From a virus: DNA of 37,862 bases. Positions 1-37,862 of the stretch are shown here, piece by piece (position 1 is the first letter of the stretch; every line of letters begins with the position of its first letter). Below the pieces are notes generated by a model. The model was given only the letters and a program-made list of their open reading frames with translations. It was not told the DNA's origin and did not search any database. The stretch lies in IMG/VR virus record IMGVR_UViG_3300044699_000041, positions 1-37,862 of that record; one strand, written 5' to 3'. The translations under genes were made by a program, and so were the position numbers.

Positions 1-83
1 GACAGGATGGACGAAGCCGACCGCCGCCGGACGTCGACCCGCAGGACTATCCTGGGAGCAACCCAAAAATTGAAAGCTCATAG
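1..83 (+). CDS. Possible 3' end of a small gene crossing the window ends
   Basis: One frame starting at base 3 reads to a TAG at 81-83 and ends in a plausible C-terminus (DVDPQDYPGSNPKIESS). If the window is circular, the ATG frame at 37737 enters here after exactly 42 codons. It would then need one base-indel near 25-35 to reach this stop, in line with the indel rate elsewhere. The assembled protein would be about 70 residues, proline/arginine-rich, with no recognised domain. The evidence is only protein-like composition and the junction, so this is tentative. Bases 84-205 downstream hold nothing I can recognise. Confidence 0.3.
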   Translation, partial: QDGRSRPPPDVDPQDYPGSNPKIESS

Positions 84-205
84 ACGGGGGGACAACCCCA
101 GCATACAAATTCGCCGAGAACGTGTGAACGCTCTCGCGCGCGGGACAAAAAAACCACCGGCGAATGCGAAATCAACACGCGCTCGAACACGCCAAACCCC
201 GGACG

Positions 206-377
206 ATGAAAGCTCCCGGAAAAAAGCCCATCACCTTCCACCCCGGTGGCCTGCACGAGAGCACCGGCGTCCGGCGGGGCAGCCGATCCCGGCAGCCAAG
301 CACGCGGCCGCGGCGAGCGGCGCCTCGGCCCCAAGGCGAAGAAGCAGGAGCAGTTCTTCGAGAACGTGCTCAAGTGA
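206..377 (+). CDS. Small conserved phage protein (one frameshift)
   Basis: About 57 residues, starting at the ATG at 206 (MKAPGKKPITFHPGGLHEST) and ending with KKQEQFFENVLK and TGA at 375-377. The start and end lie in different frames and the length is 3n+1, so one indel near 270-330 is needed. The middle (GQPIPAAKHAAAASGAFGPKA) resembles very common small phage proteins with a 'G-x-x-I-P-x-x-K...A...G..GP.A.kqa' pattern found near structural genes. Their function is unknown. The gene sits at the head of the rightward virion arm. I am confident that it is a real gene but not of any role. Confidence 0.55.
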
Positions 378-440
378 CGGCGGAAGAACTCGCGTTTCTG
401 TTCCAAGCGGCAGCCTACTACCGAACGAAAGGAAGTCTGA
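374..440 (+). CDS. Possible mini-gene overlapping the preceding stop
   Basis: A GTG at 374 overlaps the TGA of the preceding gene (GTGA), the coupling style used throughout this genome. It opens VTAEELAFLFQAAAYYRTKG. With one missing or extra base it would end at the TGA at 438-440, about 22 residues. In the sequence as given it instead runs in frame into the signal-peptide protein that starts at 443, so it could also be an N-terminal extension of that gene. GGAAG at 431-435 fits a ribosome site for the ATG at 443, which favours two separate genes. Confidence 0.3.
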
Positions 441-442
441 TC

Positions 443-1517
443 ATGAAAAAACTTCTCCTCGCATTGCTGCTGACCCTCGCGGTCACCAGCCCGTCCTTCG
501 CGGACGCCCTCGACCCACACCACGTGCCCCGGCTCCGGCTGTCAGGTGACGAACACCCACGGCAAGGGCAGCATCAGCATCCAGATCGTGGGGACCTTCA
601 GCGGCACGCTGACGTTCGAGCAGTCGAACGACGGCGGGACGACCTACGTCACGCTGAGCGTCACCCCCTACAAACTCCTCGACGGCCGTGACGACCACGA
701 CCGCAGCGGGGCTCTGGACGGCGAACCTCGCAGGCGTTGACAAAGTGCGCGTGCGGTTCAGTTCGTACTCCTCGGGCACAGCGAACGTGTACATCGGCAC
801 GACCGTGGCCAGCCTCGGCAGTGGCGGCGGCGGGCTGACGAGCGTCGCGGAGGCGAACCTTTCTTTTACTGACGTGACCACCGCAAACGCTACCAGTTCG
901 TTGCATGGGCTGCTCCCGAAACTCTCGGGCAACGCCTATGACTTCTTCCTGGGCGATGGCACGTACGGGCGCACCGTCGCCCGTGGCACGCTGACTTCAG
1001 CGACTTCCCCCTGGACGTTCACGCAGACCTGGAACAACGCGGCGGTGTCGTTCCAGGGGCTGGTCGTGAACATCACGAACACGGCCGCGCTCAGCTCGTC
1101 GCGGTCGTTCTCCGTGCAGAGCGCTGGAGTGGATGTCTTCTCGGTACGATCCGACGGCTTCACGTCGGCCGGGTTCCTGAGCGTCGGCGCGACGTCGACG
1201 CTGTCGGGCGACGTGCAGGTCGGCAACGGCTCGCACCTGGGCTTCAGCGACGGCTCGGACTACGGCGCGGCGATCATGCGCGTCAGCGGCGGCAGCGGCG
1301 GGCTCAAGGTCGCCAACGCCTCGACGGGTTACCAGGAAATGCAGGCGCAGGACTTCAAGCTCGTGCCGAACGGCGTGTCGCAGCCGTCGTGCGTCTCGGG
1401 TATCCGGGGCACGATCTGGTACACCTCCTCGGCGGGCGTGCTGCCGACAAGATTGAAATCTGCGCGAAGGCCGCGGCCGACACCTACGCGTGGCGCTCGA
1501 TGGCGACGATCCCCTAA
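443..1517 (+). CDS. Fibre-like structural protein with Sec signal peptide (frameshifted)
   Basis: About 357 residues when frames are joined across indels near 535, 685 and 1445. The N-terminus is a textbook signal peptide: two lysines, a leucine/alanine-rich core and a cleavage-like site (MKKLLLALLLTLAVTSPSFA). The rest is rich in Ser, Thr, Gly and Asn, with a glycine stretch near SLGSGGGGLTS and short beta-type repeats (for example NAYDFFLGDGTYGRT, LSVGATSTLSGDVQVGNGSHL) typical of phage tail-fibre shafts. It ends in WRSMATIP and TAA at 1515-1517, which overlaps the next ATG (TAATG). Phage fibre proteins normally stay in the cytoplasm for virion assembly, so an export signal is odd. The role is inferred from composition and position next to terminase. 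Confidence 0.6.
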
Positions 1518-2847
1518 TGCGTCGAATCCTCCTCCTAATCTTCGCACTCTGTGCGTCGAATGCGTTCGCGCAGACGACGCCAGCGGTGCCGCGGCCCGCG
1601 CAGTTCCACTATGGCATCCGGGTGATCCCCGGCGTGCGCCCGACGGATCCGTACGAGGGCCACGTCTACCAGGACTCCACCACCCACAAGATTTACGTCT
1701 ACAACGGGAGCGCGTGGGTCGAACTCGGCGCCCTGTCCGACACGGGCACCAGCGGGCAGGTCCTGACCTCGCAGGGCACGGGCACCCGGTGTGGGCGGAC
1801 GTCAGCGGCAGCGGCGTGCCGGGCGGCAGCGCCGGGACGGTGCAGTACAAGAACGGCGGGAACTTCGGTGGGACGAACCTGACGTACGCGTCGAGCAAGT
1901 TCACGTCGGCGTTCATCAGCAACGCGACCGGCGCCTGGGTCAAGAACGTCCCGGCCTCCGGCGACACGACCGCGGGGAACTTCGAGGTCTACATCGGGGA
2001 AGCCACCAACGACGTGGCGCCCGGCGACACGCGACCGGACCACGTGGCAGCCTTCGGGTGGAACGCATCGAGCGCGGCGAGCGGGAACGCGGCCAACGGC
2101 ACCGGCATCGGCAAGTCGACCCTCGTGTTCGAGAGCTACTGCAGCTTTGGCACCGGCTGCCTCGCGGGCAACGGGGGCCAGAGCGAGACGTACTTCGACA
2201 TGAGCGACGGCAAGGGCTCCGAAGTGCGGCCGCTGGGGTTCTTCCAGGGCAAGTTCCAGGACGACACGTCGCACTACCTCTCGGCGATTGCGCGCGCGGA
2301 CACCTGGAGCTTCTTCAACGCGGACCAGACGACGCAGCTGTTCGCGATCTCGGCGACGTCCGGGCTGGCGCTGAACACGTCGTTCAACGTGACGCTGGCG
2401 TCCGCCGACGGGGACTGGCTGTATCAGCACGGGCATTCGCTGATCCGGTCGGACGCCGGGGGCGTCGCGGTCGGGCCGAACGACAGCCTGCTGCTCGGTG
2501 CCACGGGCGAGCACACGGTGACGGTCGAGGGGAACCACTTCGCCCTGAGCGCTACCACGATCGAAGACACCTCGGGGAACAACCGGCTCAAGCTCGGTGC
2601 CGGGAGTGCGACGAACTACCCGAGTCTTGGCGCCTCGGGCACCGACGACATCATTCTGAAACCCCTCGGATCGACGACGAACGTGCAAATGACGATCGAG
2701 TCGAAGGGCAGCGGCGCGGTGTATCTGCATCCGGGCACCGGCGACCTGAAGATCAACGGTGGCACCGGCGTGACGGCGAGCGGGAGCAGCTGCACGATTA
2801 CGGCGATCACCAAGGGCATCATCACCGGCGCGACCTGCACCCCGTGA
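1517..2847 (+). CDS. Second fibre-like protein with Sec signal peptide (one frameshift)
   Basis: About 443 residues, with a frameshift near 1790. It starts at the ATG at 1517, overlapping the previous stop. The first 20 residues form another signal peptide (MRRILLLIFALCASNAFAQ, cleavage likely after AFA). Next comes a YQDSTTHKIYVYNGSAWVEL segment and the TSGQVLTSQGTG...PVWADVSG pattern, both common in environmental phage fibre proteins. The remainder is Gly/Ser/Thr/Asn-rich repeats (NNRLKLGAGSATNYPSLG, GSGAVYLHPGTGDLKINGG) ending at the TGA at 2845-2847. It has the same architecture as its upstream neighbour, so the pair may act together. Alternatives are a secreted decoy or a host-surface protein. 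Confidence 0.6.
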
Positions 2848-4413
2848 ACTGGCACTGCAGCGGGTGTGGACACGACGGGCCGATCAAGGCGTTCTATCAG
2901 CCAGGGGCTGACGGCGTCCTCGACTACCAGTGCCCGGCGTGCGGAACGATCGACAACGAGCACCTCGGCATCCCACGGCTCAACTTGACCGACGGTGCGA
3001 CGGGGTTGGTGACGCGCTTCTACATCCCGACGCCGAAGCAGATCCTGCTGCACCACGCGCGCGCGAAGAACGTGCTGTGGGGTGGACGAGCGGGCACGGG
3101 CAAGAGCCACGGGCTCCGCATGGACGCGTACATGCGCTGCCTAACGGTGCCGGGCTACCGCGTGCTGCTGCTCCGGCGACAGTTCACGGAACTCAAGGAT
3201 ACGCACCTCGACAAGGCCGCATACGAGGCGGAGAAGCTCGGGGCGAAGTGGCGCGCAGCGGATTACACGGTCGTCTTCAACAACGGCAGCCGCCTCCGCT
3301 TCGGTCACTGCGAGACAGATGCCTCGGTGAGCATGTATCTGTCGAGCGAGTTCGACTGCATCATGTACGACGAGGGCTCGACGTTCACCGAGTACTCGGT
3401 GCGGTTCATCAACTCTCGTCTGCGAACCGCGAAGAAGGGCGTGACACCGTGCGTGCGGATCGGCAGCAACCCCGGTGCGATGTGGCTCTACGACTACTAC
3501 ATCGCGAAGGATGTCAGCGCGGAGCAGGACCCCAGCTACGACCCGAAGGACTACGAGTTCATCCCGACGGACCTGACGGACAACCCGCACGTGAACCTCG
3601 CGGAGCAGGAACTGCGGTTGAACTCTCTCCCCTCGGAAGCCCTGCGTCGGATGTATCGCGACGGCGACTGGACCGCGGTCGAGGGGCAGTTCTTCACGGA
3701 CTGGCAACCCAAGATTCGGGAAACGGGACAGCCATGGCATGTGATCGACGAGCTACCGACGTTTGATGGGGTTCCAGTAGACCGATGCGACTGGATCGAG
3801 TGCGTCCGGTCGCTTGACTGGGGCTACGACCCCGACGAGGGGGTCTGCTTGTGGTGGTTGTGCCTGCCCGAAGGGGCGCTACATCGCGTACAAAGGAGCT
3901 GACCTTCCGCCAACTCGTGGTGAAGAAGGCGGCAGAGCGCATACGTGAGGAGACAGGGCGACGAAAGGTCCGTTATACGGTCGCGGGTCATGACTGCTGG
4001 ATGAAATCCAGAGACACCGGCGAGAGCATACAGGAAACTTTCGCGAAAAACAAGCTCCCGCTGCGCCTCGCGGACACAGATCGCATGAACGGGTGGCAGC
4101 GGCTCACGGAATGCTGCAAACCGAGACGAACGATGGACAGACGGTCGTCCCCAGCATCCAGGTGTACGCACCTGGGTGTCCGGGGCTCGTGAAGACGTTC
4201 CCGATGATGCGGAACGACCCGAAGAATCCCGGCGATCTGATGCAGAACAAGGATCACTGGCTCGACGCGGCCCGGTATTTCGCCATGAGCCGCCCGCAGA
4301 GCCACCGCGAGAAGAAAGACGACGTCTGGGCGCGGCTCCCGAAGGACATTCGGAAGGCGCTGATGGGCCAGCGGACGACGATTGGTAGCGACAACGTGAG
4401 AAGGAGCGCCTAA
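2844..4413 (+). CDS. terL: Terminase large subunit with N-terminal zinc ribbon (two frameshifts)
   Basis: The DNA-packaging motor ATPase and headful/cos nuclease, about 522 residues after joining frames at about 3880 and 4100. GTG at 2844 overlaps the upstream TGA. Residues 5-33 form a zinc ribbon (Cys 5, 8, 30, 33). The Walker A motif is GGRAGTGKS at residues 80-88 and Walker B is CIMYDE at about 172-177. The RNase H-type nuclease begins with SLDWGYD at about 323, and the late acidic motif is KDHWLDAARYF near the end. An in-frame GTG at 3009 could be the true terminase start: TGA at 3010-3012 would close the zinc-ribbon part as a separate gene if one indel were corrected. The next gene, portal, starts in the stop codon (TAATG). 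Confidence 0.93.
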
Positions 4414-6517
4414 TGGACACGACCGAGACGCCGCAGAAGACGACGCCCGCGGCACCGAAGGGCAAATGGCGCACGAAGATCACCGCGTGCCGCAAGAAGC
4501 GCGAAAAGCTCAACAAGACGTGGCAGGTGAACGTCGACTACCGCAAGAACAAGGTCTACTCGACGACCGACGACACGCAGGACCGCATCGCGGTGCCGGT
4601 CGACTGGGCGCGCACCAAGAACAAGATCGCGCAGCTGTTCTTCCAGGTCCCGGCGATCAAGGCGAAGGCGCGTCGGCCCGAGTTCGTCGGCGCGGCCGCG
4701 CTCTACGCCTGCGGCGGTGACCTTCGAGCTGGAGCACGAAATTCGCGCGCATCACCTGATGGACGAGTGCCTGTCCGACGCGGTGAACGCCGCGGGCATG
4801 GGCATCGCGCTGATCGGGTATGACGCCACCTTCGAGGACGTGCAGGTCCCGGCGATTGACCTCGCGTCGCGCTCGCCGGAGCAGATCGCGGCGATGCAGG
4901 CACCGCCTGTCGACCCGAATGCGCCGCCACCCGAGGTGGACCCGAATGCGCCGCCCGCGCCGCCGGTGGAAGCGGCCCCGGCAGGCATCCCGCAGATGGG
5001 GAGCAAGCAGCTGGTCTACCAGTGCTACTACGGGAAGCGGCATCAGCCCCTCGCAGTTCCTCTGGCCCGCGGACTTCACCGGCTCTGATTGGCAGACGGC
5101 CGAGTGGCTCGGCTACGAGGACCGGATCCCGTTGGCGGAGGCGATCCGCCGCAAGTGGGTGGACGAAGACTACGAAAACGAGTGCTCGGACAAGCTGGAG
5201 AGTATGAGCAGCGACACCGACCAGGATCCGGACGCGGAGCCGGTCGGGAAGTACGTCAAGTTCGCGCAAATCTTCTACAAGAAGTCGGTGATCGACCCGA
5301 AAGAGAAGGACCCCCGCAAGCTCGGCATGGTCGTCATGATCGAGGGCAAGGACAAGCCCGCGGTCGACGAAGACCTCCGCTGGCAGGCGTACGACCCGCA
5401 GTCCCGCACCTGGGGCGGGCTCACGTCGTTCCCGCTGAAGGTCCTGACACTCGTGTACGTCAGCGACGAGGACGTGCCGCCCTCGGACAGCGAGATCGGC
5501 CGTCCGCAGGTCAAGGAGCTGAACAAGTCGCGCACGCAGATGCTCCAACAGCGCGACCGCAGCGCTCCGATGCGCTGGTTCGACGTCAACATGGTCGACG
5601 AGGCGATCGCCGACCAGATGGAGCATGGCACGTACCAGGGGATGATCCCCATGAACGGGCCGGGCAACAACGCGATCGGCGAGGTCGCGCGCGCGAACTA
5701 CCCACGGGAGACGTTCCAGTTCAGCAGATCATCGAGAAGGACCTCGACAGCGGCTGGTCGATGGGACCGGACCAGCTCGGCTACGCAATGGGCGGCGACA
5801 CGTCCGCGGCGGAAGCCAACCACATCGCGAACGCGGCCTCCGTGCGGCTCGACTACGAGCGCGCGAAGGTGCTGCGGTTCTTCCTGGACATCGCGGAGGG
5901 CGTCGGCGCGCTCATGCAGCTGTTCCAGGACGACGAGAAGTGGGTCGAACTCGAAGGACCGGACGGGCTGAAGCAGCTCCAGGCGTGGGACAAGAGCCGG
6001 GTGCGCGGCGACTACGCGTTCGAGGCGAAACCGGACGCCGCGGTCAAGATCGACGTCGGCCAGAAGCGCGTCGAGTCGCTCAACGTCTACAAACTGCCTC
6101 CGCCGCGACCCGCTGGCGAACGGCCAGGAGATCCTGAAGGAAGTCCTGGAGTGGCATGGCTTCGACCTGTCGAAGGCCATGGTGCCTCCGGCGCCCGCGC
6201 CGCCGAAGCCCGCAACGCTCCGGTACACGTTCAAGGGTGAGGACCTCACCAACCCGATGGTCGTGGCCCTCGTGCAGGCCAACAGCGACAAACCGCTCAC
6301 TCCGGCGGACGTCGACGCGGCCAAGAAGCTCATGGCGGACTCGGGCATCCCGCACATGCCGCCGCAGATCATGCCGGTGCCTCAGCCGAACGTGCACGGG
6401 CAGCTCCCGACGGTCGACCAGATCGCCGCGGGCAAGGCCAAGCACCCCGGACCGCCGGAGCAGGTGGATCCGCTCGGACAACGCTACGGAAACGGACCCT
6501 CGGAGGCAGCCGAATGA
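4413..6517 (+). CDS. Portal protein (about four frameshifts)
   Basis: About 701 residues once pieces are joined at about 4710, 5040, 5720 and 6100. The portal forms the dodecameric ring at the capsid vertex through which DNA enters and leaves. Support comes from its place between terminase and scaffold, its size, and portal-like stretches such as RDRSAPMRWFDVN, GTYQGMIPMNGPGN, MGGDTSAAEANHIANA and the long helix DYERAKVLRFFLDIAEG. A proline-rich loop at about residues 165-190 contains a repeated DPNAPP. The C-terminal part (about 590-701) is Pro/Ala-rich and may lie inside the head. It ends at TGA 6515-6517, overlapping the next ATG. The identification rests on context and pattern, not a diagnostic motif. 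Confidence 0.85.
4912..4955 (+). repeat. 17-bp direct repeat coding a Pro-rich loop in portal
   Basis: GACCCGAATGCGCCGCC occurs at 4912-4928 and again at 4939-4955, 27 bases apart (nine codons). It encodes DPNAPP twice in a Pro/Ala/Val-rich insertion. This looks like slippage-type expansion of a flexible surface or lumen loop. Confidence 0.75.
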
Positions 6518-6744
6518 ACCTATCCTCGGAACACCTCGCAGAACTGACGTCGGCGCTCGACGCGCAGACGGGACCGGCGCACACGAAGGCGGTGGTGGGC
6601 ACGGTGGACGAGAACGGGGCACAGGTGCTCGTCTCGTTCCACCGGGAGAGCGAAAAGGGACTGAACTGGGAGGTCCAGGCAGCAGCAGAGCACAAGTGGA
6701 CGGGGGAGGACGCCGCCAACGCGAAGGTGATCCTCAAGTGGTAG
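6514..6744 (+). CDS. Hypothetical protein, 76 aa
   Basis: Intact ORF whose ATG at 6514 overlaps the portal TGA. It begins MNLSSEHLAELTSALDAQ and contains VVGTVDENGAQVLVSFHRE, probably a short beta-hairpin. The small size and compact fold fit a virion-accessory or regulatory protein. No family recognised. It is translationally coupled to portal and overlaps the next GTG start at 6738. Confidence 0.65.
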   Translation: MNLSSEHLAELTSALDAQTGPAHTKAVVGTVDENGAQVLVSFHRESEKGLNWEVQAAAEHKWTGEDAANAKVILKW

Positions 6745-6995
6745 GGGATCCCATTCTCCAGAGGGTCGGACGCCTCTCCATGGTCGCCGTCGAGGCGATG
6801 GCGCAGATGGACGAGGACGTCAACCTCCAAGAAATGCTCTCCGCAGCGTTCGTGACGGTCGACGCGCTCATGAAAATGGCTCTCGACACGAGCCCGTCCG
6901 CGGTGGAACACAAACACAACGTCCAGGTGCTTGAAAAGCGCATCATGGAGCTTTTTGCCAGTATTTCGTTGGGTTCGGACGTCAGCAAGCACTAA
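6738..6995 (+). CDS. Hypothetical helical protein, about 85 aa
   Basis: GTG at 6738 overlaps the end of the upstream gene; an ATG at 6780 is an alternative start. The protein looks entirely helical (MAQMDEDVNLQEMLSAAFV, HNVQVLEKRIMELF), with regularly spaced hydrophobics that suit a coiled coil or helical bundle. It ends at TAA 6993-6995, just before the 12-mer at 7003-7014. Function unknown; it is the last gene of the portal transcription block. Confidence 0.55.
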   Translation: MVGDPILQRVGRLSMVAVEAMAQMDEDVNLQEMLSAAFVTVDALMKMALDTSPSAVEHKHNVQVLEKRIMELFASISLGSDVSKH

Positions 6996-7002
6996 ACGTG
7001 CC

Positions 7003-7048
7003 AAAAATGGCGCGATCGGTGGCCTTTCGGTCCGCGCCACGTCATACT
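7003..7048 (+). promoter_or_regulatory. Bipartite motif copy 1 (candidate phage promoter)
   Basis: AAAAATGGCGCG (7003-7014) is followed after 21 bases by GCCACG (7036-7041) and CATACT (7043-7048). The same 12-mer and GCCACG, spaced by 22 bases and followed by TAAACT, recur at 18743-18789. Both lie in intergenic gaps just before a gene with a strong ribosome site. CATACT could be a -10-like element, but no -35 is shared between the copies, so recognition by a modified or phage-encoded factor is possible. Confidence 0.4.
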
Positions 7049-7058
7049 GGAGGAGTAG

Positions 7059-7374
7059 ATGGTCAACAAGGTCTATCGGGAATGGGAAGTCGAGTGCGAC
7101 TGCGGCTTTTCCGGTCGGATCTGGGCCTGGGCAGATAAGCTGCCTCTCCCGTGCTCGTCCTGTGGTGGCGACACGACTGCTCGTTGACAACAGAATAGAC
7201 CGATCTGCAGGAATCGTGCCGGACGGCATCCCCGGAGGGAAGTTGATCCCGCACGCGATCTGTAACCCGGATGGCTCACCGAAGCGCTACTACTCGAACA
7301 CCGAGATCAAGCGCGCGCTGAACAAGGCCGGGTACTCGATTCTCGGAGACACACCGAAGCCGTACAAAGTCTGA
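7059..7374 (+). CDS. Zinc-ribbon protein, FmdB-like (one frameshift)
   Basis: Starts at the ATG at 7059 behind a strong GGAGGAG site. The first part (ECDCGFSGRIW...PCSSCGGDT) carries four cysteines as CxC and CxxC, a zinc ribbon. As given it stops at TGA 7185-7187. The adjoining frame continues with GIVPDGIPGGKLIPH and KRYYSNTEIKRALNKAGY to TGA at 7372-7374. This tail matches the usual C-terminus of small phage zinc-ribbon proteins (a 'YYS..EIKRAL..AGY' pattern), so I join the two across one indel near 7180-7190 to give about 105 residues. Role unknown. It is the first gene after the candidate promoter and lies just before scaffold. Confidence 0.6.
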
Positions 7375-7415
7375 AACCCTGGAGAGCACCCTCCGACACC
7401 AAAGCATGAGGACAA

Positions 7416-8431
7416 ATGGCTGACTTAGGACTGGAAGGCATCATCACGGGCGCGATGGAAAGTGCAGGCGACCCGATCGTAGACACGACAGGCGACGAGG
7501 GCTCGGCCCCCGAAGCAGAAGTAGAAGCAGCGCCGGAAGCGGACGCCGCGCCCGCCTGCCGACGCAGACCCCTGCCGCGCCGCCCGCCGAGAAGGCGCCC
7601 GTCGCGGAGGACGAAGTCCCCGACCTGACCGAGGTCGAACTCGCAGGAAAGACACTCCCGCTGCACCGCCACAAGGCCGTGCTGACGAAGGCTCGCAAGG
7701 CCGCGGAAGCGTTTGAAGCGAAGCTGAAGGAACTGGAATGGGCCACGAGCGTGCCCGACGCGAAGGACCGGCTGGCGGCGATTCAGATCGCCGACACCAA
7801 CCCGAAGCTGTTCGCGCAGGTGCTGCTCAACGACGAAAAGTTCGCGCCGATCTTCAAGGAGTTGATGGGCGCAGCAAGCCCTGCACCGGCTGCTGCAGTA
7901 CCGCCCGCGGCCAACGCCGCCGTCGCCGAAAAGCCGCAGCCAGATGTGCTGCTGCCGGACGGGACACTCGGATACTCGCAGGCGGTGCAGGACCAACTGT
8001 TGGCGTGGCACACGCAGCAGCTGGAGACGAAGTTCGGGGACATGCTCCAGGAGAAGCTGGGCAAGGTCGACCCGATCCTCAAGGAACGTGAAGCGCAGAC
8101 TGCCTACTCGAAGGAAGTCGAGAAGCAGAAGGTGATCGTGGCCCAGGCTCGCAAGAGCTTGGCCACAGTTCGAGAAGCACGAGCAGGAGATCAGGGCGCT
8201 GCTGAACAAACCCGGGCAACGAGACAGATGTCCCTCGACGAGGCTTACCGCACGGTGGTGATCCCGAAGATGCAGGCGGATCGCGACGCGATGCGGAAAG
8301 AGATTCTGGCGGAGCAAGGCAAGAAGGCCGCGGCGCCGATTGTGCCACCGGCCGGGAAGCCAGCGCCAGTCGCAGGCAAGCGGACGACGGAAGACATCAT
8401 CCGCGAGAAGATGAACGAACTCAGCGCGTAA
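7416..8431 (+). CDS. Capsid scaffold-like protein (about three frameshifts)
   Basis: About 338 residues. It has an acidic, alanine-rich N-terminus (MADLGLEGIITGAMESAG), then a charged helical core (KAVLTKARKAAEAFEAKLKE), then ALLNKPG and MSLDEAYRTVVIPKMQ, and a basic C-terminus ending KRTTEDIIREKMNELSA. The composition and the place directly before the major capsid protein are those of scaffolding proteins, whose basic C-terminal helix docks onto coat subunits. Indels are needed near 7556. A compensating pair at about 8155 and 8215 restores QFEKHEQEIRALLNKPG, which reads better than the given frame. No sequence-specific motif was used. Confidence 0.75.
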
Positions 8432-8570
8432 GGCCAGGGGCGGCGACACAGCCCTCGCGTTGACGACGACTCGACATGAACGGTCCTGACCCGATAGCGC
8501 AGGAAACGTGAATCAACCCGCGAGAGAAGGTTGAACCACAACCGAAGTTTCCGAAAGGTAGGGACCCAAC

Positions 8571-9509
8571 ATGGCTCCTTCAATCAGTCAGATCCTGTCC
8601 GTCTCGTATCCCGAAGTCGAAAGCAAGATGGCCGAAAACCAGTGGGCCGAGTCCGCGCTGATGCGCGAGTTCGAGCGCCAGGGGGTCATCGACAAGGTCA
8701 ACGGCGCCCCGACGTACGACGTTCCTCTGGACTTCCAGGCGAACGCGGGCGGCGAGTTCAACGCCACCGACCTCACCGGCGTCGACACCGCGAAGACCGA
8801 AGTCCTCTCGACCGCGCAGTACACCTCGGCGCAGCTCCAGGTGCCGCTGGTGTGGTCGAAAAAGGACGAGGCTGAGAACTCCTCGGCCAACCAGAAGGTC
8901 GCCCTCGTGAAGGCGCTCGTCGAGAACGCCCTCGCGACCCACGACGACCTGATCGAGCAGGCGCTGTTCGCGTCGAGCACCAACGGCTTCGTCGGGCTTC
9001 CCGGTCTTCTCAACGAGACGGACGGCACCGGCACGGTCGGCGGGATCAACGCATCGACCGACGTGTTCTGGAAGAACGGCTTCGACAGCGGTTCAGGCTG
9101 GAACAACGCCACGGACATCGTCGCGGCCATGACGGCGATGTACAACACCGTGATCAAGGGCAGCGGCTCGCCGATGCAGCCGAAGTTCCTGGTCGCGGAC
9201 GCCGAAACCCAGGCGATCTACGAATCGACGCAACAGGACAACATCCGGTACGTCGACTCGCGCGAAGCCGATGCGGGCTTCAAGATCCTCGCGTTCAAGA
9301 ACGCGCGGTTCGTGTTCAGCCAGTACGGCACGGACGTGATCTACTTCCTCAACCCGAAGAACCTGAAGCTCAAGGTCGTCAAACAGGCGTACCGCCTGCT
9401 CGGCGACACGATCGAGTTCCCGGATTCGGCGGGCTACATCCGGAAGGTGTTCTCGCTCCTGCAGCTGACGACCAACAACCGCTCGCGTCTGGGCGCCCTC
9501 AAGAAGTAA
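8571..9509 (+). CDS. Major capsid protein, 312 aa
   Basis: Intact gene starting at the ATG at 8571 (MAPSISQILSVSYPEVESKM). Its features match HK97-fold coat proteins of this kind of phage: a helical N-terminus, the PLVWSKKDE segment, a long central helix (KVALVKALVENALATHDD), a P-domain-like TAMYNTVIKGSGSPMQPKFLV followed by the DAETQAIYESTQQDNIRYVDS helix, and a C-terminal stretch with QAYRLLGDTIEFPDSAGYIRK. It follows scaffold after a 139-base gap (8432-8570). In that gap I see no convincing promoter; TTGACG at 8460 lacks a partner. A strong hairpin follows the gene. Confidence 0.9.
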   Translation: MAPSISQILSVSYPEVESKMAENQWAESALMREFERQGVIDKVNGAPTYDVPLDFQANAGGEFNATDLTGVDTAKTEVLSTAQYTSAQLQVPLVWSKKDEAENSSANQKVALVKALVENALATHDDLIEQALFASSTNGFVGLPGLLNETDGTGTVGGINASTDVFWKNGFDSGSGWNNATDIVAAMTAMYNTVIKGSGSPMQPKFLVADAETQAIYESTQQDNIRYVDSREADAGFKILAFKNARFVFSQYGTDVIYFLNPKNLKLKVVKQAYRLLGDTIEFPDSAGYIRKVFSLLQLTTNNRSRLGALKK

Positions 9510-9522
9510 CACCCATGGTGCC

Positions 9523-9550
9523 GGGGGGTCAGCTATTCCGCTGACCTCCC
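9523..9550 (+). promoter_or_regulatory. RNA hairpin after the capsid gene
   Basis: GGGGGGTCAGC (9523-9533) pairs with GCTGACCTCCC (9540-9550), an 11-bp stem with one G-U pair as RNA and a six-base loop (TATTCC). It starts 14 bases after the major capsid stop. No U-run follows, so it is more likely an RNA stabiliser or processing/attenuation element than a classic intrinsic terminator. Confidence 0.65.
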
Positions 9551-9584
9551 AGCCTCATTGAGCACAGAACAGGAGACAAACATC

Positions 9585-10041
9585 ATGGCACATTTCTCAG
9601 GGTCGGCCAGCAAGCTGCACCCGACCAGCAACCACACGACCGCGCAGATCACGGTCGGAACGATCGTCCGGGACAACCTCGGCAACCAGTACATGTACGT
9701 CGGCGCGTCCGGCGTTGGTGCTGCTGCTCCCCGTCAAGCACGTTGGCGGCGACTTCTCGGCCTGCGTGGTCGGGACGGCCGCGGGCAACGTCCTCGGCGT
9801 GGCTGTCGCGGAGTTCCCGACGACCGGCTTCACCTACGGCTTCATCGGCATCAAGGGCACGCATCCCACGCTGGTTCCCTCGGGAACGTCAGCGGGCGCG
9901 ATGGTCGTGGGCGGCAACGGAACGACGGCGGTAGCAGCGGCTCCGTCCGGCACGTCCGCGGCCAACTTCCCGGTGAAGGTCGGCATCACGCGCGCGGCGG
10001 CTGCCAACGCGGGCACCGCGATCGACGTGTACTGGTTCTAA
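9585..10041 (+). CDS. Putative head decoration/cement protein (one frameshift)
   Basis: About 151 residues, from the ATG at 9585 behind AGGAG (9571-9575). It reads MAHFSGSASKLHPTSNHTTA then VGTIVRDNLGNQYMYVGASG, shifts frame near 9715, and continues VKHVGGDFSACVVGTAAGNVL to DVYWF and TAA at 10039-10041. It is small, Ala/Gly/Thr-rich and beta-type, lies directly after the coat gene, and has its own ribosome site and hairpins on both sides. All this suggests a highly expressed capsid-surface cement protein. The function is inferred from position; no diagnostic motif. Confidence 0.55.
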
Positions 10042-10072
10042 TCGCATCCCGCGGTTAGAGCATCGCAACCTC

Positions 10073-10106
10073 GGAGGGCTGGGAGTCCAAAATACCCCGG
10101 CCCTCC
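10073..10106 (+). promoter_or_regulatory. RNA hairpin after the decoration gene
   Basis: GGAGGGCTGGG (10073-10083) pairs with CCCGGCCCTCC (10096-10106) as an 11-bp stem with one G-U pair and a 12-base loop. It lies in the 87-base gap before the next gene. Like the hairpin after the capsid gene it has no U-tract. The two stems bracket the decoration gene, which points to transcript processing or protection from 3' decay. Confidence 0.65.
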
Positions 10107-10128
10107 ACTCCTTCCTGGAGACGGTCAG

Positions 10129-10560
10129 ATGGCGAAAGAAGAAGTCGGCACGGAGACACTGAAAGACCTCGTCGGCAGCGTTCGAGACTTGGCGGCGGCG
10201 GCGCAGAGAACGAAGGGTTCCACCTTATCGGCGTACCTCGAAAAGAACAAGCGCAAGGTGAAGCTCAAGCAACCGTTTCACCAGAACGGCGTGCTGATCC
10301 GAATCGACCAGCTGACCGACGAACAGGTCGAACTGGTCAATCAGCTGAAGCCGGGCCGGTACAACAGCAGGAAGTGGGAAATCGTCAAGCGCAGGGATCG
10401 GTCGATCGACTTCCGATACCCGAACAAGACGATCGAGCATCGGATGCAGACCGCGTCGCAGGCAGGTGACCTGACCGGAATGCTCAAGATGATCCTCACG
10501 GAAGCAGAGACGATCAAGGCACGACGCAAGGCTGGGGAAGACGTCGACGACGACTACTGA
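10129..10560 (+). CDS. Hypothetical protein, 143 aa
   Basis: Intact ORF from the ATG at 10129 (CTGGAG at 10114-10119 upstream). The N-terminal half is helical and basic (AYLEKNKRKVKLKQPF), the centre contains IRIDQLTDEQVELVNQLKPG and a beta-rich KWEIVKRRDRSIDFRYPN, and the C-terminus is acidic (DVDDDY). Position between decoration and adaptor genes suggests a virion or virion-assembly protein. No family recognised. Confidence 0.65.
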   Translation: MAKEEVGTETLKDLVGSVRDLAAAAQRTKGSTLSAYLEKNKRKVKLKQPFHQNGVLIRIDQLTDEQVELVNQLKPGRYNSRKWEIVKRRDRSIDFRYPNKTIEHRMQTASQAGDLTGMLKMILTEAETIKARRKAGEDVDDDY

Positions 10561-10581
10561 GAGAGATAGGGGGCGGTTCAG

Positions 10582-11260
10582 ATGACATTCTTGGAGCTAC
10601 AGGATCGCATCATGGACCGCCTCAACTTGTCTTCGGACGAGGCGCGCGAGCGGATCAAGGACTTCATCAACGAGCGTTACCGCAACCTCCAGACCAGCTG
10701 TGGCCTGTCGCGCGTCCGCAAGGGCACGATCGTCATGAGCACGGTCAACGCCCAGGCCGACTACACCCCGATCGTCGACGACGACGACGACACGCTGATC
10801 ATCATCAAGCCCCTCGGTCTGAAAATCGGCACCGGCGTGAACTTCCCGCCCCTCACGGAAATCACCATCGACGCCCTGCGCCGATCGCCTTCGGCCGACC
10901 CCGCCCGGCCGCACTCCTACATCGTGACGAACTACACCGCGGACGGCTGCACGATCAAGCTCTGGCCGACGCCGGGACGACATCTACGAAATCACCATCG
11001 ACGGACTGCTCCTCGGAACGGAACTGTCCGACGACGGTGACGTCCCGGCGTTCCCCGAGGACTTCCACGACGCGCTGATCTTTGGTGCGCTCGCCGACGA
11101 GTACGACCACTTCGACAAGCCAGGGCTCGCCACGAAGCAGGACAAGAAGTTCGACCGTCGCGTCAGCGAGCTGCGCTACTTCATCGCCAAGAGCAGCATG
11201 CTGGAGCGCGTCCAGGGCCGACGCATGGAAAGCGTGTGGTGGTGGAGGCCGGTGATCTAA
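10582..11260 (+). CDS. Head-tail adaptor-like protein (one frameshift)
   Basis: About 225 residues. It starts MTFLELQDRIMDRLNLSSDE, then ARERIKDFINERYRNLQTSC. The frame shifts near 10977 and resumes as DDIYEITIDGLLLGTELSDD to PVI and TAA at 11258-11260. The C-terminal half has the pattern FPEDFHDALIFGALADEYDH...DKKFDRRVSELR, seen in adaptor/connector proteins of podoviruses and related phages that bind beneath the portal. The gene order (capsid, decoration, adaptor, large tail protein) supports this. The identification is by pattern and context. Confidence 0.65.
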
Positions 11261-11261
11261 C

Positions 11262-13195
11262 GTGGCTGCAATCATCATCAACGATTGCACCGGCGGTGAG
11301 TCGGACATCCAGGCCAGCACGATCGCCCCGAACCAAGTAGCGATAGCCAGGACGTCGACTTCTACCGGACCAATCTGTTCAACCGCCGCAACGGCTCCGT
11401 CGTGGTGATCTCCGGCCTCGACGCCGAAGTCAACTCGATGGTTGTCTACAAGCCAGAAGACGCCGTCGGGGAACTGTGGACGCTCGACGAGGCAGGCTCG
11501 TGGATCAGCTACGACACCAGCTACGTCGGCACGGAGCACACCGCGGACCCGGTGGAATTCTTCTCCCCGGAGATCGCCACCGGCGCGACGCTGCATGGTA
11601 AGCTGTTCCTCGCGGCGCAAGTCGTTGGTGTGAATCGCCTCCACGTGTGGGACGGCTCCACGCTCCGGCGCACCGGGCTCGCGCCGCCTCCCGACCAGAC
11701 GTCCGGCACACCCTCGGGCACCGGCGACATGACCGGCCTGCGCTACTACCGCGCGCGCTACATCGTCATGGACGGCGACGAGATCCTCCGCCGGTCGGAG
11801 CCGAACGCGCAGCGTAGCTACGAGGAGCCCGGCACCGAGGCGGCGATCATCACGAAGCCCTCGCCCACCGACCCGTTCGAGGGTGAGACGCACTGGGAGC
11901 TGGAGGAGTCGGACGCGGAGTTCGGCGACTACTACCGCATCGCGACGATCCCGGTGGGGACGACCACCTACACCGACCAGATCCTGCGGCCCCAGGACAT
12001 CCCGAACGCGGACGGCGCCGTGCTGGCCGCGGACATCGGCGAATACTGGTTGCAGGGCAGTTATCGTTGGGTGATCGCGGACCGCGATAGGCTGATCGGC
12101 GCGGGCAACTTCGAGGACGACACCCAGGACGCTGCGGTCGAGTGGTCGGTGGTCGGCGACGACGTCAGCGGCGTCGGCAACGACGAGCGCCGCCCGACGA
12201 CGACGGTGAACCGCCTGGACCTGGACGGCAAGGAGAGCGGCCCGATCACGGGCATGTTCAACTACGACGGCCGGATCATCGTGTTCAAGCAGCACCGCAC
12301 CTACGAGCTGACGCACACTGGCATCCGGAAGAACGCCTACCTGCCGCGCGTGCTGTCGAACACCTACGGAGCGCTCCCGTTCAGCGTGATCGAGGGCGTC
12401 GACAGCCAGGGGCGTCCGGCGCTCTACTTCATGGACCCACACCTCGGCCCGATGGCGCTGACGGTGGCCGGGTTCAAGATCCTCGCGCCACACCTTCGCG
12501 ACAAGTTCTTCAGCGAAGTGAACCAGGATGCAACGCACATTGCGAACGGGACCTATCACTCCAGGCGAAATCAAGTATGGTGGCACCTCGCCGGTGTGCG
12601 GCGTTCCGCCCGTGGTTGCTGCCCACCCTCGGACACCTTGCCGACATGGCCGTCATTTCGGTGGGTGTACGATGTGCAGACAGGGGGCACCTCCTTCCAC
12701 GTGCTGCCGCGGCTCTGCCGTGCGGCGGCGTTCTGGCCGGACAAGCCGATCATCACCGCCGAGGGCGGCGGGCTCGTTCGTTGCGACGTCGATGGAGCGC
12801 CGGACGACTACGGCTACCCGTTCCGCGCCTACGTCCGCACCAGGGCGTTCGAGACGGGCAACCTGCTCGATCGTCTCGTCGTGCGCTCGTCGGTGATCGA
12901 GGGGCGGTCGATTCAGCTGTCGCCGACGCGCCGCCTCGGGTGCTACACGCCCAGCGGCGTGACGCTTGCGATTACGATCATTCGGGATTACGGGATCGAG
13001 CGCAAGAGCGCCGCCTTCAACCTGGATCAGGAAGCGCGCGAGGAATACGTAATCAAGCGGGTCGATAACTCCCGCATGGCGGAAGCGACAGCTGTGCAGG
13101 TCGAGATCGGCGACGCAGCCGCGGTGAGTCAGTCTCCGTGGGCGCTCTACCGTGTCGCGCTCCGCACGGATTCAAACGGGCCGAACGTGTCATGA
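11262..13195 (+). CDS. Large tail (nozzle/stabilisation-like) protein (one frameshift)
   Basis: About 644 residues. GTG at 11262 lies one base after the previous stop. The frame shifts near 11340 (N-terminus VAAIIINDCTGGESD, then VDFYRTNLFNRRNGSVVVIS). The body has repeated beta-blade features (LHVWDGSTLRRTGL, YYRARYIVMDGDE, YDGRIIVFKQHRTYELTHTG), which look like a beta-propeller, as in podoviral tail nozzle proteins. It also has the phrase LPFSVIEGVDSQGRPALYFM. It follows the adaptor directly, where the nozzle gene is expected. The segment at 12590-12660 has unusual Arg/Cys/Pro composition and may hide two compensating indels. Ends at TGA 13193-13195, overlapping the next ATG. Confidence 0.65.
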
Positions 13196-13740
13196 AGGTA
13201 AGTATCAATTGGCGGCACGAACTGCACGAGACGAACCCGGCGCTCGTCAAGGAATTCGACGCGACGCATAGCGCGATCGCGGCGTGGACGAACGAGGAGC
13301 ACGACGAGGATGGCAAGCACGGCGACGTGACGGCGCTGTCGGTTGACGTCGCGGGTTCGCACGACATCGGCGGACACGCCAACATGCACGCTGGGGTGGC
13401 TATGGCCGGAGCCATCAAGGTCGAGCTGACCGAAGATGTGGTCGAGTTCAGCCCGCCGGGGATCGACGCGGCGTACTTCGTGAAGGTCGTCCCCTCGGGC
13501 ACACGCAACGTGTCGGGCATCCAGGACGGTCCGCGGCTGACACCGCGCGCGGGTCGGAAGCTGTGGCTCAAGAACGCGGCGCCTAGTGGCGTCGGAGACA
13601 TCGTGCTAAAGCACGAGGACACAACGGCACGAGAGCCTTATCGGTTCGACCTGCCGGACGGTGTTGACATGACGATCTCGTCGTCGCGCAGCGTGCACCT
13701 CTACTACGACGACGAGGCGCGGCGCTGGACGACCCCTTGA
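13192..13740 (+). CDS. Putative tail-fibre-associated protein, 182 aa
   Basis: ATG at 13192 overlaps the preceding TGA (ATGA). It opens MKVSINWRHELHETNPALV and contains FDATHSAIAAWTNEEHDEDG, a 'W-T-N...H..DG.H' layout often seen in small virion proteins before fibres. The C-terminal half is beta-rich (KLWLKNAAPSGVGDIVLKHE, RSVHLYYDDEARRW). Intact. It probably assembles on the tail or fibre base; the precise role is unknown. Confidence 0.55.
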   Translation: MKVSINWRHELHETNPALVKEFDATHSAIAAWTNEEHDEDGKHGDVTALSVDVAGSHDIGGHANMHAGVAMAGAIKVELTEDVVEFSPPGIDAAYFVKVVPSGTRNVSGIQDGPRLTPRAGRKLWLKNAAPSGVGDIVLKHEDTTAREPYRFDLPDGVDMTISSSRSVHLYYDDEARRWTTP

Positions 13741-13748
13741 GGTGAAGC

Positions 13749-14804
13749 ATGATCAGGTTTGTTGATTCATTCGCACACATGACGTCCGCGGACGTGCTGA
13801 AGAAGTGGACGAACATCTACCCAGGTGATGGCGCGCAGTCGATTCTCGCCACCTCGGGCCGCTGCTCGGATCCGTGTCTGCAGCTTACGTCGACGGCGAT
13901 CCTCTACAAGGGCATCCAGAAGCACGCCTCCGCAGGCGTGAAGCGTGGCTTCGTCGGGTTCGCGTACAAGAACGTCAGCATGCTGGGCGGCACGTCGTTC
14001 TTCAGCGTTGGCAACGGCTCCAGCCCGGAGTTTTCGCTGACCCTGACTGACGACGGTGCGATCCACGTCAAGGACGAGGACTCGGTCGACCAGACCGTGT
14101 CGGCCCCGGCCGTCATGAACAGCAACGGCTGGTACTACGTCGAGGTGGGATGGACGCAGGACGCCGCGGCGAGCCGCATCACGGTCAAGGTCAACGGGAT
14201 CACCGTGATCAACAACGTGCTGGTCGACTTCACAGTCACGCTGCACCCCACGCTGGACAACGAGTGGACGTACTTCGCGCTGGAGTGCTCGGCGAACGCG
14301 ACAAACTACTTCGGGCACGTCTACTGCTGCGACGACTACGACGACACGCTGCTCCCGGCGACCAACACGTTCCTCGGGGACGTGCGAGTCCAATACCTGC
14401 GGCCGACGACGAACGGCGCGCACACGGATTGGACGGTGAGCGGCGGCGGGTCGCACGCCAACGCGGTGGACAAGGACGCGGCCTCGGACGGCACGACGCC
14501 GAAGATCACCAGTTCGACCGTATCGAACGTCGACACGAATATCTACGAGGACCCGGTCTACACCAGCGGGACGTGCTACGGCGTGCAGTTCAACATCCTC
14601 TGCGAGAAGGACGCGGCCGGACCGCGGACGATCGCGCCGGTGGTGCTCCAGGGAGGCGTGCCCGCCTCGGGTGTCGCCCAGGCGCCGTCACTCGGCACGA
14701 AGGAATACAAGATCCAAATGTTCGATCGGAACCCGATCACCGGCGTCGCCTGGAGCTACTCCGAGGTGGCGGGTGACCAGTACGGTGTGGAGGTCGCAGG
14801 CTAA
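13749..14804 (+). CDS. Fibre/receptor-binding-like protein, 351 aa
   Basis: Intact, from the ATG at 13749. It begins MIRFVDSFAHMTSADVLKKW, a pattern typical of concanavalin/LamG-like phage structural proteins ('F.DSF.H.....KW'). The lectin-like core includes KRGFVGFAYKNVSMLGGTSF, NGWYYVEVGWTQDAAASRIT and VKVNGITVINN. The C-terminus (KEYKIQMFDRNPITGVAWSY) is another common fibre motif. A role in host-surface binding or decoration is inferred. First of several consecutive fibre-like genes; its TAA overlaps the next ATG. Confidence 0.6.
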   Translation: MIRFVDSFAHMTSADVLKKWTNIYPGDGAQSILATSGRCSDPCLQLTSTAILYKGIQKHASAGVKRGFVGFAYKNVSMLGGTSFFSVGNGSSPEFSLTLTDDGAIHVKDEDSVDQTVSAPAVMNSNGWYYVEVGWTQDAAASRITVKVNGITVINNVLVDFTVTLHPTLDNEWTYFALECSANATNYFGHVYCCDDYDDTLLPATNTFLGDVRVQYLRPTTNGAHTDWTVSGGGSHANAVDKDAASDGTTPKITSSTVSNVDTNIYEDPVYTSGTCYGVQFNILCEKDAAGPRTIAPVVLQGGVPASGVAQAPSLGTKEYKIQMFDRNPITGVAWSYSEVAGDQYGVEVAG

Positions 14805-15211
14805 TGTCACTCAATCCTAAACTTGCAAACGCCCAGGCGAACCGCGCCGCGGACGCGGTCTGCGCGCGGCTCAACAGCGGCTACCTCCGCATCTACGATG
14901 GCGCGCAGCCCGCAACTGCAGACACCGCCCTCGGGTCACAAGTGCTCCTCGCGGAGCTGCGCTTCAACGCGACGGCCTTCGGCGCTGCGGTCGCGGGCGT
15001 CGCCGCGGCGAACGCCATCACCGCTGACACCGACGCGAACGCCAACGGCACCGCGACGTGGTTCCGCGCGCTCGAATCGGACGGCTCGACCGTCGTGTTC
15101 GACGGCTCGGTCGGCACTGGCACCAACGACCTCGTGCTCGACTCCACGACGGTGACCCTGCACGGCACCGTCACCGTGTCCGCGTTCAATTACACACAGC
15201 AAAAATCATGA
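14804..15211 (+). CDS. Conserved phage structural protein, 135 aa
   Basis: ATG at 14804 overlaps the previous stop. It has the recognisable pattern LNSGYLRIYDGAQPATADTA...LLAELRFN...ATWFRALESDGSTVVFDGSVG, shared by many phage virion proteins of about 130 residues found among tail genes; their exact role is not established. Entirely beta-type, Ala/Thr-rich, intact. Overlaps the next ATG at 15208 by four bases. Confidence 0.65.
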   Translation: MSLNPKLANAQANRAADAVCARLNSGYLRIYDGAQPATADTALGSQVLLAELRFNATAFGAAVAGVAAANAITADTDANANGTATWFRALESDGSTVVFDGSVGTGTNDLVLDSTTVTLHGTVTVSAFNYTQQKS

Positions 15212-15807
15212 GCGTATCACTCGCGAAAACAGTCAACCAGACGCTCCTCGCGCTCCAAGCGCTCTCCAGCAACACGGTGGTTATTGGCAGCGCGGTGGAC
15301 GTCTCCACGAAGTTCTCCGCTTTCATTGGCATCCACTTCGGTCGCGCGACCGCGTCCGCGCTGACCACCGGCGCCAAGGTCCGCATCGAAGGTTCGATGA
15401 AGTCGAGTGGCGACGGGCACTGGTACGTTCTGGCCGAGTTCCAGTCGGCGATCGCCGCGGCGGAGTCCGAGGCGGTCAGCGGCACGGTCAACGCTGGCAC
15501 CAACGTGGTGACGGTGGCGTCGACGACCAACCTGACACAGGGGGACCTCGTCTACATCAAGAACACCACGATCGGCAACTCCGAGTGGGGCCGGGTCAAG
15601 TCGATCAGTGCGAACGTGTCGATCACCCTGGAGGACAACCTCGTGAACGCGCAGACCGGCAGCACGATCTACGACAACGCCGAACTGTGGACAGCCTACC
15701 TTGACTTGGCAGCGGTCACCCGTATACGCGCCGTCGCGGACTTCTCCGGGACGGGGCAGGCGTGCGACGTCGAAGCGCTGATGGTGACTGCGGATAGCAT
15801 AGGGTAA
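15208..15807 (+). CDS. Hypothetical virion protein, 199 aa
   Basis: ATG at 15208 overlaps the preceding TGA. The protein is beta-rich and Thr/Ser/Ala-rich. It holds a GTVNAGTNVVTVASTTNLTQ...GDLVYIKNTTIGNSEWGRV segment, a barrel-like repeat found in fibre and virion-decoration proteins. Intact. Likely part of the tail-fibre group; no specific function recognised. Confidence 0.55.
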   Translation: MSVSLAKTVNQTLLALQALSSNTVVIGSAVDVSTKFSAFIGIHFGRATASALTTGAKVRIEGSMKSSGDGHWYVLAEFQSAIAAAESEAVSGTVNAGTNVVTVASTTNLTQGDLVYIKNTTIGNSEWGRVKSISANVSITLEDNLVNAQTGSTIYDNAELWTAYLDLAAVTRIRAVADFSGTGQACDVEALMVTADSIG

Positions 15808-15811
15808 TCAC

Positions 15812-17143
15812 GTGGCTTTCGCCAACAAACCTCGCGCGGGCACCCGACCGCGGAGTACCCACCCTCACGCCGCAGGTCTGCGTCATGCCTTCGTGATGAA
15901 CGAAGGCAACGGCCGAATCACGACCGACATCGTCGGCGGGGTTCAACTCGGGTGGAATCCGTCCGCCGCGGCCTACCAGCAGCGGTGGGGCTCCAACGCC
16001 TGGGGTCCCACGATCGAGATGACGACCACTACGACGGGGTTGATCCTGCTCCCAGGACGCCTCCCGTTCGGACGGTGGTCCGACGTCGCCTCCGAGGTCA
16101 ACAAGCCATTCACTGTCGTGGTCGGCGTCACGCAGACGTCCGGGAACCAGTCCGGCTACCGGAACATCTGGGCGCAGCAGGGCTCGCTGGGGCTCTACCT
16201 CAATGGTGGCAAGATCGAATGGTATAACACCACCACGTCACGGCAGACCCTGACGCCCGACGTTCCGCACATCATCAGCGTCACCTGTGCGGGTCCCAAC
16301 ACTGGCGCGAACTTTGGCACCGGCGAGTTTGAATACCACATCGACGGACGGCTGGACTGCATCAACAACGCGACGACATGGGGCACCCGCTGGATCGCCA
16401 ACCAGCTGACTTGCGGGAACGACACGTTCTCGGAGCAGCTGATCGGGAGCGTGTCGTTCATCTACGTCTACGACCGCTACATCGGCGACGGCACGCAGAC
16501 CGCCGCGGCGTACGACCTGCAACCGACCGGCGCGCGCGGGGAAATGGCGTCGCTGCATGCGGACCCGTTCGACATGTTCCGCCCGGCGATGAAGTACTGG
16601 ATCATGGGTGCGACGGTCGCGCTGACCGTGCATGGCTCGGGCTCGGAGACGTTCCAGCACCCGCTGCTGAGCGCGACGGGCCTCTCGGTGACGAATCTGC
16701 ACGGCACCGCGGCTGAGATATTTTCACACCCATTGCTGAGTGGCGCTGGGACGTCTGTATCGAATCTGGTCGGCTCGGCGGCGCTGAGCATCGGCCATCC
16801 GACTCTGGCGGGCACCGGACTGTATTGGGACCTGACAACGATCAGCGTCTACCAGTCCGCGGTTGAGGTCACAGAGCAGACCGACCCGAACGCGATCGTC
16901 ACGCAGGTCGCAGCTGAGGTGGCGGAGCAGAAGACACCAGCGGCGGTCGTCACGCAGGTCGCGGCCGAGGTGGCGGAGCAGAAGGCACTGAACAAGGCCG
17001 TCGTCACGCAGGTGGCAGTCGAGGCGGTGTTCGCGTTCACGCAGTGCGCGGCGGAGATCCCGCCGGGCGTCTACGACTTCGATCAGTGCGAGGACTGGCC
17101 CTCGCAGGAGATCGTTCCGGGCACAGACCCGTTGGTACCGTAA
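15812..17143 (+). CDS. LamG-like fibre protein with two internal repeat arrays, 443 aa
   Basis: GTG start at 15812. Residues about 20-230 look like a LamG/concanavalin lectin domain (GLRHAFVMNEGNGRITTDIV, GLYLNGGKIEWYN, YHIDGRLDCINN). Residues about 273-338 are three copies of a roughly 22-residue unit built on 'HPLLSATGLSVTNL' (copy 2 SHPLLSGAGTSVSNL, copy 3 GHPTLAGTGLYWDL). Residues about 345-410 repeat a 17-18-residue VTQVAAEVAEQK unit. The C-terminus, YDFDQCEDWPSQEIVPGTDP, is shared in pattern with the next protein. Such repeats suggest a shaft joined to an attachment tag. Intact; TAA overlaps the next ATG. Confidence 0.65.
   Translation: MAFANKPRAGTRPRSTHPHAAGLRHAFVMNEGNGRITTDIVGGVQLGWNPSAAAYQQRWGSNAWGPTIEMTTTTTGLILLPGRLPFGRWSDVASEVNKPFTVVVGVTQTSGNQSGYRNIWAQQGSLGLYLNGGKIEWYNTTTSRQTLTPDVPHIISVTCAGPNTGANFGTGEFEYHIDGRLDCINNATTWGTRWIANQLTCGNDTFSEQLIGSVSFIYVYDRYIGDGTQTAAAYDLQPTGARGEMASLHADPFDMFRPAMKYWIMGATVALTVHGSGSETFQHPLLSATGLSVTNLHGTAAEIFSHPLLSGAGTSVSNLVGSAALSIGHPTLAGTGLYWDLTTISVYQSAVEVTEQTDPNAIVTQVAAEVAEQKTPAAVVTQVAAEVAEQKALNKAVVTQVAVEAVFAFTQCAAEIPPGVYDFDQCEDWPSQEIVPGTDPLVP
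16629..16826 (+). repeat. Three degenerate 66-69-bp coding repeats
   Basis: Units at about 16629-16697, 16698-16766 and 16767-16826 encode '(G)xxxxxxHPLLSxxGxSVxNL'-type segments. The protein is better conserved than the DNA, so selection on a repeated beta structure is likely. Confidence 0.65.
16898..17038 (+). repeat. Tandem 51-54-bp coding repeats (VTQVAAEVAEQ)
   Basis: Units start at 16898, 16949 and 17003 with GTCACGCAGGT, spaced 51 and 54 bases apart; a weaker unit precedes them. Units one and two both encode VTQVAAEVAEQK with only a few synonymous changes, indicating recent duplication. The heptad-like Val/Ala spacing could form a beta-helix or coiled rod. Confidence 0.7.
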
Positions 17144-18744
17144 TGGCACACTATCGAGGCATTTTCGGATTCGAGGGCGGCGACGCGTCCGGGGTGACGC
17201 TCACCGGCGGCAGCGTCACAGCGCTGGCGGCGCGCACGGGCGGCAGTGCGTACGGGTTCCGGAACACGGTCAACGGCGGCGTCGGACAGCTGCCGATCCT
17301 CGTGCCGTCCACGGGGCTGTCCTACGGCGACAACTACGACGTCAAGCTGCGCGTGCACTTCCGCGTGAACGCCTACCCTGGCACCACCAACACCCAGGTG
17401 TTCCGCATGGGCTCCAACGTCGGGAGCACGCCTGCGCTGCAGATGGACACTTCGGGACACATACGGTTCCTCGCGCGCGGGAGTCTCACAACCGGCTACA
17501 GCACGGACCCGCTGACGATCGGGGAATACTACCAAGCGGACGTCCGTTGCTACGGCTACGTCGGCGACGGCACGAACGCTGGGCGCCGGAAGGAGACCAT
17601 CAAGGTCTACGACTCCAACGGCGTGTTGGTGTTCTCCGCGGGGAACCCGGTCCAGTCGGACGGCACACACGCGACGATCACGCCCGCCCTCGGCGATTAT
17701 GGTGGCCCGGCTGGAGACGGCAGCACCTGCTCGGTGGCGAAGGTGACTCAAGGCAAAGTCATTGTGGGTCCCGGATTCGCCGGGATCTCCGCAGGCTGGG
17801 TCAAAGCCTACGAGCACACGGGGGCGACCCTCGTGATCCACGGTGTCAACTTCACCGGCTTCCCGCCCGCCTCGGCCAGCTACTTTCAGACGGACTGGAC
17901 GGCGGACGGTGTGAGCGAGAACACCACAGTTGTGAAAGACGCATGCGACTTCCCCGCGAACTTCGCCGGGCACATGCACGAGACCGGCGAACTCTACCCG
18001 TTCTACTCCGGGATCGATGAACACGGGGACTACACCTGGGAGGACATCGGCACGTTTCGCCTCCAGACCGCGCAGCAGCTGGACATGGCGACGGTGCTCC
18101 TCGGCAGCGACGCGAATGTCACACGGAACTTCGACTACGACGACCTGTGGTTCGACGTGAAGATCGGCGACGACGTGGATGGCAGCCCGTCGTTCCCGTC
18201 CGGCACGCACATCACGCGCAACGACGTGACGGGCCAGGGACCCTCCGACCAGTTCAGCCCAGCGAGTGCATACAACCGGATCTCCGAGGTGCCCCTCGGG
18301 TCAAATACGATCGCGGGCACGTACGGACAGGCCACCGACTACACGCACCAGCAGATCGACGGGTCGGTCCCGAAGATCGAGCACGTGCGCGTCTACATGA
18401 ACGCGCTGGACAGCGGCGGCGCGGGCGACCACTACGTGCTGTTCGCCGGGGTGCAGTATGACGTGGTAGCGGGCGCGTCGATCGCGGCGGGCTCCGGCAC
18501 GATCGTGGCGGACCGCATCGGCGACATGGCGCGGCAGAATTTCAACGAGGCGACGGTTGGCGCCCAGAACAACGAGTCCGGGCACACGCTGACGATCGGC
18601 AACATCTACATGGAGGTGCTGAACGCCCCGTCGGTCGTGATTGCACCGTTCTATTTCGATACATGCACGGAGTGGCCGTCTCAGGAAGTGGACCCCGGAA
18701 CCGACCCCCTGAGCCCGGTCGACTCACTGTTCGAGGAATGCTAA
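17143..18744 (+). CDS. Fibre/receptor-binding-like protein, 533 aa
   Basis: ATG at 17143 overlaps the previous TAA. It begins MAHYRGIFGFEGGDASGVTL. The first about 230 residues are lectin-like (VKLRVHFRVNAYPGTTNTQV, LQMDTSGHIRFLARGSL, GRRKETIKVYDSNGV). The middle (FQTDWTADGVSENTTVV, NFDYDDLWFDVKIGDDVDGS) is another beta domain. The end has FYFDTCTEWPSQEVDPGTDP, nearly the same tag as its upstream neighbour, then an extra EEC tail. Intact. It ends the fibre block; the candidate promoter at 18743 overlaps its last codon. Confidence 0.6.
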   Translation: MAHYRGIFGFEGGDASGVTLTGGSVTALAARTGGSAYGFRNTVNGGVGQLPILVPSTGLSYGDNYDVKLRVHFRVNAYPGTTNTQVFRMGSNVGSTPALQMDTSGHIRFLARGSLTTGYSTDPLTIGEYYQADVRCYGYVGDGTNAGRRKETIKVYDSNGVLVFSAGNPVQSDGTHATITPALGDYGGPAGDGSTCSVAKVTQGKVIVGPGFAGISAGWVKAYEHTGATLVIHGVNFTGFPPASASYFQTDWTADGVSENTTVVKDACDFPANFAGHMHETGELYPFYSGIDEHGDYTWEDIGTFRLQTAQQLDMATVLLGSDANVTRNFDYDDLWFDVKIGDDVDGSPSFPSGTHITRNDVTGQGPSDQFSPASAYNRISEVPLGSNTIAGTYGQATDYTHQQIDGSVPKIEHVRVYMNALDSGGAGDHYVLFAGVQYDVVAGASIAAGSGTIVADRIGDMARQNFNEATVGAQNNESGHTLTIGNIYMEVLNAPSVVIAPFYFDTCTEWPSQEVDPGTDPLSPVDSLFEEC

Positions 18745-18789
18745 AAATGGCGCGGGAAGTTGTAAGCAATGCCTGTGCCACGGTAAACT
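18743..18789 (+). promoter_or_regulatory. Bipartite motif copy 2 (candidate phage promoter)
   Basis: AAAAATGGCGCG at 18743-18754 and GCCACG at 18777-18782, then TAAACT at 18784-18789, repeat the layout at 7003-7048. Here a TTGTAA at 18760-18765 lies 18 bases before TAAACT, a passable sigma70-like pair, though copy 1 lacks such a -35. The region is AT-rich for this genome and precedes a gene with a GGAGG ribosome site. Confidence 0.42.
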
Positions 18790-18816
18790 ATTAAGATAGA
18801 CGGAGGTTTCCCACCC

Positions 18817-19749
18817 ATGGCCTATGGCGATTACAATCCCGAAGTCGAGGACTACCGCGCCACTGGTGCGGGGATCCCGATCAACCCAGCGGCCGCGGCG
18901 ATCCCCGGCACCAGCGCCCCGAAGCTCTCGGAGCAGGCGGTCTACGACCAGTACCGGGCGTCCAACCCCAACCCAGGCAGTGACTTCAGTGGCCTCATCG
19001 ACGCGTACAAGGCCGCGGGCTACGACGCCGGGAACTACATGTACGGCGACACCAAGAGCGGCAACGAGATCATGGTGAACGGCCAGAAGCGCAAAATGAC
19101 CGTCGGCGACCTCGGCCAGAACGGCACCAGCTGGTACAACTGGGGCGAGAACGACGGCGGGGGCAATCCGGCGGGCGCAGCGCTCGGTGGCATCGGCAGC
19201 GCCATGGCGATCCCGCAGGGCGGGAACTACGCCCAGAACACCGACAAGCTCAACTCGGTGTGGGACCAGCTGCTGGCCCAGTCGAAGATGGGTGAGAAAA
19301 TCGACACCAACGACCCGGTCTTCCGGCAGCAGGCCGACCGCTACGCCGCGCAGGTGGAGCGCTCCCGGCGTAATGCGGTCGCCGACAACGCCGAGAAGAT
19401 GTCCTCGCAGATGCTCGGTGGCAGTGGCGCCGAAGCGGTGGCGAACCGTGGCATCAACGAGCAGGCCGGGCAGGCGGCGGGACAGTTCGAGGCGCAGCTG
19501 GCCGCGAAGGAGCTGCAGAGCCGCCGGGACCGCATCCAGCAGGCGCTGGCGCTCATGGCCAACATGGGCAACCAGGAGCAACAGCGTGCACTGACCCAGG
19601 AACTGGGCCACATTGACGCGCAGCTGCGCGCCGCGGGCCTCGCGAGCAACGAGCGCATCGCCAACAACAACCTCGGATTCAACTACAGCAACCTGGAGGC
19701 GAACCAGAACAACCTCGCCCTCCGCGCCGCGCTGGGGGAGAATTTCTAA
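18817..19749 (+). CDS. Putative ejection (internal virion) protein, 310 aa
   Basis: ATG at 18817, GGAGG ten bases upstream. The N-terminal third is Gly/Pro/Asn-rich (VYDQYRASNPNPGSDFSGLI); the last 150 residues are a long Ala/Gln/Asn-rich helix (RYAAQVERSRRNAVADNAEK, QQALALMANMGNQEQQRALT). That composition and the order (three such genes, then a transglycosylase fusion) match podoviral ejection proteins, which leave the head with DNA and build a channel through the cell envelope. Intact; function inferred. Confidence 0.6.
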   Translation: MAYGDYNPEVEDYRATGAGIPINPAAAAIPGTSAPKLSEQAVYDQYRASNPNPGSDFSGLIDAYKAAGYDAGNYMYGDTKSGNEIMVNGQKRKMTVGDLGQNGTSWYNWGENDGGGNPAGAALGGIGSAMAIPQGGNYAQNTDKLNSVWDQLLAQSKMGEKIDTNDPVFRQQADRYAAQVERSRRNAVADNAEKMSSQMLGGSGAEAVANRGINEQAGQAAGQFEAQLAAKELQSRRDRIQQALALMANMGNQEQQRALTQELGHIDAQLRAAGLASNERIANNNLGFNYSNLEANQNNLALRAALGENF

Positions 19750-20654
19750 TGGGCTTCTGGTCAACTCTTGGCAAAATCGGGCTGATCGCGGGCGGCGGGA
19801 TCGCGACCGCCCTGACGGCGGGCGCCGCATCTCCCTTGTTGGCGACAGCGATCGGTGCTGGAATTGGCGCTGGTACCGGCGCAGGCACCGCGGCGATCGA
19901 CCACAAGAACATCTGGAAGGGCATGGCGACCGGCGCGGCGCTCGGCGGCGTCGGCGGTGGACTCGGCGCGGTGGCCAAAGGTGCTGGCGCGGCCAAGGAC
20001 GGGCTGGAGTCTGTCTCCGGCCTCGTGGGTGAAGGCGGAAATGTCGTCTCCTCGGCGACCCCCGGTTTCATCGACTCGCTGAAGCAGGCTGGACTGCAGA
20101 TGGTGACCGACCCGAAGACGGGGAAGGTCGACGTGACTCGAATCCTCAACGCGGCCGGTGACACGTCCGGCGCTGTCGCGCAGGGCATGGCGGCGGGGCG
20201 CGACAAGGAAGTGCAGAACTACAACACGGTCAACAACGCGGACATCGCCCAGCGCACGTTCGGCCTGACGTCACGCGGCCGTAACTACAGCGACGCGATG
20301 CGCTCGGCGCTCGCCATGAACATGAAGGACGCGAGCTTCGCTCGTCCCGAAGGCGTGCCGGACATCAAGATGCAGGGCGGGGCGAAGCCGTCTTCGCTCG
20401 GCCTCGAAGGCATGCTCGCCGCGCGCGCGATGAACAAGCAGGCGCAGGCTGGCTTGGACAACCCGGCGACGTTCAACCCGCTGCCGGACACCAAGGCCGG
20501 AGCCCTGGAGAACACCCTCGGGACCGTCGGCGCCGTCTCGAAGGGCATCGGCACGATCACCGCGGACCAGAACCAGAGCGTGATCAACGACCTCGTGAAG
20601 CAACTGCTCGCGAAGCAGCAGGCGCAGGACGGCACCACCGAGGAGAAGGGGTAA
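19749..20654 (+). CDS. Putative ejection protein with Gly-rich membrane segments, 301 aa
   Basis: ATG at 19749 overlaps the preceding TAA. Residues about 7-45 (IGLIAGGGIATALTAGAASP...IGAGIGAGTGAG) and about 57-77 are Gly/Ala-rich hydrophobic segments able to insert in membranes. The rest is helical and Ala/Gln-rich, ending KQLLAKQQAQDGTTEEKG. This fits an internal virion protein of an ejection channel. Intact; no family name recognised. Confidence 0.6.
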   Translation: MGFWSTLGKIGLIAGGGIATALTAGAASPLLATAIGAGIGAGTGAGTAAIDHKNIWKGMATGAALGGVGGGLGAVAKGAGAAKDGLESVSGLVGEGGNVVSSATPGFIDSLKQAGLQMVTDPKTGKVDVTRILNAAGDTSGAVAQGMAAGRDKEVQNYNTVNNADIAQRTFGLTSRGRNYSDAMRSALAMNMKDASFARPEGVPDIKMQGGAKPSSLGLEGMLAARAMNKQAQAGLDNPATFNPLPDTKAGALENTLGTVGAVSKGIGTITADQNQSVINDLVKQLLAKQQAQDGTTEEKG

Positions 20655-20658
20655 CCCC

Positions 20659-22264
20659 ATGCCCATCGACTGGAGGGAGACGCTCGGAGCCCTCGACCAG
20701 GACACCGCAGCGATCCTCGCACGACGCAAGCTCGAACAGCAGGGCTGCTCGACGTGATCAAGACGGCCGACACCCTCAAGAACAACGAGGTCAACCGGCG
20801 GACCAACGAGGAGTCGCGCAAGGCGAATGCTGTCTACCGGCGGGCCGCAACGGAGAACCTCAACCAGGGCATGGCCGATCGGCTCATGGAGAACCTGGGA
20901 CCGGGTGCCGACATCACCAACAACCCACAAGCGCAGCAGATCCTCGCTGCGGGCGGACGCGACGTCACCAACGTGCCTGCGGTCGCTCCGCAGTCCGTGT
21001 CCGTCACATCGCCGCGTGACCTCGGAAGCAGTAGCGCCGGGTCTGGCGACGGACGCCGAGGTGCGCCCGTGGCGCCGCCCGAGGGTCAGCCGACGTTGCT
21101 CGACGGCATCCAGCAGGCCGTGCAGCAGTCCGGGGAGAAGCCGAAGGTCCTGACGCAGGGCACGTACAAGCAGCGTCAGGAGCAGCAGAAGGTCAAGGAC
21201 ATCTACGACTTCTCCCAGATGGAAGACGGTGAGGAGAAAAAACAAGCTGCGCCAGAAGCTGCAGCTGCAGTACGGGATCCTCTCGAAGCAGTTCGGCGAC
21301 AAGGAGGACTTGATCACGGTCGGACCTGATGGCAAGGCGCAGGTCGTGGGCACCGTCACGCCCGGCTCGCGGATCGTCAAGCTCCCGGCGGGGCAGAGCG
21401 CGTCTGACGCGAGCAAAATCTCCGACCAGATGATCACCCAAATGGCCATGACGGTCGGCAAGAACGGGCTGAAGTTCACGCAGCTGAGTCTCCCTCGTTC
21501 AGCATACGGCGACGCGGTGCGCGAGCGGGTCTTCGAGAAGATGGGCGACCTGATCGCCACGGGGCAGCTCGACCCGGACTTCACCACGAACGGCGTGGAG
21601 CTGGCCTCGACCGCGAAGACCTACAGCCAGCTGCAGAGCAAGTACGCGATGATCGACAAGGCCGCAATGGACGCGAGGGACAACCTCTCGCTGGCCCTGC
21701 AGTCCAGCTCACAGGTCGACCGTCAGGGGATCAAGACGGACAGCCAGTGGCTGAACGAGAAAATCATCCCGTTCCTCCAGGCATCGCTCCGAACCCCGGT
21801 CTGTCGGACTTCCAGACGAAGCTCTACACGGGCCTGCGGGAGTACGTGAAGGTCGCGAACGGTTCGGCCGCGTCGATCGCGGAACCATCGAACCAAGCGA
21901 TCAAAGACGCGACCAATATGCTGAACACGGCCAAGGCCAGCGAGGACATCACCGCAACGATCAAAGCGATCAACGATGACATTTCGGTCGTAGAGCACAA
22001 CAACAAGCGCATGCTGGAAGGCACGCTGAACAAGATCCGGAACATCGGCAAGGGTCCCGGCACTCCGCCGCGCCTCCGGCGCCCGCGCCGCCACCTCCGG
22101 CGCCCGCGCCGGGAGGCGGAGCTGACTACACACCGCCGCCGGACGCCGGTGGACCGCTGCCGACTGGCAAGGCGGGCACCCGCGTGCGGATGAAGTCCGA
22201 CCACTCGAAGACGACCACTCTGAAGACGTACGGCCGCATCCCGGCCGAATGGGAACCCTACTGA
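20659..22264 (+). CDS. Putative ejection protein, about 535 aa (three frameshifts)
   Basis: Starts at the ATG at 20659 (MPIDWRETLGALDQDTAAIL) behind AGGAG. Indels near 20745, 21235, 21780 and in the proline repeat near 22065 break the frame; joined, it reads NEESRKANAVYRRAATENLN, PGSRIVKLPAGQSASDAS, DARDNLSLALQSSSQVDRQG, YTGLREYVKVANGSAAS, then a Pro/Ala linker and KTTTLKTYGRIPAEWEPY. It is long, helical and Gln/Ala-rich like its two upstream neighbours. TGA at 22262-22264 overlaps the next ATG. Role inferred from place and composition. Confidence 0.55.
22073..22110 (+). repeat. 17-bp direct repeat in a Pro/Ala linker
   Basis: CCTCCGGCGCCCGCGCC occurs at 22073-22089 and 22094-22110 (21-base period, seven codons), coding PPAPAP twice. 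It is typical of a flexible linker made by slippage and is a likely source of the nearby frame error. Confidence 0.75.
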
Positions 22265-24271
22265 TGGCTGACGCGGCCGCAGCACCCGAGGCCCCTCTCG
22301 CTGAGCTGAATCCGATCACGCCCAGTCGGGAAGACCTACATTCATACGTGAGCGAAGCGGCGAAGGCCAACGGCCTGAATCCGGACTTCGTGTCTCGTCT
22401 GATCCAGCAGGATCCGGGTGGAACCCGCAGATCGGCGCGTCGAAGCGCGGCGCCATGGGCCTTATGCAGGTGCTGCCCGCGACAGCCGCCGACTACGGCG
22501 TGACGAACCTCGACGATCCGCACGAGAACGTGCGGGCCGGATCTCGCACCTCGCGCGCCTGAGCAAGAAATTCAATGGCAACGAGGAGCTGATAGCGGCG
22601 GCGTACAACGCCGGTGAAGGTGCGGTCCAAGGCACACGGGAACACGGTTCCGCCATTCAAGGAGACGCAGGCGTATGTGAACGCCGTGGTTCCGATGGCG
22701 CAGCTGAACGACGTGCAGAAGGCCGAGACGCCGAAGCCCCCGTCACCAGCGGACGTGAAGAAGCAGCAGAACGTCGAAGCCTACGCGAAGGCCAACCCCT
22801 CGCTGTGGGACAAAATCACGCGGCTCAATCCGGCGCTCGCGGGCGCGGCGGGATTGCCGAGGGTGTGGGCACACCCTCGTGGAGCAGGCCAACCACATCC
22901 GTCCGATGCTGGAGAAGGTCCCCGGCGTGAAGACCGTATTCGACGCCATGGACGCCGCTGTGCCGCCGACGCAGGTGAACACGACGAACACGGCCATCCC
23001 GCAGAAGATTGGTTCATTTCATCACGAAGGGCGCCGAGTACGCCGCGCCGGGTGCCTTGGCTGCCAAGGGTGCCGGGGCGCTGACGGCGGGCGCGTCGCT
23101 GGTGCCGCGCATACTCGCGCAGGGTGTGGCCGGAGGCGCGGCTGCGGTGCCGGTGGCGCTGGCAGTGGGTGATAACCCGAAGGTTGCCGCTGTGGCGGGC
23201 GCCCTCGGAGGGGCTGCCTCTGAAGGTGCTGTGACGGTCGGTCCGGCGCTCCGCGAGAAGGCCGTCAAGATGATGTCCGGCGGAGTCAAGGCGTCGAAGC
23301 AGATGCTCCGGGGCTGGCCGGTCAACGCGCGCGGCGTCGGCAACGCCACGCGCCAGAGCGAACTTTCCGAGTTCATCCTCGACAACAACCTGACGCTACC
23401 CAAGGCGGAGGCGGAAGTCGCCCGGCTGGGCGGGCTGCTTGAACAGGCGAAAGCTGGACCGGGTCAACAGGTCGTGCCCGGCGCCGTGCAGGACATCGAA
23501 GACGCGCTGAAAGCAATCCAGGCGAAGTTCCCGAACGCGAAGCTGTCCAGCGACGTCGACGCGATGATCAAGGGACGGCTCTACAACGAGACGCCTGCGG
23601 TCCCGGCACAACCCGCCAGCAAGGTCCTCGGACCCAACGGCCAGCCCGTGACGCCTGCGGTCCCGGCGCAGCCTGCCGTGCACGTGCCGCGGACGGACGT
23701 GACGGCGACGGAGTTGCAAAGCCTCGCGCAAGACATGAAACCCTACACGCGTCCAGCGTGGGGTGTCGATCGGACGGCGACGCACGAGGCGGCGAAGGCT
23801 GTCGAGAGCGCGATCCGCGAAGGGGCGAACTCCGTGCCGGAGATGGCGGCGGCGAAGGAAGGCTACGGCGCGATGAAGACCGCCAAAGATGCCCTCGACG
23901 CTGCCAAGGTGCGGGCCGACCGCATGAACACGGTGAACGCGCTCCACGGGACGGACATCGTCACTGGCACGATCGCCGGGGGCATCGTCGGCGGCCCGGC
24001 GGGCGCGGCGGAAGCGGCTGGCGCGAAGCTGGGTATGAGCGGCATCAAGGAGTGGATGCGGCGGAACCCGATCGAAGCCGCGCACTACGCGAACTCCCTC
24101 TCGAAGGCACTGGCATCGAATGACACGAAGATGATCGCCACCATCATGAACCGGCTGACGCAGATGGGGGTCATTAGCGCCTTCGGCGGGAAGAAGACGG
24201 CTGGCGGCGGTGTCTCAGCTCAGAGCCTCATCGACCGGATGAAGGCTCAGAATGACGAGATGGTCAAATGA
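22264..24271 (+). CDS. Virion protein with N-terminal lytic transglycosylase domain (about five frameshifts)
   Basis: About 669 residues after joining frames near 22410, 22545, 22620, 22860 and 23010. The N-terminal domain is a soluble lytic transglycosylase-type peptidoglycan cutter: FVSRLIQQ-(ES)GWNPQIG, GAMGLMQVLPATAADYGV, and AAYNAGEGAV. The catalytic Glu codon falls exactly at an indel (GATCC, probably GAATCC). The C-terminal 420 residues (23009-24271) are Ala/Gly-rich with membrane-like stretches (GIVGGPAGAAEAAGAKLGMS), as in large ejection proteins that carry a transglycosylase (T7 gp16 style). The joined length and shared operon argue for one gene, though a split into two cannot be excluded. 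Ends overlapping the next ATG (ATGA). Confidence 0.7.
23591..23667 (+). repeat. 17-bp direct repeat (TPAVPAQPA twice)
   Basis: ACGCCTGCGGTCCCGGC is found at 23591-23607 and 23651-23667, 60 bases apart, coding TPAVPAQPA on either side of a short Gly/Asn linker in the C-terminal part of the transglycosylase fusion protein. Confidence 0.7.
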
Positions 24272-24537
24272 TCGACTGGGGCGCAATCGGCATCGCGGCG
24301 GGCGTGGCGGTCTTCGGCGTGATCACGACTGGAGTGGGCTACGTGAGCAAAAAACTGAACTTCCTCGACAAACGGCTGGCGGCACACGAGGCGTCGGATG
24401 CGGCGACGTTCCACGCGTTCTCGGAGAGCCTGACAGAGACGAAGGCCGGAGTGACGGCCGGGAACTTGAAGCTCGATCGGCTGGTGGAACGCCTCCTCGA
24501 CTCCCCGTCCCCGGCTCCGCGGCGTCGGAAGCGCTAA
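24268..24537 (+). CDS. Small single-span membrane protein (holin candidate), 89 aa
   Basis: ATG at 24268 overlaps the preceding stop. Residues about 5-26 form one hydrophobic helix (WGAIGIAAGVAVFGVITTGV), followed by a soluble coiled-coil-like region (FLDKRLAAHEASDAATFHAF, NLKLDRLVERLL) and a very basic end (RRRKR). Last gene of the virion arm, where lysis genes often lie. The layout fits a holin or another inner-membrane lysis or tail-associated protein; no endolysin is adjacent. Its TAA (24535-24537) overlaps the stop of the convergent gene. Confidence 0.5.
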   Translation: MIDWGAIGIAAGVAVFGVITTGVGYVSKKLNFLDKRLAAHEASDAATFHAFSESLTETKAGVTAGNLKLDRLVERLLDSPSPAPRRRKR

Positions 24538-24774
24538 TCGGCGTAGCGGATCTTGACCACCATCGTCTGCTTGCGGCGGTAGACGATCTTCGACTTCTCG
24601 ATCGTGTCGGTGACGAGCCCCTTCCGGTAGGTGATCTTCACCTGCGTGTCCGGTCTCCTCGAACGTGTCCTCGGGTTCGAGGTTGTAGTCCTGAGCGCTC
24701 CCGCCCTCGAAGAAGAACGACAGCCGCTCGATCGTCTGGTGGGTCGGGCGGTTGAGCTTATCTATAGGGTCCAT
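24534..24774 (-). CDS. Hypothetical protein, about 80 aa (one frameshift)
   Basis: Starts MDPIDKLNRPTHQTIERLSF at 24774, overlapping the upstream stop by 13 bases. The frame shifts near 24650 and reads VKITYRKGLVTDTIEKSKIV to YAD and TAG at 24534-24536. The C-terminal half is a basic beta-strand pattern. Last gene of the leftward arm. No family recognised. Confidence 0.5.
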
Positions 24775-24959
24775 TTCCGCACCTCTCCGCTTACGTCAGC
24801 GATGGCATTTTCAAGCTCCTTGACAGCGTTGGAGACAGCCCGCTGGCGCGTCGCCGCCGTGCCGATGCAGAACCCGAACTGACTCTTGAGAGGGTCGTGG
24901 CCGTCTAAACTCACCCACACGTCCCAACTCTCACGTTCTTGCACAACCACGATGTTCAT
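24762..24959 (-). CDS. Hypothetical protein, 65 aa
   Basis: MNIVVVQERESWDVWVSLDG begins at 24959 in a TAATG overlap, with GGGGGAGAGG just upstream as ribosome site. A short beta N-terminus is followed by a helix (RQRAVSNAVKELENAIADVS). The alpha/beta size and the 'HDPL.S...G.G...T...A...A..ELE' layout resemble small dsRBD-like or regulatory phage proteins, but I cannot assign a family. Confidence 0.6.
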   Translation of the reverse strand: MNIVVVQERESWDVWVSLDGHDPLKSQFGFCIGTAATRQRAVSNAVKELENAIADVSGEVRKWTL

Positions 24960-25135
24960 TAGCCTCTCCCCCCTGTCAGGTGCTGCCGAAGGTCCAGTTC
25001 CAGCTGGTAGATCGCGCTGCACAGAATCTTCCGTGCCACACCCGACACCGGAACCGGCAGCTTGTAAAGGGGCGTGTAGTCGACGAGGCGCGCGCGGAGG
25101 ATCTCAATGGCCTCCTCGGTGGCTTCAACGTCCAT
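24959..25135 (-). CDS. Hypothetical helical protein, 58 aa
   Basis: ATG at 25135 lies inside the end of the glycosyltransferase gene (11-base overlap). The sequence MDVEATEEAIEILRARLVDY...RKILCSAIYQLELDLRQHL is two amphipathic helices around a short Pro/Val loop. Intact, TAA overlapping the next ATG. Function unknown. Confidence 0.55.
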   Translation of the reverse strand: MDVEATEEAIEILRARLVDYTPLYKLPVPVSGVARKILCSAIYQLELDLRQHLTGGRG

Positions 25136-26266
25136 CGACCACCTCCCGCAGCGCCACGTCCATCTTTCCCCCCACGAACTCCCAGCTGAACTTCGGATGG
25201 TTGATATGCTCGAACCCACACTGCGCCTGCGCCGCGCGTCCGGCCGGGTCCTCCTCGAAGTCCAGCATCAGACCGCGCGAGTTCCTCGACGTCCGGAATG
25301 GCCCAGATCGTGTTGATCAGGTTCGTGGCGACCTGCGTCCCGGTGATGCCGTAGTAGCGCACGCCGCCGCTCGCCCACTCCCCCAGCGCCGAGTAGCGCG
25401 GCACGACTTGTGCAATACGTGACGCCATGCCCTCGGCCGTCGTCAGCCCCCAGCCTTCTCCCACCGTCGTGCTGACCTGGAGGTCGAGGGCAGCGTAGAC
25501 CAGCCTCAGCTTCTCGAACGGCGCGAACTGCGTCTCGACCTTGCCCCCGGTGAGCACCAGCCGGTCGACGATGCCCAGGCGCTTGGCGAGGTTCAGCAGG
25601 TCCCAGCCCCAGGAGTCGCGCGCGGCCATGTGCAGCAGCAGGTAGCCCGTCCCGCCCATCTCCTGGTAGCGCTTGAACGCCGCCATCGTGAGGTCGATCC
25701 GCTTGCGCGGCGCGTTCCGGTTCACGTTCCCCACGATGAACGCATCCAGTAGCACCTCGGGCATGCCCAGCGCCTTGCGGCGGTCCGCGTCGGCTGCGGC
25801 GCGTAGAGCCCGGCGTTGATGCCGTAGCCGATCGCGTCGGTCGGCGCCGTGCAGCCGCAGGCTTCCAGTTCGTTGGCCCCGAAGACCGTCGGCGCCAGCA
25901 CGAGCTTGCACTCGTTGAGCCCCGCGCGCACACCTGATTCGGCGCGTCGACGGGGCAGTAGGCCACGACGTTCGTCCCCTTGGGGATGGTTTCCAGGTAG
26001 TTCGGCACGACCCAGCTGTCCCCGGAGATCACCACGACGTCCGGCTTGATGGCCTTGCACAACTCGGGCATGCGCTCGATCCCGAGGTGGTCGCCTCCCA
26101 GCCCGGCCGGGTAGGTCTTCCAGGGGTAGTCGTGCGGGTCGCCGTTGTAGCCAATCGCGACGTGGTGCGGCTCCCAGCCCCGGAACATCAGCTGTTCCAG
26201 GAACCCTCGGGAGACGAACTCGAAGCCAGTCTTCACGACGCCGTCGGAGCACCAGAGAACCTTCAT
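25125..26266 (-). CDS. GT4-family glycosyltransferase (about three frameshifts)
   Basis: About 380 residues joined across indels near 25930, 25800 and 25285. The N-terminal Rossmann domain starts MKVLWCSDGVVKTGFEFVSR and has KAIKPDVVVISGDSWVVPNY. The C-terminal GT-B domain has GNVNRNAPRKRIDLTMAAF (the 'N.R.KR' donor-site motif), RLVLTGGK and the family's E-x7-E region in VGEGWGLTTAEGMASRIAQV. Such enzymes use a nucleotide-sugar. In phages they glucosylate modified DNA bases or alter host surface sugars; neither acceptor can be told here. ATG at 26266 overlaps the upstream gene (ATGA). Confidence 0.8.
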
Positions 26267-26463
26267 CGCTTGGTCACCACCGGGTCCGACTTACCCGCCT
26301 TCCGGAAGACCTCCGCGCGAAACGTGTCACACATCTGAGCGAGCACCTGTGCGTCGACGTCGCCGATTGCGATGCCGCCGCTCGCCGCGCTGTTGCCGGG
26401 GATCACCACGATGTAGTTCGGGACGTCCCACGGCTTGACTTCGATTCCGACGTTAATTCTCAT
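26263..26463 (-). CDS. Hypothetical protein, 66 aa
   Basis: Intact ORF MRINVGIEVKPWDVPNYIVV...GIAIGDVDAQVLAQMCDTFR, ending at a TGA that overlaps the glycosyltransferase ATG. A beta-strand pair followed by one helix. Coupled to the glycosyltransferase, so it could be a partner, but no family is recognised. Confidence 0.6.
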   Translation of the reverse strand: MRINVGIEVKPWDVPNYIVVIPGNSAASGGIAIGDVDAQVLAQMCDTFRAEVFRKAGKSDPVVTKR

Positions 26464-26663
26464 TCGTCTTCTCCTCGTGCGAGTCGTTTCCGGGTTGAGT
26501 GCAGTCGGTTGCTCCGACAGTAGGAACAGGAACCATGGTTTCGGCAGGTTCTGTCGAACCGTCGGGACTTACGATAGGGGCGTCGCCAGCTTGCTTTTTG
26601 CACGCCCCACACGTCCGGCCGATTTCGTCGGTTGACCACATACGGCATCGTGGACACCTCCAT
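26453..26663 (-). CDS. Small zinc-ribbon protein (one frameshift)
   Basis: ATG at 26663. Removing one G from the GGAGG just after the start gives MECPRCRMWSTDEIGRTCG...ACKK, a clean CxxC...CxxC zinc ribbon; the span is 3n+1, as expected. It is followed by a Pro/Thr/Glu-rich tail ending KTNEN and TAA at 26453-26455. About 69 residues. It lies directly downstream of the tRNA. Function unknown; zinc ribbons of this kind often bind nucleic acid or proteins. Confidence 0.5.
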
Positions 26664-26688
26664 TTGTGATTCCGCGGTCCGAGAGAAT

Positions 26689-26763
26689 TGGCTGGAAGGG
26701 CAGGACTCGAACCTGCATCTCCGTCCTTAACAGGGACGCGCTCGACCGTTGAGCTACCTTCCA
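26689..26763 (-). tRNA. tRNA-Asn (anticodon GTT)
   Basis: A full cloverleaf of 75 bases with encoded CCA. Acceptor stem TGGAAGG (26763-26757) pairs perfectly with CCTTCCA; D-stem GCTC/GAGC; anticodon stem CGTCC/GGACG around loop CTGTTAA, giving anticodon GTT (Asn); five-base variable loop; T-stem GCAGG/CCTGC with loop TTCGAGT; discriminator G then CCA. Its first ten bases overlap the end of the upstream coding region. It could support translation of the Asn(AAC)-rich virion proteins or replace host tRNA. Confidence 0.95.
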
Positions 26764-26918
26764 TCTTGTACGATCACGTAGTCGTCCACCCAGCCGGAGT
26801 CGACGATGTCCAGTTCAAAGTGCTGTGTCCCTGGAAACCAGACTACGTAGCTACAGCGGGTGCAGTAGCCAAACGCCCCACAGCGCTCCCAGGCATGGAT
26901 CCCGAGCCAGCACCTCAC
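26754..26918 (-). CDS. Small Cys-containing protein ending inside the tRNA gene, 54 aa
   Basis: GTG at 26918 overlaps a TGA (GTGA), the usual coupling here. The sequence begins MRCWLGIHAWERCGAFGYCT and contains CTRC, like common short phage 'C.LG.H.W.....Y.CxRC' proteins. It ends GWVDDYVIVQDGR with TAG at 26754-26756, so its last ten bases are the first ten of the tRNA. A longer reading upstream (from about 26990) is open but looks non-natural (Pro/Arg-rich), so I prefer this start. Confidence 0.45.
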   Translation of the reverse strand: MRCWLGIHAWERCGAFGYCTRCSYVVWFPGTQHFELDIVDSGWVDDYVIVQDGR

Positions 26919-27022
26919 AGAAGCTCCATCATTGCGTCGCGCCACTGCAGGTCGAACAGCATGTCTCGTCACCGATCTCAACCACGGCGGCGCGGACGGC
27001 CGGGGGACAGACACCAGCTCTT

Positions 27023-27392
27023 TCAAGTCGGTCCCAGTCGGTCCGCCATCGTGCGGAGTGTCTTCAACTCGGCCCGAAGGGCTCGTCGTTGCTTGTTGGT
27101 CAGCGGCTTCAAGTTCCTTCTCCAGGTTGGCGAGCGCGCGCCATGCGAGCTTGCCCGAGTGCCGGATCCCGTCGCTGTCGATCGTGCCCGCGTCCACAAG
27201 ATGGCGCGTCAGCGCGTCGAGTTCGTCCTGCGACTTCGTGCGGTCCCAGAACAGTTCTTTTCCGGGGTTGTGCTGCTCGTTGCCTGCCCAGCTGACATGC
27301 GAGATGTATGCCAGAGCTTTCGGGAAGTACCGGATCACACCCGAGAAAATTGGGGTCCGCTTGCGCTCCGCTGCGTCGCCTTTCACATTCAT
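27023..27392 (-). CDS. dATP/dGTP diphosphohydrolase-like protein, DUF5664/MazZ type (one frameshift)
   Basis: About 122 residues. ATG at 27392 overlaps the upstream TGA. Family pattern: FPKALAYISHVSWAGNEQHN (residues 23-42), GKELFWDRTKSQDELDALTR, RHLVDAGTIDSDGIRHSGKL and AWRALANLEKELE. It has conserved His/Asp at positions 32, 41, 64, 72, 74 and 78. The frame shifts near 27110 to KPLTNKQRRALRAELKTLRT and TGA at 27023-27025. This domain is annotated as the N-terminal dATP/dGTP diphosphohydrolase domain, and in some phages (MazZ) it feeds the 2-aminoadenine pathway. I see no PurZ here, so a general dNTP-pool role is equally likely. Between 27022 and 26919 lie only short open stretches. Confidence 0.75.
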
Positions 27393-27559
27393 TCGTCCAC
27401 CTCCGGGTCAATGCGTTGAATTTTTAGAAACGTCACGTCTTCGGGTGTCAGGCTCTCCTTCCACGCGCGGGAGCCGTCACACTGGAGCAGGTGGTCGCCG
27501 TACTCGTCGGCGGACGTGAAGCCGTAGCGCCAGCACGCGGGCACCGCAGCTCCTGCCAC
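27389..27559 (-). CDS. Hypothetical protein, 56 aa
   Basis: GTG at 27559 directly follows the stop of the deoxyribosyltransferase-like gene. It reads (V)AGAAVPACWRYGFTSADEYG, then CDGSRAWKESLTPEDVTFLK, ending DPEVDE with TGA overlapping the next ATG. Clean frame with neat coupling on both sides, which supports a real gene. No family recognised. Confidence 0.5.
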   Translation of the reverse strand: MAGAAVPACWRYGFTSADEYGDHLLQCDGSRAWKESLTPEDVTFLKIQRIDPEVDE

Positions 27560-27943
27560 TTAGAATCCCAAGCCACTCGGACCCGGAATGTCTTCCGGCC
27601 TCTCGAAAACGTCCACCAGCATGTGGAACGGGTTCCCCGGCGCCCGGCGCCCGAGGATCACGACCTTCTTCCCGAGGGCCATCGCGTAGCCGAACTCGAC
27701 GTGCATACCGCCGTGGTCGACAGGTGGACGTTGTCGTGCAGAGCACGACGAGGTCGGCCCGCTCGATGTCCTGGAGGTCGGTGATGGCCTCCCCGTGCAG
27801 CTGCTGCGGCGTGGCCCCAGCATCAGGAGCCAGGAGCCAGCGGAGTGACGCCCCGTAGCCCTTCGCGCTCAGGATGTGGTAGACCTCGCGCACGTGGTCT
27901 TCCGGTCGAACGGCGCCGCGATGTAGACGTCGCAATTCGTCAT
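27560..27943 (-). CDS. Nucleoside 2-deoxyribosyltransferase-like protein (frameshifted)
   Basis: About 127 residues. ATG at 27943 overlaps the exonuclease TGA. The layout is that of the nucleoside deoxyribosyltransferase superfamily: an N-terminal strand and loop VYIAAPF, a helix with HVREVYHILSAKGYGASLRW, ITDLQDIERADLVVLCTTT, then GGMHVEFGYAMALGKKVVIL containing the candidate catalytic Glu. It ends FERPEDIPGPSGLGF and TAA. Indels lie near 27905 and 27725. Members exchange or hydrolyse the N-glycosidic bond of deoxynucleosides or related nucleotides. Next door to a MazZ-type gene, so a role in dNTP remodelling is plausible but inferred. Confidence 0.65.
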
Positions 27944-28678
27944 ATGGCCCTCTCGTAGGCGGAATCCTCGATCCGCTTCTTGCCCTGGTACCACTTCCCG
28001 CAGTCCTTGCAGTAGAACCTCGGAACTTCCCGGTCAGGGTGCGCCGGTGCCGTTGCGCTTGAGCTTCGTGCTGCCGCAGTTCGTGCAGTTGCCACGGTCG
28101 GTGACGGTTGTCTTGATGTAGGGGCGGAGCTTCTCAAAGACCGCCTCCAGGAGTTCGACGTCCTGTTTGTTATACTTGAGCATGTCGCGTACGGCCTGCT
28201 TGTTGCCCTTGAGCACGTCCAACCACAACCCGGAGCGCGTGTCCATCTTCGGCCGACCTTCAGGAACTTCCCGAGTAGTCGAGCCGGTTGCTGTTGAACA
28301 GGAAGTGCTCCGGGCCTCTTCAGCGTGTCGATCGAGACGATGGGCGGCAGCCGCGGCAGGCCGTGCGCCAGTGCACGTCCTGGAAGAACTTGATGTCGTA
28401 GGCGTCGCCGTTGTGTGCTACGATGACGTCCGCCTTGGAGAGCACCTTGTGAAGTGCCTTGACAACGTGGAAGTCGTCGTGCATGTTGCGCTGGTAGCGC
28501 CGGGGATTGTCGAGCACCGACACGCCGTGCACCTTGTCCTCACCCAGCCACTTCCACGCCCCGCAGATGATGTAGCGCTCCTGCAGGATGTTGCCATGCG
28601 GGATGTAGTCGTCCGACTTGAGCCGGAACGTCGCAACGACGTTGAATGATGTTTCCAGTCCCAGAACAGGATTTTCAT
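27940..28678 (-). CDS. PolB-type 3'-5' exonuclease with C-terminal zinc ribbon (several frameshifts)
   Basis: About 245 residues. It starts MKILFWD at 28678. The D-x-E motif (DLET) is split by an indel at GGAC-TGG. Further motifs are YIICGAWKWLGEDKVHGVSV, the ExoII motif ADVIVAHNGDAYDIKFF, and MLKYNKQDVELLEAVFEKLR (ExoIII). This is the RNase H-like YprB/PolB exonuclease family. The C-terminus adds a zinc ribbon, CTNCGSTKLKRNG...FYCKDCGKWYQGKK. It probably degrades host DNA or processes recombination intermediates. Indels also near 28375, 28260 and 28035. TGA overlaps the next ATG. Confidence 0.75.
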
Positions 28679-28856
28679 AGTTTCCTCCGTGCGTTCACGA
28701 CCACCTCGAATCCGAGGCGGTCTGCGATCCGGGCGAGGGTTCGCACGGAGATGTTGCCTGACTTGAGAGCCCGACGGATCGTGTTGTCCGGGTGGATGGG
28801 CTCTGCTTTGAGAGCATCTGCTCCACCAGATGCCGAACGCGCTCCTGGAGGGTCAC
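28675..28856 (-). CDS. Small HTH DNA-binding protein (one frameshift)
   Basis: GTG at 28856 overlaps the primase stop and follows GGAGGAAAT. It reads (V)TLQERVRHLVEQML, shifts frame once near 28805, then IHPDNTIRRALKSGNISVRT and LARIADRLGFEVVVNARRKL. The second part is a compact helix-turn-helix of the Cro/XRE-like type ('IRRALKSG.IS...LARIA..LG'). About 60 residues. A regulator of phage or host genes, or a replication accessory factor. Confidence 0.65.
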
Positions 28857-30968
28857 ATTTCCTCCTTCGGCAGCTCCTGCTGCTCGGCGTCGACCTCGGC
28901 CCACTCGCGCTGCGCGCCGCTGACCCGGTCGAAGTGCGCGCGGCACTCCGAGAGCGGCGGGAGGTAATAGCCCCACGCCGGGACGTGCTCGTAGCGGGCC
29001 GCTGGCCAGGATGTGCGACGTTGACGAGCGCCGTCTGCCGTCGCGGGTAGCATGTGGCAGCAGCGCCTTCAGCTGGCGCATGAACGACACTTCGAGCCCG
29101 TGAAACGTGTGGTAATGCCCGCGGTAGGAATCCGCGAAGTCGTGCGACAAGGTCCGCGATGGGGTGAACCCCTTCGGCCAGCCCTTGCCGATCTCGACCT
29201 CACCTTGTGTGAGCTTCTCCAGCCACCACTCCTGCACCGTGGACAGGCTCATGTCCTGCTGTTCGATCAACGCCTCGGTGATCGGCACCGGACCCAGCCG
29301 CTCGGGAGTCCTTCGCGAGGCAGAGCGCGAGGAACGCCTCGGCGCCGCCGTGCTTCCACTCGTCGTAGAGCGCGTTGAAGTAGGCCCGGTTGTCGTTGAG
29401 CCCTCGACGGTCTTGACGTCGAGGATGAACCCCCGGCGTTCGTTGAACATCGCAGGCCACACCCAGTCCTCGTTGGTGGCCATGATCAGGTGCACGCAGT
29501 TCGGCTCCGAGGTCGGGTCCATGTACTTGCGCTCGATCATGAGCGTCTCCTCGGTGACCAGACGCTTGAGGTTGCCCGCGTCCTGCTTGCTCCTGCCCAG
29601 ACGCCTCGTCGGCGAAGACGAGGACCTTCCGGACAGGGCGGCATTGAACCGCCCCGTCATGGAGCCCTGCGCGGTGATATGGGCGTAGTGCGCTTTCCCG
29701 AACAGCTTCCCGAAGTTGTTTGCGAAGGTGCCCTTGCCCGCGCCGGAGCCGCCGCGCATGACAACAGCCACGAACCCAGGATCCCCAGGCCGCTGACAGG
29801 CGAACGCGCACACTCCAACAGGTAGAGGAAGTAGTGCTGGTTGCCTCCGCAGATCACGTTCAGCATGTGCTCCAGGAACCGCGTGCAGCGCTGCTCCGGG
29901 TTGGGGTCCGGATCCGGCTCCACAGCGAAGCCGTTCCAGGTGTTTGAACGTGTCCAGGCTGCATTCGAGGGGCGGCGGGGCGAACGTGACCCCCGCCATG
30001 GTCCGGCGTGCCGGGTGCTTGAGCCACCACTCGCCCGCGAGGACCTTGCCGACCTTGCGGTTGTAGTAGTGCTCGACGAAGTCCCGGAACGAGAACGTGC
30101 CGTAGCCCTTGTCCGAGGTCGGGGTGACCACGTAGTTCTTGGCCCCGATCTGCGCCACGAAGTGCTTCTCGTTGAGTTCGTCGAGGAGGTCGCTCCCCTC
30201 GTGACCCAGCCAGTCGTAGACGCGGCCGGGCCAGTTCGTCCCCGCGCTCGAAGACCTTCCTTGAGCTTGGGACCGCCGGTGGTCCTCCCGCCCGCAGCGT
30301 GCTTCTCGGCGGTGTCGCGCGCGGCCCGGACGCGGTCTTCGACCTCCTCGTCCTGCCCGATGATTGCCGCAGGCCTTGACGATCTGGATCATCACCAGCG
30401 CGTCGAACCCGCAGCGCATCAGGAACCCGGCGAGGTGCGCCGAGGCGTGGTGCCGGTTGCCGCCCGGCCAGTGCCGTCCGAACAGCGCGGCGATCGCCGC
30501 GGCCCGGAGCGGCGTCAGCAGTTCGGCCTCCTCCAGCTTGAGGAACGGCCGGTTCCGCGACCACTCGTACGCCTCACCACTCGGGTGAATCGAGGGCGGG
30601 AGGATCGTGTACTGCTTGGCCCCCCGTGCGGGCTCCATGATCATGGTGCCGTCGAGGTCCTTGAAGGTGATCGGCTTCTCCAGCGGGCACCGATACCAGT
30701 AGTGACTCGACGGGTTGCCGGGACGCCCGTGCTGGCGCGTCTCGGGGAGGAGAAGCCCGGCGGCGACGACCGCCTCCGGGCAATCCAGGTCGATGTCGAC
30801 GAGCCCCTGGTCGATGCGCGTCGCCACCCCGTGCTCCGGGGTGAAGTCGGCCAGGGTGAAGTTCCGTGTCGTCCAGTCCGATACGTCAGGGGTCTTCGAC
30901 CCCTTGACGATCGGAATGACGGACAGACCCTCGGCGATGTAGTCTTCGATTTCCTTGAGGGCCGACAT
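28853..30968 (-). CDS. Bifunctional prim-pol / DUF5906-type helicase (frameshifted)
   Basis: About 705 residues. The N-terminal prim-pol domain (PF09250-like) has GLSVIPIVKGSK, the acidic motif VDIDLDCPEA (Asp 58/60), SSHYWYR, and QYTILPPSIHPSGEAYEW. The C-terminal SF3-like ATPase has Walker A MRGGSGAGKGTFANNFG, Walker B VLVFADEA, then KQDAGNLKRLVTEETLMIER and sensor MATNEDWVWPA. Such proteins make primers and unwind DNA at the phage origin. Indels occur near 30360, 30245, 29940, 29800, 29600, 29400, 29310 and 29000; the true end is EQQELPKEEM with TGA at 28853-28855. No separate DNA polymerase is seen in the window. Confidence 0.85.
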
Positions 30969-31669
30969 TTAGAACGGGATGTCCGAGTCGACGACCTGCG
31001 CGTCGATGGTTTCGTCCGCGTCCACTTTGGTCTTGCCCTGCTCGACGAGCGCAAACAGCTGCTTCGCCGCGTAGTACTGCTCCGGCGTGGCCTTGTTCAC
31101 GAGGGACACCCGGAAGTTGCTGAACTTCTGTCCAGCGGCGTTGGCCTCGCGGATGGGCGTGAGACGGAACAGCCCTTTCGAGACGCCGCCCAGCTGCTTG
31201 AACTGCTGGACGAGGTCCTTCGCGGCGCCGATCTTGGTCTTGTCGAGACGCAGGACGGCGTAGAGGGACGGGAGGGACGGGGTGTAGACGTAGAACTCGT
31301 ACGTCAGGTCGACCGTCGGCTTCTCGCCGTTGCGTCCGAACTTGGTCCGCGGGTCGTCCGCCGGGGTGCGCCCCAGGTACTTCTTCGTCTGCGGGTCCTT
31401 CTCGACGCCGTACTTGCTCCAGCTGCCGACGACGAACTCGACCGGGACCTTGCCCAGCACCTGCTTGACGCCGGTGAGGAACACGTCGCCATCGCGCAGA
31501 CCCTCGATGTAGTTCTTGTTGTCCGCGTCGAGTTCCGGGCTCAGGGACTGGGCGACCTTGATCTGGGGGATGGTCAAATCGGACGAGTCGATCTGATCCA
31601 TGCCGTCCGCGTCGTAGTCCGGGATCGTTGCGAGCGCCTGCGACCCTGCTTCATCAGTTCTTCACTCAT
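30969..31669 (-). CDS. Single-stranded DNA-binding-like protein (one frameshift)
   Basis: About 233 residues. ATG at 31669 follows AAGGAG; the frame shifts after MSEELMKQ (near 31643) and continues ALATIPDYDADGMDQIDSSD, then a beta-rich body (YEFYVYTPSLPSLYAVLRLD). The last residues, VVDSDIPF, are the acidic/hydrophobic tip by which bacterial SSBs recruit partners, the main clue to function. It sits between the coiled-coil gene and the primase-helicase, where phage SSBs commonly lie. TAA is immediately before the primase ATG. Confidence 0.65.
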
Positions 31670-32152
31670 TACTTGCTCCTTGAAATTTTGGTGTGCTGAC
31701 CGATTTCCAACCCGTCGGGAATCACGCCATCGCCTTCGAGGGCTCGACTGACGATGCCTTTCAACGTTCTGCGCGTTGACTGAGAGGATGTGCGGGGAGT
31801 TGTTGTCCACCCAGGCGCGGAAATGGACCGGGTCCGCGATCTTGGGGGCTGGCGTGGTCCTCGGCTTGAACGTGTAGCCGTTCACCCGAATGGAGTCGAC
31901 GGTCTGGAGCCTCTCGAACTCGTCGAGCATCAGCTGCTCGACACCCAGAAGCTCAGCGTTGATGCCCTCTAGCACCATCTCAGCGGCGGCTTTTCTCTCC
32001 TCCAGTTCGTTGGCAGCCGATGCGAGAGCATCGAGGGGCTTGCCCAGGTGCGTTCCTTCGTGGCATGACCACCATCTGGTAGTCCGGGTCGATCCCCAGG
32101 TTCTTGTAGATCGCCGCATCCAATCCCACTTGCCCTTCTTTGCGGCCATCAT
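31669..32152 (-). CDS. Coiled-coil phage protein, about 160 aa (three frameshifts)
   Basis: ATG at 32152 (or 32149) behind AGGAG overlaps the helicase TGA. Joined reading: QVGLDAAIYKNLGIDPDYQM, then PLDALASAANELEERKAAAE (coiled coil), ERLQTVDSIRVNGYTFKPRT, PVHFRAWVDNNSPHILSVNA, TLKGIVSRALEGDGVIPDGL and KISRSK. This architecture (coiled coil, then 'F..WV..N....L...LK.IV...LE.G..IP.GL......KI') is common next to phage helicase/recombination genes; its function is not established. TAA overlaps the SSB ATG. Confidence 0.6.
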
Positions 32153-33658
32153 TCGTCTCCTGCGATAGCTTCGCGCCAGTTCTCGACCGTCCACTCCGCC
32201 ACGTTCTTTTTATTGCGGAGCACATCAACCACAGCATGATCAAGGGTCTTCTGTCCTTTCGGGCCGACGGCGATCACGTCGCAGAACTGGACGTGCCGAG
32301 TTTGCCCCGGCCGGTTGATGCGGCCCTCGGACTGAAGTCGGTCCTTCAGCGAGAAGCCGTTCGTTGCGTAGATCGCGAGGTGTGCGGCTGAGAGATTGAT
32401 ACCTGCTCCTCCGGCTGCGGGGTGACCGACCAGGACGGCGGCGGCGTTGACGTACGTGCCGGGCGCGAAGGCTGTCTGTGCAGCGAGGCGCTCGACTTTG
32501 TCCTGTCCGCCGACGAGTAAGTAGGTTGGTCGACCGTCGCACGGAACTCGTCGGCCATCTGAACGCTTCGTCCCTGAATCTAGACCAGACCACCAGTTTA
32601 GCAGGTTCGATCGAATCGACAAACTGTAGGATCGCGTCGAGCTTCTCGCGTCCGATCTCTCGTACTGTTGACTGCGGCACTCCAGGTGTGAACAGGTCTG
32701 CGTCGCCCTCGACGCCACCGACGAACCCCGCGAGGATCTGCGCGAGCCGCATCGTGCGGACGCCCGCTTGCGCGGCGACCGACACTTCGCCGCTGTCGAG
32801 ATACGCGAGCAGCTCGTCGCGCATTTGACAATACAGCCCCCATGTGCGGGGGGTCAGCCGGGCCTCGATCGTGAGCGGCGGGAGCACCGGCGGCAGGTCG
32901 AGGCAGTCCTTCGCCTCGCGCCGCAGCGCGTACGGCGCCGTGCGCTGCTTCCACTCGTCCATGCGCTGGTAGCCGACGATCTTCTTGTTCATGAAGCCGC
33001 CGGTGACGCAGAACTTCGAGCGGAAGTGGAAATAGTTCGCCACGTCCAGGATTCTTGGGATCCAGGATCTGGAACTGGGGAACAGCGCTCGGGCGTGCCC
33101 GGCGTGCCGTTGAGAATGGTCACCCGCTTGCACGCCTGTCGCAGCAGGTAGATCGCCCGCGTCTGCTTCGCCCTCGAATTCGAGAGCGCCCACGCCTCGT
33201 CGAGGATCAGCCACGTCTTCCGCTTGATGGCCCACTCGATCAGCGGGCGCAGGTGCGTGTAGATGGGCGGCTTCGAGTCGCGCTCGACGACACGCAGGAA
33301 CTCGTAGTTCGTCGTCACGACCTTCAGTTCGTACGAGGCGTCCGTCTTGGGCAGGCGTGGGTTGTGCGACGCATACTCGTGTTGCGAGTAGAGCGTTGTT
33401 GGCCACACCCACTTGACGAACTCCCCCAGCAGCGGGTCCGGCGACGCCCACACGGAGCGGACGAACGCCGGGCAGACGTTGATCGCCGCGTCAACGTCGC
33501 CCGCCGCGTACGCCGCGCACAGGGCGGTGACCGTCTGCGCGGACTTCCGACGCCCACCTCGTCGAACAGGGCGTAGGCGGGGTTGTCGAGCAGCTTCTGG
33601 ACCCCGGTTTTTGGTGGTCCCAGAGCGGCTTCGGGCACTGATTCCAATCAACGTACAT
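32149..33658 (-). CDS. SNF2-family helicase/ATPase (frameshifted)
   Basis: About 502 residues, starting MYVDWNQCPKPLWDHQKPGV. Motif I is FDEVGVG-K-SAQTVTALC (the Lys codon is hit by an indel at GGAA-GTCC). Motif II is TWLILDEAWAL, motif III TILNGTP, and the C-terminal RecA domain has KLVVWSRF, GGAGINLSAAHLAIYATNGF and the arginine-finger motif QSEGRINRPGQ. This is the SNF2-like layout used by phages in replication, recombination or repair. Indels near 33550, 33090 and 32570. An alternative in-frame ATG at 33712 would extend it. TGA at 32149-32151. Confidence 0.85.
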
Positions 33659-33818
33659 CCGGTTTCTCCCTGACGCGAGGTCGACAATGACCGTGGCGAG
33701 CCGCACGGACATGCGTGCGAGTGCTCAGGTCGTCGAAAGGCACGGTGGACGTGACCGGGCAATGTAGCTCGGCGATCTGCCCCGCGACTGTTGCGACGGT
33801 GTTTTCGTAGTCCTTCAC
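33648..33818 (-). CDS. Hypothetical protein, about 56 aa
   Basis: GTG at 33818 overlaps a TGA and follows AGGAGGGG. It begins (V)KDYENTVATVAGQIAELHCP...VPFDDLSTR; the rest in this frame is Arg/His-rich and less natural. The neighbouring frame offers MSVRLATVIVDLASGRN, so an indel near 33715 is likely and the true end uncertain. No family recognised. Confidence 0.4.
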   Translation of the reverse strand: MKDYENTVATVAGQIAELHCPVTSTVPFDDLSTRTHVRAARHGHCRPRVREKPDVR

Positions 33819-33988
33819 AGCGTCCCCTCCTGCACGTCGAGCACCTGCGGCAGCTCCGCGGTGGTGTTCTCGTCGTAGCCGAACGACTGGTTCGCCAGCG
33901 TGACGGCCTCGGTTTCGTCATGCGCCTTGACCTGCACCTGACACCGCACCAGGAGGGTCACCACGTAGGACTGGACGTTATAATCCAT
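33815..33988 (-). CDS. Hypothetical protein, 57 aa
   Basis: MDYNVQSYVVTLLVRCQVQV, then KAHDETEAVTLANQSFGYDE, ends EGTL with TGA overlapping the next GTG. It has the shape of tiny alpha/beta phage proteins ('..Y.V.....V.V.A.....A...A'). Intact; role unknown. Member of a block of tiny genes between gp88 and the helicase. Confidence 0.55.
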   Translation of the reverse strand: MDYNVQSYVVTLLVRCQVQVKAHDETEAVTLANQSFGYDENTTAELPQVLDVQEGTL

Positions 33989-34166
33989 TGGGCACCACGA
34001 TCCTCGGGATCTCGATCTTCGGTTTCTGCTGGCTCTTGTTGCGGTGGTATTCGAGCAGGCAGTCCTTCGCCGCTTCGAGCAGCCCGAGGGCGAGAATCTT
34101 GTTGTCGATCGGCCCTTCGAGTGTCGGCTTGCCATCGTCGCCGATCGTGAACGTCAGTTTGACCAT
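33978..34166 (-). CDS. Hypothetical protein, 62 aa
   Basis: ATG at 34166 after a strong GAGGGGAG site: MVKLTFTIGDDGKPTLEGPI, then LGLLEAAKDCLLEYHRNKSQ and EIPRIVVPNGL with TAA. A beta hairpin is followed by a helix; intact. No known family. It overlaps the next ATG at 33988 by 11 bases. Confidence 0.6.
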   Translation of the reverse strand: MVKLTFTIGDDGKPTLEGPIDNKILALGLLEAAKDCLLEYHRNKSQQKPKIEIPRIVVPNGL

Positions 34167-34364
34167 CACTCCCCTCCTTGAACCACCACGGCAGCGGGCG
34201 TCCCCAGATCGTCGACCACAGTCCGCGGTTGCGGCCGTGGTCGTCGGAGGCGTCCCGGCGCATTTCGTAAGATAGGATGGCCGCTTGCCTGCGTAGGCCA
34301 TCCGGCGTTGTTCGGCTTCCGGGTTGTCGAGCGCCCCCGGTTTCGTCCACCAGGACTCAGTCAT
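34166..34364 (-). CDS. Hypothetical protein, about 65 aa (frameshifted)
   Basis: ATG at 34364: MTESWWTKPGALDNPEAEQR, then MAYAGKRPSYL; after an indel YEMRRDASDDHGRNRGLWST and IWGRPLPWW. A TGA at 34166-34168 overlapping the next ATG would be its end if another indel lies near 34185. Trp-rich and basic. No function recognised. Confidence 0.4.
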
Positions 34365-34517
34365 CGACTTTGACCCTCGGCGCTGGGCTGATCTGAGGAA
34401 GATCAGCGAGGCGAACAGGATCCCCGCGGTCCCAAGGTTCGTGGCGAAGTAGAGCGCCACCGCGATCAGCCCGAAGCGCAGCAGCGCAACGATCAGAACG
34501 AACTGTCTGTAGGTCAT
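34357..34517 (-). CDS. Small hydrophobic membrane protein (one frameshift)
   Basis: ATG at 34517: MTYRQFVLIVALLRFGLIAV, then ALYFATNLGTAGILFASLIF. These form two hydrophobic helices or one long hairpin. A frameshift near 34395 would give PQISPAPRVKVDD and a TGA at 34357-34359 overlapping the next gene, the coupling usual in this operon; unshifted, the frame runs into the next gene. Possible inner-membrane takeover or superinfection protein; unproven. Confidence 0.45.
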
Positions 34518-34518
34518 G

Positions 34519-35285
34519 TCAGTGCTCCAGGAAAGTGACGTCGTGTTTCGCACCGTTGATGCAGTAGCCGCAGCTCTCGCAGTCCTTGACCGCTTCGTCT
34601 CCTCGGGCAGACGTAGGTCGTCCGCCGTCGAAGGTCACGAGGTTGTGCTCGACCGGGTCCTCCATGTGCGCCTTGACCAGCTGCGGCTCGCCCGCGCGCG
34701 GGTCGCCGTCGATCCAGCCCGGCGCCAGCCCACCGCGGCACGTCGTGTGGCTCTTGTCCATGCTCGCGAACAGCTGAATGTTCGGCAGCCGCCGGAGCGC
34801 TTCGAGGGCGGGGAGCAGTGCGGGCACGCGCCAGCTGCGCGTGTAGGCCCAGGCTTCGACGTCCGGCGCTCCGTCAGACGGACCTCCCAGTTGCGGATGT
34901 ATTCGACGCTGTCGAAGTCGCCGGAGACGTGGATGCGGAGCAGCTTCGCGTCGGCCGGGATCTCCGGACGTCGCTCCCAGCGTTGTTCTCCCACATGTCT
35001 CGCACCACGCGTTCTCCTGCACCGGCGCCGGGCGTAGCAAATCCGGCGGCACTCCTCGTCGAGCCGGGGCAGGTGCCAGGGCTCAGGATCCTGCCGTCGA
35101 TGAAGTCGGTGGCGGTTCGGTCCCTCGTAGTACGTGCCTAGCGCGTTCTGCGTCGGCAGCCCCGGCAGACGGCTGTAGGTGTAGACCGTCGGGCCGATCT
35201 TCAGGTTGCCCTTGCCGTAGCGCGACAACTCGACGCCGCGCGTATCCGGCAGGTAGACGATCAGCTTACTCGTCAGTTTTGCCAT
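34519..35285 (-). CDS. gp88-family cysteine-rich protein (frameshifted)
   Basis: About 255 residues, ATG at 35285 (MAKLTSKLIVYLPDTRGVEL). Matching features are GPTVYTYSRLPG, a GTCPGS-EECRRICYA cysteine motif, LLRIHVSGDFDSVEYIRNW, WAYTRSWRVPALLPALEALR, LPNIQLFASMDKSH, and a C-terminal CESCGYCINGAKHDVTFLEH. This is the layout of the phage 'gene product 88' family (PF17338), of unknown function. The Cys clusters (C-x6-C-x3-C and C-x2-C-x2-C) and the alternating beta/alpha pattern would suit an iron-sulphur or radical-SAM-like fold, but that is inference. Indels near 35115, 35030, 34985 and 34865. Confidence 0.7.
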
Positions 35286-35530
35286 TGGTCACGTCCTTCA
35301 GCGTGAGCTTCCCGCCGCGCCTTCGTTCGGCTCGTAGTTCCAGGCGAGCTTGCCCTGGTTCGTGCGATCGCCGCGTCCACGGCCTTCGTCGTGTCGGGCG
35401 TCAGGATCGCGTCGCCGATCTGCGTGAGGAGCGCCACCACGATGTAGTTGGCGCGCGCCGCCTGCTGTGCGTGCTGGGCGGCGACCGCCTCAGCGTGTCG
35501 CAGCCGTGCTCTCAACGATGGATGTCCCAA
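35266..35530 (-). CDS. Hypothetical small phage protein (frameshifted)
   Basis: TTG start at 35530 behind GGAG, overlapping the methyltransferase end by 41 bases. It reads (M)GHPSLRARLRHAEAVAAQHA, then ARANYIVVALLTQIGDAILT, and after an indel near 35365 NQGKLAWNYEPNEGAAGKLT, ending NGKTDE with TAA overlapping the gp88 ATG. The pattern 'Y.V..LL...G....T......A......G' is common in small phage proteins of unknown role. Confidence 0.5.
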
Positions 35531-36143
35531 TTTCGTCTCCTATGGCGTCCCAGCCCGCACCAATTTCCGGTCAAAGATGGACAGCCGGGCCCCGGAAGCA
35601 GCCGTTCGGCCATCTTGTACGCTTCGAGAGGTTTCTCCGAGTGTCGCCGCGGGGTGCTACGAACACGTTCGGCACGCCCTTGTCCTGTATTAGCTTGCTG
35701 CACTTCCCTCGGTGCACAGCAACATGTGCTCGGTCAGTTCCGCGTGTAGCGCCCCATGCCAATGTTCACACCAGCCGAGGGTGACCTTCTCCCAATCCTC
35801 CTCGACCTGCTCGACGTCGTTGGTCAGCCGCCCCTTGACCCAGGTGATCAGCTGCTTCGGCTCGAACCCCAAGCGCGCGCGACCGACGTCGCCGCGCCGT
35901 CCACGATGAACGACGAGGGCGCCCACAACAGCAGGACAGCGTCCTCGGCGATCAGGTCCTCCAACATGGTGGTACCTGTCCTACCGTGAATCACGCTCTC
36001 GGGCGAACCTCTGAGGAACCACTTCACGCCCTCCAGGTCCATGGTCGTGTACTGCGACATGGCGGAGCGATCGACGCCGTCGGACATGTCCAGCTTGTTC
36101 TGGACTGCCATGGCGGGTCGGCCATGATGCAGGTGTAACTCAT
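35490..36143 (-). CDS. MT-A70 family adenine N6-methyltransferase (frameshifted)
   Basis: About 217 residues. ATG at 36143 gives MSYTCIMADPPWQ with the catalytic DPPW near the N-terminus. After indels (near 36100, 35895, 35705, 35600) it reads AMSQYTTMDLEGVKWF, LIAEDAVLLLWAPSSFIVDG, GFEPKQLITWVKGRL, GWCEHWHGALHAELTEHMLL, then SEKPLEAYKMAERLLPGP and LVRAGWDAIGDEIG, all typical of MT-A70. It would methylate adenine in DNA, perhaps to block host restriction; no partner nuclease is adjacent. Ends at TGA 35490-35492. Start overlaps the upstream small zinc gene (ATGA). Confidence 0.8.
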
Positions 36144-36286
36144 GACACCAACCGATCGAGGAAGTCCTTGAGCCACAAGAAGCAGCGATTACAAAGCACA
36201 CGCTGGAACGTCGGTGAGAACAATGCGCCGGGCGTTGACCGCGCGCATTCAGCACAGCGCTTCACTTCGAGATCGAAGCTATTCAC
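36140..36286 (-). CDS. Small zinc-finger protein, 48 aa
   Basis: GTG at 36286 overlaps the exonuclease TGA, and its own TGA overlaps the methyltransferase ATG. It reads (V)NSFDLEVKRCAECARSTPG...LCNRCFLWLKDFLDRL, with CxxC...CxxC knuckles spaced for one zinc. Intact and too short for most gene finders. Possibly a DNA- or protein-binding adaptor; function unknown. Confidence 0.6.
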   Translation of the reverse strand: MNSFDLEVKRCAECARSTPGALFSPTFQRVLCNRCFLWLKDFLDRLVS

Positions 36287-37038
36287 TCACGCACCGGGAA
36301 CCGACCCTCAGCCGCGGCCTGAAAGATGGCCTTAGCGTCGTCGGCGAAGTCCTGCTGCGCGAGGTATTTGAAGTAGTTCCGACGGGATGTTGGCGAGCGC
36401 CTCACCCTTGTGCTTCCCGAAGGTCAGCACGGGCTGCCGGCGTGGTTCCACGCGATCTTGCCCTTCTGGTCGAGCGCGTTCGGGTCCGTTCGGCCACTGG
36501 AGGCAGCGCAGCTGCGTCATGCCCAGCCGTCGAACATCGGGTCCTGCATGATCACGTCGAATCACGTCCATGGTGACGTTGATGTCGGCCATGCGTCGTG
36601 CGCCCCGGCGTGCTCCCTGCCGAGGAACTCACGGGAAGCGTGCGACAGCGTGCGCGGCCGCACGAGGTGCCACCAGCCGGAGCGCGTCGAGGGACGGCGT
36701 CAGCTCGGGGACCTGCACGCCACGCGCTTGAACTCAGCGTTCAGGATCCGCAGTCGAACTGCACGTTGTAGCCTGCGATGTCCGCGTCCTTGAACATGAC
36801 CGCCACTGCGGCGCGACGTCCTCGAAGCGGGGCTTGTTCAAGCAGTCGTTGTCCAGATCCCGTGCTTGTCGCTGGCCCCCTTCGGGATCGCGATGCCGGG
36901 GTTGATCAGCGACCACCAGTCGCGGACCTCGCCCTCGGGGGTGTAGACCTTGTGCCGATTTGCACGATGCGCGCGCTGCGTTCAATGCCCGTCGTTTCAA
37001 GGTCGAGGGCAACGAGGTTACGAAGTCAGTTTGATCAC
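36283..37038 (-). CDS. DEDDh 3'-5' exonuclease (ExoX/epsilon-like) with FGKHKG tail (frameshifted)
   Basis: About 251 residues. GTG at 37038 overlaps a TGA (GTGA). Motif I is LVALDLETTGIERSARIVQI, motif II ADIAGYNVQFDLRILNAEF, motif III EHAGAHDAMADINVTMDV, the DEDDh set. The C-terminal module VLTFGKHKGEALANIPS...FADDAKAIFQ is the small 'FGKHKG' domain often attached to phage exonucleases. A proofreading or DNA-degrading role is expected. Many indels (near 37020, 36950, 36860, 36805, 36760, 36705, 36600, 36545, 36380), so motifs are read from three frames. Confidence 0.75.
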
Positions 37039-37383
37039 ACGACACTCCAGGCATAAGGGGTAAGAACGCGAGACTGGTCGACGAGTGCTTGTGGAGCCAC
37101 ACCCACATGACCAGCCACAGGAACCAGGATCCCGGAACCCGCTCTGCGGGTTCTGGGTTGAGGGGCACGAGTCGGTCGTAGTCCGGGTCGCGCCACGAGT
37201 TCCCGTTAACCACGTCCCCGGCGTGTCCGGCTTCGCCTGCGGGTTTAGAGCGCTTCGAGGGCGCGATCTGGTCTTCCATGCGAAGGTTGAAGCCTTCGCT
37301 CCGCACCCACTGGCGAATCTGGTGCACGTCCCAGGCGTTGAGGCGCTTCTGCGCCGGGTGGCGCCCAAACTGCTGAGGTTCAT
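37035..37383 (-). CDS. Hypothetical protein, about 115 aa (frameshifted)
   Basis: ATG at 37383 overlaps the nuclease TGA. After an indel near 37375 it reads QQFGRHPAQKRLNAWDVHQI...RQWVRSEGF, then EDQIAPSKRSKPAGEAGHAG, DVVNGNSWRDPDYDRLVPLN and FLWLVMWVWLHKHSS. The last part has a Trp/Leu-rich helix. An indel near 37060 would give TPYAWSVV and the TGA at 37035-37037 that overlaps the exonuclease GTG. No family recognised. Confidence 0.5.
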
Positions 37384-37725
37384 GCGAACCCCGCCAAGTA
37401 GTCGAGTTCGTGCTGGCCCTGCGGGCTGGGTAGCAGGTCCGGCGCGAAGACCTTGTAGCCATCTTTCGTGAACAACGCAGATGTAGACCTTGGCGCCCGC
37501 GTCGACGAGCTTCCGGATCTGGTGCAGCTGGAGCGGCCGGACGAGCTTAGCGACGTTCGCCGGGTTGCCCTTCTTGAACTCGATGAAGATGGTTGCGCCC
37601 ATCTTTTGTGATCAGCGCGTCGGGAATTCCTCCGGTGACTCGATCGCTGATCTTCCAGACGAAGGCGTCTGGGTGAGTGCGTCGAACAGCGGTAAGAAAA
37701 CTCGGGTTCTGAGTGCTTCGGACAT
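37380..37725 (-). CDS. VRR-NUC type nuclease (about three frameshifts)
   Basis: About 114 residues. ATG at 37725 behind GAGGGGAAG: MSEALRTRVF, then HPDAFVWKISDRVTGGIPDA...LIT, ATIFIEFKKGNPANVAKLVR, QLHQIRKLVDAGAKVYIC and FTKDGYKVFAPDLLPSPQGQ. The core KISDR...G.PDALI...FIEFKK with a later Q...L.DAG.KVY is the VRR-NUC (PD-D/E-x-K) signature of Holliday-junction or flap-type nucleases in phages. Ends HELDYLAGFA with TGA overlapping the next ATG. First recognised gene of the leftward operon in this window. Confidence 0.8.
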
Positions 37726-37736
37726 TGCTTCCCCTC

Positions 37737-37862
37737 ATGAACTGGGCACCGGCCGTCGCGGACCGGCCAGCGCCGGACACATGGGCCAACTACAGACTAC
37801 AGGTTGCGCCATCGTACGTGCCAGCCCGGCCCGACGGACGGAGATTGGCGCCGCGGAACGCG
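37737..37862 (+). CDS. Possible 5' part of a small rightward gene running off the end
   Basis: ATG at 37737 opens 42 clean codons to the last base: MNWAPAVADRPAPDTWANYR, LQVAPSYVPARPDGRRLAPR, then NA. The composition looks protein-like and, if the ends join, the frame continues at base 1 as DRMDEADRRR. Weak points: no ribosome site, and only 11 bases separate it from the divergent nuclease start, leaving no room for two promoters. A short GGCCG/CGGCC stem also lies here. Confidence 0.35.
   Translation, partial: MNWAPAVADRPAPDTWANYRLQVAPSYVPARPDGRRLAPRNA

Follow-up and report, generated by a model that had tools for sequence, protein, structure and literature searches.

Late promoters of the P2 type (Ogr/Delta/B) carry the element TGT-N12-ACA, with variants of the form TGTTGT-N13-ACAACA (PMC3931495, PMC5694545). 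In phages 7-11 and phiEco32, the late motifs are elements of approximately 12 bases (TGTGATGTTATA) that are read by a phage sigma factor, and both this sigma factor and an anti-sigma factor are encoded by the phage (PMC4331800). Here we analysed a 37,862-base stretch of phage DNA, the whole of which we call the window, in which one word recurs (copy 1 and copy 2), each time in a gap that separates virion genes. The arrangement has in common with the P2 type that the copies are few, with one per late operon, that the -35 element, weak or absent, is preceded by an imperfect dyad and that one regulator would serve all late operons (PMC3931495, PMC5694545). With phages 7-11 and phiEco32 it shares structural and replication clusters on opposite strands and a well-conserved, low-copy intergenic motif that is found by comparing gaps (PMC4331800). 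However, TGT-N12-ACA is absent from all four gaps compared here (those of the two copies and those of two relatives, L002 and L033), and no kinship with P2 was seen. Unlike in phages 7-11 and phiEco32, a sigma-70-like core follows the dyad, and the scanned parts of the window yielded no sigma gene. A zinc-ribbon protein is encoded downstream of copy 1, with cysteines spaced approximately C-X1-C-X16-C-X2-C as opposed to the Ogr-type CX2CX22CX4C; it had no Pfam match, and this check of the cysteine pattern covers that adjacent protein only.

The plus strand carries the genes from terminase, past the major capsid protein, up to approximately 24.7 kb, and replication genes (Prim-Pol primase, helicase, exonuclease and a dGTP-hydrolase-like gene) occupy the minus strand from the right end (Table 1). 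The capsid protein is at most 27% identical to any in the phage records, among which neither the window DNA nor the portal-region protein had a match, and aligning the capsid protein against GTDB genomes gave none either. Pfam searches of the minus strand (24700-37862, three frames, E values up to 1) found no sigma factor, T7-type polymerase or known activator on this incomplete contig. In the scanned parts, which on the plus strand comprised one frame of 1-13500 and single open reading frames, neither Pfam nor PHROGs identified a phage RNA polymerase or sigma factor, and the Ogr family had no Pfam match. An Rfam search of the window returned a single tRNA and matched neither gap. The zinc-ribbon protein has 104 residues in L002; in the window, one extra T at about 7178 interrupts its gene and leaves a reading frame of 42 residues.

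Table 1. Features of the window around the two copies
Feature	Position	Strand	Description
Terminase	2844-3902	+	Terminase_3
Copy 1 dyad	6997-7014	+	CGTGCCA-AAAA-TGGCGCG; half-sites one helical turn apart, one T:G departure
AAAAATGGCGCG	7003-7014	+	Within copy 1 dyad
-35 place in copy 1	7020-7025	+	TGGCCT, degenerate; aligned L002 bases TTGTGT
Third TGGCRCR half-site of copy 1	7033-7039	-	TGGCGCG
-10-like hexamer of copy 1	7043-7048	+	CATACT; ribosome site immediately after; kept in L002
Ribosome site of zinc-ribbon gene	7049-7055	+	GGAGGAG
Zinc-ribbon gene	7059-7374	+	Downstream of copy 1
Major capsid protein	8571-9509	+	phrog_9953, E 1.7e-27; in block behind copy 1
Copy 2 upstream box	18739-18754	+	TGCTAAAAATGGCGCG; left half-dyad degenerate
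-35-like hexamer of copy 2	18760-18765	+	TTGTAA; 14 bases past dyad centre
Second TGGCRCR half-site of copy 2	18774-18780	-	TGGCACA
-10-like hexamer of copy 2	18784-18789	+	TAAACT; 18 bases after TTGTAA
Ribosome site of copy 2	18802-18806	+	GGAGG
First gene behind copy 2	18817-19749	+	310 aa; no family match

The word AAAAATGGCGCG has exactly two exact copies in the window, at 7003 and 18743, and no further copy with zero or one mismatch; the next-best matches, all within coding sequence (16298, 27197 and 32172), have two mismatches. Extended leftward to TGCYAAAAATGGCRCG, the repeat again has two exact matches, with three mismatches in the third-best. Both copies lie in gaps between virion genes, just past a stop codon (TAA at 6993-6995 for copy 1; TAA at 18742-18744, overlapping the motif, for copy 2) and ahead of a gene with a good ribosome site, and the left part of TGCTAAAAATGGCGCG overlaps the last codon and stop of the preceding gene. 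A preliminary description had placed the two copies here, followed after N21 and N22 by GCCACG and then by CATACT and TAAACT, and had seen them as low-copy elements acting in cis ahead of virion blocks; positions and setting were both borne out.

Across the whole window, bipartite 12+6 repeats number 20 pairs, mostly repeats within coding sequence, against approximately four in Markov sequences, and because such repeats are common in this coding-dense window the bipartite form alone is not telling. The probability that two gaps of this size and composition have any exact 12-mer in common is 0.00005-0.00025, or, as a rough estimate that allows for about 100 gap pairs, approximately 0.5-2.5%. 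Counted over the whole register, TGCY up to the final hexamer, the two copies agree at 31 of 51 positions with one 1-base gap, a level that none of 20,000 shuffles reached. A plain local alignment of both gaps with the stop-codon bases removed was only mildly significant (12 of 600 shuffles). Searching IMG/VR with the exact bipartite pattern yielded 15 matches besides the window, which by eye looked unrelated and mostly coding, in a number estimated to be near chance. In the same database, CGTGCCAAAAATGGCRCG matched L002 and five near-identical sequences, the latter in apparently unrelated coding sequence. At the level of sequence, the repeat is confirmed as a real DNA signature.

The only close relative is L002, a 10.8-kb fragment with a capsid protein 94% identical to that of the window, which ends before copy 2. 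Its gap reads CGTGCCAAAAATGGCACG...CATACTGGAGGAGTAG and retains 11 of the 12 bases of AAAAATGGCGCG at an unchanged distance from CATACT. Identity between the window and L002 is 23/25 over 6996-7020, falls to 5/19 (the random level) over 7021-7039 and returns to 18/19 over 7040-7058, with no insertions or deletions. This pattern of conserved, random and again conserved sequence at unchanged length indicates two constrained blocks at a fixed distance. GCCACG, which had been proposed as a promoter element, lies mostly inside the random block and is lost in L002. In L033, a farther relative whose portal-region protein is 61% identical, the orthologous gap has 62 bases (63 in the window) and carries GTCTCG-TTTT-CGAGAC right past the stop codon, a dyad in the same place with letters unrelated to those of the window; perfect dyads of this kind have a background of approximately seven per 10 kb. 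In relatives with about 50% capsid identity (L004, L005, L021-L025 and L035-L037), the zinc-ribbon gene is preceded by hardly any gap or none at all, or the motif is not recognizable. The motif search in relatives that the preliminary description had called for recovered the sequence, place and spacing of copy 1 in L002, but the gap or the motif is missing from most relatives at about 50% identity, which marks the element as belonging to a narrow lineage. No relatives turned up in scans that used 13749-14804 or the gene behind copy 2, and 19749-20654 gave one weak match, leaving copy 2 without an ortholog for comparison.

The repeated word is part of a larger symmetry. The AAAAATGG block forms one half, and AAAAATGGCRCG the right half, of the dyad CGTGCCA-AAAA-TGGCRCG, which is perfect in L002 (CGTGCCA-AAAA-TGGCACG), shows one departure in copy 1 and is degenerate on its left side in copy 2. 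GCCACG forms the end of a further inverted copy (7033-7039 and 18774-18780), an inverted-repeat arm that L002 lacks. In copy 1 this arm overlaps GCCACG and can pair with 7008-7014, and in copy 2 it pairs with 18748-18754. TGGCRCR occurs 42 times on both strands of the window and is clustered at the two gaps, with three of these half-sites in that of copy 1 and two in that of copy 2. Copy 1, copy 2 and L002 also have TGGCRCG-N5-TKGY in common. A minus-strand TGGCACG-N5-TGGC at 37808-37823 was set aside; it lacks the A-tract, and such matches are near chance.

At a fixed place beyond the dyad, three of the gaps have a TTGT-type hexamer: TTGTGT in L002, TTGTAT in L033 and TTGTAA in copy 2 each start 14 bases past the dyad centre, and are followed after 17 bases by CATACT, after 17 by GATAAC and after 18 by TAAACT, respectively. 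These are weak matches to a sigma-70-type -35/-10 pair (TTGACA-like and TATAAT-like hexamers with a spacing of 16-18), which copy 1, with TGGCCT, does not have. The earlier statement that no -35 is shared therefore holds inside the window, but TTGTRW is common to copy 2, L002 and L033. Three of the four gaps (those of copy 2, L002 and L033) have, on the plus strand, a TTG-N17/18-hexamer with at least four of six matches to TATAAT, against a background of 0.012 per 63 bases on one strand, an optimistic figure as the pattern was tested after TTGT had been noticed. TTGTRD-N16-18 followed by a four-of-six hexamer has a single match in the whole window, copy 2, and a stricter 9-of-12 promoter scan found neither window site.

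The position of the hexamers poses a difficulty for translation. The -10-like hexamers of copy 1, L002 and L033 are 9-12 bases upstream of the start codon and directly adjoin the ribosome site. A transcript starting 6-8 bases after such a hexamer would lose that site, though the site is conserved. The start previously predicted for copy 1, 5-10 bases after 7048, would fall at 7053-7058, inside or past GGAGGAG, and would leave the first gene without its ribosome site; this part of the prediction is not supported. Unless the hexamer is something other than a -10, translation of the first gene, behind copy 1 and in L002 and L033, must use read-through or leaderless transcripts. Copy 2 is free of this conflict, and a transcript start near 18795-18797 would retain GGAGG.

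We place at roughly one in two the reading that both gaps are sigma-70-type late promoters with an upstream operator for a candidate dimeric regulator. They would be the transcription-initiation regions of the virion sub-operons, each with a weak sigma-70-type core of TTGTRW, 17-18 bases and a YAWACT-like hexamer, and an AT-centred dyad with its centre 14 bases upstream of the -35, at approximately -50 from the inferred start. The half-sites, one helical turn apart and reading CGTGCCA-AAAA-TGGCRCG in the window lineage, may be bound by a dimeric regulator, most likely phage-encoded, which would switch the weak promoter late in infection. In copy 1, where the -35 seen in L002 is missing, such an activator would be essential. 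The sequences, their conservation and fixed geometry and the different dyad of L033 are observed, whereas transcript starts in the gaps, protein binding, and the sign of action and identity of the protein are inferred. That a phage factor binds the 12-mer had been suggested before, and the dyad symmetry and one-turn spacing suit such binding, but its replacing -35 recognition could apply at most to copy 1. A more far-reaching proposal, that this undescribed lineage has a late switch in which the operator geometry (half-sites one turn apart around an AT centre that lies 14 bases before the -35) is kept and the letters are replaced wholesale between relatives as a dimeric phage regulator co-evolves with its sites, seems to us rather unlikely.

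An RNA hairpin past the upstream stop, acting in the transcript as a weak or factor-dependent terminator, an end protector or a processing site before the next ribosome site, has a modest chance of being the explanation. A GC-rich stem of 6-9 bp can be folded in each gap (6997-7014, its L002 equivalent, 18748-18780 and the L033 dyad), right past the stop as in intrinsic terminators, and where symmetry is broken, in copy 1 and within the 5-bp core of copy 2's degenerate dyad, the bases are compatible with G-U pairing. Furthermore, the more distant relative L003 has in the same gap, right past the stop, a 13-bp hairpin with a T-rich tail, a classical terminator, which makes terminator ancestry a serious rival. 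However, the stem is not followed by a plus-strand T-run in the window gaps, a terminator scan lists neither site, Rfam has no match, and folding is only modestly better than in shuffles (z -1.4 to -2.6). No one stem is common to all of copy 1, copy 2 and L002: copy 1 shares a strong left stem with L002 and a strong right stem with copy 2. A hairpin would also need neither conserved letters nor a fixed distance to TTGT.

The sigma-54 promoter consensus is TGGCACG-N4-TTGCW, and the dyad half-site resembles its first part, reading TGGCACG in L002 and TGGCGCG in copies 1 and 2. A promoter for a phage sigma factor or another non-sigma-70 polymerase, with AAAAATGGCRCG in its core site (including as a sigma-54-like -24 box), would fit TGGCRCG-N5-TKGY being common to copy 1, copy 2 and L002, and phage-sigma promoters typically have intergenic motifs that are well conserved and low in copy number (PMC4331800). 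We consider this improbable. The invariant sigma-54 spacing GG-N10-GC is absent from the plus strand of all four gaps; on the minus strand it matches in copy 2 and in L002, at positions that do not correspond, and the minus-strand sigma-54-like sites at both gaps use different repeat arms, which makes them by-products of symmetry. L033 has no AAAAATGGCRCG-like box at that place, and Pfam, over all three frames, found no T7-type polymerase or sigma family in the minus-strand replication cluster of this incomplete contig.

Still less probable is a gene-boundary sequence free of regulatory role, such as a short duplicated or recombining linker past stop codons. Both copies abut stops, there are two copies only and the lineage is narrow, but a passive linker would not show two conserved blocks around a randomized spacer of constant length, as seen with L002. 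A chance repeat, for which the abundance of bipartite 12+6 repeats in the window might speak, is very improbable given the gap-restricted probability of at most 0.0003, a register match that no shuffle equalled and the retention of copy 1 in L002.

The general scheme, in which late promoters are few, conserved and intergenic and have an activator site upstream, is already known from P2-like and other phages, and a low-copy late-gene promoter beside a partly palindromic control site is plausible as an ordinary kind of phage switch. The two gaps are probably, at about one half, a new example of such regulated phage late promoters. If this is right, they would mark the late promoters in a group of uncultured phages that has no close named relatives, and would offer a test for finding the late regulator of that group.

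Comparison with the closest relative, a 10.8-kb fragment, revealed that the zinc-ribbon gene (7059-7374) has one T more at about 7178, which reduces this 104-amino-acid gene to a 42-amino-acid frame. The extra T is probably an assembly error, and the difference in spacer between the upstream 12-mer and GCCACG (N21 in one copy of the bipartite motif, N22 in the other) could be an error of the same kind. Matches to the helicase family phrog_62 run on through three reading frames on the minus strand (about 32000-33920), which suggests several frameshifts there, arising from assembly errors or gene decay.

Sigma-54-like sites were found on the minus strand of both motif gaps, at positions that are not equivalent between the gaps.

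Sites in the motif gaps and other features of the window
Feature	Position	Strand	Location
Sigma-54-like site TGGCACGTTTAGTGC	6989-7003	minus	copy 1 gap
Tandem repeat, three imperfect copies, 51-54 base unit	16892-17042		within virion gene 15896-17143
Sigma-54-like site TGGCACAGGCATTGC	18766-18780	minus	copy 2 gap
tRNA-Asn (GTT) gene	26689-26763	minus	amid minus-strand genes

In a more distant relative, the gap orthologous to that of copy 1 (L003:4400-4462) holds a perfect 13-bp hairpin, AAGAAGGTGGGAC-CTAC-GTCCCACCTTCTT, directly 3' of the stop codon and resembling a bidirectional terminator. A terminator-like hairpin of 14 pairs (24726-24757) lies close to where the plus- and minus-strand gene clusters of the window converge.
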